DNA of 64,000 bases from Phreatobacter sp. (lineage in GTDB: Bacteria; Pseudomonadota; Alphaproteobacteria; Rhizobiales; Phreatobacteraceae): contig NZ_JAUYFA010000031.1 of NCBI RefSeq assembly GCF_030691135.1, positions 1-64,000 of the forward strand. Direction: 5' to 3'. The notes under the pieces are model-generated. The model was not told where the DNA came from. It made no database searches and was given only the letters and a program-made list of their open reading frames with translations. Each line of letters starts with the position of its first letter. Positions within the stretch are counted from its first letter, which is position 1. The translations under genes were made by a program, and so were the position numbers. Positions 1 through 64,000 of the stretch are shown in pieces.

Positions 1-956
1 GCCTCCTCCAGCCGCGCCGTCCCGCTCTCACGCTCCCCGAGCGTATCGAGCGCAACGCCAAGACTTGTGCGCATAGCACCACGATGGTCGAGATTGTCCG
101 CCCGACTGACCGCCTCTCGCGCCAAGGCGATCGCGACCTCAAGCTCAAAGTTGAGACCTTTCTCCGAGCCTCGCTGATACCATTCGATGAAAAGTCCCCT
201 GAACGCCTGATACCTTTTTTCCGTATCCGTAACCGCATCGAGTTCGAATCGCGCGACAAGGAAGCGGCGGGCGTTTCCGGCGTCACGGGTGAGGATAGCC
301 TGGGCGATACCCTTGTCGTAGAGACGAGCGCGCGCGGCCTTGCGGCGTTCGTCTTCGGCATCCAGCTTCGCCAACTCCTCATCGAGGGCGACCTGACCGC
401 CGTTCAGATCGCCACAGTCATTGAGCGCATCGATGCGCGCGACGACGGCATCGACAGCGCTGGAAATGTTAGATGGCAGGCCGCCGCGCTCACGCTCGTC
501 CCGCGCCACTTCGAGGGCGCGTTCGAGACCAGCGAGCGCCGCCGCAAAGTCGCCGGGCGTGCCTTCCGCGTAGCGCCGTGCCAGCGCGATCAGCATTCCC
601 TCCTTGATGCCGAACTCGCGGGCCTGATCCCGCAGTGCAGCAACTAGCTCGTCTTGCTGCTTCTTGATCTCGTGGACGACTGTGTTCGTGTCCTGCACTA
701 CCGCCGCGGCTTCGGGCCAGCGCAGGGCGGGTGGGATCTGCTCGGCGGCGATCTCGAGGACCCGCGCGACATTGCGCACCGTGTCGCGGGTGATGTTCGG
801 CACCTTGCCGTTTTCAATCTGCGAGACGTAACCCTTGCGGTCCCGGTTCGAGAAGGCCGCTTCCGCGAGGTTTTCCTGTTTCCAGCCCCGCGCTACGCGC
901 CGCTCTCGCACCAGTTGCCCAAACCTGACAACGTCGTCTCCGGCGCTGACTGGCAC
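1..956 (-). CDS. XRE-family helix-turn-helix regulator with C-terminal TPR-like region (partial, runs off left edge)
   Basis: Reverse-complement translation is open to base 1: VRFGQLVRERRVARGWKQENLAEAAFSNRDRKGYVSQIENGKVPNITRDTVRNVARVLEI... (HTH_XRE), then TPR-like ...LDHRGAMRTSLGVALDTLGERESGTARLEEA. GTG start at 956 has AAGGGGG upstream; alternative in-frame ATG at 1028. Absent from the supplied ORF track. Confidence 0.8.
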   Translation of the reverse strand, partial: MPVSAGDDVVRFGQLVRERRVARGWKQENLAEAAFSNRDRKGYVSQIENGKVPNITRDTVRNVARVLEIAAEQIPPALRWPEAAAVVQDTNTVVHEIKKQQDELVAALRDQAREFGIKEGMLIALARRYAEGTPGDFAAALAGLERALEVARDERERGGLPSNISSAVDAVVARIDALNDCGDLNGGQVALDEELAKLDAEDERRKAARARLYDKGIAQAILTRDAGNARRFLVARFELDAVTDTEKRYQAFRGLFIEWYQRGSEKGLNFELEVAIALAREAVSRADNLDHRGAMRTSLGVALDTLGERESGTARLEE

Positions 957-1101
957 TTCGTCCACCCCCTTGAACAATCGCAGGTTACGCAGCGGCGTAA
1001 CCTTGATGAAACGACGGCGGAGGCGCATTCAGCCAAAACACTCCCGTCGAGACACTCTAGATCAACCGCCGGGCCCGGCTCAACATCAAAGGACAACAAC
1101 G

Positions 1102-1281
1102 ATGTTCGAGCTTATGAAACTGAGAATTATCGTTCTTCGCTTTGCGAAGGCGTTTTACTGCCACCGGGCGATTTATGCCGGGTTGGCCTGTTGCCATGGT
1201 TCAGGGTGCTTCCTGACGGAGAAGCCGGAGCTCTATGGCCCGATGGCCGTACTCTATGCGGTTCTGGCGCTCAAAGGATGA
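1102..1281 (+). CDS. small hypothetical protein (59 aa), divergent from the XRE regulator
   Basis: ATG with AAAGGA about 8 nt upstream; MFELMKLRIIVLRFAKAFYCHRAIYAGLACCHGSGCFLTEKPELYGPMAVLYAVLALKG. Internal to the 835..1281 ORF frame. Confidence 0.4.
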   Translation: MFELMKLRIIVLRFAKAFYCHRAIYAGLACCHGSGCFLTEKPELYGPMAVLYAVLALKG

Positions 1282-1466
1282 CGGGCGCAAAGCAGGCAAG
1301 CGACATGGTCGCGTAAGCTATCCTGTGGCTTGCCTGCCTCGCTGCGTACGGCGGGACACACTGGGCATAACTTTTGACTGGCGGCGATGCCCGAGGACCA
1401 GCAAACAGACATTCTCGCTGACCGATTTTGAGGCCCGGTGCCAGACTTTTTCGAACGCCCCGCCCC

Positions 1467-2672
1467 CTACCCGATCAGCGCATGCACCGAGCGCGGGCTC
1501 GCCGCGAAGATCGAGTAGAACGTGCCGCCCTGGTCGAGGAAGGCCTGGTTGCGGGCGACCACATTGTTCTCGTTGTTGATCGACAGGGCGAAGAGGCAGG
1601 TCTTCACGCCGCGCGCCACCATCTCGCCCGAGGGCAGGATCGGCAGGCGGGCGCCGGCGAGGTACAGGTTCTGCTTCTGCGGCGTGTCGTCGGCGACGAA
1701 GTCGATGAGGTCGGCGAGGCCGTGGAAATTGACGAAGTGGCAGGCGAGATGGCCGGCGCCGAACAGGGCGATCGGCCCCTTCTCGGCCCGCAGCTTGGTC
1801 AGCGCGGCGCGCAGGCCCGCCGTCCTGGCCGGGAAGGCCTCGGCATAGGCGGGGAGCAGGGTGAGCTCGGCGGCGACCTCGGCCGGCGTCAACGGCGCGG
1901 TCTGGGGCGTGCCGCGGCGGGCGAGCTGCACCAGCGAGTTCTCGAAGGGCAAGGGATAGATGTCGGTGCGGATCGGCTCGAAGCCGGCGCGCGCCAGGAG
2001 GCCCATGAAGGTCTTCGGCGTCAGGTAGAGCGAGTGCTCCTCCCAGACCATGCAATAGTCGTTGAGCTTCAGGCTGGTGGTGCAGTCCGGCACCTCGACC
2101 ATGATGATGCCGCCGGGCTTCACCATGGCGGCGAGGCCGGCGAGGAAGCCCTGCACGTCCTCGGCATGTTCGAGGATGTGGCGCACGATCAGGATGTCGG
2201 CGGCACCGTGCCTGGCGGCGATCGCCGTCATGCGCTCCGCCGTGGTCAGCTTCTGCACCGTCTCGATATTGGCGGCGGGATTGTCGACGCCGAGATCGCC
2301 GCGGACGCTGACGCGCCAGGTTTTCGTGAAGCCCTTGCGGCGGAAGCGATCGACCGTGGTGTCGTCCTTGTAGGTCAGCGCCCCGACGACACAGTCCGTC
2401 GTCACGCCCGGCAGCGCCACGATGTTCTCCACCGTCTCGTCGAGATGCTCCTCCGGCTCGCGGGCGAAGAGCCAGTCATAGGGCGGCACCAGGGCGTGGT
2501 GCGGCACCGGCTGCATGGCCTGGATCGTGCCGCAATCGGCGCAGTCGCCGAGGGTGACGTTGTAGGCCGTCTCCGGCGCGTCCTTCGCCTTCAGGAAGAA
2601 GGAGGAGACCGGATGCGCGCCGAGGTCGAGGCGGGGCGTCAGACGATGCGAGTTGCAGACGAGGCAGGGCAT
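1467..2672 (-). CDS. class I SAM-dependent (sugar C-)methyltransferase with N-terminal zinc-binding-type motif
   Basis: MPCLVCNSHRLTPRLDLGAHPVSSFFL...DCADCGTIQ...IVRHILEHAEDVQGFLAGLAAMVKPGGIIMVEVPD; CxxC pairs followed by methyltransferase core and a C-terminal domain (IALFGAGHLACHFVNF). The 708-aa ORF is an upstream read-through. Confidence 0.88.
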   Translation of the reverse strand: MPCLVCNSHRLTPRLDLGAHPVSSFFLKAKDAPETAYNVTLGDCADCGTIQAMQPVPHHALVPPYDWLFAREPEEHLDETVENIVALPGVTTDCVVGALTYKDDTTVDRFRRKGFTKTWRVSVRGDLGVDNPAANIETVQKLTTAERMTAIAARHGAADILIVRHILEHAEDVQGFLAGLAAMVKPGGIIMVEVPDCTTSLKLNDYCMVWEEHSLYLTPKTFMGLLARAGFEPIRTDIYPLPFENSLVQLARRGTPQTAPLTPAEVAAELTLLPAYAEAFPARTAGLRAALTKLRAEKGPIALFGAGHLACHFVNFHGLADLIDFVADDTPQKQNLYLAGARLPILPSGEMVARGVKTCLFALSINNENNVVARNQAFLDQGGTFYSIFAASPRSVHALIG

Positions 2673-2680
2673 GGTGGTCC

Positions 2681-3562
2681 TCAGGCGGTCGTGTAGCGGG
2701 CCTTGTGCATCTGCCGGATGCCCTCCGCCAGCGGGCGGAAGGTCACGCCCGGCAGGACGCGGCGCAGCGCGGCATTGTCGAAGACATTGTCGACCTTGGG
2801 CTTGGAGCGCGGCCGCGAGGTGATCTCCGGCAGCCGGCCGACGATGGCCTTCACCGCCTCCAGCGCATCGGAGAAGCGGTAGCTCTGCCCGGCGACGAGA
2901 TTGAGCGGGCCGACATGGTCGGTGGTGACATAGGCGGCGGCCGCCTCCACCACGTCGTCGATATAGAGGAGTTCGCGCAGCTCCGAGCCGTCGCCCCAGA
3001 GGGTCAGCGGCCGGTTGTGGACGGCGGCGTCGAGGAAGCCGCTCGGGCCATAGGCGGTGGCAAGGTCCCCGGGCCCGTAGATGGTGGCGGGGCGCAGCAG
3101 GCCGAGCTGTGTCTGCGGCAGGCCGGCGACGGTGCGCTCCAGGATCCACTCCGCCGTGATCTTCGACTGGCCGTAATAGCTGCGCGCCACCAGCGCGCTC
3201 TCCTCGGTGATGGCGAGGTTCTCGATATCCTCGCCATAGACGGCGCAGGAGGAGAAATAGACCACCCGCCGCACCGGATGGCGCGCCAACAGATTGGCGA
3301 AATTGACGATGATGGCGGTGTTCTTGAGATAGATGTCGGCGGTATCGCCGAGCTGGCGCTTGATCGCCGCACACATGACGACGAGGGCATCGGGGTCGAA
3401 CAGGGCTCCGAGCCGGCCCGCGCTCTCCGGATCCTCGAGGTCGAGGCCGGTCAGCGAGGCTCCCACCACCGGCACGTCCGGGTGCAGCTCCGTCAGCCGC
3501 GCCATGAGCCGCGACCCGATGAAGCCGGAATGGCCTAGGATGATGATCCTGCTGGGCTTCAT
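2681..3562 (-). CDS. NAD-dependent epimerase/dehydratase (extended SDR)
   Basis: IILGHSGFIGSRL Rossmann motif, SSCAVYGE, YYGQSK catalytic motif, LLRPATIYGPGD. Confidence 0.92.
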   Translation of the reverse strand: MKPSRIIILGHSGFIGSRLMARLTELHPDVPVVGASLTGLDLEDPESAGRLGALFDPDALVVMCAAIKRQLGDTADIYLKNTAIIVNFANLLARHPVRRVVYFSSCAVYGEDIENLAITEESALVARSYYGQSKITAEWILERTVAGLPQTQLGLLRPATIYGPGDLATAYGPSGFLDAAVHNRPLTLWGDGSELRELLYIDDVVEAAAAYVTTDHVGPLNLVAGQSYRFSDALEAVKAIVGRLPEITSRPRSKPKVDNVFDNAALRRVLPGVTFRPLAEGIRQMHKARYTTA

Positions 3563-3706
3563 GCCTGTCGTCCGTCCGTTGCGCCTTGTACATCTATGGG
3601 CGGCGCGGCCCGGTCAAGCGCGATCTTTGCGCATGACAAGGCGCAGCCGACCGGCTAGGCGGAAAGGAAACCGGGCCGGCGAGGCTTTGCTCTGACGAGG
3701 CGGGAC

Positions 3707-4594
3707 ATGGAACTGACGCGCGCGCTGGTCATCGGCGCCTCGGGCTTTTTCGGACGGCGCGCCCTCGCCGTTCTCGGCGACAGGGGCATCGGCACCTTCC
3801 ACGGTCGCCCCTTCCCCGGCGGCCTCGCCTTCGACGCGCTGACCATGCGCATCGGCGATGTCATCGACCAGGCCGGCGTCCCCTTCTCCCACGCCATCAT
3901 CCCCTATGGCGCCATCGACATGGAGGGCTGCGCCCGCGACCCCGCCGGCACCTCCGCCGTCAATGTCGTCGCCATGGTCCGCGTCATCCACGATCTCTTC
4001 GACCGCGGCATCATGCCCGTCTTCTGCTCCACCGATTACATCTTCGACGGCAGCAAGGCCCTCTGGCGCGAGACCGACCCGGCCTTTCCCAAGATGGCCT
4101 ATGGCGCACAGAAGCTCGCCGTCGAGGCCTGGCTCGGCACCCGCACCGAACCCTGGCTGGTCACGCGCTTCTCCAAGGTCGTCTCCGGCGGCCGTGACGA
4201 GGCCGGCCAGCTCGGCCAATGGGTCAACGACATCATCGCCGGCAAGCCGCAGTCCTGCGCCGACGACCAGTACTACTCCCCCGGCTTCGTCGAGGACCTC
4301 GCCGGCGCGGTCATCCGGCTGACCGAGACCGGCGCCACCGGCATCTACCACGTCGCCGGCCCGGAGCGCTTCAGCCGCCTCGGCCTCCTCTCCCTGCTCG
4401 CCGGCAGGATCGAGGCGGTGAAGCCCGGCCTCCTGCCGCCGATCCGCGCCGCCAAACTCGCCGAGATGCCCTTCCTCGAAAAGCGCCCCCTCGACACCTC
4501 GCTCTCCATCACGAAACTCCAGGACCGCATCGGCTGGCGCTTCACCACCATGGACACGCTCTGCGAGCGCATCGCCCGCACGCATTTCGGCTGA
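3707..4594 (+). CDS. sugar nucleotide-binding SDR, dTDP-4-dehydrorhamnose reductase-like
   Basis: ALVIGASGFFGRRAL, STDYIFDGSK, YGAQKLAVEAWL; RmlD-like organization. Confidence 0.85.
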   Translation: MELTRALVIGASGFFGRRALAVLGDRGIGTFHGRPFPGGLAFDALTMRIGDVIDQAGVPFSHAIIPYGAIDMEGCARDPAGTSAVNVVAMVRVIHDLFDRGIMPVFCSTDYIFDGSKALWRETDPAFPKMAYGAQKLAVEAWLGTRTEPWLVTRFSKVVSGGRDEAGQLGQWVNDIIAGKPQSCADDQYYSPGFVEDLAGAVIRLTETGATGIYHVAGPERFSRLGLLSLLAGRIEAVKPGLLPPIRAAKLAEMPFLEKRPLDTSLSITKLQDRIGWRFTTMDTLCERIARTHFG

Positions 4595-4600
4595 GCCCCC

Positions 4601-5683
4601 TCAGCCGGCAAAGGCGAGCGAGAAGGCCCCGAAGCCGCTGTTCAGCAGGCTGACGCCGGGCGCGCTCACATAGGCCCGCACCTCAACATCGTCGCCCGCT
4701 TCCAGCGCCGCGAGCACGCTGGTCTGGACCGAGGCGAAGCCCGGCGCCGCGGCAAGGGTCGTGACCTGCTGCGAGCCCGCCAGCAGGGCGCCGCTGCGCC
4801 AGAGCGACAGATAGACACCCGCCGCCTCCGTCGCCGCATAGAAGGTCGCCGCCGCCTCGATGCGATAGGGCCCGGCCTCGGCCACCGCGAAGCGGCCTGT
4901 CACGACATCGAAAGGCGCGGCCTCATGGCCGAGACCTTCGCTCCACACGGTTTCCGTCCCGGTGATCGGCACCCAGACCGCCGGCGTCAGCGCCGCTGAG
5001 AGAGCCCCCGTCATCGCCCGGGCGGCGCAGGGATTATGCGGCCGGCGCACGAGGCCGGAGGTCTCCGCCCGCAGCGCCGTGCGGAACGTGGTGCCGTCAC
5101 CGCTCACCTTGACCGCGAGATCATCGCTCCCCGCCAGCCCGATCTCGGCACGGGCGGAAAAACCGGTGCTGAAGACCTGCGAGGCCGTGTCGGCAGCGCT
5201 CGCGCGGTTGATGGTCATGCGATGGTCGCCGCCCGCGTGGGTGAACAGGCTGGCGGCGGAAGCCAGCGCCAGACGGTTCACCGCGTCCGCCGTGGCATTG
5301 ATGCCGAGGCGCGACGTGCCGCGGATCTCCGCATCGCCCCAGGCCTCGCCGTCATGGACGATGAGGCAGCGCTCGCCCTCCACCCAGGCGAGCCAGCCGG
5401 CCCGGGGACTGAGAAAGCGCCAGTGCCCCTCCTCCCGCTCGGCCACCTCACCGGCATGACCGGCCCAGGCGCCGGTGGGAGCCGCCCCGACGATGTGCCG
5501 GTCGCCGGTCTCCGCATCCGGAGGCGGCCCGGCGAGGCCGCGGTCCTTCACGGCCAGATGCACCAGCGCATCGACCAGGCCGAGCGCCTCATTGTGGGTG
5601 ACGTGTTTCTGCGCCTGCGCGGCGGCGATCAGCGGCAGGGCGAGGCGGGTGGTTTCGGACAGGACGGGCGAGGCAGACGACAT
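4601..5683 (-). CDS. DUF2793-type phage/GTA-associated protein with C1q-like C-terminal domain
   Basis: LALPLIAAAQAQKHVTHNEALGLVDALV...RHIVGAAPTGAWAGHAGEVAEREEGHWRFLSPRAGWLAWVEGE matches DUF2793 as I know it; C-terminal FDVVTGRFAVAEAGPYRIEAAATFY...VYLSLWRSGALLAGS...LEAGDDVEVRAYVS is C1q-like. Confidence 0.8.
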   Translation of the reverse strand: MSSASPVLSETTRLALPLIAAAQAQKHVTHNEALGLVDALVHLAVKDRGLAGPPPDAETGDRHIVGAAPTGAWAGHAGEVAEREEGHWRFLSPRAGWLAWVEGERCLIVHDGEAWGDAEIRGTSRLGINATADAVNRLALASAASLFTHAGGDHRMTINRASAADTASQVFSTGFSARAEIGLAGSDDLAVKVSGDGTTFRTALRAETSGLVRRPHNPCAARAMTGALSAALTPAVWVPITGTETVWSEGLGHEAAPFDVVTGRFAVAEAGPYRIEAAATFYAATEAAGVYLSLWRSGALLAGSQQVTTLAAAPGFASVQTSVLAALEAGDDVEVRAYVSAPGVSLLNSGFGAFSLAFAG

Positions 5684-5782
5684 GGCGGGTCTCCAATCGA
5701 GGGGCGATTGAATAGCAGACTATAGTCCTTTGTCAAGGATATATTTCCCAATAGCAGTTTCAGGCAGCGCCGATCCGGCCCC

Positions 5783-6313
5783 CTACCCCAGCCCCAGCTC
5801 CTTGTAAAAATCCCGGCCCGCCGCCTGCTCGCTTTCCGGCGGCGCCCAGGGCGCGCCCTCGCTGTCGGCGAGGTCGAAGGGGCCCTTGGTGGTCTCGACG
5901 AAGACCAGCCATTCCGAGCGGTAGATGAGGCCGTGGAAGCGGCCGACCGGCATCCGGTAGAAGAAGGGCCGGCCCTCGCCCGGCGCCGCCATGGAACAGA
6001 CCTCGTCCACCGTGCCGTTCTCGTTGAACAGGATGGCGTCCACCGCCCCGTCCAGCACCAGGAAGGTCTCGGTCTTGCCGAAATGGCGATGCGGCCGGAC
6101 ATAGCCGGAGGCGTGCATGACGATGACCATCTCCTGCTGCGCGGCGGAGGGGTCGGGATGGCAGCAGATGCGCGCCCGGCGGCGCGGCGTGCCGGCGGCG
6201 ATGGCCTTCAGCATGGCGATCTCGGCATCGCCCACCGTGACGAAGCTCTTGTCGCTGTAGAGCACCTCCGGCGTCACGAACCGGTATCCTGGAAGCAGCG
6301 TGGGATCGCTCAT
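5783..6313 (-). CDS. WbuC-family cupin fold metalloprotein
   Basis: RARICCHPDPSAAQQEMVIVMHASGYVRPHRHFGKTETFLVLDGAVDAILFNENG cupin with WbuC-like N-terminus. Confidence 0.85.
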   Translation of the reverse strand: MSDPTLLPGYRFVTPEVLYSDKSFVTVGDAEIAMLKAIAAGTPRRRARICCHPDPSAAQQEMVIVMHASGYVRPHRHFGKTETFLVLDGAVDAILFNENGTVDEVCSMAAPGEGRPFFYRMPVGRFHGLIYRSEWLVFVETTKGPFDLADSEGAPWAPPESEQAAGRDFYKELGLG

Positions 6314-6875
6314 GCCGTCTTGCTCGCCCGTTCTGGCTCGTGGGTTGCCCGGAACGGGCTCGGAGCACCGTCAAATCACGGCCCACGCGCCGCGACAAGA
6401 CCACACCCTCGGGACGCCGCGCCGCAAAACCTCGCCGGATCTGTGTGGAATTCCTGCGTCATCGCCGCCATTGCCGTCGATCTTTGACGCAGTGCGTCGA
6501 TATCCACCGCGGTTTGGAAGGAAGTCGTCGCTTCGAGAGCCGACGGAAGGGCAAAGATGGCCGCCCGGAACATCGCGATCTGTCGCTCGCAATCTTTTTT
6601 TGCCCTTCAAACCAGGCTGACTGCCATCGAGACTGCACCAACTCAGTTTGCGTCACCCTCGAAAATCTCCTAAAGACCCGTCCGGCTGCCGGATGGTATG
6701 GCGGGGCCGGGCTTTCTGCGAGACGACAGGTCCCTCCGACCGGTCCGGATTGCCGCACCCGCGCAGCGGAAGCCGATGCACTGATGACAAGGCCGCCGAC
6801 ACCGATGCACCCGACGCCATCCCACCGCCCTGTTCGACCTGAGCCGGCAGGCGTCGGCGCCATGGGGTGCGTCCG

Positions 6876-7670
6876 ATGAGCACCTGGTTGCGCGTGGCGG
6901 CTGCCGACCTCGACGCTTCGATCGCGCGTCGCGACCTCTGGATCCACCAGGGCTTCATCGACGTCATCAGGCGTTACCGGCGCACGGCGCTGGGGCCGCT
7001 CTGGCACACGCTGCACCTCGGCGCACTGATCCTGCTGCTCGGCTTCGTCTGGTCGGCGATCTTCAGGATCGATACGGCGGCCTATTTTCAAACCATCACG
7101 CCGACGCTGATCGTCTGGACCCTGATCGCCTCGATCATCGTGGAGGGCTGCGGCACCTTCGTCGCGGCGCAGTCCACCGCGCTGTCGATCCGGTTTCCCT
7201 ACACCGCCTTCATCTTCGCCCATCTGTGGCGGATGTTGCTGATCTTCGCACACCATCTCGTGCTGCTGGTCATCGTCTATCTGGTGCTCGGTGTGACCCC
7301 GTCCCTGACCCTTCTCTTGGTCATACCGGGCCTGTCACTGATCCTCATCAACGGCTTCTGGATCAGCCTGCTGCTCAGCATCCTGACGCTGAAGGCCCGC
7401 GACGTTCAGCAGATCGTCGCCAGCGGCATGCAGATCGCCCTGTTCGCGACGCCGGTCTTCTGGCCGCGCGACCTCCTCGGGCCACGCTTCGCTTTCCTCA
7501 TCGACTACAACCCGCTCTACCACCTGCTTCTGATCGGCCGTGATCCCTTCATCGGGCGGGCACCTCCCATCGAGTCCTGGCTCTGGGCTGGCGGCATGGC
7601 CGCGGTCGGCCTGACCGTCTCCCTCCTTGTGTTCGGTGCCGTGCGGCGCCGGCTCGCCTACTGGTACTGA
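6876..7670 (+). CDS. polysaccharide ABC transporter permease (Wzm-like, ABC-2)
   Basis: DLWIHQGFIDVIRRYRRTALGPLWHTLHLGALILLLGFVWSAIF N-terminus with multiple hydrophobic TMs; followed by Wzt-like ATPase. Confidence 0.9.
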   Translation: MSTWLRVAAADLDASIARRDLWIHQGFIDVIRRYRRTALGPLWHTLHLGALILLLGFVWSAIFRIDTAAYFQTITPTLIVWTLIASIIVEGCGTFVAAQSTALSIRFPYTAFIFAHLWRMLLIFAHHLVLLVIVYLVLGVTPSLTLLLVIPGLSLILINGFWISLLLSILTLKARDVQQIVASGMQIALFATPVFWPRDLLGPRFAFLIDYNPLYHLLLIGRDPFIGRAPPIESWLWAGGMAAVGLTVSLLVFGAVRRRLAYWY

Positions 7671-7673
7671 CCC

Positions 7674-8771
7674 ATGCCCCGGATCCGATTGCGCGACGCC
7701 ACCGTCGCATTCCCGGTCAAGCTCGCACCGCAAACGGCGGCGGCAGGCATCGGCCAGACCGGCGGCCGGATCGACGCCGCCACCCGCCAGATTGTCGCGC
7801 TGGACGGCATCACGCTCGACATTCCCTCGGGCAGCCGGATCGGGCTGATCGGTCACAATGGCGCCGGCAAGTCGACTTTGCTCCGGGTCCTCGCCGGGGT
7901 CTACGAGCCGATCAGCGGCGAGGCGGAGATCGACGGCACCATCGCCACCCTCTTCAACGCCACGCCCGGCCTGAACGTCGACAGCACCGGACGTGAAAAC
8001 ATCATCACCTGCGGCCTTCATCTCGGCCTCAGCCTGAAGGAGGTCCGGGCGCGTGCCGCCGAGATCGCCGAATTCACCGAACTCGGCGGCTATCTCGACC
8101 TTCCCGTGCGGATCTACTCCGCCGGCATGCTGATGCGGCTCGGCTTCGCCATCGCCACCTCGCTGGAGCCGGACATTCTTCTCATCGACGAAGGCCTCGG
8201 CACCGGCGATGCCGGTTTCACCGTCAAGGCCGAGACGCGGATGCGCGAACTGGCGGAGCGCGCCTCGATCCTCGTCGTCGCCTCCCATTCGATGGCGCTG
8301 CTCAATACCCTCTGCACCACCGGGATCGTCCTCGAACACGGCAAGATCGTCGCCATGGGGCCGATCGAGACCGTCCTCAGCGACTACCGCGCCAAGGTGG
8401 CCGCCGATGCCAGCACCGGCGACAAGAATGCCCGCCGCGCCGCCTATACGATGGCCCAGGAACTGGCCAATACCGGCCAGGAACTGCCTCCCGAACTGGA
8501 ACTGCAGGCGCTGATCGAGGCCTTCACGATCCGCCCCGACGACCTCTCCATGCTGCGGCGCTACCGCTCGCTGCTGGTCATGCTCGGCAAGCCGGTCGAG
8601 CCGGCGCTCGACCTGAAGATCGAGCAGGCCACCCTGCGGCTCACGCCGGAGGACAGCGAGGTCATCATGCGCATCCTGGTCCTTGTGAAAGCCCATGGTC
8701 TCAGCATCGACGAGGACATTCAGGCGATCCTCACCAACCGCCTCAGGGAACTGACTGGGGCGGACCGCTGA
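7674..8771 (+). CDS. polysaccharide ABC transporter ATP-binding protein (Wzt-like)
   Basis: Walker A GHNGAGKST, YSAGMLMRLGFAIATSLEPDILLIDEGLGTGD (signature/Walker B); about 100-aa C-terminal extension. Confidence 0.92.
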   Translation: MPRIRLRDATVAFPVKLAPQTAAAGIGQTGGRIDAATRQIVALDGITLDIPSGSRIGLIGHNGAGKSTLLRVLAGVYEPISGEAEIDGTIATLFNATPGLNVDSTGRENIITCGLHLGLSLKEVRARAAEIAEFTELGGYLDLPVRIYSAGMLMRLGFAIATSLEPDILLIDEGLGTGDAGFTVKAETRMRELAERASILVVASHSMALLNTLCTTGIVLEHGKIVAMGPIETVLSDYRAKVAADASTGDKNARRAAYTMAQELANTGQELPPELELQALIEAFTIRPDDLSMLRRYRSLLVMLGKPVEPALDLKIEQATLRLTPEDSEVIMRILVLVKAHGLSIDEDIQAILTNRLRELTGADR

Positions 8772-10705
8772 TGGCACCCGCCGGGGACGCGAGCCCGGAC
8801 GGCAGCGCCCGGCACGGCGCCACCGTCCGGCCGGCCGAGCAGGCCGTGGTGCTGGTCGTCGCCTGGGGCAGGCTCTACATCGACCGTCTGGTGCAACACG
8901 CCTTCGTTTCGCTGCTGGCGCCGGGCAACCTGCCCCATGTCGCCAGGCGCATGCCCGTCACCCTGCAGATCATGACGCGGGCGGAGGACGCCGCCTATTT
9001 CGAAGCCCAGCCGCAGGTGCAGCGCATGCGCGCCTTTGCTTCCGTCGTGGTGGCGCCGATCGACGACCTCATCGTCCCCGGCCTCTACACGGTGACGCTG
9101 ACGCTCGCCTATGCCCGGGGCATCGCCCTGCACGGCGAGGCGATGACGCGCACGGTCTTCTTCTCTCTCAACGCCGATTTCGTCCTCTCCGACGGAAGCC
9201 TGGCCCATGTGCTGGCGCGGATCGAGGCGGGGGCCACCTCGGTTATGGCGGCGAGCTTCAAGGCGGTGGCGGAAGAGGTGATCCCCAGGGTCGACGCACT
9301 CGCCCCGGCCGACGGTGCGCCGCTCGCCCTGACCGGCCGGCAGCTCGCGGCCATCGGCCTCGCCTCGCCGCATCTGACGACCGTGGGCAAGACCCTCAAC
9401 CAGTCGCGCTGCTGGAGCCGGGCCGCCAACCATGTCTTCTGGCAGGAGGACGACACCGCCTGTGTCGGGCGCTTCCTGCAGATCTTCTTCCTCGGCATGC
9501 GCCCGACGCGGGTCGTCACGAAGGTCCACGGCTACTGCGACTATTCCTTCCCCGAGCTCTACTGCCCGGACGGACGGATGGAGGTCATCGCCGATTCCGA
9601 CGAGGTCATGATCCTGGAGATGCAGGAGCGCGCCGCCGATGCCCGCTCGGTCGTCTATGGGTCGCGGCCGGCCGGGGTCTGGGAGCGCGACATCTCCGAA
9701 TGGTACGTGCCCTGGCATCTGGAAGCCTCGCGCACGCCCATGCTGTTCCACAGCGGCGACCGCGACGCCCGCTCGCATGCGCTGCTGGAGCGCAGCACAA
9801 GCGACATGGCGGCGCTCGTCGCCGGCCTCGGCCCGCCGGTCCCCAACCGCGGCCACTATTACTGGGTCGCGGGCGTCGCCGCCTGGTTCCAGCGGCGCAG
9901 CGGCCAGGCGGCCCTGCCGCCCGAGCTCGACCTGACGCTGACCCTCGCCGACCTGCGCAACCCCTCCTTCGGCCCCAGCCGCCGGGCCCGGCGCTTCGGT
10001 GTCGGCAGCGGCCATCGCGGCGGACCGCGCGCCGTCGTCTCCCGCCTGCGCGAGCGCCTGTGGGGCGTGCCGCCGCGGCTCGGCCCGCTCAATCTCGGAC
10101 GCGAGTCCTACGCGCCCGTGCGCGCGGCCGTCGAGGACCTGCGCCGCTCCGTCCACGCGGGCGCGCGCCTGCTGGTGGTCGCGCCCGTCGGAACCTGGCT
10201 CGACGGGATGTTCTCGCCCGAAGAGGACGGTGTCTTCTGGATCGAGCCGGATCATCTCGCCTGCTGGCGGCTGGCGGGCGACGACAAGGTCGATGCCGTG
10301 CTGGTCATGTGCCGGCATCCCGACGAGATCGATACCCAGCTCCTCGTCGACCATGTCCGCGGCGTCACGAACCCGGGCGCGCGCTGGACCTATGTCGCCC
10401 ACAAGCCGATCTGGCTGCCCGATGCGGCCTGGGTCAGGGCACGCCTGGTGGACGCCCTGCTGCTCGAAAGTGCCATGAAGCCGAGCGCCGCCGCCATCGA
10501 TATCGGCCGCCAGCCGCAGGGCCTGCACGACCGCGATCTCGGCCGTGTCGGCCAGGCCGGCAGTTCGCTGCTGCGCGCGCTGCGCTATGCGGGCCTTCTA
10601 GCCCTCTACGGCCTGCGGCAGACCATGCGCCGCGGCACCGCGAACAATGCCGAGCCGACCAGCGTGGTGGTGCAGGTGGTGGCGCCGCAGGATCCGCGCC
10701 CATGA
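8771..10705 (+). CDS. uncharacterized 644-aa polysaccharide-locus protein, possibly glycosyltransferase-like
   Basis: Start overlaps the wzt-like stop (ATGA); FFSLNADFVLSDGSLAHVLARIEAGATSVMA is GT-A-like; no family firmly recognized. Confidence 0.7.
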   Translation: MAPAGDASPDGSARHGATVRPAEQAVVLVVAWGRLYIDRLVQHAFVSLLAPGNLPHVARRMPVTLQIMTRAEDAAYFEAQPQVQRMRAFASVVVAPIDDLIVPGLYTVTLTLAYARGIALHGEAMTRTVFFSLNADFVLSDGSLAHVLARIEAGATSVMAASFKAVAEEVIPRVDALAPADGAPLALTGRQLAAIGLASPHLTTVGKTLNQSRCWSRAANHVFWQEDDTACVGRFLQIFFLGMRPTRVVTKVHGYCDYSFPELYCPDGRMEVIADSDEVMILEMQERAADARSVVYGSRPAGVWERDISEWYVPWHLEASRTPMLFHSGDRDARSHALLERSTSDMAALVAGLGPPVPNRGHYYWVAGVAAWFQRRSGQAALPPELDLTLTLADLRNPSFGPSRRARRFGVGSGHRGGPRAVVSRLRERLWGVPPRLGPLNLGRESYAPVRAAVEDLRRSVHAGARLLVVAPVGTWLDGMFSPEEDGVFWIEPDHLACWRLAGDDKVDAVLVMCRHPDEIDTQLLVDHVRGVTNPGARWTYVAHKPIWLPDAAWVRARLVDALLLESAMKPSAAAIDIGRQPQGLHDRDLGRVGQAGSSLLRALRYAGLLALYGLRQTMRRGTANNAEPTSVVVQVVAPQDPRP

Positions 10706-11400
10706 CCGGTGACGACGAAAGCCGCCACGCCGACTATGCCGCCTTCGCCGCGGCCCATCCGCGCTGGTTCTCGAACGAGCCCGACGGGATCACCGTCGTC
10801 ACCGAGGCCGGCGCCATGGCCCGGATCGAGGCCGACATGGCCGAGCGCTACACGGCCCGTGGCCTGCCGGCGGAATGGGCCAAGGTCGGCGTGCGCTACG
10901 AAGACCCGTATCTGATGCTGGTGCGCGACGCGGTCATCTTCCCCGGTGGGACAACCGGTGTGCATCACCGCGTTCTTCGCCCCGGCGCCGAACCCTCCGG
11001 CGTCGCGGTCCTGCCGCTGTTCGACGGACGCATCGTCCTCGTCCGCCATTTCCGCCACGCGACGCGATCCTGGCACTGGGAGTGCCCGCGCGGAGCCACC
11101 GATCCGGGCGAAACGGCCGAGCAGTCCGCCGTTCGCGAGCTGCGCGAGGAGATCGAGGGCGAGGTCGCATCGATCCGCCTTCTCGGCCGCATCCACGGCT
11201 CGACGGCGCTGATGGGGATGTCGGTCGCGCTCGCCTGGGCCGAACTCACGGCGATCGGGCGCACGCAGGTGGCGGAAGGGATCGCAGGTCTGAGGCTCGT
11301 CACCCCGACGGAACTTGACGAGATGGTCCTGAACAGCGAGATCACGGACGCCTTCACCCTCGGCTGCGTCCTTCATGCGAGGCTCGCCGGCCTCATATGA
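10702..11400 (+). CDS. NUDIX hydrolase
   Basis: Nudix box ECPRGATDPGETAEQSAVRELREEIEGE. Confidence 0.9.
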   Translation: MTGDDESRHADYAAFAAAHPRWFSNEPDGITVVTEAGAMARIEADMAERYTARGLPAEWAKVGVRYEDPYLMLVRDAVIFPGGTTGVHHRVLRPGAEPSGVAVLPLFDGRIVLVRHFRHATRSWHWECPRGATDPGETAEQSAVRELREEIEGEVASIRLLGRIHGSTALMGMSVALAWAELTAIGRTQVAEGIAGLRLVTPTELDEMVLNSEITDAFTLGCVLHARLAGLI

Positions 11401-11446
11401 GCACCGCGCAGCTTCGCCCCACCCCCGGCCCTTTCCAGGAGCCCCT

Positions 11447-12334
11447 ATGGCAATTCATTGGTCCGTCATTCACAGCATGGAAGCCCTCGGCATGTTTCCC
11501 GCCAAGGGTTCGGTGCTGGATATCGGTTGTTCCAACCTCTACGGCGCAGAGGCTCCGGCGATCCTCGATTTCGTCCAGCGCCACAATCCGGGGACCTCTC
11601 AGGATCTCGCTTGGGCGACCGCACTGGCCTCGCGGTCCGGTTTCCGACCTGACGGTATCGCGCTCAACCAGGCCTTCGTCGGCGAGCTTCTGGAAGCGGC
11701 CGGCATGACCTACGAGGCGGTCGACATCGCGTCGAGCTATCGCACGACCATCCTGGACCTCAACCGCAGCGAACTGCCGGAAGCCTTCGTCGGCAAGAAC
11801 GACCTCGTGATCAATGCCGGGACCACCGAGCACATCATCAACCAGGCCAATGCCTTCAACGCCATCCACGAGGCCACCAAGGTCGGCGGCCTGATGTACC
11901 ATCAGGTCCCGGCGGCCGGTTTCGCCGCGCATGGCTACTTCTGCTATACGGGCAAGTTCTTCCTCGATATGGCAGCCTACAACCACTACGAACTGGTCGA
12001 CTTCTGGTATGACGGCCCCGCGGGCCATGACAACCTAATCGACTCCGTTGAAGCCTATAAGGCGCATTTCCCGGTCCTCGGCCCCTACACGGCCAACCGC
12101 CAGGGCGTACGAGAGGCGCGCGTCAACGCGACGCCGGTTCCCAACATGGCCGTGAACGTGTTGTTCAGGCGTACCTCGGAGAAGCCCTTCGCCGGGCTGC
12201 TGGATGTCAGCACCAGTGTCGGAGCGGTCGGCCAGGACGTGTATCAATCCTACGGCAGGAGCCTGGGCGCCCGCATCATGTCGACGGTCAAGCGGGTCGC
12301 GACCCGCGACTGGCTGACGCGCAAGCTGAAATGA
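11447..12334 (+). CDS. class I SAM-dependent methyltransferase-like protein (paralog A)
   Basis: GSVLDIGCSNLYGAEAP, NAGTTEHIINQANAFNAIHEATKVGGLMYHQVP; homologous to 12379..13209. Confidence 0.8.
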   Translation: MAIHWSVIHSMEALGMFPAKGSVLDIGCSNLYGAEAPAILDFVQRHNPGTSQDLAWATALASRSGFRPDGIALNQAFVGELLEAAGMTYEAVDIASSYRTTILDLNRSELPEAFVGKNDLVINAGTTEHIINQANAFNAIHEATKVGGLMYHQVPAAGFAAHGYFCYTGKFFLDMAAYNHYELVDFWYDGPAGHDNLIDSVEAYKAHFPVLGPYTANRQGVREARVNATPVPNMAVNVLFRRTSEKPFAGLLDVSTSVGAVGQDVYQSYGRSLGARIMSTVKRVATRDWLTRKLK

Positions 12335-12348
12335 AGTGAGACGGCTGT

Positions 12349-12370
12349 GCCGGGGCTACGAAGCCCCGGC
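12349..12370. terminator. bidirectional hairpin between convergent genes
   Basis: GCCGGGGCT-ACGA-AGCCCCGGC, perfect 9-bp stem with 4-nt loop in the 44-bp gap between convergent stops. Confidence 0.75.
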
Positions 12371-12378
12371 GGACCGGA

Positions 12379-13209
12379 TCAGCCGTTGGCATAGGCGCCT
12401 TTGACGGCATCCGGAATCGCGCCGACGCTGGTCGAGGTCTCGACCATGATGCCGAACGGCTTGTCCTTCACCTTGCGCAGCACGACGTTGATGGCCACGG
12501 TCGGAATACGCAGGGACGCCACCCGCTTTTCACGATCCTCGACGCCGATGGCGGCAACGCGCTTGTCCACGTGGGGGAAGTACCGGGCATACGCACGCGT
12601 GGACGAATAGATGTCCTCGCTGTCGGTGTAGTTTCCGTCGAACCAGATATCCAGCAGCTCATACTCGTTATATGCGGCGAGATCATAGAAAAAGCGGCCG
12701 GTGTAGCAATAATAGGCGTGATCGACGAAACCGATGGCCGGCAACTGATGCATGATCATGCCGCCTGGCTTGCAGGCATCGTGGATCGACTTGAAGACGT
12801 TGGCCTGGTTCAGAATATGCTCGCTGGTGCCGAAGTTCAGCACCACATCGGCCGATTTGATGAACTGTTCCGGCAGCGCCTGAAAGTTCAGGTCGACGAT
12901 GGTGGTCTTGTAGCCGTCGGCAATGTCGATGGCGTCATAGGTCATGCCCGCGGCTTCGAACATTTCACCGATGAAGGCGTGGTTCAGGGCCTGCCCGTCC
13001 GGACCGAGCTTCGAACCTGCCTCCAGCCGCTGCGCGAGTTCAGATAGATTGTCCGGGATCGTGGTCGCATAGCGGGCGACGAAGGCCTCGATCTGGGCCG
13101 CGGTCGCATGATACAGGTTGGAACTGCCGAAATCGATGACATGGGCGCCCGGAGAAAGAAGCCGAGCGTTTTCAATCGCATCCAGCGAGTTCCAGCTGAT
13201 GGCCATCAT
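12379..13209 (-). CDS. class I SAM-dependent methyltransferase-like protein (paralog B)
   Basis: GAHVIDFGSSNLYHATA, NFGTSEHILNQANVFKSIHDACKPGGMIMHQLPAIGFVDHAYYCYTGRFFYDLAAYNEYELLDIWFDG. Confidence 0.8.
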   Translation of the reverse strand: MMAISWNSLDAIENARLLSPGAHVIDFGSSNLYHATAAQIEAFVARYATTIPDNLSELAQRLEAGSKLGPDGQALNHAFIGEMFEAAGMTYDAIDIADGYKTTIVDLNFQALPEQFIKSADVVLNFGTSEHILNQANVFKSIHDACKPGGMIMHQLPAIGFVDHAYYCYTGRFFYDLAAYNEYELLDIWFDGNYTDSEDIYSSTRAYARYFPHVDKRVAAIGVEDREKRVASLRIPTVAINVVLRKVKDKPFGIMVETSTSVGAIPDAVKGAYANG

Positions 13210-13473
13210 GGAAACCTTTTCAAGGCCGCGGTGATTTCGGACGATCTAACTGACACGCCCATCACAACTTCGGCAGAGGACAAAACCGCTTGACGTACGG
13301 GTGGCCGACCTTTTACAGCCATCACTAAGCTAGTTCAAGCTCTTAATGCACTTTGCCGCACAACCGACATCGTGCAACCCCATACTTTTCGTGAACAGCG
13401 TAAAGACGATGTGAGCGTCTTGATCTGTTGACGTATCGGGGATCTAGAGCAGGGAAATACAGGCGCCCGATCG

Positions 13474-15717
13474 ATGGGCTATTCGGGGAATTCTGGCGTG
13501 ACACTTAACCCATCTATGTGGTCTGGGAAGTTCGTCTTTCATCTCGACCAAATGCCCCGGAATGCACCTTTTGCTATTCTGAAGGATGACAAGCTCGACG
13601 TCGAAGCCCTGCCGATCCTTCAGGCACGCACGGGGCAGAGCCATTTTGCTGGCTTCGTATCGTCCGCTGCCGAAACCCCTCCCGGCTGTCATCTCCTCAT
13701 ATCGAGCACGAACTGGCCACGCCTTGCCTCGGACGCGGCAGGATTGATCGCCCCGTCGCGGCTCATCGTCCTGCTTCATTTCGGCTTTGACCCGCACGGT
13801 TACTGGGACTTCGCCCTGTGCCTCAAGGACAAGCTCGAGCGCCTGGTCGCCGACCGCGACTTCAAGGCCGACACGTTCGAGCAGTCGACGGTTCACTCTG
13901 ATTTCTGGATGTCCAGCCGCTCGGTCGGCAAGCGCATGTCGGGTGGCTCGCTGCATCTGATGCGGGACTATCCGGAGGTGCTCGCCGAAAAGAGCCCCAG
14001 CCTCGTCTACATTCTGTCCAAGCTGTCGGACCAGAAGAGCCGGGACACTTTCACGCGAATCCTGTTCGGTAATCAGGAACAGGTCATGCGTGGCTTCCTG
14101 GCCGATGCATTCGGGCCGCAGCAGTATATGGACGTGGTAAGGCTGATGCCCGGAGACACCGTCATCAATGGTGGCGTCGGCGCGGGATGGGAAATTCCCT
14201 ATTTCATTTGCCAGATGAAAGGCGAAGGGCGGATCCACAGCTTCGATCCGGTCTTCCAACTCGAGGGCCACTGGGCCAAGCCGACATGGGACGCCTTCGA
14301 CGGTGTCATCACCAAACACGAAGTCGCCCTGCTCGACAGCGACCGCACCCTGCGGCTGGTTTCGCAGGTATCGGGCATGGTCTATGGCGCCGGCGGCGAA
14401 GACGTGGACGCCGCGGCCGCCGCGGGCTCCATGGTGAAGGAGTTCAAGGGTCGCTCGCTGGATTCGCTGGTGGCCGAGGGGCTGGTGACGGCCTGCGATT
14501 ACGTCAAACTCGATATCGAAGGCGGCGAGCCGGTCGCCCTCAAGGGCATGGAGCAGTCGCTGAAGCGCTTCCGGCCGAAGCTCTCGATTGCGATCTACCA
14601 CGAGCCCGAACATTTCTTCGACATTCCCGAAGACCTGATGCGTCTTCTGCCCGATTATCGCTGGTATGTGCGTCAGTACAGCTGTGGCCGCTTTGAAACA
14701 CTTCTCTACGGAGTGCCCAACGAGGACACCAACAGCCGCTCCGGCCATGAATTCGGTCCAGACATCGAGTCGCGCACGTCGGACAAGGACGTGCCCCTCC
14801 AGATCATCACCTACGTCCAGGACAAGGTCCCGCGCCTGACGCATCGCGGCCAGACCCTGATGCAGGTCGACCGCTTCAGCGGCGGCGACTGGGCCTTCGC
14901 GACGCTCGACGCCGTCGTGGAACTCGACGGGATCCGCGCGATCTCCATGGTCGATGACCATACCAGCGGCAAAACCTTCGTGGTGGCCCTGAGGGCAAGC
15001 GAAGGTGCCACTGGAACATTGTTCATCGGCCACCTCACGGTCCCGCAAGGTGTTCAATGGCTGGCGAGCCGCACACTCGCCGAGGGAGTGGCTGTGCCCC
15101 TGGTCGGCTTTGCCCCGGAGGCGGCGATCATCAGCGAGTTCCTGCCATCCCGGTCGCAGCTGTACATTTACGGGCTGGCTGAAGGCACGACCGCTGGCGT
15201 CGCCATCATCCCCGACCTTCCCGGCCGCCCCCTTTGCGTTCATCAGGGAGCGACCGCCGACAGCTTCGCGTTGCTGGTCAAGACTGAGTCCGGCCTGTGC
15301 CTGGTTGAGGCCCGACCGAGCAGCATCACGAACATCGTGGCACTCGACCCGGGCCCTGGTATGGAGTTCGAGGCGATTTGCACCGTCCGCGATCATCGCG
15401 AGCAAAACTCTCCGTTGCGCTACGCCTATGTATTCGTCGAAGCCGGCACGGGCGCCCGCGTAGTTCTCGGTCTCGACGCAAACGGCCGACTGGCGCCCCT
15501 GCGCGGAATGGCGGCTCCCGATTTTGTCGTCGTCAGCACCGGCAGTTCCGCGGTGTCCGTTGAGCCCTGGACGGTTCCGGTGCCCAACGAAAGCACCGTT
15601 CTCGATTCCGCCCGAGCCATGATGATTCCCGACCGGAGCATGCTCGTCGCAGAAGGATCGGCGAAAGATCCGCTGATCGATTACGCCCGTTGGGTCCAGG
15701 GCAAGTTTTTCATATAA
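13474..15717 (+). CDS. FkbM-family methyltransferase, large multidomain protein (747 aa)
   Basis: Central CDYVKLDIEGGEPVALKGMEQSLKRFRPKLSIAIYHEPEHFFDIPEDL is typical FkbM; flanked by about 220-aa N-terminal and about 310-aa C-terminal regions of unknown family. Confidence 0.85.
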   Translation: MGYSGNSGVTLNPSMWSGKFVFHLDQMPRNAPFAILKDDKLDVEALPILQARTGQSHFAGFVSSAAETPPGCHLLISSTNWPRLASDAAGLIAPSRLIVLLHFGFDPHGYWDFALCLKDKLERLVADRDFKADTFEQSTVHSDFWMSSRSVGKRMSGGSLHLMRDYPEVLAEKSPSLVYILSKLSDQKSRDTFTRILFGNQEQVMRGFLADAFGPQQYMDVVRLMPGDTVINGGVGAGWEIPYFICQMKGEGRIHSFDPVFQLEGHWAKPTWDAFDGVITKHEVALLDSDRTLRLVSQVSGMVYGAGGEDVDAAAAAGSMVKEFKGRSLDSLVAEGLVTACDYVKLDIEGGEPVALKGMEQSLKRFRPKLSIAIYHEPEHFFDIPEDLMRLLPDYRWYVRQYSCGRFETLLYGVPNEDTNSRSGHEFGPDIESRTSDKDVPLQIITYVQDKVPRLTHRGQTLMQVDRFSGGDWAFATLDAVVELDGIRAISMVDDHTSGKTFVVALRASEGATGTLFIGHLTVPQGVQWLASRTLAEGVAVPLVGFAPEAAIISEFLPSRSQLYIYGLAEGTTAGVAIIPDLPGRPLCVHQGATADSFALLVKTESGLCLVEARPSSITNIVALDPGPGMEFEAICTVRDHREQNSPLRYAYVFVEAGTGARVVLGLDANGRLAPLRGMAAPDFVVVSTGSSAVSVEPWTVPVPNESTVLDSARAMMIPDRSMLVAEGSAKDPLIDYARWVQGKFFI

Positions 15718-15725
15718 TCAATGCC

Positions 15726-15758
15726 GAGGAAGCGCGCGCCGTCAGTGCGCGCTTCTTC
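15726..15758. terminator. bidirectional hairpin between convergent genes
   Basis: GAGGAAGCGCGC-N9-GCGCGCTTCTTC, 12-bp stem with one G-U pair, between convergent stops. Confidence 0.65.
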
Positions 15759-16782
15759 AAGTCAGCGTGACGCCGCCTGAAACGTCGACAATGATGTTGG
15801 ACGCGTGCTCGTCATCGGGTTGGAACTGCAACTCGAGTTCCAGACTGACCGGCGCATCATCCGTGTGAGGTTGAATAGCGAGGTCTGCGCCAAAATCGAT
15901 CTCGGCCATCGGCTCATGGCCATCAACGCGCTTGGTGACGCTGACGATTTTCGTGACCAGCCCGACCCCCGTGATGTGCATGTCATAGGGCACGGAATAG
16001 AGATTGGCACTCGCCGAGAGGGTCCCGGGGGCACCGGTCGGCAGGAGGGGCACGCGGACAGCGCCCACAGCCGTACGGCCCATGCCATAGAAATGAAACT
16101 TGTAGGGGATCTGGCTGACCTCGACCCCCCCGGGGCTCAGCAGGATCGCGCCCAAGGCTCCAGGAACAGATTCGGGAAATGCCGGATCGAGCGCTTCCCC
16201 CGACTGGCTGAACAGTCGCCACCCCTTGTAGCGGGACAAAAACGAAGCAACGGCCATGGACGGTCCGGCCTGCTCGACATTGTCGACGACGATCACGCCA
16301 CCCGGCCGCAGATAGAGAGCCGAACTGAGAAGGTCGAACATGGCGTATTCGTAGGAATGATGCCCGTCGACAAAGATGAGATTGAAGGGCGCATGCTTGC
16401 CGGTCGCGGTGCGGGCCACTTCGAGCGATGCGAAATAGCTCATCGAATTGAGGGCGTGAAAGCTGGTGATAGCCGCCAGGGAATGCGGCCACCCTGCGAT
16501 GATCCCCGGTAGCCTGTCACCCCCATAGGGATCGATGGTCACGAGAGACCCGGCACCGGCATCAGCGACGGATTGGGCTAGCACGCGCGTGGTATTGCCG
16601 AAATAGCTGCCGATCTCGAGAATGTTGGCCGGCGCCAGCAAACGCGCGAGGTGATAGAGCATTGCTTGCGAAACCGCTGGGGTGATCCTGCCCGGATCGG
16701 CTGTGAACCGCTCGACATGGTCGTCGAATGCAGCCGATGCGAAAGCCGCGCGAAGCCGATCTTCAGACAAGACGTCAACCAT
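15757..16782 (-). CDS. class I SAM-dependent methyltransferase (Methyltransf_24-like)
   Basis: ANILEIGSYFGNTTRVLAQSV, NLIFVDGHHSYEYAMFDLLSSALYLRPGGVIVVDNVEQAG. Confidence 0.85.
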   Translation of the reverse strand: MVDVLSEDRLRAAFASAAFDDHVERFTADPGRITPAVSQAMLYHLARLLAPANILEIGSYFGNTTRVLAQSVADAGAGSLVTIDPYGGDRLPGIIAGWPHSLAAITSFHALNSMSYFASLEVARTATGKHAPFNLIFVDGHHSYEYAMFDLLSSALYLRPGGVIVVDNVEQAGPSMAVASFLSRYKGWRLFSQSGEALDPAFPESVPGALGAILLSPGGVEVSQIPYKFHFYGMGRTAVGAVRVPLLPTGAPGTLSASANLYSVPYDMHITGVGLVTKIVSVTKRVDGHEPMAEIDFGADLAIQPHTDDAPVSLELELQFQPDDEHASNIIVDVSGGVTLT

Positions 16783-17115
16783 GAGTGCCCCCGTTGTCCG
16801 CGCGCGAACTTAAAGCGCAGCGCGGGATCATCAGCCACTGGCACCAATGCACAGGCCGCGCGCATCTCGCATTCCGAAACGTCGGGATTTCAGCGCGGCG
16901 CGATCTCACCTATTTCACCCATGCAGGTCAACACCGCGACGCCTTTGAATCGTATCGCCTTACCTCTGCCCGGGAAACGATTTGCCAGTTGTCATCGCCC
17001 ATCACGCACGTTAAGTGAACGGGCGTTCGGGCAGGCGGTCGCATTCCCATGCGAGCCTGTATCACTAGGCGTTACCGTCGCAGGCTTTGGCAGACCACAT
17101 CCTCCGGGTTTTCTC

Positions 17116-18054
17116 ATGAAAATACTTGTCACGGGCGCGTGCGGCTACAAGGGCAGCGTGCTGGTTCCGAAGCTTTTGAAGGCTGGCCATCAGGTCGTCG
17201 GCTTCGACATCCAGTGGTTCGGCAACGAGCTCGAGCCGCATCCGGACCTGAACGTGGTGCAGGGCGATGTGCGCAACATCGACGAGGTGCCGCTCGACGG
17301 CATCGACGCCATCATCCACCTCTCCTCCGTCGCCAACGACCCCTGCGGCGACCTCGATCCCAAGCTGACCTGGGAAATCTCCTGCCTCGCCACCATGCAG
17401 CTGGCCGACCGCGCCAAGCGCCGGGGCATCAAGCGCTTCATCTACGCCTCGTCCGGGTCGGTCTACGGCGTGAAGGACGAGGAGCAGGTCACCGAGGACC
17501 TCGAACTGCTGCCGATCTCGGAATACAACAAGACCAAGATGTGCGGCGAGCGCATCATGCTGTCCTATTCCGAGGACATGGTTGTGCAGATCGTCCGGCC
17601 CGCCACCGTCTGCGGCTTCTCGCCGCGCATGCGTCTCGACGTCTCGGTCAACATGCTGACCATGCAGGCGCTGAAGAACGGCAAGATCACGGTGTTCGGC
17701 GGCGATCAGACGCGCCCGAACATTCACATCGACGACATCACCGACCTTTACATCTTCCTGCTCGACAATCCGCAGCACACGGGCATCTACAATGCCGGCT
17801 TCGAGAATATCTCGATCCTCGCCATCGCCGAGATGGTCGGCCACCATCTGGACGCCGAGATCGTGGTGACGCCGTCTAACGATCCCCGCTCCTATCGGGT
17901 CAATTCCGACAGGCTGCTGGCCACCGGCTTCCGGCCGAAGAAGACGGTCGAGGACGCGATCAAGGAACTGATCGGCCTCTACCGCCAGGGCGTGCTGATC
18001 GAGCAGGATCGCTGGCATAACCTCAAGTGGATGCAGCAGAAGGCGGCGCAGTGA
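17116..18054 (+). CDS. NAD-dependent epimerase/dehydratase
   Basis: MKILVTGACGYKGSVLVPKLL, ASSGSVYGVKDEE, YNKTKMCGE. The ORF-track start at 16651 is an extension. Confidence 0.92.
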   Translation: MKILVTGACGYKGSVLVPKLLKAGHQVVGFDIQWFGNELEPHPDLNVVQGDVRNIDEVPLDGIDAIIHLSSVANDPCGDLDPKLTWEISCLATMQLADRAKRRGIKRFIYASSGSVYGVKDEEQVTEDLELLPISEYNKTKMCGERIMLSYSEDMVVQIVRPATVCGFSPRMRLDVSVNMLTMQALKNGKITVFGGDQTRPNIHIDDITDLYIFLLDNPQHTGIYNAGFENISILAIAEMVGHHLDAEIVVTPSNDPRSYRVNSDRLLATGFRPKKTVEDAIKELIGLYRQGVLIEQDRWHNLKWMQQKAAQ

Positions 18055-18056
18055 CC

Positions 18057-18665
18057 ATGACGGCCTTCGCGAATCCCGGCGATCATTTCCGCGATTACGC
18101 CTCGCGCCTGGCAAGCGTCCTCGGCGGCTTCGACTGGACGCCCGTCGAGGCTCTGGGGCACGACCTCAGGGCCGCATGGAGCAGCGGTGCGCAGGTGTTC
18201 TTCGCCGGCAACGGCGGCAGTGCCGGCAATGCGGTGCACCTCGCCAACGACTTCCTCTATGCGCTGTCGAAGCAGGCCGGTTCAGGCCTCCGGGTCCACG
18301 GCCTGCCGGCGAACCAGGCGGTGATCACCTCGCTCGCCAATGACGAAGGCTACGACAAGGTCTTCTCGCTGCAGCTGGCGGTGATGGCGCGCAAGGGCGA
18401 CATCCTCATCGTCTTCTCCGGTAGCGGCAATTCCCCGAACATCCTCAGGGCGCTCGAAGAGGCGAAGCGGATTGGCATGAAGAGCTATGCCGTGCTCGGT
18501 TTCTCCGGCGGCAAGGCCAAGGCCATGGCGGACGTCCCCATCCACCTCGCGCTCGATGACATGCAGATCGCGGAAGATTTCCAGCTGATCATGGGACACA
18601 TGCTGATGCAGTGGCTTTCCCAATACCGCGACGAAGTGGCGGCTGAACTGGCCGGGAGGTCCTGA
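18057..18665 (+). CDS. gmhA: SIS-domain sugar isomerase, GmhA-like (sedoheptulose-7-phosphate isomerase family)
   Basis: VFFAGNGGSAGNAVHLANDFLYAL, GDILIVFSGSGNSPNILRALEEAKRIGMKSYAVLGFSGG. Confidence 0.82.
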   Translation: MTAFANPGDHFRDYASRLASVLGGFDWTPVEALGHDLRAAWSSGAQVFFAGNGGSAGNAVHLANDFLYALSKQAGSGLRVHGLPANQAVITSLANDEGYDKVFSLQLAVMARKGDILIVFSGSGNSPNILRALEEAKRIGMKSYAVLGFSGGKAKAMADVPIHLALDDMQIAEDFQLIMGHMLMQWLSQYRDEVAAELAGRS

Positions 18666-18667
18666 GC

Positions 18668-19660
18668 GTGGCGGCACCCATTCTCGTCCTCGGCTCCAAC
18701 TCCTTCTCCGGCGCCAGCTTCTGCGATTTCGTGGCCGCGGCCGGCCGCGACGTCATCGCCACGTCCCGCTCCGACGAGCCGCACGAGGCCCTGCTGCCCT
18801 ACAAGTGGCGCAAGAACCCTGGCTCGGTACGTTTTCATCGGGTCGACATCAACCATGATCTCGACGCGCTCGACGCCCTTCTGAAGGCCGAGAAGCCGAC
18901 ACATATCGTCAATTTCGCTGCCCAGAGCATGGTCGGCGAGAGCTGGACCAATCCCGACCACTGGATGATGACCAACGTGGTCTCGACGGTGCGCCTGCAC
19001 GAGCGCCTGCGCCGCTACGACCGGCTGGAGCGCTACGTCCATGTCACGACGCCGGAAGTCTACGGTTCGACCGAGGGCTGGGTGAAGGAGGATTGCCCCT
19101 TCAATCCCTCGACGCCCTATGCGGTCAGCCGCGCCGCCGGCGACATGAGCCTGCGCACCTATTTCCAGACCTACCAGTTCCCGGTGCTCTTCACCCGCGC
19201 CGCCAATGTCTACGGGCCCGGCCAGCAGCTCTACCGCATCATTCCCCGCACCATCGTCGCCGCCGTGGGCGGGCAGAAGCTGAAGCTCGATGGCGGCGGC
19301 AAGTCGGTGCGCGTCTTCATCCACATGAACGACGTCTCCGACGCGACGCTGAAGATCGCCGAAAAGGGCACGCTGGGCGAGACCTATCACATCTCGGGCT
19401 ATGAGCTGGTCTCGATCCGCGAACTCGTCGAGATGATCCTTGCGCGCCTCGGCAAGCGCTTCGAGGATTGCGTCGAGATCGGGCCGGAGCGCCCGGGCAA
19501 GGACACCGCCTATACGCTCGACAGCGTCAAGATCCGGACCGAGCTCGGCTGGCGGGATTCGATCGGTCTCGACCAGGGCGTCGGCGACGTCATCGCCTGG
19601 GCCACGCGCTTCGGCGAGGCCGTCGGCCAGCTGCCCGCGCGCTATGAACACAAGGCCTGA
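18668..19660 (+). CDS. GDP-mannose 4,6-dehydratase-like SDR
   Basis: ILVLGSNSFSGASF, NFAAQSMVGESWTNPDHWMMTNVVST, TTPEVYGSTEGW, YAVSRAAGD. Confidence 0.9.
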   Translation: MAAPILVLGSNSFSGASFCDFVAAAGRDVIATSRSDEPHEALLPYKWRKNPGSVRFHRVDINHDLDALDALLKAEKPTHIVNFAAQSMVGESWTNPDHWMMTNVVSTVRLHERLRRYDRLERYVHVTTPEVYGSTEGWVKEDCPFNPSTPYAVSRAAGDMSLRTYFQTYQFPVLFTRAANVYGPGQQLYRIIPRTIVAAVGGQKLKLDGGGKSVRVFIHMNDVSDATLKIAEKGTLGETYHISGYELVSIRELVEMILARLGKRFEDCVEIGPERPGKDTAYTLDSVKIRTELGWRDSIGLDQGVGDVIAWATRFGEAVGQLPARYEHKA

Positions 19661-19667
19661 CGGCCGC

Positions 19668-20528
19668 ATGACTGGGACCCCCGACATGGTTGTTGCGAAC
19701 GGCAAGAACGCGCCCGACAAGGCGGCGCTGGCGGCAGTAGCCGCAAGGCTCCGCGGCAAGGTGATCGAGATGAGCTCGGCCGCCGGTGCCGCCCATCTCG
19801 CCTCCTGCCTCTCCTGCTGCGACGTTCTGGCGGCCGCCTACTGGCACGTGCTGTCGATCGATCCGAAGAAGCCGGACTGGGCGGATCGCGACCGCTTCAT
19901 TCTTTCCAAGGGCCATGCGGCTGCGGCGCTCTACGCGACGCTCGCCTTCAAGGGCTATTTCCCCGAGGCCGAACTGGCGACCTATTGCCAGGATGGTGGC
20001 CGCCTCGCCGAACATCCCCCGGCCAATCTCCTGCCTGGCGTCGAGGCCGCTACCGGCTCGCTCGGCCATGGCCTGCCCATCGGCGTCGGCATGGCGCTCG
20101 CGGCCCGCATCCACGGCCAGAGCCACCGTGTCTATGCGCTGCTCTCGGACGGCGAGAACAACGAGGGCTCGGTCTGGGAAGCGGCGATGTTCGCCGCCGG
20201 CCAGAAGCTCGAGAACATCTGCGTGATCGTCGACTACAACAAGTGGCAGGCGACGGCCCGTTCCAACGAGACGCTGATGCTCGCCCCGCTGCGCGACAAA
20301 TGGGCCGCCTTCGGCTGGGACGCGCGCGAGATCGACGGCCATGACGTCGAGGCGCTGGCAGCCGCCATGGCCGACCTGCCCAATGGTTCGGGAAAGCCGG
20401 TGGCGCTGATCGCCCACACGGTCAAGGGCAAGGGCGTGTCCTTCATGGAGGACGACAACAACTGGCACTACCGCGCGCCGACCGCCGAAGAGGTGGTCAA
20501 GGCGCACAAGGAGCTCGGCCTCGCATGA
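19668..20528 (+). CDS. transketolase, N-terminal subunit
   Basis: ILSKGHAAAALYATLA, GSLGHGLPIGVGMALAARI, LLSDGENNEGSVWEAAMFAAGQKLENICVIVDYNKWQATA (ThDP domain). Confidence 0.93.
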   Translation: MTGTPDMVVANGKNAPDKAALAAVAARLRGKVIEMSSAAGAAHLASCLSCCDVLAAAYWHVLSIDPKKPDWADRDRFILSKGHAAAALYATLAFKGYFPEAELATYCQDGGRLAEHPPANLLPGVEAATGSLGHGLPIGVGMALAARIHGQSHRVYALLSDGENNEGSVWEAAMFAAGQKLENICVIVDYNKWQATARSNETLMLAPLRDKWAAFGWDAREIDGHDVEALAAAMADLPNGSGKPVALIAHTVKGKGVSFMEDDNNWHYRAPTAEEVVKAHKELGLA

Positions 20529-21448
20529 GAAACGCATTCGCTGACGAACTGACGAAGCTCGGCGACGACGACGCGCGCGTGGTCATGCTCTCGGGCGATA
20601 TCGGCAACCGCCTGTTCGACAAGTTCAAGGACAAGCATCCGAGCCGGTTCCTGAACTGCGGCGTGGCCGAGCAGAACATGATGGGCGTGGCCGCCGGCAT
20701 GGCGATGTCGGGCCTGCGCCCCGTCGCCTACACGATCACACCTTTCGTGACGACGCGCTGCCTCGAGCAAATCCGTACCGATGCCTGCTACCACAACGTC
20801 CCGGTGACGGTGGTCTCCGTCGGCGCCGGCCTCGCCTATGCGGGCCTTGGTCCGACCCATCACGCCTGCGAGGACATTTCCTTCCTGCGCTCTATTCCGA
20901 ACATGTCGGTGATCTGCCCGGGCGACCCCTGGGAGGTGCGCGCCGCGCTGCGCGCCGTCATGAAGCAGGATGGCCCCTGCTACATCCGCATGGGCAAGAA
21001 GGGCGAGCCGAACATCCACAAGGCGATGCCGGCCGACTTCACCATCGGCAAGGCCATCACCATCGAGGACGGCAGCGACGTCTGCATCCTGTCCACCGGC
21101 AATATCCTTCCCGAGGCCGTCGAGGCCGGCCACATCCTCAAGAGCCACGGCATCTCGGCCCGCGTGGTCAGCTTCCACACCGTCAAGCCGCTCGATACGG
21201 CTTGCCTGGCGGAAGCCTTTGGCAAGTTCCGTCTGGTCGCCACCGTCGAGGAGCATTCGCTGATCGGCGGCCTCGGTTCGGCCGTGGCGGAATGGGTCGT
21301 CGACAACGAGGTCCATCCCAAGGCCTTCCTGCGCTTCGGCACGCCGGACATCTTCTACAAGCTCGCCGGCGAACAGGAATACGCGCGCGAGCAGCTGGGG
21401 CTGACCGGCCACCAGATCGCAGACCGCATCCTCAAGAAGCTCGCCTGA
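20525..21448 (+). CDS. transketolase, C-terminal subunit
   Basis: MLSGDIGNRLFDKFKDKHPSRFLNCGVAEQNMMGVAAGMAMSGLRPVAYTITPFVTTRCLEQIR; ATGA overlap with previous gene. Confidence 0.93.
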   Translation: MRNAFADELTKLGDDDARVVMLSGDIGNRLFDKFKDKHPSRFLNCGVAEQNMMGVAAGMAMSGLRPVAYTITPFVTTRCLEQIRTDACYHNVPVTVVSVGAGLAYAGLGPTHHACEDISFLRSIPNMSVICPGDPWEVRAALRAVMKQDGPCYIRMGKKGEPNIHKAMPADFTIGKAITIEDGSDVCILSTGNILPEAVEAGHILKSHGISARVVSFHTVKPLDTACLAEAFGKFRLVATVEEHSLIGGLGSAVAEWVVDNEVHPKAFLRFGTPDIFYKLAGEQEYAREQLGLTGHQIADRILKKLA

Positions 21449-21458
21449 GATCATCATC

Positions 21459-22499
21459 ATGAAGACCGAAGCCGCCATCCTCGTCGAGACCGGCAAGCCG
21501 CTGGAACTGGTCACCCTGTCGCTGCCGGCCATCAAGCCCGGTCAGGTGCTGGTGGAGATCGGCTTTTCCGGCGCCTGCGGCACCCAGGTCATGGAGTGGC
21601 GCGGCGACAAGGGCGAGGACAAGTGGCTGCCGCACTGCCTCGGCCATGAGGGCGTCGGAACGGTCCTCGAGGCCGGCTCCGCCGTCACCAAGGTCAAGGC
21701 GGGCGACAAGGTCGTGCTGTCCTGGATCAAGGGCACCGGCATCGAGGCCGGCGGCGCCGTTTACGAATGGGACGGCAAGAAGGTCAACGCCGGCGGCGTG
21801 ACCACCTTCCAGCGCCACGCCGTCGTCTCCGAAAACCGGCTGACGCTGCTGCAATCCGGCCTGCCACCCGAACTCGGCGTGCTGCTCGGCTGCGCCGCGC
21901 CGACCGGCATGGGCGCGATCTTCAATGTGCTCGACGTGCGCGCCGGGGATTCCGTCGCGATCTTCGGCACCGGCGGCATCGGCATCAATGCCGTGATGGC
22001 GGCCGCCTTTGCCGGCGCCACGCCGATCATCGGTATCGATCCGAGCCCGACCCGTCGTGCGCTGGCCAAGCTCTATGGCGCGACCCATGTCGTCGACCCC
22101 GGCGAAGGCGACGTTCTGGCTCAGATCAAGGCGATCGTGCCGCAGGGCGTCGATCGCGCGGTCGAAGCCTCCGGCCTGCCCATGGTCATGGACCAGGCGA
22201 TCAACGCAACCCGCCAGCAGGGCGGCCGCGCCGTGGTCATCGGCAATGCCCGCTATGGCGCCGAGCTCACCCTGAACCCCGGCGTCTTCAACCAGGGCAA
22301 GAGCCTGATGGGCACCTGGGGTGGCGACAGCGTGCCGGATCGCGACTATCCGCGCTACGGCAAGCTGCTGGCAGGCGGACGTTTCCCCGTGCGCGACCTG
22401 CTTTCGGCACCCTATTCGCTGGCCAAGGCCACCGACGCCCTGGCCGATCTCGCCGCCGGCAAGGTCGGCCGTCCGCTGATCGACATGAGCCTGGCCTGA
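21459..22499 (+). CDS. zinc-dependent alcohol dehydrogenase-type MDR protein
   Basis: GACGTQVMEWRG, LGHEGVGTVLEAGSAVTKVKAGDKVVLSW, VAIFGTGGIGINAVMAAAFAGA. Confidence 0.9.
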   Translation: MKTEAAILVETGKPLELVTLSLPAIKPGQVLVEIGFSGACGTQVMEWRGDKGEDKWLPHCLGHEGVGTVLEAGSAVTKVKAGDKVVLSWIKGTGIEAGGAVYEWDGKKVNAGGVTTFQRHAVVSENRLTLLQSGLPPELGVLLGCAAPTGMGAIFNVLDVRAGDSVAIFGTGGIGINAVMAAAFAGATPIIGIDPSPTRRALAKLYGATHVVDPGEGDVLAQIKAIVPQGVDRAVEASGLPMVMDQAINATRQQGGRAVVIGNARYGAELTLNPGVFNQGKSLMGTWGGDSVPDRDYPRYGKLLAGGRFPVRDLLSAPYSLAKATDALADLAAGKVGRPLIDMSLA

Positions 22500-22510
22500 C
22501 GGGCGGCAAG

Positions 22511-23116
22511 ATGCGCATCGGGATCGACTTCGACAACACCATCGCCTGCTATGACGGGGTGTTCCACCAGGCCGCGCTCGAAAAGGGCCTGATCCCTGCC
22601 GGTCTCGGATCCAGCAAGAACGCTGTTCGCGACCACCTCAATGGCTCCGGCCGCAAGGACGAGTTCACCGCGCTGCAGGGCTATGTCTATGGCGCGCGCA
22701 TGGACCTCGTCGCGCCCTATCCGGGCATCGTCGCCTTTGTCGACGCGGCGCGCGCGGCCGGGCACGATCTCTTCATCGTCAGCCACAAGACCAGAACCCC
22801 GATGATGGGGCCGGCCTATGACATGCATGAGGCGGCCCGCGGTTTCCTCGCGGCACAGGCGCTCTCGGGCCCTGCCCGCGTGCCCCATGAAAACATCTTC
22901 TTCGAACTGACCAAGGAGGCGAAGGTCGCCCGCGCCGGCACGCTTGGCTGCGACGTCTTCATCGACGACCTCCCCGAAATCCTCGCCATGCCGGGCTTCG
23001 CGCCGGCCACGCGGCTGGTCCTGTTCGATCCCGACGCCAACCCGCAATTCGCCTCCCTGCCGCATGAACGGCACGGTGACTGGACCGCGGTCCGCCACGC
23101 CATCCTGGGCGCGTGA
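22511..23116 (+). CDS. HAD-like hydrolase
   Basis: MRIGIDFDNTIACYDGVF (DxDxT), LFIVSHKT, CDVFIDDLPEIL. Confidence 0.8.
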   Translation: MRIGIDFDNTIACYDGVFHQAALEKGLIPAGLGSSKNAVRDHLNGSGRKDEFTALQGYVYGARMDLVAPYPGIVAFVDAARAAGHDLFIVSHKTRTPMMGPAYDMHEAARGFLAAQALSGPARVPHENIFFELTKEAKVARAGTLGCDVFIDDLPEILAMPGFAPATRLVLFDPDANPQFASLPHERHGDWTAVRHAILGA

Positions 23117-24148
23117 ATGGACGAGGTCCTGGCGATCGCGGCGCGTCTCTTTGGCAAGGCCGCGCTGGCGCCGCCCGTGTCGGCAGAGCGCCTCTCCGGC
23201 GGCAAGAACAACCGCGTCTTCCTGGTGAGCGATGCGGCAGGCGCCGCGCGCGTGCTCAAACTGTACCATGTCAGCGCCGCCGACAGCCGCGACCGGCTGG
23301 GCGCGGAATGGTGTTTCATCAGCTACGCCCGCGCGCGCGGCATCGACACCGTGCCGGAGCCGCTGGCCATGGACCGCGGCGATCATGCGGCCCTCTACAG
23401 CGTCCGCCCCGGGCACAAGCTGGCGCCGGGCGAGGTCGGCCATCTCCATGTCGAGGCGGCTCTCACCTTCATCATCGCGCTCAACAGCGCCCCGCGGGCC
23501 CTCGACGGGATCGCGCCCGGCTCGGAAGCCTGCTTCAGCCTCGCCGATCACCTGGCGACCGTCGCCCGCCGCGTCGCGCGCCTCGCCGACCTCGACCGCA
23601 CGGCGCCGCATGGCGAGGCAGCAGCGGCCTTTGTTGCGAATGAACTCGTGCCGGCCTGGGAGCGCGTCCGGCAGCGGATCGCCGCGGCGGCCGGCGCGGA
23701 GGGAGACGCCGCCCTCCCGCAGGAGGCGCGGATCGTCTCGCCCTCCGACTTCGGCTTCCACAACGCCCTCGTCGCCGATGGTGCCGTCTCCTTCATCGAC
23801 TTCGAATATGCCGGCCTCGACGACCCCGCCAAGCTCGTCGGTGATTTCTTCTCCGTCCCGGAGATCCCGACGCCGCAGGCGAGCCTCGAGCGTTTCATCG
23901 ATGGTCTCCAGGCCGGGCTGTCCCTCGGCGACGGCTTCGGTCGACGCGCCCGGCTGCTGCTTGATGCCTACCGGATCAAGTGGGCTTGCATCATCCTCAA
24001 CGACTTCCTGCCGCTCGACGAGGCGCGCCGCGCCTTCGCCCTCGGCACCGACCGCGCCGAGCGCTGCCGCGCCCAGCTCGCCAAGGCGCAGGCGATCCTC
24101 AAAGACCTGACCCCGTTCCACACCGGAGACCGCCATGGCCTATCGTGA
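23117..24148 (+). CDS. aminoglycoside/choline-kinase-like phosphotransferase
   Basis: LSGGKNNRVFLV, IVSPSDFGFHNALVADGAVSFIDFEYAGLDDPAKLVGDFF (APH Brenner-like motif). Confidence 0.85.
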   Translation: MDEVLAIAARLFGKAALAPPVSAERLSGGKNNRVFLVSDAAGAARVLKLYHVSAADSRDRLGAEWCFISYARARGIDTVPEPLAMDRGDHAALYSVRPGHKLAPGEVGHLHVEAALTFIIALNSAPRALDGIAPGSEACFSLADHLATVARRVARLADLDRTAPHGEAAAAFVANELVPAWERVRQRIAAAAGAEGDAALPQEARIVSPSDFGFHNALVADGAVSFIDFEYAGLDDPAKLVGDFFSVPEIPTPQASLERFIDGLQAGLSLGDGFGRRARLLLDAYRIKWACIILNDFLPLDEARRAFALGTDRAERCRAQLAKAQAILKDLTPFHTGDRHGLS

Positions 24149-24797
24149 ATTCGTCAGCCTCGTCCACAAGTCGACGAAGCGTGACTACCTCGCGCGCGTC
24201 AACGAGATCGACAAGGCGGAGGTTGCCGAGAAGGCGATCCAGTTCGGGCAGGACTACTGGGACGGCAGCCGCCTCACCGGCTATGGCGGCTACAAGTACG
24301 ATGGCCGCTGGCGCAAGGTCGCCGACGCCATGATCGCCGCCTACGGCCTGAAGCCCGGTATGAAGGTGCTCGATGTCGGTTCGGGCAAGGGCTTCCTGCT
24401 GCACGACTTCAAGGAGGCGATGCCCGGCCTCGAGGTCGCCGGCATCGACATCTCCCCCTATGCCGTCGAGCACACCATGGAGAGCGTCAAGCCCTTCTGC
24501 CAGGTCGGCAGCGCCGCCAAGGTCCCCTGGGCGGACAACAGCTTCGATCTCGTCATCTCCATCAACACCCTGCACAACCTCTACAATTTCGATCTCCATG
24601 CTGCCCTGAAGGAGATGGAGCGCGTCAGTCGCGGCGGCAAATACATCTGCGTCGAGGGCTACCGCAACGAGAGCGAGAAGGTGAACCTGATGTACTGGCA
24701 GCTCACCTGCCGCATCTTCCACACGCCGGAAGAATGGGCCTTCGACTTCGCCCAGGCCGGCTATACCGGCGACCACGAGTTCATCTATTTCGAATGA
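24135..24797 (+). CDS. class I SAM-dependent methyltransferase
   Basis: MKVLDVGSGKGFLLHDFKEAMPGLEVAGIDISPYAVEHT, VPWADNSFDLVISINTLHNL. Confidence 0.93.
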   Translation: MAYREFVSLVHKSTKRDYLARVNEIDKAEVAEKAIQFGQDYWDGSRLTGYGGYKYDGRWRKVADAMIAAYGLKPGMKVLDVGSGKGFLLHDFKEAMPGLEVAGIDISPYAVEHTMESVKPFCQVGSAAKVPWADNSFDLVISINTLHNLYNFDLHAALKEMERVSRGGKYICVEGYRNESEKVNLMYWQLTCRIFHTPEEWAFDFAQAGYTGDHEFIYFE

Positions 24798-25408
24798 TCC
24801 CGCTGCTCGCCAACGGCTGCTGGGCCGAGATCAGGGGCGCCAGGGGGGCCGAGGCCCGGCCCTGCCTTTTCCTTGATCGCGACGGGGTCGTGATCGTCGA
24901 CCGCCATCACCTGGCCGACCCTGCCGGCGTTGAACTGGTGCCCGGCGCCGCGGCCCTTGTCGCCGCGGCCAACCGCTCGGGCTGGCTGGTCGGACTGGTC
25001 ACCAACCAGTCCGGCATCGGCCGCGGGCTGTTCGACTGGCAGGCCTTCGCCCGGGTCCAGGCCCGCGTGGAAGCGGAGTTGCAGGCAGGCGGTGCGGCGC
25101 TCGACTTCATCTGCGCCTGTCCCCATCACGCCGGCGGATTGGCCCCCTTCGACGTGGCCGATCATCCCTGGCGCAAACCCAATCCCGGCATGCTCCTGCA
25201 CGCCGCGACCGCGCTCGGCGTCGCCCTTCCCGCCTCCATCATGGTCGGTGACCGCGCCAGCGACATGGGAGCGGGAGCAGGCGCCGGGGTCGGCCATTGC
25301 TTCCTGATCGAAGGCATGAGCGACGAGGCGGCGACGGCCCGGGCGGCGGGTCTCGCCTTCCGGCCGTGCGACGGGCTGGACGAGGTCGAAAAGCTGCTCG
25401 TGGCCTAG
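24794..25408 (+). CDS. gmhB: D-glycero-manno-heptose 1,7-bisphosphate 7-phosphatase-like HAD-IIIA phosphatase
   Basis: CLFLDRDGVVIVDRHHLADPAGVELVPGA, LVTNQSGIGRGLFDWQAF, ICACPHH, KPNPGML, MVGDRASDMGAG. Confidence 0.85.
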   Translation: MIPLLANGCWAEIRGARGAEARPCLFLDRDGVVIVDRHHLADPAGVELVPGAAALVAAANRSGWLVGLVTNQSGIGRGLFDWQAFARVQARVEAELQAGGAALDFICACPHHAGGLAPFDVADHPWRKPNPGMLLHAATALGVALPASIMVGDRASDMGAGAGAGVGHCFLIEGMSDEAATARAAGLAFRPCDGLDEVEKLLVA

Positions 25409-26103
25409 GGCGCGGGCGGCCGGGCAAGCAGCGGGAAGCCCAGCCTGAGCTGGCCACAAGCCTCACCTCCGCGCGCCGCGGCGTCAGGAACAGCGCGCAC
25501 TCCGAAAGCGGGATCGATCAACAGGCCGCGGTCGGCGGTGCGCAAGGCGAGGAGATCGGGTTCGGCGGAAAAGATGGCCGCCGCAAGATCGAGGGCCATG
25601 GCGCGCTGAACCGGGCCGGGCGTCGCGTCGGCCCCTAGCGTTGGCGTTTGCAGTTCGGCGATCATGTTGGCCGAGCCCCGCAGCGCGAAGGCGGGACAGC
25701 TTTCCCTGTGCACGGCCCCCGTGCCGACGCAGGCGAGCTTGCCGGCCAGAGCGCGTCCGAAACGCGCGGCCGCCTCCCGGTCCACCGTCGGCCGGGCACA
25801 GGACGGACCGCTGTTGCCTGCCACGAGGGTGCGCGCTGGAAGCACGACCGCGAGGCCAAGCCGGTCGACATCTGCCTCGAACCCGTTGCGCGACAGTTCG
25901 CGCGCGAGATCATCGAGGAAACGCATCGCTTCTGCGCGACGCGCCAACTCTTCCGCCTGCTCCGACCGGCTCTGCGCAGTGTCACCCTGCTGCTGGGCAA
26001 AGAACATCTGTGCGGCGATGAGGATCAGCAGGATGAAGATCACGCCGACGACAAGGTCGAAGAAGGGCTTGAAGTCGATGACGTCGTCGTCTTCGGCCTT
26101 CAT
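25405..26103 (-). CDS. MotB/ExbD/ZorB-like membrane protein with degenerate OmpA-like C-terminal region
   Basis: MKAEDDDVIDFKPFFDLVVGVIFILLILIAAQMFFAQQQ: single N-terminal TM with Asp after PFF; C-terminal ALDLAAAIFSAEPDLLALRTADRGLLIDPAFGVRAVP...GQLRLGFPLL resembles the end of ZorB/OmpA-type domains. Confidence 0.7.
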   Translation of the reverse strand: MKAEDDDVIDFKPFFDLVVGVIFILLILIAAQMFFAQQQGDTAQSRSEQAEELARRAEAMRFLDDLARELSRNGFEADVDRLGLAVVLPARTLVAGNSGPSCARPTVDREAAARFGRALAGKLACVGTGAVHRESCPAFALRGSANMIAELQTPTLGADATPGPVQRAMALDLAAAIFSAEPDLLALRTADRGLLIDPAFGVRAVPDAAARGGEACGQLRLGFPLLARPPAP

Positions 26104-27008
26104 GGCACGGCCCGCTCTGACAGCACGCTCTCGAGCTTCGCGACAGCGGCACGCGTCGCGGCCAGTTCGGTGGTGAGGCTCATCAGTGCAGCGGACAGCT
26201 GCGCAATCCGCTGCTCTTCCGCCCATTCGGAGCGCGCCGGTCTCAGCGGTTGGAGGAACGCGTCGATTTCCGTGGCGAGCTCCGCAGCGGCCGTGCCGAG
26301 CGATTGCGCGCCGTAGCGATGCAGGAGGCTGATCATCAGCGCGCTAAGCAAGGCGGCGACTGAGGTCAGGAACTTGAATGCCGACGCATTGAGCAACTGC
26401 ACGATGGCCTGGCGCGCCTCACCCATATCTCCCGATCGGAAACCGCGCGCCGAGAAGTACAATGCGACGACAAGGCCGACGAAGGTCAGTATCAGACCGA
26501 CAGACGTATAGTACCCAGGAAGCCCAACGAGGAGAGCCGTCTTCGCTTGCACCCCGACAGCACTCTGCGTCTCTACGACGGTAGCAAAACGGCGCTCGGG
26601 AATGCGCTTGCGTTCGACCACATCGGCGGCGAAGACAGTCCAGGCCGGCAGCAGTGCGTCATGCCGCTTGAGAACGCCATGGATGCGTTCGCAGGCCTTC
26701 AGCCAGTCGCCGGGGCCGGCTTTGCGCAGGGCCTCGATCTCGCGTCGGGCGCGGCGCATGCCGGTCAGTTGCGGAACGAGGACCCTGCTCGTGAACCAGC
26801 CGATGATCGACAAGGCCGAGAGGAAGACAAGGGCCGACGCGACATAGGCGAAGGATGGCTGGTTGATCAGGTTGACGAGCGGAACGACGACCGGACGCAG
26901 CAGTTGCGTCGCGAACTCGCCGATCGGGTCGAGAGCGCCTTGGGTCTGGCCCAAAGCGATGAGTGCCACCAGGAGCAGCACAAGCACAGTCGACAGGATG
27001 ATGGTCAT
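26100..27008 (-). CDS. MotA/TolQ/ExbB/ZorA-like proton channel protein
   Basis: TVVETQSAVGVQAKTALLVGLPGYYTSVGLILTFVGLVVALYFSARGF...AFKFLTSVAALLSALMISLLHRYGAQSLGTAAAELATEIDAFLQ; ATGA overlap with downstream partner. Confidence 0.75.
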   Translation of the reverse strand: MTIILSTVLVLLLVALIALGQTQGALDPIGEFATQLLRPVVVPLVNLINQPSFAYVASALVFLSALSIIGWFTSRVLVPQLTGMRRARREIEALRKAGPGDWLKACERIHGVLKRHDALLPAWTVFAADVVERKRIPERRFATVVETQSAVGVQAKTALLVGLPGYYTSVGLILTFVGLVVALYFSARGFRSGDMGEARQAIVQLLNASAFKFLTSVAALLSALMISLLHRYGAQSLGTAAAELATEIDAFLQPLRPARSEWAEEQRIAQLSAALMSLTTELAATRAAVAKLESVLSERAVP

Positions 27009-27046
27009 GGTGCCGTTCTCCCTATCCAGCGCTCAGATCCCGCCTA

Positions 27047-27880
27047 TCACCAGGCCACGGCGCCGCTGGTCCAGAAACCATAGGCGTAGCAGTCGACCGG
27101 ACTGGCGCTGCGGACGGGGTCGACCAGTTCCGGCTTGTCGAGCCTCACGATGAAGCAATCACCCGACTGGTGGAGGACGAGCTTGTAGTCGAGCCGGCTG
27201 CCCCGGTACAGCAGCCGATCCTTCGGCCCCTCCATCTGCCCGAGCCGCGTCTTCAGCGGCGGGATGGCTTCGGCAACCGCCGCAAAGGAATTCCAGGCAT
27301 CGGCTGTCGTCGGGAAAGTGCCGGTGTTGCGCCGGTATTCCTCGACGGCGTCGCGAATGGACTGCACCATCTGCACGTTCTTTTCGCTCTGCGCACGACC
27401 CTCGCGATAATGGTCTTCGACCACCACCGCGGCGCTGCGCGTGACGCTCTGGAACGCGAACAATGCACCGGCACCAAGGCAGAGGCCGAGGAGCAAGGCC
27501 AGCGCCGGGATCACGACCCCATCCCGCCGTGCCGCCGGGGCGGCCTCCGGCGCGCGCGGCACGCCCGGTCGCACCATGGCGGGATCGCCCTTCTCCTTCC
27601 ACGCGCCGGCGTAAGCGTCGCCGGAGCCGGCCGAAACCTGGTTCGGCGCCCGTGCAGAACCCGCGGATGCATATGGCTGACCAACATCCTGCTCGGCCTC
27701 GAACTGGCCGATCGCCGCTTCGAGTTCGTCCCGATAGCGCTGTGACTGCCGGCCTTGAGGGTCGCCCTCGATCGAAGACGCGAACTTGTCGACCCGCGCC
27801 CGAAGGGCGCCATAGAGTGCGCGCCGCTCATCGGGTGATGCGCCGTTCGCGTGGTCACGCAAGAGCTGGATGAAGTCCAT
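27047..27880 (-). CDS. single-TM protein with pseudopilin-like C-terminal domain
   Basis: Internal TM VVIPALALLLGLCLGAGALFAFQSV; then VQSIRDAVEEYRRNTGTFPTTADAW...KDRLLYRGSRLDYKLVLHQSGDCFIV resembling GspG-type C-termini. Confidence 0.65.
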   Translation of the reverse strand: MDFIQLLRDHANGASPDERRALYGALRARVDKFASSIEGDPQGRQSQRYRDELEAAIGQFEAEQDVGQPYASAGSARAPNQVSAGSGDAYAGAWKEKGDPAMVRPGVPRAPEAAPAARRDGVVIPALALLLGLCLGAGALFAFQSVTRSAAVVVEDHYREGRAQSEKNVQMVQSIRDAVEEYRRNTGTFPTTADAWNSFAAVAEAIPPLKTRLGQMEGPKDRLLYRGSRLDYKLVLHQSGDCFIVRLDKPELVDPVRSASPVDCYAYGFWTSGAVAW

Positions 27881-28024
27881 GCCTGGTTATGTCCGGTTCC
27901 AGCAAAGCTGACACAGTAGGATAGGGGAGCAGCAGAGGACGGCGCCAGCCTGCCCTCGCGTGATCATGATATACACGGCAGCTTGCCTGACAATGCGCGC
28001 AAGAGCCATCGCCAACACGGCCGA

Positions 28025-28738
28025 TCAGGCCGTGACCGGCTTCGGAAACTCGACATGCGCGCGCGCCAGACTGTCGAGATTGCCGATATCGCGATGATAA
28101 CCGGCGGTCTCATGGGCGAGGATTCGACCGACGAACCGAGGAATGACTTCAGTCGACAGGTCGACGAAGGGCTTGCCCAGTTGCGCCGCGGCCTCGGTCA
28201 CCTCCGGCTCGATGATATAGACGGCGGCGTTGGCGAGGTTGCCGGGCGGGTTCTCCACCTTCTCATGGAACGCCTGCACCAGATGCATGTCGTCCAGCTC
28301 GAGAATGCCGCAGGAGCGGGGATCGTCGGTGCGGAAGGCCAGCATGGTCATGGCCGCCCCGGGGGGGCGCCGCGCATGGGCCGACTGGAAGGCAGCGACG
28401 TCGAAGGTCGTCAGATTGTCGGCATGGGCCAGCAGGACGGGACCGGACCCCAGCGCGATGCGATTCGCCACCAGCGTGCCGCCCGTCCCCAGAAGCTCGG
28501 GTTCATGCACCAGCGTCACCCGGTCACGCCACGGTGACGCTGCCACATGGCGCTCGACCACGTCGGAGAGGTAATGCGTGTTGACGACCGCATGGCTGAT
28601 CGCATCGTCGCGAAAGATCAGGTCGAGCCAGTAATCCATCAGCGGACGGCCGTGGATCGGCACCAGGCATTTCGGCACGGTGTCGGTAAGCGGCCTCAGA
28701 CGGGTTCCGAACCCGGCCGCCAGCAGCAGCGCGCGCAT
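28025..28738 (-). CDS. sugar-phosphate nucleotidyltransferase (HddC/mannose-1-P guanylyltransferase-like)
   Basis: MRALLLAAGFGTRLRPLTDTVPKCLVPIHGRPLMDYWLD. Confidence 0.9.
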   Translation of the reverse strand: MRALLLAAGFGTRLRPLTDTVPKCLVPIHGRPLMDYWLDLIFRDDAISHAVVNTHYLSDVVERHVAASPWRDRVTLVHEPELLGTGGTLVANRIALGSGPVLLAHADNLTTFDVAAFQSAHARRPPGAAMTMLAFRTDDPRSCGILELDDMHLVQAFHEKVENPPGNLANAAVYIIEPEVTEAAAQLGKPFVDLSTEVIPRFVGRILAHETAGYHRDIGNLDSLARAHVEFPKPVTA

Positions 28739-28740
28739 GT

Positions 28741-30255
28741 TCAGGTCCTCCGCTCGCGCAGTTCACCCATCACTTCCTGATGCTGGATGGGCAGATTGCC
28801 GACCCGCGACACCTGGATGGCGGCCGCGATCGATCCGAGATAGCTCGAACGCCAGATGTCGACTCCGGCGCACAGCGCCATCGACATGCAGGTGAAGAGG
28901 GAATCGCCCGCGCCGGCCACGTCCTTGGGGTTGTTGTTGAATGCCGGGAGCCGGTCGAGCCGCTCCTCGCCCTGTTTTTCGCCGAGCACGATCATGCCTT
29001 CGGCGCCGAGCGTCACCACCACATTGACGGCGCGGGCCTTGTCCCGGAGCCGGGAGGCCACGACGGCGATGCCGGCTTCGGCATCCTGCACATGAAGGGC
29101 GAGCCTGGCCTCGCGCTCGGTCGGCGTGACCAACTGCATCCCCCGGAAACGGGAAATGTCAGCCATCTGGGACGAGGCCTGGCTGTCCGCCGACATCGGC
29201 ACCTTGCGGGCCTGCGCGGCCTCGGCCACCGCATCGACCAGCGGCTGCGGCAGGCAGCCATAGTTGAAGTCGGAGAACAGGATCAGGTCCGTATGCTTGA
29301 TGCGGGATTTGATCCAGCGCAGCATTTTCGACTGCAGTTCCTGCTCCACCGCATGCTGGCGCAGGTCATTGACCCGCAGCAGGGTCTTGCCGTTGGCCCG
29401 GTAGCGGGCCTTGACAGTCGTCGGACGCGTCCGATCCACCATGACGCTGGCGTTGACGTTGTAGCGCGCCAGATTTTCGCGGGCATAGGCCGCATGCCGG
29501 TCGTGCCCCGCGACGGTCAGGAACTCGACCTCTGCCCCGAGGCCGCGTGCATGGGCCGAAACAATCCCGGCGCCGCCGACGAAGGTCTTCTTGTTGATCG
29601 GCGTCACCACGATGGTGGGGTCTTCCTGCGACATGCCCAGGGGCTCGCAGTTGACGTATTCGTCGATGATCAGATCGCCGATCACCAGGACACGCATTCC
29701 GGCAAACTGCGGCAGGATTTTCGCCAGATCGCCGATCCGGAAACCATGGCGCTCCGGGAAGTCGGTCGGCCGCTGGATGTTGGGCCGGTCATTGCCGGCG
29801 AACTCCTTGGCGATCAGGTCGTCCGTGGAGAAGCGCAGCTCGCCGGCGCTGAACAGCAGCTTGCCGCCATAGCCATCAAGGACCGCTTCTTCGGGATTGT
29901 ACTCCGTCGCGAACTCCTTGCCCTTCACCACCAGGTCGGGCCGGAGCCGGTCGATGAAGCGGCTCGCATCCTCGCGCATCTCGACGGCGTGGTGGACATA
30001 GGAGATCGCGTTCAGGGCCTCGAGCCTGAGAGCCATCGGCACGGTCACACCCTGGGCGCCGTCGGGCTTCAGGCCGATCACCAGCGTGTCGCAGGCCTCG
30101 GCAGCGAATTTGAGCACGCGCATGTGGCCGGCATGGATGACGTTGAAATTGCCGGAGATGAAACCGATGCGCTTGTGCGGGCCGACCTGCTGGCGGATCT
30201 GCTCGGGCGTGAGCGCGGGATCGCTGGCCGAGTCGAGGTTACGCAAATGGGCCAT
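28741..30255 (-). CDS. bifunctional cytidylyltransferase-type nucleotidyltransferase + PfkB carbohydrate kinase (HldE-like, reversed domain order)
   Basis: N-terminal IGFISGNFNVIHAGHMRVLKFA (GxFxxxHxGH-type), C-terminal VLVIGDLIIDEYV...VGGAGIVSAHARGLGA...DVAGAGDSLFTCMSMAL (PfkB/RfaE1). Confidence 0.88.
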   Translation of the reverse strand: MAHLRNLDSASDPALTPEQIRQQVGPHKRIGFISGNFNVIHAGHMRVLKFAAEACDTLVIGLKPDGAQGVTVPMALRLEALNAISYVHHAVEMREDASRFIDRLRPDLVVKGKEFATEYNPEEAVLDGYGGKLLFSAGELRFSTDDLIAKEFAGNDRPNIQRPTDFPERHGFRIGDLAKILPQFAGMRVLVIGDLIIDEYVNCEPLGMSQEDPTIVVTPINKKTFVGGAGIVSAHARGLGAEVEFLTVAGHDRHAAYARENLARYNVNASVMVDRTRPTTVKARYRANGKTLLRVNDLRQHAVEQELQSKMLRWIKSRIKHTDLILFSDFNYGCLPQPLVDAVAEAAQARKVPMSADSQASSQMADISRFRGMQLVTPTEREARLALHVQDAEAGIAVVASRLRDKARAVNVVVTLGAEGMIVLGEKQGEERLDRLPAFNNNPKDVAGAGDSLFTCMSMALCAGVDIWRSSYLGSIAAAIQVSRVGNLPIQHQEVMGELRERRT

Positions 30256-30672
30256 GGGGTTCCCCCGAGAAACGACGATGCCCCGATACGACGGGCGACG
30301 CGCAGGGTCCAGTAGAAAATCGGGTCGGAAAGTAACAGGGAAAAGAGCGAAATCAGCGGGTTGCTTCCAGGTGACCGACTTGCCCGCGGATCGGGCGAGG
30401 AGCTTTTTGCCGGGATTGGCATCGATGCAACGGCAAAACAGGGATGTTCGCCACCAGTGGGACCGCCGGTAGGATCACTTGTCGCGACGATAGTGGCGGC
30501 GCCTGCCCGCCATCGGTCACCGATCGAAAGACAAAGTGATTGGGCGGGCGGCGCGGCGGCCTCTAAGTGGCGCTGGTCGATTGCAAAATTCGGCCGTTTG
30601 AACCGATTCTGCGGCCTTCCACGGCGAGTGCCGGCATCGCCGTCCGACCGAAAGAAACCGAGCCCCATCCGC

Positions 30673-31821
30673 ATGACTCAGAACCTCCCGCTCGCCTCCA
30701 TTCCCTTGATCGATCTCGGCGCTCAGCGGCGCCGGCTCGGCGCGGCGGTCGATGCCGCGATCATGAAGGTCGTGGACCATGGTGCCTACATCATGGGTCC
30801 CGAGGTTTTCGCACTGGAGAAGGCGCTTTCGGAATTTTGTGGTGCCAGACATTCGATTTCCTGCTCGTCCGGTACCGATGCCCTTGCCCTCATTCTGATG
30901 GCGAAGGGCGTGAAGCCCGGTGACGCGGTCCTCTGCCCCTCCTTCACGTTCGCCGCCACGGCGGAGGTCGTCGCCTGGCTCGGCGCCAGTCCGGTCTTCG
31001 TCGACGTTCATGCCGAGACCTTCAACCTCGACCGCGCCTCGCTCGAGCAGGGCCTCGTCACGGCGAAGGCGGCCGGCCTGCGGCCCGTCGGCGTCATCGC
31101 CGTCGACCTGTTCGGCCAGTCCGCCGATTACGACGCCATCGAGCCCTTCTGCGCCGAGAATGGCCTCTGGCTGCTCGATGATGCCGCCCAGTCCTTCGGC
31201 GGTAGCTACAAGGGCCGGAAGATCGGCACGATCGGCATGGCGACGGCGACGTCCTTCTTCCCGGCCAAGCCGCTCGGCTGCTACGGCGATGGCGGCGCCG
31301 TCTTCACCGATGATGACGGAATCGCCGACGTGATCCGGTCGCTGCGCATCCACGGACAGAACAACGAGGACAAATACGATAACCAGCGCATCGGCATGAC
31401 CGGCCGGATGGACACCATCCAGGCCGCCGTGCTGATCGAAAAGCTCAAGATCTTCGGTGACGAGATCGTCGCGCGGAACATCGTCGCGGCGCGCTACAAC
31501 GAGGCTCTCGCCTCGCTCGTCGACGTACCGCGCGTGCCCGAGGACCTCGTCTCGGTCTGGGCGCAGTATACGATCCTGCTCCGCGGCCGCGATCGCACCG
31601 AATTCGCCGCCCGGCTGAAGGCGCAGGGAATTCCCACGGCCATCTACTATCCCCGCCCCCTGCATCAGCAGACGGCCTACAGGCGCTATCCCGTCGCCGG
31701 CAACGGCTTGCCCGTCTCCGACCGTCTCGCGGTCGAGGTAATCAGCCTGCCGATGCACCCCTATCTCGACGAGGCGCTGCAAAGCCGCGTGATCGAGAGC
31801 GTACGCGCGGCGCTGGCATGA
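30673..31821 (+). CDS. DegT/DnrJ/EryC1/StrS aminotransferase
   Basis: IDLGAQRRRLG, ISCSSGTDALALILMA, LLDDAAQSFGGSYKGRKIGTIGMATATSFFPAKPLGCYGDGGAVFTDD. Confidence 0.95.
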   Translation: MTQNLPLASIPLIDLGAQRRRLGAAVDAAIMKVVDHGAYIMGPEVFALEKALSEFCGARHSISCSSGTDALALILMAKGVKPGDAVLCPSFTFAATAEVVAWLGASPVFVDVHAETFNLDRASLEQGLVTAKAAGLRPVGVIAVDLFGQSADYDAIEPFCAENGLWLLDDAAQSFGGSYKGRKIGTIGMATATSFFPAKPLGCYGDGGAVFTDDDGIADVIRSLRIHGQNNEDKYDNQRIGMTGRMDTIQAAVLIEKLKIFGDEIVARNIVAARYNEALASLVDVPRVPEDLVSVWAQYTILLRGRDRTEFAARLKAQGIPTAIYYPRPLHQQTAYRRYPVAGNGLPVSDRLAVEVISLPMHPYLDEALQSRVIESVRAALA

Positions 31822-32041
31822 CGGCGGCCGCGGTCCGGTTCGCCTAACAGGCTTGCCGCGCCGATCGGGGCACGTCCTGCACATGGCTGCTCCACGCGTG
31901 CTCTTCCGGCCACAGACCCTGGGCATATCTCGCTGAATCGCCGGCAGGGCGGTTGACGGCGACCTTGGTCAAGGACGAGGGTATAAGCGTGCTAAAGCAG
32001 TGCAGCATGCGTTCAAGGCGTAGGTGTCGAGGAGTATCGGC

Positions 32042-32134
32042 GTGAATGTAGAGACCGCCTTCGAGTTGGCCGCGCTGGTTTTGGGTTTGGCTTCAGCCTG
32101 GCTGGTCGTTCGCGACCGTCTCCGCGCCTACTGA
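32042..32134 (+). CDS. putative 30-aa single-TM microprotein
   Basis: GTG start with GAGGAG about 8 nt upstream; MNVETAFELAALVLGLASAWLVVRDRLRAY stop; below the ORF-track cutoff. Confidence 0.45.
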   Translation: MNVETAFELAALVLGLASAWLVVRDRLRAY

Positions 32135-32311
32135 TCCGACAGTTCGCCCCCCGGCCTTCCTCTGAAAATCCGGAAAGGTGCGTCGGGCTTGCGCTATAGC
32201 CCTCCCCTACATGCTGCATGCAGGTCGCATCGGATGCCGGATCGAATCGGCTAGCGTGACGTTCCGCCTCTCGGGGGCGGATGATCGGCACCAGCGCGGT
32301 CCTTCTCGACG

Positions 32312-33334
32312 ATGCCAGCTTCCTCTAGTCTCCTGACGGCCGGCCTCGCATGTGCCGCCGCGTCCATCGTCTCCTGGCTGGCCATCGCCGCCTTGCGGCC
32401 CTGGCTGAGACGTGTCGCCGGCGCCAGACCCGACGCCCGCTCCTCCCACAAGGACGTGACGCCGCAGGGCGCCGGCATCGGCGTCGTGGCGAGCATCATC
32501 CTCGTCGCCGGCATGGCCGCGATCCTGGCGGGTGCCGCCGAGGTCCGCCTCCTCGCCCTGCTGGCGGCCGTCGCCGGACTGACGGTCCTCGGTTTCATCG
32601 ACGACGTCCGCCCCATCGCCTGGGCGCCCAAACTCGCAGTGCAGGCGGTGGCGGCGGTGCTGGCGACCCTGAGCCTTCCCGCCGACGCGACGCTGGTACC
32701 GCCGGCACTGTTCTGGGCCGAACGCGCCGTAGCCGCCCTGGTGCTGCTCACCACGATCAACATCGTCAATTTCATCGACGGCATCGACGAGATCACCCTA
32801 GCCCATGCGGCGCCGGCCTTCGCCATGATCTGGGCGGCAGCTCTGCTGATGCCGATGGGCGGGGCGACAAGCGTCATCGCCGCTGCCGGCCTCGGCGCGA
32901 TGGCCGGGTTCTGGCCCTGGAATCGGCATCCGGCATCGATCTTCCTGGGGGATTCTGGCAGCTTGCCGCTCGGCCTGCTGCTGGGTTGGCTGGCGCTGAA
33001 CCTCGCCCTCCAGGGCCAGCCGGCTGCAGCGCTCCTCGTGCTGCTCTACCCGCTCGTCGATGGTGGCCTGACCCTCTTGCGGCGTTTCCTCGCAGGCCGA
33101 AGGCTCACCGAGCCCCATCGTGACCACGCCTACCAGCGCGCCGTCGACAATGGCCTGAGAGCGCCGCGGGTGGCGCTCACCGTCGCCCTGGTCTCGATCC
33201 TCTGCGGCGGGCTCGCCCTCGTCTCCATCCGCGCCGAAGGTGCCTGGGCTGCGGCCGCGATGCTCACCATCGGCACGGCCGTGGTGCTCCTGCCCGTCAT
33301 CGCCTGGCTGCAGCGACCGAGGCGCAGCCCATGA
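32312..33334 (+). CDS. glycosyltransferase family 4 / WecA-MraY family sugar-phosphate transferase
   Basis: Multi-TM; DARSSHKDVTPQGAGIGVV, FIDDVRPI, NIVNFIDGIDE, SIFLGDSGSLPLG. Confidence 0.93.
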   Translation: MPASSSLLTAGLACAAASIVSWLAIAALRPWLRRVAGARPDARSSHKDVTPQGAGIGVVASIILVAGMAAILAGAAEVRLLALLAAVAGLTVLGFIDDVRPIAWAPKLAVQAVAAVLATLSLPADATLVPPALFWAERAVAALVLLTTINIVNFIDGIDEITLAHAAPAFAMIWAAALLMPMGGATSVIAAAGLGAMAGFWPWNRHPASIFLGDSGSLPLGLLLGWLALNLALQGQPAAALLVLLYPLVDGGLTLLRRFLAGRRLTEPHRDHAYQRAVDNGLRAPRVALTVALVSILCGGLALVSIRAEGAWAAAAMLTIGTAVVLLPVIAWLQRPRRSP

Positions 33335-34263
33335 GGATCCTCGTCACCGGCGCGAGCGGCTTCGTCGGCACGGCGCTCGCCGCGAACCTTGCCGAACGCG
33401 GGCACTTTGTCCGCGCAGCGGCGCGTGGCCCCCTTCCCGCCAGCATCGCGGGCCGCGTCACGCCCGCCGCCCTGCCCGACCTCGTTGCCGGCCAGGACCT
33501 CGATGAGGCCTTCGCGCGGCTTCTCGACGGCATCGACGCCGTCGTCCATGCCGCCGGCCTCGCCCACCAGCCCGCGGGGATCGACGAGGCCGTGATGCAG
33601 GCCGTCAACGCCGACTCTTCGGCAAGCCTCGCCCGCGCCGCGCGTCGCCAAGGCATAGGGGGCTTCGTGCTGATCTCGTCGATACGGGCGGTGAGCGGGC
33701 CGTCAGCCGCATGGCTCCTGACGGAGGCGGCGGAAGCAAACCCCACCGACGCCTATGGGCGTTCGAAGCGCGCGGCGGAATGTGCGGTCGCAGCGGCCCT
33801 GCCAGAGGCGACGATCCTGCGACCGCCGATCATCCATGGCGCCGGAGCAAAGGGCAACATGGCGCGCCTCGCCCGCCTCGCCCGCCTCCCCTTGCCACTG
33901 CCGCTCGCAGGGCTCGCGGGCCGCCGGTCGATCCTCTCCGACGCCAATCTCGCCAGTGCCGTCGCTTTCGTTCTGGACAATCCCGAGACGCGGGGGCGCG
34001 CCTTCCATCTCGACGACGGTGAGCCGCTGACCTTGCCGGAGATGGCAGCGTCGATGCGGCAGGCTGTCGGCCGTCCGCCGGGCATCGCAGCCCTGCCCTT
34101 CGCCCTCGCCGAGCGGATGATCGCGCGCCTGTTCCCCGGCATCGCCGGGCAGGTGCTGGGCGATCTTGTCGTGGACGATGGCGCGTTGCGCGCTCTCGGC
34201 TGGCGGCCGGTCGAGCCCTCGGGTGCGGGTCTCGGCCGGCTGATGCGGGCAACGGGCGCTTAG
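33331..34263 (+). CDS. NAD-dependent epimerase/dehydratase
   Basis: MRILVTGASGFVGTALAANLAERGH, SSIRAVSG, YGRSKRAAE; start overlaps the GT4 stop. Confidence 0.92.
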   Translation: MRILVTGASGFVGTALAANLAERGHFVRAAARGPLPASIAGRVTPAALPDLVAGQDLDEAFARLLDGIDAVVHAAGLAHQPAGIDEAVMQAVNADSSASLARAARRQGIGGFVLISSIRAVSGPSAAWLLTEAAEANPTDAYGRSKRAAECAVAAALPEATILRPPIIHGAGAKGNMARLARLARLPLPLPLAGLAGRRSILSDANLASAVAFVLDNPETRGRAFHLDDGEPLTLPEMAASMRQAVGRPPGIAALPFALAERMIARLFPGIAGQVLGDLVVDDGALRALGWRPVEPSGAGLGRLMRATGA

Positions 34264-35717
34264 ACGCGCTTGTAGTCGTCCTGGCTGCGGACGATGTCGT
34301 CCTCGCCGAGATAGCTGCCCGACTGCACCTCGATGAGCTCCAGCGGAATCTTCCCGTCATTCGACAGGCGGTGCCAGGCGCCCAGCGGGATATAGACGTT
34401 CTCGTTCTCGCGCACGATCTTCGAGACCTCGTCGACCTCGACGGTCGCCGTGCCCTTGACGACGATCCAGTGCTCGGCGCGGTGGAAATGCTTCTGCAGC
34501 GACAGCCGCGCGCCCGGCTTCACCACGATGCGCTTCACCTGGAAACGCTCGCCCCGGTCGACGCTCTCGTAGGAACCCCAGGGGCGCAGCACCCGGCGAT
34601 GCTCCTCGGCGAGCCGGCGGCGCTGGGCATCGCCGCCGCGCAGATCCGCCACGAGTGTCTTGAGCTCACCTGCAACCTGGCGGCCGGCCACCAGGACGGC
34701 ATCCTTGGTGGCGACCACGACGACGTCGTCGAGGCCGATCACCGCGGTGTGGACATCGTCGCTCGACACATAGGAATTGCGCGTTCCCACCAGCGACACG
34801 GCGCCACGCGCGGCATTTCCGTCGGCATCCTTCGCCGAGGCATCCCACAGTGCGTCCCACGAACCGAGATCCGACCAGGCGTAGTCGGCCTCGATGACGG
34901 CGGCGCGGTCGGTGCGCTCCATCACGGCATAGTCGACGGACTTCGCGGGAGAGGCGGCGAAGGCTTCGCGATCGATACGCTCGAAGGTGACGTTGCCGGT
35001 CTGGTCGACGCTCATCGACCCGGCGACGGCCTTGGCGGCTGCGGCGATCTCCGGCTCGAAACGTGCGAGCTCGGCGAGGAAGACGTCGGCGCGGAACAGG
35101 AAATTGCCTGAGTTCCAGAGATAGTTCTCGGCGAGGAAGGTCTTCGCCTTGTCCTCGTCGGGCTTTTCCACGAAGGCGGCGACCATCCGCACCCGGCCGT
35201 CCATGACGTCGCCGGGGCGGATATAGCCGTAGCCGGTGGCCGGATGGGTCGGGCGGATGCCGAAGGTGACCAGCGCTCCGGCCTCGGCCACCGCGAGTCC
35301 GGCCTCGGCCGTCGCGGCGAAGGCGGCGGCGTCGGTGACGAGGTGGTCGGCGGCCAGCACCAGCATGACAGCGTCCGGATCTGCGGCCGCGACGAGTTCG
35401 GCGGCCACCGCGATGGCGGGACCGGAATCCCGCCGCATGGGCTCGAGCACGATGCGACCGGGCGTGCCCGCGCGCGCCAGCTGGTCGGCGACGAGGAAGC
35501 GGAAATCCTCGCCGGTGACGATCACCGGATCGGTGAAGATGGCGCGGTCGCCGACGCGGGCCAGCGTCTCCTCGAACGTCGAGCGATCGCCGAGGAGCGG
35601 CAGGAACTGCTTCGGATAGGCCTCACGCGAGGCGGGCCAGAGACGCGTCCCCGCGCCGCCGGAGAGGATGACCGGAACGATCCGCGTCTGCTTCGGCATC
35701 GAAGGCATATCCTTCAC
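34260..35717 (-). CDS. manC: mannose-1-phosphate guanylyltransferase / mannose-6-phosphate isomerase
   Basis: VPVILSGGAGTRLWPASREAYPKQFLPL; C-terminal RPWGSYESVDRGERFQVKRIVVKPGARLSLQKHFHRAEHWIVVKGTATVE. Confidence 0.95.
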   Translation of the reverse strand: MKDMPSMPKQTRIVPVILSGGAGTRLWPASREAYPKQFLPLLGDRSTFEETLARVGDRAIFTDPVIVTGEDFRFLVADQLARAGTPGRIVLEPMRRDSGPAIAVAAELVAAADPDAVMLVLAADHLVTDAAAFAATAEAGLAVAEAGALVTFGIRPTHPATGYGYIRPGDVMDGRVRMVAAFVEKPDEDKAKTFLAENYLWNSGNFLFRADVFLAELARFEPEIAAAAKAVAGSMSVDQTGNVTFERIDREAFAASPAKSVDYAVMERTDRAAVIEADYAWSDLGSWDALWDASAKDADGNAARGAVSLVGTRNSYVSSDDVHTAVIGLDDVVVVATKDAVLVAGRQVAGELKTLVADLRGGDAQRRRLAEEHRRVLRPWGSYESVDRGERFQVKRIVVKPGARLSLQKHFHRAEHWIVVKGTATVEVDEVSKIVRENENVYIPLGAWHRLSNDGKIPLELIEVQSGSYLGEDDIVRSQDDYKRV

Positions 35718-35804
35718 TTTTCGCTCAGCATGTCGGCGCGTTACCTACCCTCTGGCCGTCCGACGCGCCACAGCCATCTGTCGGAATGGTCAACGCTGCG
35801 ACGT

Positions 35805-37139
35805 TCAGGGCCTGGCGGGGACACCGAGGAACGGGCGGCTGAAGGAAGTGATCCCGACCTGCGCCTGATGCGCGGCAACCACCAGAACGAGGTAACCGGT
35901 GGCGAAGACCGTGTTGGTCTGGTCGTGGCTGAACAGGAGGTTGGTCAGGCCGAAGATCGCATAACTCCCCGACAGCAGCACCGCGAAGGCCCAGCGCTCA
36001 CGCTGACGCCCGTCCCGCGGCGCCTGTCCGACGATGATGAGCGGCGCGACCAGCAGCAGCACCAGGGCGAGAAGGCCGACGATGCCGCGGCCGACCGCCA
36101 CCGAGATGAACTCGTTGTGGAGATGGCGATAGGCCGGAATGGCGATCCCGGCGCGCGCGGCCCGCGCCCGCACCTCCGCCACGGCGTTCTGGCTGCCGTA
36201 GCCGACGAAGGGGCGATCGAGGAAGGCATCGAACCCATGGGTCCACAGCATGACCCGATGGGCCGTCGAGGGGTCGCGGTCGACGCCGAGGGTCTCGCTC
36301 TGCAGGGCCTGGCGCACCTCTTCGACGCGCTCCGGCACCTTCAGGGCAATCGCGAAGACCGCGAGCCCGGCGGCGAGAACCGAGGCCACCAGCACAGTCT
36401 GCCCGATCCGCACCCGGATCAACGGCCAGACATGAACCACGACCACGACGGCGACCAGCGGCAGCGCCAGCAGCGCGCCACGCGTCTGCGACAGGAAGCT
36501 GCCGCCGATGCCGCAGACGAGCGCAGCGAAAGCGAAAGCCTTCATCGCCGGCGACAGGCGGGTAAACCCGACCATCGACAGTCCGGCCGCGAGGATGGCC
36601 GTGCCCCCGAAGGGAATGGCGTTCGCCATTCCGGCGGTGGCGCGCGGGTGGCCGAGGAGGAAAACCTGCACCAGCGCGAGGCAGAAGGAGACGATGGCGG
36701 CGGCGCGGACCCCGTTCAGGAAGAGATCGAAGACATCGACCTTCGGCGTCTGCACGAGGGTGCCGACCAGGACGGTCAGCGCGAGGAAATGCATCGCGGT
36801 GCCCACATCAAGCCAACCCGCGGCCTTGTTGGCGAAGGCGAGCGGCGAGATCATCGTCACGAAGAAATAGCCGAGGGCGACGAGGCAAGCGAAGGCCGTC
36901 GTCGGCGGCCAGACCCAGGAGATGCGGCGGCCAAGAAAGATCAGGCCGATATAGATGCACGCCCCGAAATAGAAGAAGGTCGCGACGCTGCCGAGGGTCA
37001 GCGGCAGGAAGGCGAGCACCGGAATATAGAGATAGGCGATGCGGTTCGGGTCGTCGATCGTCGCCCGGATCCAGGCCCAGGCGGCAGCGACCAGTCCCCG
37101 TCGCGGCGAGGTGTTCGGCGGACCTTCCATTGAACTCAT
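35805..37139 (-). CDS. O-antigen ligase / Wzy-family polytopic membrane protein
   Basis: Polytopic; large loop and TMs with FLSQTRGALLALPL, HGFDAFLDRPFVGYGSQNAV, HLHNEFISVAVGRGIVGLLALVLLL. Confidence 0.9.
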   Translation of the reverse strand: MSSMEGPPNTSPRRGLVAAAWAWIRATIDDPNRIAYLYIPVLAFLPLTLGSVATFFYFGACIYIGLIFLGRRISWVWPPTTAFACLVALGYFFVTMISPLAFANKAAGWLDVGTAMHFLALTVLVGTLVQTPKVDVFDLFLNGVRAAAIVSFCLALVQVFLLGHPRATAGMANAIPFGGTAILAAGLSMVGFTRLSPAMKAFAFAALVCGIGGSFLSQTRGALLALPLVAVVVVVHVWPLIRVRIGQTVLVASVLAAGLAVFAIALKVPERVEEVRQALQSETLGVDRDPSTAHRVMLWTHGFDAFLDRPFVGYGSQNAVAEVRARAARAGIAIPAYRHLHNEFISVAVGRGIVGLLALVLLLVAPLIIVGQAPRDGRQRERWAFAVLLSGSYAIFGLTNLLFSHDQTNTVFATGYLVLVVAAHQAQVGITSFSRPFLGVPARP

Positions 37140-37155
37140 GACGACTGACGCTGCC

Positions 37156-37908
37156 TTATCGCTGCAGCCCCATCGAAGCTGTCAGTCCTCCATCGATGGA
37201 AAGGGTAGCGCCTGTCATATAACTTGCAAGCGGCGACAGCAGATAGGCGACGAGACCGCCGATTTCCTCGGGCCGCGCGAAACGTCCGGCGGGAATCTGG
37301 CTCTCCATCTTGTCGCGATAATCGGCATATCTGGCCATCATGTCGGTATCGACGAAGCCAGGGGCGACGACATTGACCGTCACGCCGCGTTTGGCGCTCT
37401 CGATCGCCAGCGTCCGGCAATAGGCGGCGAGCGCGGCCTTGGACGCCCCATAGGCGGCATTGCCCTGGTTGGAGCGCTCCGCCGTCACCGAGCCGATGGC
37501 GACGATCCGCCCGTTCCGGGCCCGCATCATCGGGCGCACCACGGCATTCACCAGGCGCGTGAAGGCGAAGAAATTGATCTGCATGACCGCCTCGGCCTTG
37601 GCCTGGTCCATGACCGCGGCGAGTTGGTCGTAGGGCTGCCCGGCATTGTGGACGAGGCCATAGAGCGCTTCGCCCTTTTCGAGCTCGGCGCAGAAGGCGT
37701 CGACCGCCGTCTTGTCGGCGAGGTCGAGGGTCGCGATCCCGACGTCACGATCCGGGTGCGAGGCCTTGAGCTCCGCCACAAGCGCTTCGGCCGCCGTGCC
37801 CGAGGAGCGCACCGTGAAGGTCACATCGTGGCCGGCGGCGACGAGCGCCCGGACGATGGCCGCGCCCATGCCCTTGGCGCCGCCGGTGACGAGGACGCGC
37901 CCCATCAC
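37156..37908 (-). CDS. 3-oxoacyl-ACP reductase-type SDR (FabG-like)
   Basis: VLVTGGAKGMGAAIV, IVAIGSVTAERSNQGNAAYGASKAALAAYCRTLAIE, TGATLSIDGGLTAS. Confidence 0.92.
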   Translation of the reverse strand: MMGRVLVTGGAKGMGAAIVRALVAAGHDVTFTVRSSGTAAEALVAELKASHPDRDVGIATLDLADKTAVDAFCAELEKGEALYGLVHNAGQPYDQLAAVMDQAKAEAVMQINFFAFTRLVNAVVRPMMRARNGRIVAIGSVTAERSNQGNAAYGASKAALAAYCRTLAIESAKRGVTVNVVAPGFVDTDMMARYADYRDKMESQIPAGRFARPEEIGGLVAYLLSPLASYMTGATLSIDGGLTASMGLQR

Positions 37909-39179
37909 GCCGGCTCCGCGGCGAGGACCAGGCAGACGTTCTGACCGCCGAAGCCGAAGGAATTGGAGATGGCGCGGGTGACTTTCGCCTTGCGGGCGAC
38001 ATTGGGCACGAGATCCATCCTGATCGCGGGGTCCGCCTCGGTATGGTTGATCGTTGGCGGAATGACGCCGCTGCGGATGGTCATCAGCGTGAACACCGCC
38101 TCGATGGCGCCGGCCGCCGACAGGGTGTGGCCGATCATCGACTTGTTGGACGACACGGCGATCCCCGCGAGATGATCACCGAAGACGGCGGCGAGGCCGA
38201 CATATTCCATCTTGTCGTTCTCGGGCGTCGACGTGCCGTGGGCGTTGACATACTGGACGTCGGCAGGTGTGACGCCGGCATCGTCAAGGGCATTCCTGAT
38301 GCAGCCGATGATCGGCGCGCCGTCCGGGCTGGACCGGGTGCGATGGAAGCTGTCGGCCATCTCGCCGCAGCCCTCGACGACGCCGAGAATGGTCGCGCCA
38401 CGCGCCGTGGCATGTTCCCAGGATTCGAGCACCAGGGCCCCCGCCCCCTCGGCCATGACGAAGCCGTCGCGGTCCTTGGAGAAGGGCCGGGCCGCGGCGG
38501 TCGGGTCGCCGTTGCGGGTCGACAGCGCGGACAGGAGCGAGAAGCGCACCAGTGATTCCTGGTTGGCGGAACCGTCGGCGCCGATGACGAGCGCCGCTTC
38601 GGTCTCGCCGCGGCGGATCGCCTCGACGGCCAGCTGGATGGCGGTCGCCCCGGTGGCGCAGGCTGTGGAGATCGAGATCGGCGCGCCCTTGGTGCCGAAG
38701 CGGTCGGCGAGCGCATCGCCCACCGAGCCGAAGAGGAAGCGCGTCTGCATCGCGCTGAAATCCTTGGCCGCGGCGCCCCTGAGAATGTCGGTATAGGTGA
38801 TGTCGGCGCTCTTGCCGGAGGCGCGGGCGAGATCCTGCCGCTGCGGCCATTCCAGCTCCACCGGCGGCATGCCGAGGAAGAGCGGGCCGGGGAAGGTGCC
38901 GGCATCGCCGATCCTCGCCTCGGCCACCGCCTCCTCGCCGGCCAGCGCCGCCATCTTGGTGGTGAGGTCGGGGGCATTGTCGAAGGGCACGAAATCGACG
39001 GTGCCGGCGATGGTGGTGCGCAGGCCCTCGATCGGGAAACGGGTGATCGTATGGATGCCGGACTGGCCGGCCGTCAGCTTCGACCAGTTCTCGTCCTTGC
39101 CCTGGCCGAGCGAGGTGACGACGCCCATGCCGGTGACGACGACGACCGGGCGGCCGTGCTTGTCCTTCATGTGAGCCAT
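37905..39179 (-). CDS. beta-ketoacyl-ACP synthase (FabF1-XL-like)
   Basis: VVVTGMGVVTSLGQG, STACATGATAIQLAVEAIRRGETEAALVIGAD, VNAHGTSTPENDKMEY; XL gene context. Confidence 0.93.
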   Translation of the reverse strand: MAHMKDKHGRPVVVVTGMGVVTSLGQGKDENWSKLTAGQSGIHTITRFPIEGLRTTIAGTVDFVPFDNAPDLTTKMAALAGEEAVAEARIGDAGTFPGPLFLGMPPVELEWPQRQDLARASGKSADITYTDILRGAAAKDFSAMQTRFLFGSVGDALADRFGTKGAPISISTACATGATAIQLAVEAIRRGETEAALVIGADGSANQESLVRFSLLSALSTRNGDPTAAARPFSKDRDGFVMAEGAGALVLESWEHATARGATILGVVEGCGEMADSFHRTRSSPDGAPIIGCIRNALDDAGVTPADVQYVNAHGTSTPENDKMEYVGLAAVFGDHLAGIAVSSNKSMIGHTLSAAGAIEAVFTLMTIRSGVIPPTINHTEADPAIRMDLVPNVARKAKVTRAISNSFGFGGQNVCLVLAAEPA

Positions 39180-39189
39180 GGTGTCCTCC

Positions 39190-40395
39190 TCAGATCGCCT
39201 CGACGAGGGCCATGCCCTCGCCGCGCCAGTGCCCGACGGAGGTGACGACCGCCTGCTTGACCTTGCGGGTCATGCGCGCCTCGTCCTTGGAACCGCCGAT
39301 CGGCGGGACGGCCTCGCCGCGCGCCACCATCATCGCCGCCAGCGCGACATTCGCCGGGAAGGTCGCCTCGACGCTGTGGCCGATGACCGAGCCGGTGGCC
39401 CGTGTCGGCACCCGCCGCTGGTCGAGAATGTCGCGCTCGATGGCCATTGCACCGCTGACGCCGGTGGCGCCGGAGACGACCACCGTGGCGCCGGGAATGA
39501 GGCCGGGCGAGATCTCGTTCCACTGCACGGCCATGGAATGCTCAGCATCCCCGTCCTTGCGGCGGGTGCGGTCGGAGGACACCCTGGCGAGCCTGGCGAT
39601 GGGCTTGGCGCCGCGCTTCTCGGCATGTTCGCGCGCCTCGATCACGAGGAAGGCGCCGACCGAGCCGAGAATCGTACCGCCGCCGTCCTTCGGCCGCTCC
39701 CAGACCGGCACCCAGGGCCCGGTCCAGTTCATGTGGCCGAGCTCGAAATGCAGGATCGTGTCCGGCCGCTCCGCCGAATAGGCGCCGCCCACCAGGAAGA
39801 TGTCGCCCTGCGCGGCATGGCAGCGGCCGAGGGCGACGCGCACCGCGTCGACGCCCGCCATCTCCTCGCCCATGAAGGTGCGAGAGGAGCCGACGACGCC
39901 ATGGACGATGGAGATGTTGCCGGCGAGGAGGTTGGAGAGCTGGGCGAGGAACAGCGTCGGACGCAGGTCGTTCATCAGCCGCTCGTTGAGGAACTTGCCG
40001 GGCTCGTTGGAGGCCTCCAGCCCCGACAGGATCTGCCCGTCGACGGCATAGTCGCGCTCGCCGCCGCCGGCGGCGACGATCATGTGCATCGACTTCAACA
40101 GGTCGTCCTGGCCCTTGACCCCGGCATTCTCCAGTGCGAGGCCGGCGGCATAGGTGCCGAGGCGCTGCCAGCCCTCCATCTGCCGGCGGTCGCCGCGGTC
40201 AGGAATCTGCTTGGCGAGGTCCAGCGCGACGGCGGGATGGACATGATAGGGCGCATGGGTGGTCGAATCGAGTTTCAGCCACGTCTCGCGGTCGCCGTTC
40301 AGGGCGTCCCAGTGGGCATCGAGCCCCTCTCCGAGCGCGGAGACGAGGCCGATCCCGGTGATCCAGGCCTCACGTTCCGGGGCAATTGCCATCAT
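39190..40395 (-). CDS. beta-ketoacyl-ACP synthase family protein (FabF2-XL-like)
   Basis: AWITGIGLVSALGEGLDAHWDALNG; weakly conserved catalytic residues; next to fabF1/fabZ/acpXL-like genes. Confidence 0.88.
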   Translation of the reverse strand: MMAIAPEREAWITGIGLVSALGEGLDAHWDALNGDRETWLKLDSTTHAPYHVHPAVALDLAKQIPDRGDRRQMEGWQRLGTYAAGLALENAGVKGQDDLLKSMHMIVAAGGGERDYAVDGQILSGLEASNEPGKFLNERLMNDLRPTLFLAQLSNLLAGNISIVHGVVGSSRTFMGEEMAGVDAVRVALGRCHAAQGDIFLVGGAYSAERPDTILHFELGHMNWTGPWVPVWERPKDGGGTILGSVGAFLVIEAREHAEKRGAKPIARLARVSSDRTRRKDGDAEHSMAVQWNEISPGLIPGATVVVSGATGVSGAMAIERDILDQRRVPTRATGSVIGHSVEATFPANVALAAMMVARGEAVPPIGGSKDEARMTRKVKQAVVTSVGHWRGEGMALVEAI

Positions 40396-40404
40396 GCACT
40401 CCCT

Positions 40405-40878
40405 TCAGGCCGTTTCCAGCTTCTCGAACGGGAACTGGAGACGTTCCCCCCACTCGCGGATCATCGAGGCGAATTTCGGATCGGGGAAGGTTTTCACCGC
40501 GAACTTGATTTCCGCCTCGGCGACCTTCTTGCCCTCGCGGGTGATGAAGGCCTTCGTGACCGCATAGCCCGACCCGTCGCCGATCATTTCCGCATGCACG
40601 ACGAGCGGCGTCGAGGGCTGCACGAAGTCACGCATCTTGGTGCTGTTGGTGCCGACCAGAAAGGGCATGGCGGTGAGGCCGTTCAGACCGAGGATCAGCC
40701 AGCCCGAGGCCTGCGCCATCGCCTCGATCATCAGCACGCCCGGCAGGAGCGGATAGCCGGGGAAATGGCCCTCGAACACCGGACTTTCGGCAGGAACATC
40801 CGCCGCCGCCGTCAGGGTCCTGGCCTGCGCGTCGAAGGAGACGACGCGCGTGATCATCTGGAAGTATTCGAGCCGCAT
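40405..40878 (-). CDS. fabZXL: 3-hydroxyacyl-ACP dehydratase (FabZ-XL-like)
   Basis: EGHFPGYPLLPGVLMIEAMAQASGWLIL hot-dog motif. The 339-aa ORF start is upstream read-through. Confidence 0.9.
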   Translation of the reverse strand: MRLEYFQMITRVVSFDAQARTLTAAADVPAESPVFEGHFPGYPLLPGVLMIEAMAQASGWLILGLNGLTAMPFLVGTNSTKMRDFVQPSTPLVVHAEMIGDGSGYAVTKAFITREGKKVAEAEIKFAVKTFPDPKFASMIREWGERLQFPFEKLETA

Positions 40879-40993
40879 GGGAGGATTGATCTCCCGTGCC
40901 GGGAGGCTTTCGAAAGGGTTGGATGACGAAACCGGCCGGGGGGGCCGGCCGGTGATGCAGAATGAACTGTGGCGGGCCGGCGGACCGCCGGGA

Positions 40994-41275
40994 TCAAGCG
41001 CCCTTGGCAGCGACCAGCTCGTCGATCTTGCCGCACAGCGCGCCGAGGACGAAATAGTCTTCCGTCTTCGCCTTGCCCTCGTTGACCTCCTGCGTCCACT
41101 TTTCGAGCGGCAGCTTGATGCCGAATGCCTTGTCGATGGCGAAGGCGATGTCGAGGAAGTCGAGCGAATCGATACCGAGATCGTCGATCGCGTGGCTCTC
41201 GGACGTGATCTTCTCAAGCGGGATGTCACACGTTTCCGAGATGATCTTCGAGACGGTTTCGAAGGTGGACGACAT
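40994..41275 (-). CDS. acpXL: specialized acyl carrier protein AcpXL
   Basis: [51 protein letters not shown] (DSLDF phosphopantetheine site); 93 aa. Confidence 0.92.
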
Positions 41276-41602
41276 GGTGGCGCAATCTCCGTGGCGGCCG
41301 TCAGATGGTGATCAAAGCGGCACGAAACAAGGCAATCGCCCGTACAGGGCGCCCCGAATAGGAAGCTGCTGCTATAGATGAGGCGGCAGGCCGCATCAAC
41401 CCTTCGTCTCGTGTCCCCGGCCACAGCGGCGGTGATGGTGCTGCACGCCGTCGGCGCCCGGGCGCGCGCGTCCTTCGGCGGGCGTCCTTCGGTTGACGAG
41501 CCCGCCCCGGGCCTTTAGGCACCGGCGCCTTGCATTCTTTGCTGGCGCGGCGGCCCGATCTGCCACACAGCGGGCTATTCCGCCCTGAAGAGGATCATCC
41601 CC

Positions 41603-42625
41603 ATGCGCGCCCTTCGCCTCCACGGTGACCGCGACCTCCGCATCGAGGAGATCGCGGACGCCCCCGCCCCGGCCCGCGGCGAGGTCCGCATCAAGGTCGC
41701 GGCCGTCGCGCTCAACCATATCGACGTCTGGGGATTCCGCGGCATGGCCTTCGCAAAGCGCCAGATGCCGCTGGTGGTGGGCGCCGAGGCCTCCGGCACC
41801 ATCGAGAGCATCGGCGACGGCGTCACCGCGTTCAAGGCCGGCGACAAGGTCGTCATGTTCGGCGCCAAGACCTGCGGCACCTGTCAGTTCTGCCGCGCCG
41901 GCCAGGACAACCTGTGCACCGACGTGCAGGGCATCATGGGCTTCCACATCGACGGGTTCGCGCGCGAATATGTGACGATGGAGGCCCGCCACGTCGTCCA
42001 GGTGCCCGCCGCCGTGTCGTTGCGCGATGCCGCCACCGCTGCGATCACCTTCTCCACCGTGGAGCACATGCTCTTCGACAATTGCCGGCTGCAGCCAGGC
42101 GAGACCGTCCTCGTCCAGGCCGGCGGATCGGGCATCGGCACTGTCGCGATCAAGGTCGCGAAGGCGCTCGGCTGCACGGTGATCACGACGGTCGGTGACG
42201 ACGACAAGGTCGCCAAGGCGCTCGCCATCGGCGCCGACCACGCCATCAACTACCGCACCGAGCGGTTCGAGGGCGTGGTGCGCAAGATCACGAAGAAGAA
42301 GGGCGTCGACGTCGCCTTCGAACATACCGGCGCCGACACGTTCAACCAGTCGCTGTTCTGCCTCCGCCGCGGCGGCAGGCTCGCCACCTGCGGCGCCACG
42401 TCGGGCGCCACCATCACCTTCAACCTGATGCAGCTCTTCCAGCAGCAGTACAAGATCTTCGGCTCGTTCGGCGCCCCCATCCGCGCCATCGCCGACGGCC
42501 TGAAGCGCATCGAGGCGGGCGTCACCCCGGTGATCGACACCGAACTGCCGATGGACCGGTTCTCCGAGGCCCTCGATCGGCTCGAGGGCCGCAAGGTCTT
42601 CGGCAAGATCCTCGTCCAGATCTGA
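41603..42625 (+). CDS. zinc-binding dehydrogenase (AdhXL-like)
   Basis: GADTF/GDKVVMFGAKTCGTCQFCRAGQDNLC, VQAGGSGIGTVAIKVAKALGCTVI; upstream of the lpxXL-like gene. Confidence 0.92.
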   Translation: MRALRLHGDRDLRIEEIADAPAPARGEVRIKVAAVALNHIDVWGFRGMAFAKRQMPLVVGAEASGTIESIGDGVTAFKAGDKVVMFGAKTCGTCQFCRAGQDNLCTDVQGIMGFHIDGFAREYVTMEARHVVQVPAAVSLRDAATAAITFSTVEHMLFDNCRLQPGETVLVQAGGSGIGTVAIKVAKALGCTVITTVGDDDKVAKALAIGADHAINYRTERFEGVVRKITKKKGVDVAFEHTGADTFNQSLFCLRRGGRLATCGATSGATITFNLMQLFQQQYKIFGSFGAPIRAIADGLKRIEAGVTPVIDTELPMDRFSEALDRLEGRKVFGKILVQI

Positions 42626-42637
42626 CGGCGGCTAGCC

Positions 42638-43552
42638 GTGGTCCGCTGGATCCGCCACAACTACCCCGCCGCCATGCTGCCGTTCGACTGGGTCGTCGGC
42701 ATGCTTGTGCTCGGCGCGCTGCGGGCCATCAGCGCGCTCGGCCCCGACAGGGCGAGCGACATCGGCGCCTGGATCCTGCCGCGGCTCGGTCGCCTGCTGC
42801 CGGTCAACCGCACCGGCTACGCCAACCTGAAGGCGGCCTTTCCCGAGAAGCCGGAAGCCGAGATCCAGGCGATCCTCGACGGCTGCTGGCAGAATCTCGG
42901 CCGCACCGCCTTCGAATATGCCTGCATGGACGATCTCTGGGACTATGATCCCGCAAGGCCCAACGACGGCCGCATCGTCACCGACGACGTCGCCCTCTAC
43001 GAGCGGCTGCGCGACGACGGCAAGCCGGCCATCTTCTTCGCCGCCCATCTCGCCAACTGGGAGATGCCGGCGGTGGCCGCCGCCGCCCACGGTCTCGACA
43101 CGACGGCGCTCTACCGCATGCCGAACAACCGGTTCGTCGCCCGCGCCATCCACCGGATCCGCGGCAAGACCATGGGCAAGCTGGTCGCCTCCGGCGGCAG
43201 CGGCGTGCTCCAGCTGGCCCGCGAGCTCGAGGCGAACAACCATGTCGGCATGCTGATCGACCAGCATCTCCAGCGCGGCGTCGACGTCACCTTCTTCGGC
43301 CGGCCCGCCAAGGCGAACCCGACCGCGGCCAGGCTCGCCCGCGAATTCGATTGCCCGGTCCACGGCGTCCGCGTCATCCGCCTGCCCGGCAACCGCTTCC
43401 GGCTGGAGGCGACGGAGGAGCTCGTCCTTCCCCGGGACGGCGAAGGCCGCGTCGACGTCAAGGCGACGATGCAGATGCTGACCGACATCGTCGAGGGCTG
43501 GGTCCGCGAACATCCCGAGCAATGGCTCTGGTTGCACCGCCGCTGGCGGTGA
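42638..43552 (+). CDS. lpxXL: lipid A biosynthesis acyltransferase (LpxXL-like)
   Basis: FFAAHLANWEMPAVAAAAHG (HX4E), ANNHVGMLIDQHLQRGVDVTFFGRPAKANPTAARLA; context with acpXL. GTG start. Confidence 0.9.
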   Translation: MVRWIRHNYPAAMLPFDWVVGMLVLGALRAISALGPDRASDIGAWILPRLGRLLPVNRTGYANLKAAFPEKPEAEIQAILDGCWQNLGRTAFEYACMDDLWDYDPARPNDGRIVTDDVALYERLRDDGKPAIFFAAHLANWEMPAVAAAAHGLDTTALYRMPNNRFVARAIHRIRGKTMGKLVASGGSGVLQLARELEANNHVGMLIDQHLQRGVDVTFFGRPAKANPTAARLAREFDCPVHGVRVIRLPGNRFRLEATEELVLPRDGEGRVDVKATMQMLTDIVEGWVREHPEQWLWLHRRWR

Positions 43553-43698
43553 CGGCACCGCCCGACGGCTCCGGCCAGGTCACGGACAGCCACCGGCGAG
43601 CCTCGTCCCAATGGGATGGTTAATGACCGTTTCCGATTGCACGCATTTTACGAAAACGTCGTAGCAATCTATCGCCCCTAAGGTCGTGGTTCGGAAAC

Positions 43699-44790
43699 GT
43701 GCCCCAGGAGGCTGGCATGACCATCATGGACCAGGATCGTCTGAAGAAATTCGCCACCGACCGGCGCGGAAATGTCGCCATGACGCTGGCGCTGGCCGCG
43801 GTACCGCTGTTCGCGACCGTCGGCGGTGCGGTCGATTTTCACCGCGCGTCGCGGGACGCCGCCGAACTGCAGGGCGCCTTCGATGCCGCGGCGCTCGCCG
43901 GCGTGCGCCAGGCCGCCCTCGGTGATGCCGCGGTCAAGCAGACCGCCCAGAGACATATCGACGGCCACCTTTCCGGCCACCTGAAGAGCTATCCGGTGGC
44001 GATCGAAACCTCGGACGGCGGCAAGACGGTGCGCATCCGCACCGACGGCGCCACGATGCCGACGTCGATCCTCGGCGTCATCGGCATGCCGACCCTCAAC
44101 GTCGTGGCGAAGTCGGCGGCGACCTCGACCACCTTTCACACCGTGACCAGCGCCAAGCCGATCATGGCCGAACTCGATCCGGAGGCCGGCGACTACAACC
44201 GCATGTATGTCTATTGCTTCGACAAGAGCCGCCAGAACCATGCCGATTTCGGCCGCTCGCAGATGACGGCCATCGCCGACAATGCCGGCACGAAGTACAA
44301 TTTCAACATGCCCGCCTGCAAGCAGGGCGAGACGATCTCCTACCGCCTCTACAACGTCCGCAACGCCCGGACCAAGCCGCTTCTGTGGGACAACGCGACC
44401 CCCGGCACGCTGATCCCCAACAACCCGGCGGACTGGGCCTCGCCCTGGTCCAACAACCTCTCCTACAACTACTATTCCGACACGACCCTGACCGCCGGGG
44501 TGCCGACGCACAATTTCACCAATGCCGTTCCGATCCTGGAGACGGTGATCTGCGACAACCTCGGTCAGTGCAAGGCCAAGGGGCAGGGCGGCATCATTCC
44601 CGAAGGCAAGAACCGCACGCCGCAGCAGGCCACGAAGGCCTGCGAGCCCGGCAAGTTCATGTATTTCGGCTGGGAAGACCGCCCGCCGGGCTATGGCTGG
44701 ACCGACGGCGACTATGACGACATCCGCGTCATCGTCGAATGCCCGAAGGTCAGCAGCACGGCCACAACCGTCGTCCGTCTGATCGAGTAA
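43699..44790 (+). CDS. TadE/TadG-like Flp pilus-assembly-type protein
   Basis: DRRGNVAMTLALAAVPLFATVGGAVDFHRASRDAAELQGAFDAAALAGVR (TadG N-terminal signature). Confidence 0.85.
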   Translation: MPQEAGMTIMDQDRLKKFATDRRGNVAMTLALAAVPLFATVGGAVDFHRASRDAAELQGAFDAAALAGVRQAALGDAAVKQTAQRHIDGHLSGHLKSYPVAIETSDGGKTVRIRTDGATMPTSILGVIGMPTLNVVAKSAATSTTFHTVTSAKPIMAELDPEAGDYNRMYVYCFDKSRQNHADFGRSQMTAIADNAGTKYNFNMPACKQGETISYRLYNVRNARTKPLLWDNATPGTLIPNNPADWASPWSNNLSYNYYSDTTLTAGVPTHNFTNAVPILETVICDNLGQCKAKGQGGIIPEGKNRTPQQATKACEPGKFMYFGWEDRPPGYGWTDGDYDDIRVIVECPKVSSTATTVVRLIE

Positions 44791-44928
44791 CCCGGCGCGC
44801 GGCCGACCGGAGCCTGCCGGTCGGCTGCAGCGGGAGAACAGCCGCGCGGGGCGGACGCTTTCCTCGGGCTCGGGCCCGCCCTAAGAAGAGGGCATGCTCC
44901 TGCCCATCACATCCCCTGCCCCCGCCCC

Positions 44929-46062
44929 ATGACAGACTGGTCCATTGATGCCGTCGTGATCGGCGCCGGGGTCGTCGGCCTCGCCGCCGCCCGCCGCCTG
45001 GCGCTCGCCGGGCTCGACACCCTCGTCCTCGAGGCGGCCGACGCCATCGGCACCGGCACCTCCTCGCGCAACAGCGAGGTCATCCACGCCTCGCTCTACT
45101 ACCCGACCGGCTCGATCAAGGCCGCCGCCTGCCTGCGCGGCAAGCAGCTCCTCTACCGCTACTGTGCCGACCGCGGCGTGAAGGCGAAGGCCTGCGGCAA
45201 GCTGATGGTGGCGACGTCGGAAGACCAGTTGCCGAAGCTTCAGGCGATCTGGGACCAGGCCCATGTCAACGGCGTCGAGGGCCTGTCCTGGAAGACGGCG
45301 GACGAGGTGCGCGCCCTGGAGCCGGAAGTCTCCTGCATCCGCGCCTTCTTCTCAGCCTCGACCGGCATCGTCGACAGCCACGGCTTCATGCTGGCGCTGC
45401 AGGGCGACCTCGAGAATGCCGGCGGCATGGTCGCCTTCGAGACCCCCATCCTCGGGGCGAGCGTGACGGCGGACGGCATCGTGCTGCGCACCGGCGGCGC
45501 CGAGGCGGCCGAGATCACGGCCCGCATCGTCGTCAATGCGGCGGGCCACTACGCCCCGAAATTCCTGGCGGCGCTGGAGGGCTTCCCCCCGCAGCACAGG
45601 CCGAAACAATGGTATGCCAAGGGCAACTACTTCTCCCTCGTCGGCCGCCAGCCCTTCTCCCGCCTCGTCTATCCCATGCCCGACGGCGCCGGGCTCGGCG
45701 TCCACGCCACCATCGACCTGCAGGGCCGCTGCCGCTTCGGGCCGGACGTGGAATGGGTGGAGAGCGAGAACGACCTCGTCGTCGATCCGCGGCGCTCCGA
45801 CGGCTTCTATGCCGCCATCCGCGCCTATTGGCCGGATCTGCCCGACGGCGCCCTGCAGCCGGACTATTCCGGCATCCGGCCGAAGCTGCATGGGCCGGGC
45901 ATGCCGATGCCCGATTTCCGGGTCGATGGCCCCGAGGTTCACGGCATCCCCCGCCTGGTCAACCTGCTGGGCATCGAGAGCCCGGGCCTGACCGCCTCCC
46001 TCGCCCTCGCCGACCTCGTGGCAGCCCGCCTGGGCCTGCCCGCCCTGGAGACCGTGCCATGA
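44929..46062 (+). CDS. NAD(P)/FAD-dependent oxidoreductase, L-2-hydroxyglutarate oxidase-like
   Basis: DAVVIGAGVVGLAAARRLALAGLDTLVLEAAD, TSSRNSEVIHASLYYPTGSIKAAACLRGKQLLYRYC. Confidence 0.92.
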   Translation: MTDWSIDAVVIGAGVVGLAAARRLALAGLDTLVLEAADAIGTGTSSRNSEVIHASLYYPTGSIKAAACLRGKQLLYRYCADRGVKAKACGKLMVATSEDQLPKLQAIWDQAHVNGVEGLSWKTADEVRALEPEVSCIRAFFSASTGIVDSHGFMLALQGDLENAGGMVAFETPILGASVTADGIVLRTGGAEAAEITARIVVNAAGHYAPKFLAALEGFPPQHRPKQWYAKGNYFSLVGRQPFSRLVYPMPDGAGLGVHATIDLQGRCRFGPDVEWVESENDLVVDPRRSDGFYAAIRAYWPDLPDGALQPDYSGIRPKLHGPGMPMPDFRVDGPEVHGIPRLVNLLGIESPGLTASLALADLVAARLGLPALETVP

Positions 46063-47462
46063 CCGAAGCTGCCACCGTCCTCGCCGCCGGCGCCGTCGTC
46101 ACCGCCGAGGCCATCGCCGACGGTCGCACCAGCGCCCGGGCCGTGGTCGAGACGACGCTGGCGCGCATCGCCGCCGGCAACACCCGGCTCCATGCCTTCA
46201 TCACGGTCCTCGCCGACGAGGCGCGTGCCGAGGCCGACATGCTCGATGCCCTCCAGGCCCGCGGCCAGCGCCGGGGACCCCTGCATGGCGTTCCCGTCGC
46301 GGTGAAGGACATCATCGACGTCTCCGGCCAGCGCACGCGCGCCGGGTCCATCACCCGCGACCACCTGCCGGCCGCCGCGGCCGACGCCTGGTGCGTGTCG
46401 CGTCTGCGGGCCGCCGGCGCCATCGTCGTCGGCAAGACGCACACGGTCGAATACGCCTTCGGCGGCTGGGGCACGAACCCGGTCGCCGGTACGCCGGTGA
46501 ACCCCCATGACCGCGAGACCCACCGAGTCCCCGGCGGATCCTCATCCGGAACGGGCGTCGCGGTAAGTGCCGGCCTGGTTCCCATCGGCTTCGGCACCGA
46601 TACCGGCGGCTCGGTCCGCCTGCCGGCCGCCTGGTGCGGCACGGTCGGCCACAAGACCTCGATGGGCCTCATCAGCCGGGCCGGAGTCGTGCCGCTGGCG
46701 TTGCATTTCGACACGATCGGCCCGCTGGCGCGCAGCGTGCGCGACGCCGCGGTGATGAGCCAGGTCATGCTCGGCTCCGATCCGGCCGATGCTTCGACCG
46801 AGGGCGCTCCCGGTCTCGACCTCGTCGCCGGACTGGAAGCCGGCGTGCGCGGCCTGACGCTGGGTGGCCTCGCCCTCGATCCGGACATCGCCGTCGACCC
46901 CGCCGTCGCCGCCAGCTTCAACGCAGCCGCCGCAGCCCTCGAAAAGGCCGGCGCCCGCCTCGTGTCCTTCGCCCTGCCCGACAGCCTGCGGACCTATGCC
47001 CAGGACGCCGGCGAACTGATGATGGTCGAGGGAGCCCACCACCACGGCGCCCTCGCGCGGGAGACCCCGTCCCGTCTCGGCGACTGGGCGGCGCGGCGCA
47101 TCGGCGGCGGTTTCGACATTGCCGCCACGCGCTATTTCGCCGGGGTCGAGACGCGCCGGATCCGCATGGCCGCGGCGAACGCCTTGCTTGCCGACAACGG
47201 CATCGACGCCCTGATCCTGCCGACGACGCCGGCGCCCGCCGTGCCGCTGTCGCAGGTGGACGAGGCGGCGGCGCCCGGCATCTTCACCCGTTTCGCCAAT
47301 TACCTCGAATGGTGCGGCGTCTCGGTGCCTGTCGCACCGACCACTGCGGGTCTGCCCGTCGGCTTCCAGATCGTCGCGCCGCAGTTCCGCGACGCCATGG
47401 CCCTGCGCATCGCCCGCAGCGTCGAGCAGGCTGTCGGCGGTCCGCTGCCGCTGCCGGGCTGA
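46059..47462 (+). CDS. amidase (amidase signature family)
   Basis: GPLHGVPVAVKDIIDVSG, VPGGSSSGTGVAVSAGLVPIGFGTDTGGSVRLPAAWCGTVGHK. Confidence 0.95.
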   Translation: MTEAATVLAAGAVVTAEAIADGRTSARAVVETTLARIAAGNTRLHAFITVLADEARAEADMLDALQARGQRRGPLHGVPVAVKDIIDVSGQRTRAGSITRDHLPAAAADAWCVSRLRAAGAIVVGKTHTVEYAFGGWGTNPVAGTPVNPHDRETHRVPGGSSSGTGVAVSAGLVPIGFGTDTGGSVRLPAAWCGTVGHKTSMGLISRAGVVPLALHFDTIGPLARSVRDAAVMSQVMLGSDPADASTEGAPGLDLVAGLEAGVRGLTLGGLALDPDIAVDPAVAASFNAAAAALEKAGARLVSFALPDSLRTYAQDAGELMMVEGAHHHGALARETPSRLGDWAARRIGGGFDIAATRYFAGVETRRIRMAAANALLADNGIDALILPTTPAPAVPLSQVDEAAAPGIFTRFANYLEWCGVSVPVAPTTAGLPVGFQIVAPQFRDAMALRIARSVEQAVGGPLPLPG

Positions 47463-47664
47463 TCGCCGCGCGCCCGTCTCCCAATTGCACCGACGACACG
47501 ACGCGGCAGAGTGATCATTTCCGCGGCGCTGGGCATTTGCGCATCTTGGTCTCTCCGTGAAATTGCTCAGAAATCGGGCAATCTGCACACCTGTACGGCA
47601 TTTCTGCGTCGGCGACTGAAAGTCAGGCGCCAGGAAGCCGGATCAATCGGCTCTTTGGAATGGC

Positions 47665-47680
47665 TGGCATGTGCCTTGCC
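47665..47680 (+). promoter_or_regulatory. putative sigma-54 (RpoN) -24/-12 promoter upstream of the ABC transporter genes
   Basis: TGGCAT-GTGCC-TTGCC vs consensus TGGCAC-N5-TTGCW, with GG and GC correctly spaced; intergenic, 33 bp upstream of the SBP start. Confidence 0.55.
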
Positions 47681-47713
47681 AGTCCAGCCGAGGAAGCACC
47701 AGGGAGACTTCGT

Positions 47714-49381
47714 ATGCGAACCATTTTCCGGCCGGCATTGATCGCCGGCGCCTTTGCCCTTGCGGGCGCGCTGCTGACGCCGGGCTCCGTCATCGCCCAG
47801 GAAAAGGTGCTGCGCATCGGCATGACGGCCGCCGACATCCCGCGCACCCATGGCCAGCCCGACCAGGGTTTCGAGGGCAACCGCTTCACCGGCATCCCGA
47901 TGTATGACGCGCTGGTCCATTGGGACCTGTCGAAGGCCGATGCCGCATCCGTCATCACGCCCGGGCTCGCCCTGTCCTGGTCGGTGGATCAGGCCGACAA
48001 GAACAAGTGGACGTTCCGTCTGCGCCCCGGTGTGAAGTTCCACGACGGCGCGCCCTTCAACGCGGCGGCCGTGGTCTGGAACGTCCAGAAGGTGCTCGAC
48101 CAGAACGCCGCCCATTTCGACCAGAGCCAGGTCGGCGTCACCGTCTCGCGCATGCCGAACCTCGCTTCGGCCCGCGCCATCGACGATCTCACCGTCGAGC
48201 TCACGACCCGCAACCCCGACTCCTTCCTGCCGATCAACCTGACCAACCTGTTCATGGCCTCGCCGGCCCACTGGCAGAAGCTGCTCGGCGAGGTTCCGGC
48301 CTCGGTCACCGATCCGAAGGCGCGTGCTGCCGCCGCCTGGATCGCCTTCGCCTCCACACCCTCGGGAACCGGCCCCTTCCGCGGCGTGCGCCTCGTGCCA
48401 CGCGAGCGCTTCGAGATGGTCGCCAACAAGGACTACTGGGACGCCGCCCGCCGGCCGAAGGTGGACCGCGTCGTCCTTCTGCCGCTGCCCGAGCCGAATG
48501 CCCGTACCGCAGCCCTCCTGTCCGGCCAGGTCGACTGGATCGAGGCGCCGGCCCCGGATTCGGTGCCGCAGATCCGCCAGCGCGGCTTCACGCTCTACAC
48601 CAACGCCCAGCCGCATGTCTGGCCCTGGCAGTTCTCGTTCCGCGAGGGTTCGCCCTGGCTCGACCGCCGGGTGCGTCACGCCGCCAACCTCTGCATCAAC
48701 CGCGCCGAGCTGAAGGAACTGCTGGGCGGCCTGATGGAGATCCCGGTCGGCACGGTTCCCCAGGGCCATCCCTGGTGGGGCAATCCGTCCTTCCAGATCA
48801 AGTACGACCTGCCGGCGGCCCGCCGTCTGATGCAGGAGGCCGGCTTCTCCGCCGCCCGCCCGCTCAGCGTCAAGGTGCTGACCTCGGCCTCGGGCTCCGG
48901 CCAGATGCAGCCGATCGTCATGAACGAGTGGCTGCAGCAGGCGCTGAAGGAGTGTTTCTTCAACGTCGAGCTGGAAGTCGCCGAGTGGAACGCCGTCTTC
49001 ACCAACTGGCGTGAGGGCGCGGGCCATGCCAATGCCCGTGGCGCCAACGCCACCAACGTCACATTCGCGGCCATGGACCCCTTCTTCGCCATGATCCGCT
49101 TCGTGACGCGGCAGACCAACCCGCCGGCCTCCAACAACTGGGGCTTCTTCAACTCCGACGAGTTCGACCAGCTCGCCGCGACCGCCCGCTCGACCTTCGA
49201 CGATGCCGGTCGCGACAGCGCCCTTGCAGCCCTCCACAAGCGGATCGTCGAGGAGGCGCCGTTCCTCTGGGTCGCCCATGACGTCGGCCCCCGCGCCATG
49301 TCGCCGCGCGTCACCGGGGTCGTCCAGCCGCGCTCGTGGTTCATCGACATCGCGCCGATGGACATCCGCCCGGGCTCGTAA
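47714..49381 (+). CDS. peptide-type ABC transporter substrate-binding protein 1
   Basis: Signal peptide MRTIFRPALIAGAFALAGALLTPGSVIAQ; FRLRPGVKFHDGAPFNAAAVVWNVQKV, SBP family 5. Confidence 0.95.
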   Translation: MRTIFRPALIAGAFALAGALLTPGSVIAQEKVLRIGMTAADIPRTHGQPDQGFEGNRFTGIPMYDALVHWDLSKADAASVITPGLALSWSVDQADKNKWTFRLRPGVKFHDGAPFNAAAVVWNVQKVLDQNAAHFDQSQVGVTVSRMPNLASARAIDDLTVELTTRNPDSFLPINLTNLFMASPAHWQKLLGEVPASVTDPKARAAAAWIAFASTPSGTGPFRGVRLVPRERFEMVANKDYWDAARRPKVDRVVLLPLPEPNARTAALLSGQVDWIEAPAPDSVPQIRQRGFTLYTNAQPHVWPWQFSFREGSPWLDRRVRHAANLCINRAELKELLGGLMEIPVGTVPQGHPWWGNPSFQIKYDLPAARRLMQEAGFSAARPLSVKVLTSASGSGQMQPIVMNEWLQQALKECFFNVELEVAEWNAVFTNWREGAGHANARGANATNVTFAAMDPFFAMIRFVTRQTNPPASNNWGFFNSDEFDQLAATARSTFDDAGRDSALAALHKRIVEEAPFLWVAHDVGPRAMSPRVTGVVQPRSWFIDIAPMDIRPGS

Positions 49382-49457
49382 TCCCGATCGATCACATAGG
49401 GCCGGGCGGCCCCTGCGGGTCGCCCGGTTCCTCCCTCCGATATCCTATGAGGCTGAG

Positions 49458-51077
49458 ATGCGTTCATTCGACAGGCGACAGGTTCTCGTCGGTGGTCTTG
49501 CTGCAACCACGGTGTCCTTCCTCGACCTGTCGCAGGTCAGCGCCCAGGGCTCGGGCGTCCTGCGCATTGCCATGACCGCCTCGGACATTCCGCTGCCGAA
49601 CGGCCAGACCGACCAGGGCGCCGAGGGCATGCGCTTCGTCGGCTTCAACGTCTTCGATTCCCTCATCCTCTGGGACCTCACCAAGGTCGACACGCCCGGT
49701 GGTCTCATCCCCGGCCTCGCGACGTCATGGCGCGTCGATCCGGCCGATCCGACGCGCTGGACCTTCGTCCTGCGCCCCGGCGTCACCTTCCATGACGGTT
49801 CCGCCTTCGACGCCGCCGCCGTCGTCTGGAACTTCGACAAGATCCTCAAGGCCGATTCACCCCAGCACGACCCGCGTCAGGCGGGTCAGGGCCGCACCCG
49901 CATCCCCTCGGTGAAGAGCTATCGTGCGCTCGACCCGATGACCGTCGAATTCGTCTCCAACACGCCGAACGCCCTGTTTCCCTACGAGATCTCCTGGATT
50001 CTGATGTCGTCGCCGGCACAGTGGGAGAAGGTCGGGAGAAGCTGGGACAGCTTCATCCGCAGTCCTTCGGGAACGGGACCCTGGAAAGTCGATCGCTACA
50101 CGCCCCGCGAGCGGCTCGAGCTGATTCCGAACGCCGCCTATTGGAACCCCGCCCGCCGGCCGAAGCTCGACCGTGTCGTGCTGGTGCCGATGCCGGAGCC
50201 GAATGCGCGCACTGCCGCACTCCTCTCCGGGCAGGTCGACTGGATCGAGGCGCCCGCCACCGACGCGCTGCAGCAGTTGCGGGCCCGCGGCATGCAGATC
50301 ACCTCCAACGTCTATCCGCACAACTGGACCTGGCATTTCTCGCGGGTCGAGGGCTCGCCCTGGAACGACATCCGCATCCGCAAGGCAGCCAACCTCGCCG
50401 TCGACAGGGCCGGCATGGTGGAACTGCTCGGCGGCATGATGCTGCCCGCCAAGGGCATGGTGCCGCCCTCCAGTCCGTGGTTCGGAAAACCCTCCTTCGA
50501 CGTCAAGACCGATGTTCCCGCGGCCCTCAAGCTGATGGCTGAAGCGGGCTACAGCCCGGCGCGACCGCTGACCGTCAAGGCGATCATCTCGCCCTCCGGA
50601 TCGGGCCAGATGCAGCCGCTGGTGATGAATGAACTCATCCAGCAAAATCTCGGCGAGATCGGCATCAAGGTCGAGTTCGAGGTGATGGACTGGAATGCGC
50701 TGGTCAGCTCCTGGCGTGCCGGGGCGAAGCACCCCTCCTCGCGCGGCGCCCATTCGACCAATTCGTCCTATTTCAGCCAGGACCCTTTCACCGCCCTCAT
50801 CCGCCATCTCGACGGCGGGCTCCTGCCTCCTGCCGGCACCAACTGGGGCTACTATGTCGATCCGGACATGGATGCGCGACTGGCCAGGATCCGCTCGTCC
50901 TTCGATCCGGCGGAGCAGCTTGTCGCGATCCAGCGCGCCCATGAGAAATTCGTCGACGAGGCGCTGTTCCTGTTCGTCGCCCACGACGTCGCGCCGCGCG
51001 CCATGTCGCCGCGGGTGAGGGGCTTCGTCCAGGCACAGAACTGGTACCAGGACATCAGCCCGGTCACCGTCGGATGA
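49458..51077 (+). CDS. peptide-type ABC transporter substrate-binding protein 2 (tandem paralog)
   Basis: MRSFDRRQVLVGGLAATTVSFLDL signal; FVLRPGVTFHDGSAFDAAAVVWNFDKI. Confidence 0.95.
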   Translation: MRSFDRRQVLVGGLAATTVSFLDLSQVSAQGSGVLRIAMTASDIPLPNGQTDQGAEGMRFVGFNVFDSLILWDLTKVDTPGGLIPGLATSWRVDPADPTRWTFVLRPGVTFHDGSAFDAAAVVWNFDKILKADSPQHDPRQAGQGRTRIPSVKSYRALDPMTVEFVSNTPNALFPYEISWILMSSPAQWEKVGRSWDSFIRSPSGTGPWKVDRYTPRERLELIPNAAYWNPARRPKLDRVVLVPMPEPNARTAALLSGQVDWIEAPATDALQQLRARGMQITSNVYPHNWTWHFSRVEGSPWNDIRIRKAANLAVDRAGMVELLGGMMLPAKGMVPPSSPWFGKPSFDVKTDVPAALKLMAEAGYSPARPLTVKAIISPSGSGQMQPLVMNELIQQNLGEIGIKVEFEVMDWNALVSSWRAGAKHPSSRGAHSTNSSYFSQDPFTALIRHLDGGLLPPAGTNWGYYVDPDMDARLARIRSSFDPAEQLVAIQRAHEKFVDEALFLFVAHDVAPRAMSPRVRGFVQAQNWYQDISPVTVG

Positions 51078-51099
51078 CGCGGCTCGCAGGACGCTCCGC

Positions 51100-52053
51100 A
51101 TGCTAGTCTATCTCGGCAAACGCCTCGTCTACACGATCCCGATCGTCATCGGCGTGTCGGTCGTCTGTTTCGGCCTCGTCCACATCGCTCCGGGCGACCC
51201 GCTGGTATCTGTCCTTCCCCCGGACGCCTCGGAAGAGCTGAAGCAGCAGATGATGCGGGCCTATGGTTTTGACCGGCCCTATTACGAGCAGTTCTTCCTG
51301 TGGTGCGTGCGCGCCCTGCAGGGCGACCTGGGAACCTCGATCGCCACCGGCCGCTCCGTGTCCAGCGAGGTGTTCCGTGCGGTGAAGAACACCCTGCTCC
51401 TGTCCTTCGTCGCCACCCTGATCGGCTTCTTCTTCGGGCTGCTCTTCGGCTTCGTCGCCGGCTATTTCCGCAACAGCCCCATCGACAAGATCGCCTCCAT
51501 CCTCTCGGTGATCGGCGTTTCGGTGCCGCATTACTGGCTCGGCATGGTGCTGGTCATCATCTTCTCCGTGCAGCTCAACTGGCTGCCGCCGACCGGCGCC
51601 GGCCCCGGCGGTTCTGCCGACTGGCAGCCGGACTGGGCGCATTTCCGGCACCTGATCCTGCCCGCCGTCACCATGAGCGTCATTCCCATGGGCATCGTGG
51701 CGCGTACCATCCGCGCGCTGGTCGCCGACATCCTCAGCCAGGACTTCGTGCCGGCGCTGCGGGCCAAGGGCCTCTCGGAACTCGGCATCTTCGGCCATGT
51801 CGTGAAGAACGCCGCTCCCACGGCCCTCGCGGTCATGGGCCTGCAGCTCGGCTACCTCCTCGGCGGCTCGATCCTCATCGAGACGGTCTTCTCCTGGCCC
51901 GGCACCGGGTTCCTCCTCAACGCCGCTATCTTCCAGCGCGACCTCCCCCTCCTGCAGGGGACGATCCTCGTCCTGGCGCTCTTCTTCGTCCTCCTCAACC
52001 TCATCGTGGACGTCATCCAGACGGCCATCGATCCGCGCATCCAGAGGAGCTGA
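51100..52053 (+). CDS. ABC transporter permease (DppB-like)
   Basis: MLVYLGKRLVYTIPIVIGVSVVCFGLVHIAPGDP. Confidence 0.95.
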   Translation: MLVYLGKRLVYTIPIVIGVSVVCFGLVHIAPGDPLVSVLPPDASEELKQQMMRAYGFDRPYYEQFFLWCVRALQGDLGTSIATGRSVSSEVFRAVKNTLLLSFVATLIGFFFGLLFGFVAGYFRNSPIDKIASILSVIGVSVPHYWLGMVLVIIFSVQLNWLPPTGAGPGGSADWQPDWAHFRHLILPAVTMSVIPMGIVARTIRALVADILSQDFVPALRAKGLSELGIFGHVVKNAAPTALAVMGLQLGYLLGGSILIETVFSWPGTGFLLNAAIFQRDLPLLQGTILVLALFFVLLNLIVDVIQTAIDPRIQRS

Positions 52054-52057
52054 CCCG

Positions 52058-52960
52058 ATGACCTCCGTCGCCTCGCTCCTGCCCCAGGACCCCGCCAAGA
52101 CCGTCGCGCCGATCGAAAGGTCGCCTGGTTACTGGTCCGGCGTCGGCAAGCGCTTCAACAAGGACAAGCTGGCGATCGCCGCCGGCATCCTCGTGCTGCT
52201 CCTCGTCCTCATGGCCGTCTTCGCGCCGCTGATCGCCCCGATGGACCCCTATGCGGGGCGCACCATACGCCGTCTCAGGCCGGTGGGCACGGAAGGCTTC
52301 CCGCTCGGCACCGACGAGCTCGGCCGCGACATGCTCTCGCGCCTGATCTACGGCGCCCGCTATTCGCTGATGATGGGGGTCACCCCCGTGCTCATGGCCT
52401 TCGGCGTCGGCAGCCTCATCGGCATCGTCGCCGGCTATGTCGGCGGCAAGACCAACACCGTGATGATGCGCACCATCGACGTGTTCTACGCCTTCCCCTC
52501 GGTGCTGCTGGCGGTGGCGCTGTCCGGTGCACTCGGCGCCGGCATCCAGAACGCCCTCGTCTCGCTCACCATCGTCTTCATCCCGCCGATTGCCCGCGTC
52601 GCCGAGGCCGTGACGACGCAGGTGCGCAACCGCGACTATGTCGAGGCCGCCCGCGCCTCCGGCGCCAATGCCCTGACCATCATCCGCGTCCATGTGCTCG
52701 GCAACGTGCTCGGACCCATTTTCGTCTATGCGACGGGCCTCATCTCGGTCTCGATGATCCTCGCCTCTGGCCTGTCCTTCCTCGGCCTCGGCGTCCGTCC
52801 GCCCGAGCCCGAATGGGGCCTGATGCTCAACACCCTGCGCACCGCGATCTACAACCAGCCGCTGGTCGCAGCCCTTCCCGGCGTGATGATCTTCATCACC
52901 TCGATCTCCTTCAACGTCCTGGCCGACGGCCTGCGCAACGCCATGGATGTCAAGGTATGA
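52058..52960 (+). CDS. ABC transporter permease (DppC-like)
   Basis: [52 protein letters not shown]. Confidence 0.95.
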
Positions 52961-53964
52961 GCCTGCCCCTGCTCACCGTCCGCGGCCTGGTCAAGCACTT
53001 CCCCATCGCCGGTGGCCTGTTCGGCCCGAAGAAGGTGGTGCGGGCCGTCGATGGCATCGATTTCGACGTGATCGACGGCGAGACGCTCGGCATCGTCGGC
53101 GAATCCGGCTGCGGCAAGTCGACCACCGCCCGCCTGCTGATGCACCTGATGGACCCGACGCAGGGCGAGATCCTCTTCGACGGCGCCAAGGTCGGCTCGC
53201 CCGACCTGTCGCTGACCGAGTACCGCCGCCAGGTCCAGATGGTCTTCCAGGACAGCTACGCCTCGCTCAATCCGCGCCTGACCATCGAAAGTTCCATCGC
53301 CTTCGGGCCGCAGGTCCACGGCGTGCCGCAGCGCGAGGCCATCGAGCGTGCCCGCGACCTGCTCGCCAAGGTCGGCCTCGAACCCTCACGCTTCGCCGGT
53401 CGCTACCCCCACGAGCTGTCGGGCGGCCAGCGGCAGCGCATCAACATCGCCCGGGCGCTGGCGCTGCAGCCCAAGGTCGTCATCCTCGACGAGGCCGTCT
53501 CCGCCCTCGACAAGTCGGTGGAGGCACAGGTCCTGAACCTTCTCCTCGACCTCAAGGAGGAGTTCAAGCTCACCTATGTCTTCATTTCCCACGACCTCCA
53601 CGTCGTCCGCTACATGTCGGACCGCGTCATGGTCATGTATCTCGGCAAGGTCGCCGAGATCGGCCCGTCGGAAGCGATCTTCGAGGACCCGTTCCATCCC
53701 TATTCCGGCGCCCTCACCCGCTCCATGCCCACCATGGACCCCGACAACCGCACCGAGAAGGCGCCGCTCTTCGGCGATCCTCCGAACCCGATCGACCCGC
53801 CGCCAGGCTGCCGTTTCCACACCCGCTGCACCTTCGCCGAGGGCGTCTGTTCCCAGCGCGATCCGGTGCTGACCCGCGCGGCGACGCTGCACGATGTCGC
53901 CTGCCTGCGCTCCGAGCCCGGTTCCGGCCATACGATGGCGCCTGCTGCCGCGGCGGCGGCGTGA
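52957..53964 (+). CDS. ABC transporter ATP-binding protein (DppF-like)
   Basis: [48 protein letters not shown], oligopeptide C-terminal CRFHTRC. Confidence 0.96.
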
Positions 53965-53974
53965 GGAACCAGAG

Positions 53975-54970
53975 ATGCTGACTACCCCGCCCCTCGTTGA
54001 TATCCGCAACCTCAAGGTCACCTTCACCGGCGGCCCCAAGCCGATCTGCGCCATCAACGGCGTCGATCTCGCCCTCGACCGCGGCGAGACCCTCGCCATC
54101 CTCGGCGAATCCGGGTCCGGCAAGTCGGTGACACTGCGCGCCATGCTCCGCCTCAACCCGGAGAAGCGCACCAGGGTCGAAGGCTCCATCACCGTCGGCG
54201 GCAAGGACGTGCTGGCGCTCGGCCCGAGGGACCTGCAGGCCTTCCGCGGCCGCGACGTCTCGATGATCTTCCAGGAGCCGGCGCTGGCCCTCGACCCGGT
54301 CTATACGCTCGGGCACCAGATCGCCGAGACCATCGTCAAGCACGACGGTGGCGCCTATGGCGACGCGAAGAAGCGGGCGCTCGACCTCTTCGAGCGGGTG
54401 CGTATTCCCTCACCCGAGCGCCGCCTTGACAACTACCCCCACGAGATGTCGGGAGGCATGCGCCAGCGTGCGATGATCGCCCTGGCGCTCGCCTGCAACC
54501 CGAAGGTCCTGCTCGCCGACGAGCCGACCACCGCCCTCGACGCCACCGTCCAGATCCAGATCCTGCTGCTGATCCGCGAGTTGCAGCGCGAGTTCGGCAT
54601 CGCCGTCATCTTCGTCACCCACGACATCGGCGTCGCCGTCGAGGTCGCCGACCGGGTCGCGGTCATGTATGGCGGGCGGATCGTCGAGACCGGGCCGATC
54701 CGCAGCATCCTGCGCAACCCCCGCCATCCCTACACGATCGGCCTCCTGAAGAGCCGCGCCCACGACGCCATGACCAAGGGCACCCGGCTCGACGCCATTC
54801 CCGGCTCGCCGCCCGACCTCGCCAACCTGCCGCCAGGCTGCTCCTTTGCGCCGCGCTGCAAGCTGGCGCTGCCCGCCTGTTCGGAGACGACTCCCGAGCC
54901 CGTCGCCGTCGGTGGGGGCCACGAGGCCCGCTGTTTCCGGACGGACGCGACCGCGCCGGCGGCGGCATGA
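53975..54970 (+). CDS. ABC transporter ATP-binding protein (DppD-like)
   Basis: GESGSGKSVTLRAML, HEMSGGMRQRAMIALALACNPKVLLADEPTTALD, CSFAPRC. Confidence 0.96.
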   Translation: MLTTPPLVDIRNLKVTFTGGPKPICAINGVDLALDRGETLAILGESGSGKSVTLRAMLRLNPEKRTRVEGSITVGGKDVLALGPRDLQAFRGRDVSMIFQEPALALDPVYTLGHQIAETIVKHDGGAYGDAKKRALDLFERVRIPSPERRLDNYPHEMSGGMRQRAMIALALACNPKVLLADEPTTALDATVQIQILLLIRELQREFGIAVIFVTHDIGVAVEVADRVAVMYGGRIVETGPIRSILRNPRHPYTIGLLKSRAHDAMTKGTRLDAIPGSPPDLANLPPGCSFAPRCKLALPACSETTPEPVAVGGGHEARCFRTDATAPAAA

Positions 54971-55017
54971 TCGGCTAGGCTGGTCGAACCCTCGCCGAAC
55001 CGGACCCCGTCGTCGCC

Positions 55018-55755
55018 ATGCATCTGACCATCGTCAATCCCAACACCACCGCCTCGATGACCCACGCCATCGGCGAGGCGGCGCGCGCCGTCGCCGCCCC
55101 CGGCACGACCATCGAGGCGGTCAACCCCGACAGCGGCCCGGCCTCCATCGAGGGCTATTACGACGAGGTCTATTCCATTCCGGGAATGCTGGCGGAAATG
55201 CGCGCGCGGCCCGGCTCGGACGGCTTCGTCATCGCCTGTTTCGACGATACCGGCCTCGATGCCGCCCGATCCCTGATGGCGGTGCCGGTGGTGGGCATCG
55301 GCGAAGCCGCCATGCATGTGGCGACACTGCTCGCCACGAAATTCACGGTCGTAACGACACTGGCCGTCTCGGTCCCGGCGCTGGAGCACAATGTCCATAA
55401 ATACGGCTTCGCCCACCGCTGCGCGCGGGTGCGCTCCTGCGAGGTGCCGGTGCTGGAGCTCGAAAATCCCGCCTCCGACGCCCGTGCGCGCATCTCGGAG
55501 GAGATCGCGCGGGCGAAGATCGAGGACCGCGCCGAGGCGATCGTGCTGGGCTGCGCCGGCATGGCGGACCTTGCGGCAGCGCTGTCGGCCGAGCACGGCC
55601 TGCCGGTCATCGACGGCGTCGCGGCGGCGGTGAAGCTCGCCGAGAGCCTGCATGCCCTCGGCCTGAAGACCTCCAAGGCCGGCGGCTATGCACCGCCGCG
55701 GCCGAAGGCCTATCGCGGGCAGTTCGCGTCGGCGGCCGTCTCAACGGACGGTTAA
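55018..55755 (+). CDS. aspartate/glutamate/hydantoin racemase family protein
   Basis: MHLTIVNPNTTASMTHAIGEAARAVAAPGTTIEAVNPDSGPASIEGYYDE; EAIVLGCAGMADLAAALSAEHGLPVIDGVAAAVKLAE. Confidence 0.93.
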   Translation: MHLTIVNPNTTASMTHAIGEAARAVAAPGTTIEAVNPDSGPASIEGYYDEVYSIPGMLAEMRARPGSDGFVIACFDDTGLDAARSLMAVPVVGIGEAAMHVATLLATKFTVVTTLAVSVPALEHNVHKYGFAHRCARVRSCEVPVLELENPASDARARISEEIARAKIEDRAEAIVLGCAGMADLAAALSAEHGLPVIDGVAAAVKLAESLHALGLKTSKAGGYAPPRPKAYRGQFASAAVSTDG

Positions 55756-55808
55756 GGGCTGTGCAATAGTCTGGCGTCGACGCTTCCGTCAGAAACGGGT
55801 TGCAAGCC

Positions 55809-56171
55809 GTGTCGACCACCGCAGTCACCGAGCGCCGCGCGATCCCGCGATCGCGCACCTTCTGGAAGGGAACGGTCCTGTTCCCCGGTGGCCTGCGCTC
55901 GACCGAATGCACCGTCCGCAACTTCACGCACCGCGGCGCACGGCTCGACTGCGGCGGCGTCGGTGATCTGCCCGATCACTTCCAGTTGAAGATCCCCCAG
56001 AAGGGCGAGACCTTCGATTGTTCCGTCACCTGGCGCCGCCCGCCCGATATCGGCGTGGCCTTCGTGGCAGAGAAGCCATCGGGCACCGATTCGCTGTCGG
56101 ACAAGCTGAAAGCGCTCGAACTGCAGAACCGCAAGTTGATGCGGCGCCTCAACGAGCGCGATTCCGACTGA
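55809..56171 (+). CDS. PilZ-domain protein
   Basis: ERRAIPRSRTFWKGTVLFPGG...CTVRNFTHRGARLDC (RxxxR and NxTxxG, variant of D/NxSxxG). GTG start; alternative TTG at 55800. Confidence 0.8.
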   Translation: MSTTAVTERRAIPRSRTFWKGTVLFPGGLRSTECTVRNFTHRGARLDCGGVGDLPDHFQLKIPQKGETFDCSVTWRRPPDIGVAFVAEKPSGTDSLSDKLKALELQNRKLMRRLNERDSD

Positions 56172-56259
56172 ACCACCTGCAGGTCACGTCACCGGCCGGG
56201 TGCCCTTGCCAGAAGGTACGGCGATCGGCAGTGATCCGGGCCAATCTCCGGAGCCTGCC

Positions 56260-56496
56260 ATGCCCCCGAAAGCCGCCATCATCCAGCCGATCCTGATGGC
56301 CGCCGTCATGGCGTTCCTAATGACCGCGCTCATCACCTGGCTCAATCTCGGCTTCCCGCCCGACTATCTCCGCCGCTGGCTGACCGCCTTCGTCATCGCC
56401 TGGCCGGCAGCCGCCTTCTCGGCCTATATCGCCATCCCGATCGCGCGGAAGCTGACCGGGCGGATCGTCGCCTGGATGGAGGCGAAGGGCCTGTGA
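56260..56496 (+). CDS. DUF2798-type membrane protein
   Basis: ILMAAVMAFLMTALITWLNLGFPPDYLRRWLTAFVIAWPAAAFSAYIAIPIARKLT. Confidence 0.85.
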   Translation: MPPKAAIIQPILMAAVMAFLMTALITWLNLGFPPDYLRRWLTAFVIAWPAAAFSAYIAIPIARKLTGRIVAWMEAKGL

Positions 56497-57050
56497 CGTT
56501 GCTCGGTGCCGCAGAGGCTCTCGCCAGCCGTGCCACCCCTGCCCGCCTCGCAGCAGCGCTGGCGGCGGTCCTGGCCTGCTACCTCGCCGGTATCCTCGTC
56601 CATGCCCCCATCGAGGCGGCCCTGCGCGCCGCCCCCTGCGACGGGCTTTCCTGCCTGCGGCCGCTCCGGCCGGACACACAGCATGGCGGCTACAGTGCCG
56701 CCGCGTTCCGGGATTATCTCGACGCCGTCTGGTCGCTGCGCGGGCGGGGTCTGGCCGGAGTGCTCGTCGACCTGCCGCTGATCGCCGCCGTCACCACCAG
56801 CCTTCTGCTGGCCGCGGGGTTGGTCACCCGCGGCGTGCCGGTCAACGATCGCACGCATCGCCTGCTTCTGGCCCTGCCTATCGCCTATGCGGCGATCGAC
56901 CTGACCGAGAATGTCCTGCTCGCCGTCGCCTATTCCGGCATCGGCGACGTCGCCGTCATCCTGCCCTGGGCATCGGCGATGAAATTCGGCACAGCCGTCG
57001 CCAGCGGCGCCGTCAGCCTCATTCTCGGTCTCATGCGGGCAGTCGCCTGA
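56493..57050 (+). CDS. hypothetical membrane protein (185 aa)
   Basis: Several hydrophobic segments; ATG/GTG overlap with DUF2798 gene. Confidence 0.7.
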   Translation: MTLLGAAEALASRATPARLAAALAAVLACYLAGILVHAPIEAALRAAPCDGLSCLRPLRPDTQHGGYSAAAFRDYLDAVWSLRGRGLAGVLVDLPLIAAVTTSLLLAAGLVTRGVPVNDRTHRLLLALPIAYAAIDLTENVLLAVAYSGIGDVAVILPWASAMKFGTAVASGAVSLILGLMRAVA

Positions 57051-57059
57051 GCCGGGCGA

Positions 57060-57707
57060 TCAGGGCGTTCGGGCGAACCCTGCCAGCAAGGCGTTGACCC
57101 CGACATCGAGCAGTTCTTCGGGGCTCTCGAGCCCGCCCGGCACGGCGATCGACCCTGGCGCCGACAAGGAAGCGAGGCCATGGGTCAGAGCGAAGACCAG
57201 CGTCGCCGCAACCTTGACCCGCCGGGGATCGGAACTGCCGATGGACCGTCCGACAGCCTGCTGGAGCGCGGCAAATCCCGGGTCATCCGCCGACCCGCCG
57301 CCGCCGGGATGGCCGGTATTGAACATGGCGGCGTAATAGGCCGGTTCCTCGCGCGCAAAGGCGAGATAGGCCCGCCCCATGGCGACAAAACCGTCGGGAC
57401 CGCCGGCCTCGGCCGCTGCGCGGAGCCGCCGGCCCAGGGCTTCGAAGCCGGCGACGGCGATCTCCTTCAGCAGGGCCTCGCGATCCTTGAAATGGCGGTA
57501 GGGCGCGGCCGGCGAGACCCCCGCCAGTTTCGCCGCGTCAGACAGGGTGAACCCTGCCGGCCCACGCTCGGCGATCAGCCGGCGTGCCGCCTCCAGCAGC
57601 GCCTCGCGGAGGTTGCCATGGTGATAGCCACGGCGCTCGGACAGCTCTGAATCGGGGAGGCGTACCATGATGTGAAGTGGCCTGACATCTGCGCCGCCAC
57701 CCGTCAA
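57060..57707 (-). CDS. TetR/AcrR family transcriptional regulator
   Basis: RGYHHGNLREALLEAARRLIAERGPAGFTLSDAAKLAGVSPAAPYRHFKDREALLKEIA. Confidence 0.94.
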   Translation of the reverse strand: MTGGGADVRPLHIMVRLPDSELSERRGYHHGNLREALLEAARRLIAERGPAGFTLSDAAKLAGVSPAAPYRHFKDREALLKEIAVAGFEALGRRLRAAAEAGGPDGFVAMGRAYLAFAREEPAYYAAMFNTGHPGGGGSADDPGFAALQQAVGRSIGSSDPRRVKVAATLVFALTHGLASLSAPGSIAVPGGLESPEELLDVGVNALLAGFARTP

Positions 57708-57965
57708 GGGCTTCGGCCGCTGCGGACCTGGGTCCGATTCCCGGACGAAGCGGCACCCGCCCGCCGGCCCTCCGCATCGAAGGGTCAGGAACCCTCACCC
57801 AATCAGCCGCGTTGATCGCCGGAGTTTCCGCAATCGTGTCAATCAGGATCCCGGCCGTGCTGCGAGCGATATGCCACGACCAGGGGATATCGCCAGATTT
57901 CGCTTGGCGTTCCGCGCTGAGCCGGCATAACTTTGGGAACCCGGTTTCTTCATGGGAGATCAGCC

Positions 57966-58049
57966 GTGGAACTCGTGCGTCACGTCAACATTGTTTACGC
58001 GTGCGCCGCATTCGCCTTTGTTGGGGCCATTCTCTTCGGCGCATTCTGA
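57966..58049 (+). CDS. putative 27-aa single-TM microprotein
   Basis: GTG with GGGAGA about 7 nt upstream; MELVRHVNIVYACAAFAFVGAILFGAF stop; below the ORF-track cutoff. Confidence 0.5.
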   Translation: MELVRHVNIVYACAAFAFVGAILFGAF

Positions 58050-58269
58050 CGACACCTGCCCCGACCGGCGCGGCACGGCCTTGTGCCCATCGCTGCGCCG
58101 GACCTCTGCGCGACATGTGTCACGGCAGCCCCGCAGCCGTGACATTTTCGCGCAACATCCTGTCGCTAGGGTCTATCCACTCTGATCGTCAGCCCGGGCT
58201 CTGCGCCGGGGCGGCGAGGCACGAAGTCATGCCCGTGCTCGTACTGCGTCGCTCATCGAGGGTGGACCG

Positions 58270-59223
58270 ATGACCTCTCACGCGCTGCCCCTCCCGATGA
58301 TGACGGCTACCGTGGTCGCGGCCCTCGTCATGCTGCTGCCCCCCGCGCCGTCTCTCGCCCAGGACCGGGACGAGTTCTATGCCATAGCCCGCGGCGAAAA
58401 CGGCCGGCGCGCGGCCGCCCCGGAGGCCTCCGGCCGCGGCCTCGGTTTCTTTTCACTGTTCGGCGGCGCACGTCGGCGCGACGTGCCGGAAATCACCGTC
58501 CGTCCCGGCGACGACATCCGCGGTTCGCCCCGCGGCAACGGCGAGCAGAGCCGCTCGACCTCCGGCGAGAATGTCGGCGGCCCCCGCGCCTATTGCGTGC
58601 GCACCTGCGACGGTTTCTTTTTCCCCATGGGCCCGGCGACGACCGGCGGAGCGCAACAGGCGCAGCAGCAGAGCTGCGCCTCCATGTGTCCAGGGGCCGA
58701 AGTGGCGCTCTATTCGGTCAGCCGCCAAGGCAGCATCGAGGATGCAGTCAATGCCCGCGGCCAGACCTACGCGGCCTTGCGCACCGCCTTCCGCTTCCGC
58801 CAGGGGCTGGAGCGAACCTGTTCATGCCAGGGCGCGGCCGCCAATGGCCTCGCCCGCCTCCCCATCACCCACGATGTCACCCTGCGCGCCGGCGATGTCG
58901 TCGTGACCGAAACCGGTGTCCAGGTCTTTCGCGGTGCCACGCGGTTCCCCTATCAGCCGCAGGATTTCGTGGCGGCGCGGTCCTATGGTCGTTTGCCCGC
59001 CGACGTCCGCCGCCGGGTCGAGGAGATCCAGGCCGGCATCCAGGCCGGCGACAGTGGCGCCGCGGCCCCGGTCGGGCGCCTGCCGCGGGCCACGCGGGCA
59101 GCGGCCGCCGGCCAGACGCGGGACGTCGCCGCGCCCGTGGCGGTCTCGATCCCGGTGAACGCCGAGTCGCCCGTCGTTCGCGTCATCGATATCACCCAGA
59201 ACCGCGAAACTCTGATGCGCTGA
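58270..59223 (+). CDS. DUF2865-type secreted protein
   Basis: Signal peptide; AYCVRTCDGFFFPMGPAT...QSCASMCPGAEVALYSVSRQGSIEDAVNARGQTYAALRTAFRFRQGLERTCSCQG. Confidence 0.85.
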   Translation: MTSHALPLPMMTATVVAALVMLLPPAPSLAQDRDEFYAIARGENGRRAAAPEASGRGLGFFSLFGGARRRDVPEITVRPGDDIRGSPRGNGEQSRSTSGENVGGPRAYCVRTCDGFFFPMGPATTGGAQQAQQQSCASMCPGAEVALYSVSRQGSIEDAVNARGQTYAALRTAFRFRQGLERTCSCQGAAANGLARLPITHDVTLRAGDVVVTETGVQVFRGATRFPYQPQDFVAARSYGRLPADVRRRVEEIQAGIQAGDSGAAAPVGRLPRATRAAAAGQTRDVAAPVAVSIPVNAESPVVRVIDITQNRETLMR

Positions 59224-59458
59224 GGACCCGCCGGGTCCCCATTGATCCGGCAATGGGGGAAGAGTAGAAGCTGCGCTCGGAAGCCCTCCGTTTCCTGCGA
59301 CATCGACGAGATGGTCCGCGGTGATCGGTCGCTTCCAACGAATGACAAGGCCGGTGTACCGTCCTGATTTATGTCGGCAGAGAGAAGGCTCAGCCTCCGT
59401 TGCGGGAAGCGCGCGCTCTCAGGAACTCCCAACAGACCGTCCCGAAGGTTGCGATCCG

Positions 59459-61450
59459 ATGGCAGAAGATACGGCGGCCGGTTCCCCGCATCCGGCCGTG
59501 GCCGATGGTGGCCCGGGACATGACAATCGCACGGAAACGCGGACGCCTGCCGCGAACGGCGATCACGGTCATGGCCAAGGCAATTCCCAGGCGAGCTTCT
59601 GGGGCCTGCTCGTCGGCTCCATCGGTGTGGTCTACGGAGATATCGGCACGAGCCCGCTTTATGCGTTCCGCGAGGCCGTCGTGGCGGCCACAGGCCATGG
59701 CGCGGCGGGAACTCCGAGTCGCGAGATCGTCCTTGGCGTGCTCTCGCTGATTCTCTGGTCGCTGATTCTCATCATCACCGGCAAATACGTCCTGCTGCTG
59801 CTGCGCGCCGACGACAAGGGCGAAGGCGGCATCCTGACGTTGGTCGCCCTCGCCCAGCGCGCCATGGGCAAGCCCAGCTACATGATCGCCCTTCTCGGCA
59901 TGGCCGGAGCGGCCATGTTCTACGGCGACGCGGCGATCACGCCGGCGATCTCGGTTCTGTCGGCGCTCGAGGGTCTCAAGCTGGTGACACCGGTCTTCGA
60001 GCCCTACATCCTGCCGCTGACGGTCATCGTGATCATCGGGCTCTTTGCCGTGCAGAGCCACGGCACGGCCAGCGTCGCGCGTTATTTCGGGCCGATCTGC
60101 ATCGTCTGGTTCCTCGCCATGGCCGTCACGGGAGCCATCCACATTGCCGACGATCTCGGCGTCTTCCATGCCTTCAATCCCTATTACGGTCTGGTCTTCC
60201 TCGCCAACAACGGCACGATCGGCCTCCTCGCGCTCGGCGCCGTCTTCCTCGCCGTCACGGGCGGCGAAGCGCTCTACACCGACCTCGGCCATTTCGGCCG
60301 CAAGCCGATCCAGTGGGCCTGGTTCGGCCTCGTCTTCCCGGCCCTGACGCTGAACTATCTCGGCCAGGGCGCCATGGTGCTCGCCGACCCTTCCAAGCTG
60401 ACCAATCCCTTCTATCTACTGGCGCCGTCCTGGGCTCTGCTGCCGATGGTGATCCTGGCGACCATGGCGACCATCATCGCCAGCCAGGCGGTCATCACAG
60501 GCGCCTTCTCGCTGTCGCGACAGGCGATCCAGCTCGGCCTCCTGCCGCGCATGGCCATCCGCCACACATCCGAGGAACAGGCCGGGCAGATCTACATGCC
60601 TGCCATCAACTGGGGCCTGCTGATCGGCGTCCTGACGCTGGTGCTGCTGTTCAAGTCCTCGTCGAGCCTCGCCTCCGCCTACGGCATCGCCGTCACCGCC
60701 ACCATGTTCATCACCGCCCTGCTCGCCTGGTTCGTCGTCCGCCGGCTGTGGAAGTGGAACATGCTGCTCGCGCTCGTCGTGATGGTTCCGCTCATCGTCA
60801 TCCACCTGATCTTCTTCGGCGCCAACATGCTGAAGCTGGTGGATGGCGGTTGGGTGCCGCTCGTGATCGGCGCCGTGATCATGTTCCTCATGCTGACGTG
60901 GCGGAAAGGCACGGCGATCCTCGCCGACAAGACCCGCCGCATCGAGGTGCCGCTGGTCGACCTCCTCAAGAGCTTCGACAAGCGCCCCCCGCATCAGGTC
61001 GCCGGCACGGCGGTGTTCCTGACCTCCGACCAAGCCTATGCGCCGGCCTCGCTGCTGCATAACCTGAAACACAACAAGGTGCTCCATGAGCACAATGTCT
61101 TCCTCGCCGTGAAGACGGTCGATGTTCCGCGCCTGCCGGATGCCGAGCGCATCTCCTACGAGAAGATCAACGAGCGGTTCTCGCGGCTGACGGTGCGCTT
61201 CGGCTACATGGAGACGCCGCACGTCCCCAGGGCTCTCATCGCGTGCAAGAAATACGGTTTGAAGTTCGACATGATGTCGACCTCGTTCTTCCTGTCGCGG
61301 CGGCACCTGAAGGCATCCGGCAAGCTCGGCATGCCGCTCTGGCAGGACTACATATTCATCGGCATGGCGGTGAACGCCAATTCGGCGTCGGACTATTTCC
61401 ACCTGCCGACGGGACGGGTGGTCGAGGTCGGGACGCAGGTCACGATCTGA
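59459..61450 (+). CDS. kup: low-affinity potassium transporter Kup
   Basis: [69 protein letters not shown]. Confidence 0.97.
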
Positions 61451-61484
61451 CCTCGGGCCATGGCGAATAACAGCTGTCCGGGAC

Positions 61485-61502
61485 GGCGCGCCATGGCGCG
61501 CC
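61485..61502. terminator. GC-rich palindrome between convergent kup and metH, likely terminator hairpin
   Basis: GGCGCGCCATGGCGCGCC, perfect 18-bp palindrome (7-bp stem, CATG loop). Confidence 0.5.
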
Positions 61503-61546
61503 GCGCCCTGCGGGGACGAGGTGGATAGGGCCCGTGGGCCGCCCCC

Positions 61547-64000
<2,454 letters not shown>

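Follow-up and report, generated by a model that had tools for sequence, protein, structure and literature searches.

Bradyrhizose is a two-ring, ten-carbon sugar that reportedly does not trigger plant immunity. In the photosynthetic Bradyrhizobium ORS285, insertion into the gene termed gdh abolishes the bradyrhizose O-antigen, and the authors of that work noted that the mutation may be polar; they called the genes for bradyrhizose unknown and merely proposed an 11-gene cluster (Busset et al., 2016; PMC4743980). Given the possible polarity, the connection to the sugar, which rests on this one mutant, belongs to the cluster and not to a single enzyme. The papers found describe neither a worked-out pathway for bradyrhizose biosynthesis nor a transketolase mutant or in vitro assay; literature searches directed at an O-antigen transketolase pathway and a fuller bradyrhizose structure returned nothing decisive.

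The lincosamide octose pathway, which employs the LmbR transaldolase, LmbN isomerase, LmbK phosphatase and LmbO guanylyltransferase, resembles the locus described here in that a pentose-phosphate-type C-C bond enzyme is followed by an SIS isomerase and NDP activation to give a higher-carbon sugar, but differs in using a transaldolase in place of a split transketolase and in yielding a Streptomyces secondary metabolite instead of an O-antigen (PMC4351081). GDP-heptose modification in Campylobacter jejuni likewise involves an SIS isomerase, kinase, phosphatase and nucleotidyltransferase, followed by C4 oxidation of the NDP-sugar by an SDR; unlike the present operon, these pathways are without a transketolase/methyltransferase core, use the GHMP kinase HddA where a domain-swapped HldE-like protein is found here, and produce heptoses (PMC10680097). 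The split-gene transketolases of the miharamycin and amipurimycin clusters and, separately, the YerE-type branching enzymes depend on ThDP, and a part in making branched sugars has been demonstrated or suggested for them; YerE is of the decarboxylase type, unlike the transketolase pair TktN/TktC described below. The 13 candidate ketone-accepting transketolases of a review are all from Streptomyces and uncharacterised, and the present family does not figure in the parts of that review drawn on here (PMC12247030).

The window analysed here, a 64,000-nucleotide stretch of Phreatobacter sp. DNA, contains ten open reading frames (g1 to g10) on the forward strand at 17116-25408. A first-pass annotation had described ten overlapping or closely packed genes, and ORF calls and measured distances bore this out; all ten were found as described, with successive distances of 2, 2, 7, -4, 10, 11, 0, -14 and -4 bp (neighbours are separated by 0-11 bp or overlap by 4-14 bp). 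Scans for promoters revealed no promoter-like site, and terminators were not in excess.

Comparison with Bradyrhizobium BTAi1 revealed all eleven genes of its block, at 56-85% protein identity, with nine contiguous and in the same order and two displaced. Identity was 79-85% for g1, g3, TktN, TktC, the MDR dehydrogenase and the methyltransferase (g1, 85%; TktC, 79%; methyltransferase g9, 84%). The displaced pair, both on the reverse strand, consists of an NTP transferase (sugar-1-phosphate nucleotidyltransferase; 28025..28738; PF00483, 1.2e-26; 66%) and an HldE-like bifunctional protein (28741..30255; 56%). Primers published for gdh map to g3 (18668..19660) at 18785 and 19142, with the expected spacing and 5 and 1 mismatches, respectively, so that the orthologue of g3 is the gene disrupted in ORS285. 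The operon is thus an orthologue of the 11-gene cluster in photosynthetic Bradyrhizobium and shares its synteny, the collinear genes being equal in number to those of the published cluster, as the suggested check against Bradyrhizobium-type loci had anticipated. Unlike that cluster, the Phreatobacter locus has the HldE-like/NTP transferase pair inverted and displaced 2.6 kb downstream, and a GmhB-like gene (g10) appended. The NTP transferase gene adjoins g1 in BTAi1 and in a same-genus genome (G008), in which all 11 genes are contiguous, and the HldE-like gene opens the block in BTAi1 (L024) and in one further locus (L098).

Synteny was counted in 50 loci, each with a TktC relative and its full surroundings, and the nine-gene core was complete in 38 of these. 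TktN was present in all 50, g1, g3 and the HAD and APH-like genes in 49 each, the methyltransferase in 47, the MDR gene in 46, the SIS gene in 40, and g10 in only 8; such synteny is far beyond chance. The functional boundary differs from that of the ten-gene operon, with g10 outside the core and the HldE-like and NTP transferase genes inside the set. Eight core genes diverge in concert over 31 loci (Spearman 0.5-0.86), and the set recurs across many lineages, unrelated bacteria included. The SIS gene is missing from the more distant loci, which leaves the order of the biosynthetic steps uncertain. A plasmid-borne cluster was discarded, as a search of PLSDB for TktC relatives at E 1e-70 gave none.

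With a probability of about 0.68, we consider that the operon and the HldE-like/NTP transferase genes (28025-30255) together encode the synthesis of a higher-carbon O-antigen sugar in activated form, either bradyrhizose itself or a sugar very close to it, with the transketolase supplying a two-carbon unit. The earlier proposal of an unusual (higher-carbon or branched) sugar pathway gains support from the BTAi1 synteny, with its 56-85% identities, and from the published gdh mutant; gene content, orthology, the residue changes given below and, from the literature, the absence of bradyrhizose once the g3 orthologue is disrupted are established, and each single reaction is what we infer from them. 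It is possible, although unlikely, that the product is some other branched or higher-carbon sugar, with the shared core providing a precursor that is finished as bradyrhizose only in photosynthetic Bradyrhizobium; the core is spread over many lineages, in which its neighbours vary (C-methyltransferases, RmlD-like reductases, acyltransferases), and the window carries the additional GmhB-like gene and the displaced HldE-like/NTP transferase pair. Against this stand the presence of every gene of the Bradyrhizobium block, the high identity of six of them, and the contiguity of all 11 in the same-genus genome.

TktN (g4, 19668..20528; PF00456, 3.3e-39), the ThDP-binding half of a split transketolase, matched the split transketolase 6yak at 4.6e-66, and TktC (g5, 20525..21448; PF02779, 1.8e-39; PF02780, 7e-24) is the pyrimidine-binding/C-terminal half. 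An alternative start for TktN lies at 19647. When relatives of the two halves were aligned (E. coli numbering), the ThDP-binding residues D155, E160 and N185 of the DG...E...N motif were kept in 76/76 and the catalytic glutamate E411 in 85/85, as were the donor-site histidines H66 (75/75), H261 (76/76) and H473 (85/85); H100 was kept in 67 of 75 TktN relatives. The acceptor contacts of TktC were replaced: H461 by glycine in 85/85, D469 by leucine in 81/85 and S385 by arginine or lysine in 82/85, all three being intact in E. coli TktA and in the genome's own full-length transketolase. By sequence, TktN/TktC is therefore a transketolase as regards its fold and its donor chemistry, but its acceptor site departs from the standard one. 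The pair forms a distinct clade, whose nearest tree neighbours in a 16-row set are from Bradyrhizobium STM 3843, BTAi1 and STM 3809. Residue conservation and operon content together point to C2 transfer by the pair. The first-pass annotation would have given way had this been the sole housekeeping transketolase, a role that is ruled out by the full-length enzyme (52% identity to E. coli TktA) and by another split pair in the same genome.

Should TktN/TktC act like DXP synthase or YerE, moving acetyl from pyruvate and not hydroxyacetyl from a ketose, a methyl-bearing branch would result. TktC scores almost evenly with the NCBIfam models (DXS, 189 bits; transketolase, 190 bits), TktN carries a DXS-like HLxSxLS motif, and YerE is known to transfer acetyl onto sugar ketones (PMC12247030). 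TktN, however, scores 287 bits as transketolase versus 39 as DXS and keeps the transketolase histidines H66, H100 and H261, which makes acetyl transfer improbable; YerE-type enzymes are single-chain members of the ThDP decarboxylase superfamily, whereas the operon encodes two-chain transketolase domains.

The first-pass family calls agreed with Pfam and NCBIfam searches, save that the second SDR, g3, lies nearer RmlB (TIGR01181, 212 bits) than GMD (58 bits). The 212 bits fall below the cut-off of 365 for an RmlB-type 4,6-dehydratase; the catalytic motif TDE of RmlB is TPE in 67/67 relatives, with proline replacing aspartic acid, and YxxxR replaces YxxxK in 57/68. The other SDR, g1 (17116..18054; PF01370, 1.4e-38), is of the extended NAD-dependent epimerase/dehydrogenase type, retains the Ser-Tyr-Lys catalytic residues in 66/66 aligned relatives and has 6vo6 as its best solved relative (5e-32); both SDRs score under curated equivalog cut-offs. 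The SIS-domain isomerase g2 (18057..18665; PF13580, 3e-17) is GmhA-like, scoring 106 bits against a TIGR00441 cut-off of 209, and in 42/42 relatives E65 and Q172 of the GmhA active site are changed to D and E, respectively, with H61 and H180 kept. A zinc-type MDR alcohol dehydrogenase is encoded by g6 (21459..22499; PF00107, 1.4e-24; PF08240, 5e-14), and a SAM methyltransferase by the core gene g9 (24135..24797; PF13847, 3.9e-17). Pfam and NCBIfam searches gave no match for g7 (22511..23116), which bears a DFDNT motif; its AlphaFold model (mean pLDDT 97.4) matched HAD phosphatases, a fold to which the prediction assigns it. The predicted fold of g8 (23117..24148; pLDDT 93; PF01636, 2.6e-12) matched choline kinase/APH, as in a small-molecule kinase, and its motifs SDFGFHN and DFEY are invariant among relatives; for g7 and g8 alike, structure matches are at the superfamily level only. 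The accessory g10 (24794..25408) is a HAD-IIIA phosphatase (TIGR01656, 115 bits; cut-off 84) that reaches 123 bits against a GmhB equivalog cut-off of 178. The SIS and GmhB-like proteins, previously labelled "heptose-type enzymes", thus score as neither GmhA nor GmhB. In the HldE-like protein, PF01467 (cytidylyltransferase) precedes PF00294 (PfkB kinase) within one chain, the reverse of the kinase-first order of HldE. That TktN/TktC merely feeds sedoheptulose 7-phosphate or other pentose-phosphate intermediates into an ordinary heptose-containing O-antigen is compatible with the kept donor residues and with the adjoining GmhA-like, HldE-like and GmhB-like genes, but is very unlikely given the complete housekeeping transketolase, the loss of H461 and D469, the unreached GmhA and GmhB cut-offs and the position of the GmhB-like gene outside the core.

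For a bradyrhizose-type sugar, the dedicated TktN/TktC would move hydroxyacetyl, a two-carbon unit, from a ketose onto a non-standard carbonyl acceptor, which may be bulky and without a terminal phosphate or the usual alpha-CHOH. The two added carbons would end up as C1-C2 in the finished sugar, an assignment that leans partly on the bradyrhizose structure as we presume it to be. The isomerase g2 could then convert the 1-hydroxy-2-ketone product to an aldose, with C1 activated by the HldE-like kinase/nucleotidyltransferase and the NTP transferase; g8 and the HAD phosphatases would handle phosphates. Oxidations and reductions may fall to the MDR enzyme and the two SDRs, one of these three probably closing the carbocycle by an aldol step, and g9 probably gives an extra one-carbon branch.

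In BTAi1, a search for canonical carbocycle-forming enzymes gave no candidate: inositol-phosphate synthase had no match there, and dehydroquinate synthase, presumably AroB, was single-copy in each of 5 genomes, BTAi1 included, so a cyclase of the latter type was rejected. Phreatobacter sp., unlike BTAi1, has an inositol-phosphate synthase, but the enzyme was seen in just 3 of the 15 genomes carrying the cluster, and was dismissed as a general rule. Since BTAi1 lacks the one and has a single copy of the other, ring closure is probably the work of an unrecognised enzyme. Tentatively, the natural acceptor of hydroxyacetyl on TktN/TktC may be a ketone that carries no phosphate, or a carbonyl compound with a ring; one of the operon's SDRs may be a sugar carbocyclase that has escaped recognition, and ten-carbon sugars of the bradyrhizose type may be present in surface glycans across many bacterial lineages beyond photosynthetic Bradyrhizobium.

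The comparison establishes which genes belong to the set, which of them form the conserved core and how widely they are spread, and the unusual transketolase suggests a first hypothesis, open to testing, for the assembly of the carbon skeleton. The comparison also draws attention to a subfamily of transketolases whose acceptor residues are replaced; ketone-accepting transketolases are proposed but unproven (PMC12247030). Bradyrhizose or a close relative is predicted in syntenic organisms more amenable to analysis, for example Herbaspirillum huttiense.

A protein family from the BTAi1 flank (f22) was set aside as a source of shared polymer-assembly genes, having no match in Phreatobacter sp. 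in a search without a positive control; the polymer may be assembled differently there. Upstream on the forward strand lie a Wzm-type ABC-2 permease (6867-7670; PF01061, 1.1e-11) and a Wzt-type ABC ATPase (7674-8771; PF00005, 1.2e-19), a pair (6867..8771) that is probably the O-antigen exporter; in the locus comparison, a Wzm/Wzt-type pair adjoins the cluster in many loci.

The first-pass annotation had placed ten same-strand genes at 17116-25408 (+), and these stood at the positions claimed, with intergenic distances of 2, 2, 7, -4, 10, 11, 0, -14 and -4 bp. Pfam and NCBIfam likewise agreed with the SDR (g1), SIS (g2), split transketolase (g4, TktN; g5, TktC), MDR (g6) and SAM methyltransferase (g9) classes; g3 was assigned as an RmlB-like SDR and g10 as a HAD-IIIA phosphatase. 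The N half of the transketolase matched PF00456 and the C half PF02779 and PF02780, and the solved structures nearest to TktN and TktC were the two subunits of the split transketolase from Carboxydothermus (6yak/6yaj). The g8 product is a kinase of the APH/choline-kinase fold, and the g7 HAD was assigned by predicted fold only.

A scan of approximately 85,000 species genomes found 452 TktC relatives, the best 80 of which were retained; the top-ranking relatives among these best 80 of 452 were mostly from Bradyrhizobium, including BTAi1, STM 3809, STM 3843 and B. aeschynomenes, which belong to the photosynthetic bradyrhizobia. The synteny with Bradyrhizobium that had been suggested as a comparison extended over eleven collinear genes in the BTAi1 locus (L024, 4076 to 14317), where an HldE-like gene and an NTP transferase are followed by orthologues of g1 to g9. 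Identities between window and BTAi1 were 85% for g1, 71% for g2, 82% for g3, 81% for TktN, 79% for TktC, 81% for MDR, 67% for HAD, 57% for APH, 84% for the methyltransferase, 66% for the NTP transferase and 56% for the HldE-like protein.

Transposon mutants of ORS285 have been described in 'gdh', a member of an eleven-gene cluster that is perfectly syntenic in six photosynthetic strains; LPS of the gdh mutant lacked O-antigen and any bradyrhizose peaks, and the cluster was proposed to make this sugar, with polarity of the mutation not excluded (Busset et al. 2016, PMC4743980). The word transketolase is absent from that paper. The published gdh primers both match within g3 orthologues and are spaced there as expected; BTAi1 has 2 and 1 mismatches to them, and the window (positions 18785 and 19142) has 5 and 1. 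The g3 gene is therefore the gdh orthologue. The window locus is a further example of this published cluster type, to which we add its identification across taxa, a corrected gene set, a transketolase subfamily with residue replacements, and constraints on ring formation. For this organism, a bradyrhizose-type product, the single enzymatic steps and the direction in which the C2 unit is transferred are predictions from the genes.

With regard to gene content, g1 to g9 of the ten-gene extent stood as the core; the first-pass annotation had missed the HldE-like gene (28741-30255) and the NTP transferase (28025-28738), which belong to the set. This pair comes first in the BTAi1 block and in that of another genome from the window's genus (G008, locus L098), all eleven genes being contiguous there; in the window the pair is inverted, and three unrelated genes lie between it and the operon. 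Among 50 loci with full context around a TktC relative, TktN, g1, g3, MDR, HAD, APH and the methyltransferase were each present in 46-50 and SIS in 40, the nine core genes were all present in 38, and all eleven in 20. The GmhB-like g10, found in 8/50, is an accessory gene. Over 31 loci, divergence was correlated between core genes (Spearman 0.5 to 0.86). The interval between the operon and the displaced pair holds a ZorB-like and a ZorA-like gene side by side (MotB/MotA-like; 25405-27008, -; PADLOC 2.6e-6 and 1.7e-23); in the third gene there, no further Zorya component was seen.

Besides a full-length transketolase (52% identical to E. coli TktA) and DXS, the window genome encodes another split transketolase on a different contig (G000:C63:9816-11757; 39% and 34% identical to the TktN/TktC pair), which rules out TktN/TktC as the housekeeping enzyme; this other pair has the usual His at H461 (E. 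coli numbering) and Tyr at D469. In a quick tree with some long branches, the cluster transketolases formed their own clade, separate from housekeeping enzymes, and that of the window fell within a fully supported alphaproteobacterial set. An identical transketolase sequence occurs in a relative of the same order labelled Hyphomicrobiaceae, so that the window organism probably belongs to Hyphomicrobiales.

The cluster family retains the ThDP-binding and catalytic residues D155, E160, N185 and E411, the donor-site histidines H26, H66, H261 and H473 (and H100 in 67/75), and R358 and R520. Replaced are H461 by Gly (85/85), D469 by Leu (81/85) and S385 by Arg or Lys (82/85); in transketolase, S385 and H461 touch the substrate phosphate and D469 the acceptor alpha-hydroxyl. 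Because donor and ThDP residues are kept and these three replaced, the enzyme should still accept hydroxyacetyl from ketoses and would be expected to pass it to an atypical acceptor. A 2025 review (PMC12247030) lists ketone-accepting transketolases as unproven proposals, all of them from Streptomyces, which makes this family a good test case.

In g3, the RmlB general acid Asp is Pro in 67/67 and the catalytic Lys mostly Arg; in g2, GmhA E65 is Asp and Q172 is Glu in 42/42. Judged by their residues, g2, g3 and the cluster transketolase are recruited rather than standard sugar enzymes. The closest solved structure to g1 was 6vo6, presumably the C. jejuni GDP-heptose C4 dehydrogenase Cj1427.

Bradyrhizose is a ten-carbon sugar with an inositol-fused ring, in which closure of the C1 aldehyde is possible on O4, O5 or O9 (PMC9912281); C4 is therefore flanked in the carbocycle by C5 and C9. 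A transketolase product HOCH2-CO-C(OH)R could be converted by a ketose-aldose isomerase to OHC-CHOH-C(OH)R, which would correspond exactly to C1-C2-C3 of bradyrhizose with C10 as a methyl group on C3. This methyl group could derive from the methyltransferase, and the carbocycle could form by internal aldol, aided by an SDR or the MDR. Canonical ring-forming enzymes are not general among cluster-bearing producers, since inositol-1-phosphate synthase occurs in 3/15 cluster-bearing genomes and DHQ synthase is single-copy in each of five. The synthase had no match in BTAi1 or in 11 further genomes with the cluster, whereas the window genome carries one (G000:C42:86755-87081), and inositol may for that reason be the starting ring in this organism.

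Cluster loci among the matches listed came from Pseudomonadota (alpha, beta and gamma), Nitrospinota, Nitrospirota, Omnitrophota, Elusimicrobiota, Verrucomicrobiota, cyanobacteria and others, many of them metagenome bins whose taxon labels can be wrong; within Bradyrhizobium the TktC gene is sporadic (5/120 genomes). Remoter loci lack SIS and carry a more divergent HldE-like protein. A second cluster type (L044, L046, L049, L050, L066, L070 and other loci), without SIS and with a divergent HldE-like family (f15), keeps the TktN-TktC-HAD-APH-MT core and often adjoins sugar C-methyltransferases.

Elsewhere in the window, the 708-aa product of 1467-3593 (-) contains sugar C-methyltransferase domains (Methyltransf_13/14) and has relatives adjoining the cluster in STM 3843 (L023) and dw_411 (L026). 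Two similar methyltransferase-like proteins are encoded by genes facing each other (11375-12334, +; 12379-13209, -), and several loci have homologues of them close to the cluster. Two ketoacyl synthase genes lie at 37905-43552 together with genes for a FabA-like dehydratase and a lipid A acyltransferase, a set resembling the Hyphomicrobiales cluster for very-long-chain acylation of lipid A.

What the first reader, a model, noticed from the sequence alone, without database searches (positions are those of the whole stretch)
25405..27880. Three-gene stator-like module (MotA/ExbB/ZorA-like + MotB/ZorB-like + pseudopilin-like) inside a heptose/O-antigen locus
Seen directly: consecutive minus-strand genes encode (1) a 277-aa protein with an internal TM and pseudopilin-like tail, (2) a 302-aa channel protein with GLPGYYTSVGLILTFVGL and a second FKFLTSVAALLSALMISLL helix, (3) a 232-aa partner with one TM and an Asp in DFKPFFDLVVGVIF, where MotB/ExbD/TolR carry the proton-conducting Asp. 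Genes 2 and 3 overlap by ATGA. Established: 5:2 MotA/MotB-type motors power flagella, Ton/Tol, gliding and Zorya defence. No ZorC/D/E, TonB, TolA or flagellar genes are visible. Inference: an ion-driven envelope motor of unknown function coupled to a pseudopilin-like protein, possibly linked to surface polysaccharide or to defence.
Basis: partly seen in the sequence, partly recalled or inferred. Interest (0 to 1): 0.85.

Follow-up and report, generated by a model that had tools for sequence, protein, structure and literature searches.

The report
Stripped Zorya-like motor in O-antigen locus
Next to surface-sugar genes sits a pair of genes for an ion-driven membrane motor related to the Zorya anti-phage motor but lacking the two parts that Zorya needs for defence, which suggests bacteria have reused this motor to help build or export their surface coat.

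Summary
The three genes are real. Genes 2 and 3 encode a motor pair related to ZorA/ZorB of the Zorya anti-phage system. The ion-channel Thr/Ser residues of ZorA and the motor Asp of ZorB are all kept.

It is not a Zorya system. Seven loci from Rhizobiales form a short-ZorA group, well separated by profile score from full-length ZorA. All seven lack the long cytoplasmic tail, and none has a complete ZorB peptidoglycan-binding residue set, which 19 of 19 Zorya ZorBs examined have. ZorC is absent from the five member genomes searched. Published mutants show that Zorya defence needs both the tail and peptidoglycan binding.

Six of the seven pairs lie among O-antigen or other surface-polysaccharide genes, against none of 28 loci with full-length ZorA (Fisher p = 4e-6). 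Gene 1, the 'pseudopilin', is not conserved: no relative was found in the other six genomes. Its C-terminal domain matches the end of proteins paired with a membrane O-acyltransferase.

Best reading: an ion-driven 5:2 motor recruited to surface-polysaccharide export, assembly or modification. Its identity as a ZorAB-type motor is well supported. The polysaccharide role is inferred from gene context only.

The parts
26100..27008 (-). short ZorA-type motor subunit (zorA'), 302 aa, about 4 TM helices, no long cytoplasmic tail
   Evidence: ZorA profiles E 1.7e-23 and 7.4e-22; profile A4 matches solved ZorA 8vvn at 6e-13; length and clade
25405..26103 (-). short ZorB-type motor subunit (zorB'), 232 aa, one TM helix plus a periplasmic OmpA/MotB-like domain without the peptidoglycan-binding motif; ATGA overlap with zorA'
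   Evidence: ZorB1 profile 2.8e-6; AlphaFold2 model pLDDT 85 with best PDB matches to ZorB of 8vvn, 8qyd and 8vvi; motif loss
26056..26058 (-). codon of the motor Asp D16 of zorB'
   Evidence: invariant in 26/26 aligned ZorB-type proteins
26484..26486 (-). codon of channel Thr T175 of zorA'
   Evidence: T in 36/36 aligned ZorA proteins
26361..26366 (-). codons of channel T215 and S216 of zorA'
   Evidence: S216 in 36/36; T215 in 7/7 short and 20/29 long ZorA
27047..27880 (-). gene 1: bitopic protein, 277 aa; cytoplasmic N-terminal helical part, one TM, periplasmic C-terminal domain (166-277) shared with the partner protein of an MBOAT acyltransferase; accessory, not conserved with the pair
   Evidence: fold model low confidence
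27966..27993 (-). sigma-70-like promoter candidate upstream of gene 1 (10 of 12 positions)
   Evidence: 1 found against 0.4 expected, weak
28025..28738 (-). sugar-1-phosphate nucleotidylyltransferase (HddC-like), next gene upstream and co-directional
   Evidence: nucleotidyltransferase family; the HddC equivalog matches only at 53 bits, cut-off 300
28741..30255 (-). HldE/RfaE-like heptose-7-phosphate kinase plus nucleotidyltransferase
   Evidence: TIGR02198 1.1e-60 and TIGR02199 8e-17, below equivalog cut-offs
24734..25408 (+). GmhB-like heptose bisphosphate phosphatase, convergent with zorB'
   Evidence: PRK08942 8e-36, below cut-off
6867..8771 (+). Wzm/Wzt-type ABC exporter of the same O-antigen locus
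   Evidence: ABC2_membrane and ABC_tran
35805..37139 (-). O-antigen ligase-like protein (Wzy_C)

Best explanation
Genes 2 and 3 encode an ion-driven rotary motor of the ZorAB lineage, presumably five ZorA' around two ZorB'. It has been separated from anti-phage defence and serves a surface-polysaccharide (O-antigen/LPS-type) pathway. Ion flow past ZorB' D16 and the T175/T215/S216 ring of ZorA' would rotate or gate the complex. Because the cytoplasmic rod is gone, the output cannot be the Zorya one towards ZorC/ZorD. Because the peptidoglycan-binding residues are lost, the periplasmic domain of ZorB' should no longer grip the cell wall and instead should bind or move another envelope partner. 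The likely partner is part of the machinery that exports, packs or modifies the surface polysaccharide. In this genome gene 1, whose periplasmic domain is also found on the partner of a membrane O-acyltransferase, is a candidate coupling protein. Shown by computation: homology, intact channel residues, loss of tail and of the peptidoglycan motif, absence of ZorC, polysaccharide context. Inferred: 5:2 assembly, ion flow, a new periplasmic partner, and the polysaccharide function.
For: ZorA/ZorB homology by profile, by PDB sequence (8vvn 6e-13) and by fold (ZorB' model to 8vvn, 8qyd and 8vvi). Channel residues T175 and S216 36/36 and the Asp 26/26. Score gap: in 398 genomes of one family, 4 short members at E <= 4.2e-100 and 18 others at E >= 3.4e-35. 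Tail absent in 7/7, with zorB' starting at once after zorA'. Full peptidoglycan-binding set 0/7 against 19/19; residues H186, R203, R254, R259 of ZorB I are needed for peptidoglycan binding and defence, and the tail for defence (PMC11890865). ZorC next door in 27/28 long loci and 0/7 short ones, and absent from five short-pair genomes while found in two control genomes. Polysaccharide genes in 6/7 short and 0/28 long loci, p = 4e-6, or 5/6 and p = 2e-5 if the two congeneric loci count once. dN/dS 0.08-0.14 between congeneric copies, like the adjacent glycosyltransferase. Precedent: the AglR/Q/S motor drives the Nfs complex that winds spore-coat polysaccharide in Myxococcus (PMC12288465).
Against: The function rests on gene neighbourhood only. 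One of seven members (L056) has no polysaccharide genes within about 6-8 kb. No single partner gene is shared by all loci. O-antigen loci are variable regions that also collect unrelated genes. A related O-antigen locus in a genome placed in the same genus (G011, L150) lacks all three genes, so the pathway can run without them. The polysaccharide marker set was drawn from the short-pair loci themselves; with each locus's own markers left out, hits remain for window, L032, L053, L102 and L104 but not L054. dS values are near saturation. Assembly as 5:2 was not tested.
Confidence: 0.55

Rival explanations
1. The pair is a defence device: a Zorya-derived envelope sensor/motor that protects against phage, perhaps by changing O-antigen display or membrane potential, and sits in the O-antigen locus because phages bind there and the locus is exchanged often.
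For: Nearest relatives are all Zorya; O-antigen loci are polymorphic and the trio is absent from the related locus L150.
Against: The tail, peptidoglycan binding and ZorC are all missing, and Zorya needs the first two (PMC11890865); no other defence genes were noticed on reading the ORFs of the six polysaccharide-associated loci.
Confidence: 0.17
2. A Ton/Tol-like energiser: ZorA'B' powers a periplasm-spanning partner encoded elsewhere for outer-membrane transport or envelope stability, and the polysaccharide neighbourhood reflects envelope biology in general.
For: Short cytoplasmic part and no peptidoglycan anchor, as in ExbBD/TolQR-type motors; generic ion transporters are diverse (PMC12505986).
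Against: No TonB/TolA-like gene was seen beside the pairs; no Pfam MotA_ExbB or ExbD match; the closest solved structures are all ZorA/ZorB.
Confidence: 0.15
3. A decaying Zorya remnant without function.
For: Truncated Zorya pieces do occur: L033 carries a 295-aa ZorA stump nearly identical to a full-length congener and without a ZorB seen beside it.
Against: Seven genomes keep both genes intact, channel residues included, with low dN/dS between congeners; the group is deep and separate in score.
Confidence: 0.03
4. The first reader's three-gene machine with a pseudopilin as an essential third part.
For: Gene 1 is 38 bp upstream, co-directional, bitopic, with weak T2SSG/GspG hits.
Against: Gene 1 is absent from the six other loci and genomes; T2SSG/GspG hits are below cut-off and the PDB fold search has nothing significant; the better match is the C-terminus of an MBOAT partner protein.
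Confidence: 0.05

Closest known systems
Zorya type I ZorAB motor (PDB 8vvn, 8qyd)
   Same: ZorA motor domain, channel Thr/Ser, ZorB TM Asp, Cys pair and OmpA-like fold of the periplasmic domain, zorA-zorB order
   Different: No long cytoplasmic tail, incomplete peptidoglycan-binding residues, no ZorC, located in polysaccharide loci instead of zorABC-type loci
AglRQS-Nfs motor of Myxococcus (spore-coat polysaccharide winding)
   Same: Ion-driven stator-type motor used on a surface polysaccharide (PMC12288465)
   Different: Membership not tested here; cited as a working precedent only. The closest relatives of the pair are ZorA/ZorB
ExbBD / TolQR
   Same: Compact stator without a long tail, one-TM B subunit with Asp
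   Different: Pfam MotA_ExbB/ExbD not matched; B subunit is ZorB/OmpA-like; no TonB/TolA seen nearby
MotAB flagellar stator
   Same: General A/B architecture; periplasmic OmpA-like domain in the B subunit
   Different: No flagellar genes seen nearby; peptidoglycan motif lost; weaker fold matches than ZorB
AlgJ/DltD-like partner of MBOAT O-acyltransferases (for gene 1; AlgJ/DltD likeness read by eye, no Pfam match)
   Same: C-terminal ~110 residues homologous (39% identity over 166-277)
   Different: Gene 1 lacks the large N-terminal part of that protein and has its own cytoplasmic domain and TM

Membership tests
Zorya anti-phage system | ZorA motor domain with channel Thr/Ser | tested here: met
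Zorya anti-phage system | Long C-terminal cytoplasmic tail of ZorA | tested here: not met
   274-302 aa against 469-763 aa; about 74 aa after the last TM
Zorya anti-phage system | ZorB with TM Asp | tested here: met
   26/26
Zorya anti-phage system | ZorB peptidoglycan-binding residues (H186, T187, D188, R203, R254, R259 equivalents) | tested here: not met
   complete set in 0/7 short and 19/19 long ZorB; Asp of GHTD 0/7 and NRR 0/7
Zorya anti-phage system | Effector ZorC with ZorD (type I) | tested here: not met
   ZorC absent next door and from the whole genome (positive controls); ZorD/ZorE looked for only by reading the neighbourhood
5:2 ion-driven motor | Five A around two B subunits | not testable with these tools
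   monomer prediction only; inferred from ZorAB homology
5:2 ion-driven motor | Ion conduction | not testable with these tools
   residues kept, no assay
ExbBD/TolQR | MotA_ExbB and ExbD profile matches | tested here: not met
   no such family at E <= 1
Flagellar MotAB | Flagellar gene context | tested here: not met
   no flagellar genes among the window ORFs read
Type II secretion pseudopilin (gene 1) | T2SSG/GspG profile above cut-off | tested here: not met
   14.2 bits against 21; 12 against 88.85
Type II secretion pseudopilin (gene 1) | Short N-terminal leader with prepilin peptidase site directly before the TM | tested here: not met
   TM begins at about residue 122 after a long cytoplasmic part

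The most novel reading that the evidence does not exclude
A defence motor was converted, once or twice, into a dedicated surface-polysaccharide motor by losing its cytoplasmic signalling rod and its cell-wall grip. That would be a new class of ion-driven machine that pulls, gates or modifies O-antigen-type polymers in Gram-negative bacteria.
Probability: 0.4. Interest if true: 0.85.

Novelty: new variant of a known kind. Interest (0 to 1): 0.7.

Why it matters
Known 5:2 ion-driven motors power flagella, Ton/Tol, gliding, type 9 secretion and Zorya defence. A ZorAB-type motor without tail and without peptidoglycan anchor, recurring in O-antigen loci, would show how motors move between defence and envelope building. 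It would also raise a testable question: whether export or assembly of LPS-type polysaccharide in some bacteria uses an ion-driven motor. In addition, profile-based defence finders could count such pairs as partial Zorya systems.

Tried and rejected
Three-gene module: rejected by co-occurrence. Gene 1 as a pseudopilin: sub-threshold profiles and no significant fold match; its AlphaFold2 model is poor (pLDDT 57). Decayed Zorya: rejected. Single origin of taillessness: the best tree places a tailed ZorA (L074) beside window plus L053, but one clade is not rejected (AU p = 0.235), so one or two losses remain open. Plasmid search with the Mesorhizobium ZorA': no match. Sampled genomes of the class and of the phylum: no further member scoring with the short group outside the order; a few other short ORFs match only part of the model and were not followed. 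Searches failed on coordinates or term syntax. Paper searches found no description of ZorAB-type motors in O-antigen loci, but the library holds open-licence papers only.

Full report
What is there. On the minus strand lie gene 1 (27880-27047, 277 aa), gene 2 (27008-26100, 302 aa) and gene 3 (26103-25405, 232 aa). Genes 2 and 3 overlap by ATGA and gene 1 ends 38 bp before gene 2. Upstream and co-directional are an HddC-like nucleotidylyltransferase and an HldE-like heptose kinase. The wider locus holds a Wzm/Wzt-type ABC exporter, GmhA- and GmhB-like enzymes, epimerases, methyltransferases, a GT4-type initiating transferase, a mannose-1-phosphate guanylyltransferase and an O-antigen ligase-like protein. 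Several of these fall below NCBIfam equivalog cut-offs, so substrate names are tentative.

Identity of genes 2 and 3. P0002 matches ZorA profiles (1.7e-23 PADLOC, 7.4e-22 NCBIfam) over the N-terminal motor part only and stays under the NCBIfam cut-off; P0003 matches ZorB1 at 2.8e-6. A profile of six short ZorA proteins finds solved ZorA chains (8vvn 6e-13; 8qyh, 8qyy, 8qyk, 8qyd). The AlphaFold2 model of P0003 (pLDDT 85) matches ZorB of 8vvn, 8qyd and 8vvi best, then MotB/OmpA-like domains. Channel residues are kept: T175 and S216 in 36 of 36 ZorA, T215 in 7/7 short and 20/29 long ZorA, and the ZorB Asp in 26 of 26. Thr-Ser at 215-216 also occurs in the Na+-bound Shewanella ZorA (alignment; PMC11890865), which hints at, but does not show, Na+ use.

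A distinct short group. The other members are L053 (Rhizobiales bacterium YIM 77505, 45% identity), L054 (Rhizobiaceae MAG, the same place as G845), L055/L102 (Rhizobiaceae MAG, G860), L056 (Rhizobiales AFS080716), L032/L057 (Mesorhizobium loti LU, G266) and L104 (G983). In 398 genomes of the G266 family the short members score E <= 4.2e-100 and all other ZorA-type matches E >= 3.4e-35. The short ZorA are 274-302 aa against 469-763 aa. In the tree the seven short members and one tailed ZorA (L074) form a supported group (98/94); one clade of short members is not rejected (AU p = 0.235), so the tail was lost once or twice, or gained in L074. Eleven other genomes placed in the same genus lack the pair; one of them has a Zorya-type ZorA.

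What is missing compared with Zorya. (1) The cytoplasmic tail: absent in 7/7, zorB' beginning right at the end of zorA'. (2) The peptidoglycan-binding residues: 19/19 Zorya ZorB carry GHTD, LSxxR and NRRIDxRF, while no short ZorB' has the full set; the Asp of GHTD and the NRR triplet are absent in 7/7, and single positions such as the LSxxR Arg survive in up to 3/7. In Zorya I, H186, L199, R203, R254 and R259 are required for peptidoglycan binding and defence, and deletion of the tail abolishes defence (PMC11890865). (3) ZorC: next to ZorAB in 27 of 28 long loci, in none of the short loci. It is undetected in the five member genomes searched while found in two positive-control genomes. So the pair is not a Zorya system, although it clearly belongs to the ZorAB motor lineage.

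Context. Six of seven short pairs lie in polysaccharide loci: the window; rmlBDAC-zorA'B'-cysDN in L053; rml genes and an acyltransferase in L032; glycosyltransferases on both sides in L054 and L104; a CapD-like dehydratase, glycosyltransferases and an O-antigen ligase-like protein in L055/L102. None of 28 long-ZorA loci has a polysaccharide marker gene (Fisher p = 4.3e-6, or 2.2e-5 counting L054/L104 once). The markers came from the short-pair loci, so the positive count is partly circular; leaving out each locus's own markers still leaves hits in window, L032, L053, L102 and L104. L056 is the exception. A related heptose/O-antigen locus in G011 (L150), placed in the same genus, has hldE-hddC but not the three genes, so they are an accessory module. 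dN/dS between L054 and L104 is 0.08-0.14 for zorA' and 0.11 for zorB', similar to the neighbouring glycosyltransferase (0.09), with dS near saturation.

Gene 1. It is bitopic: helical N-terminal part, TM at about 122-146, periplasmic C-terminal domain. Residues 166-277 match the C-terminus of ~500-aa proteins encoded beside an MBOAT acyltransferase (E to 1e-14). No relative was found beside the other pairs or in their genomes. Pseudopilin profiles and folds are not significant. It may be a local coupling protein, but that is inference.

Mechanism. Shown by computation: motor homology, intact channel residues, loss of tail and of the peptidoglycan motif, no ZorC, polysaccharide context, purifying selection. 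Inferred: ZorA'5ZorB'2 assembly, ion-driven rotation, transmission through a re-targeted periplasmic domain, and action on polysaccharide export, packing or modification. The closest working precedent is the AglR/Q/S motor that drives the Nfs complex to wind spore-coat polysaccharide (PMC12288465). The main rival is a modified defence function; the experiments listed separate them.

Noticed in passing
one search matches, e.g. L125, L128, L132, L133, L136: Several families of the phylum sample carry two to four ZorA-motor-domain proteins per genome in very long open frames (about 1000 to over 4500 aa).
   Followed up: no
G1204:C24:153391-153702, G1219:C114:111885-112172, G1243:C96:2698-2991, G1265:C240:6043-6339: ORFs of about 300-380 aa that match only the C-terminal half of the short ZorA model; possibly another tailless group.
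   Followed up: no
L033:923-1810: A 295-aa ZorA stump nearly identical to the full-length ZorA of a congener (L120), with no ZorB seen next to it, in a region with helicase, HNH and methyltransferase genes: probably a truncated Zorya.
   Followed up: partly
L053:9523-12323 and L102:718-1755: Sulfate-activation genes (cysD, and cysN in L053) lie in the same loci as the short pair in two lineages; the polysaccharides may be sulfated.
   Followed up: partly
L049:6534-9447, L050:4078-7051: MBOAT acyltransferase plus a ~500-aa partner protein with no Pfam match, whose last ~110 residues are shared with gene 1.
   Followed up: partly
L150 (G011:C1:486500-505500): Related heptose/O-antigen locus without the three genes in a 7.4 Mb genome placed in the same genus.
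   Followed up: yes
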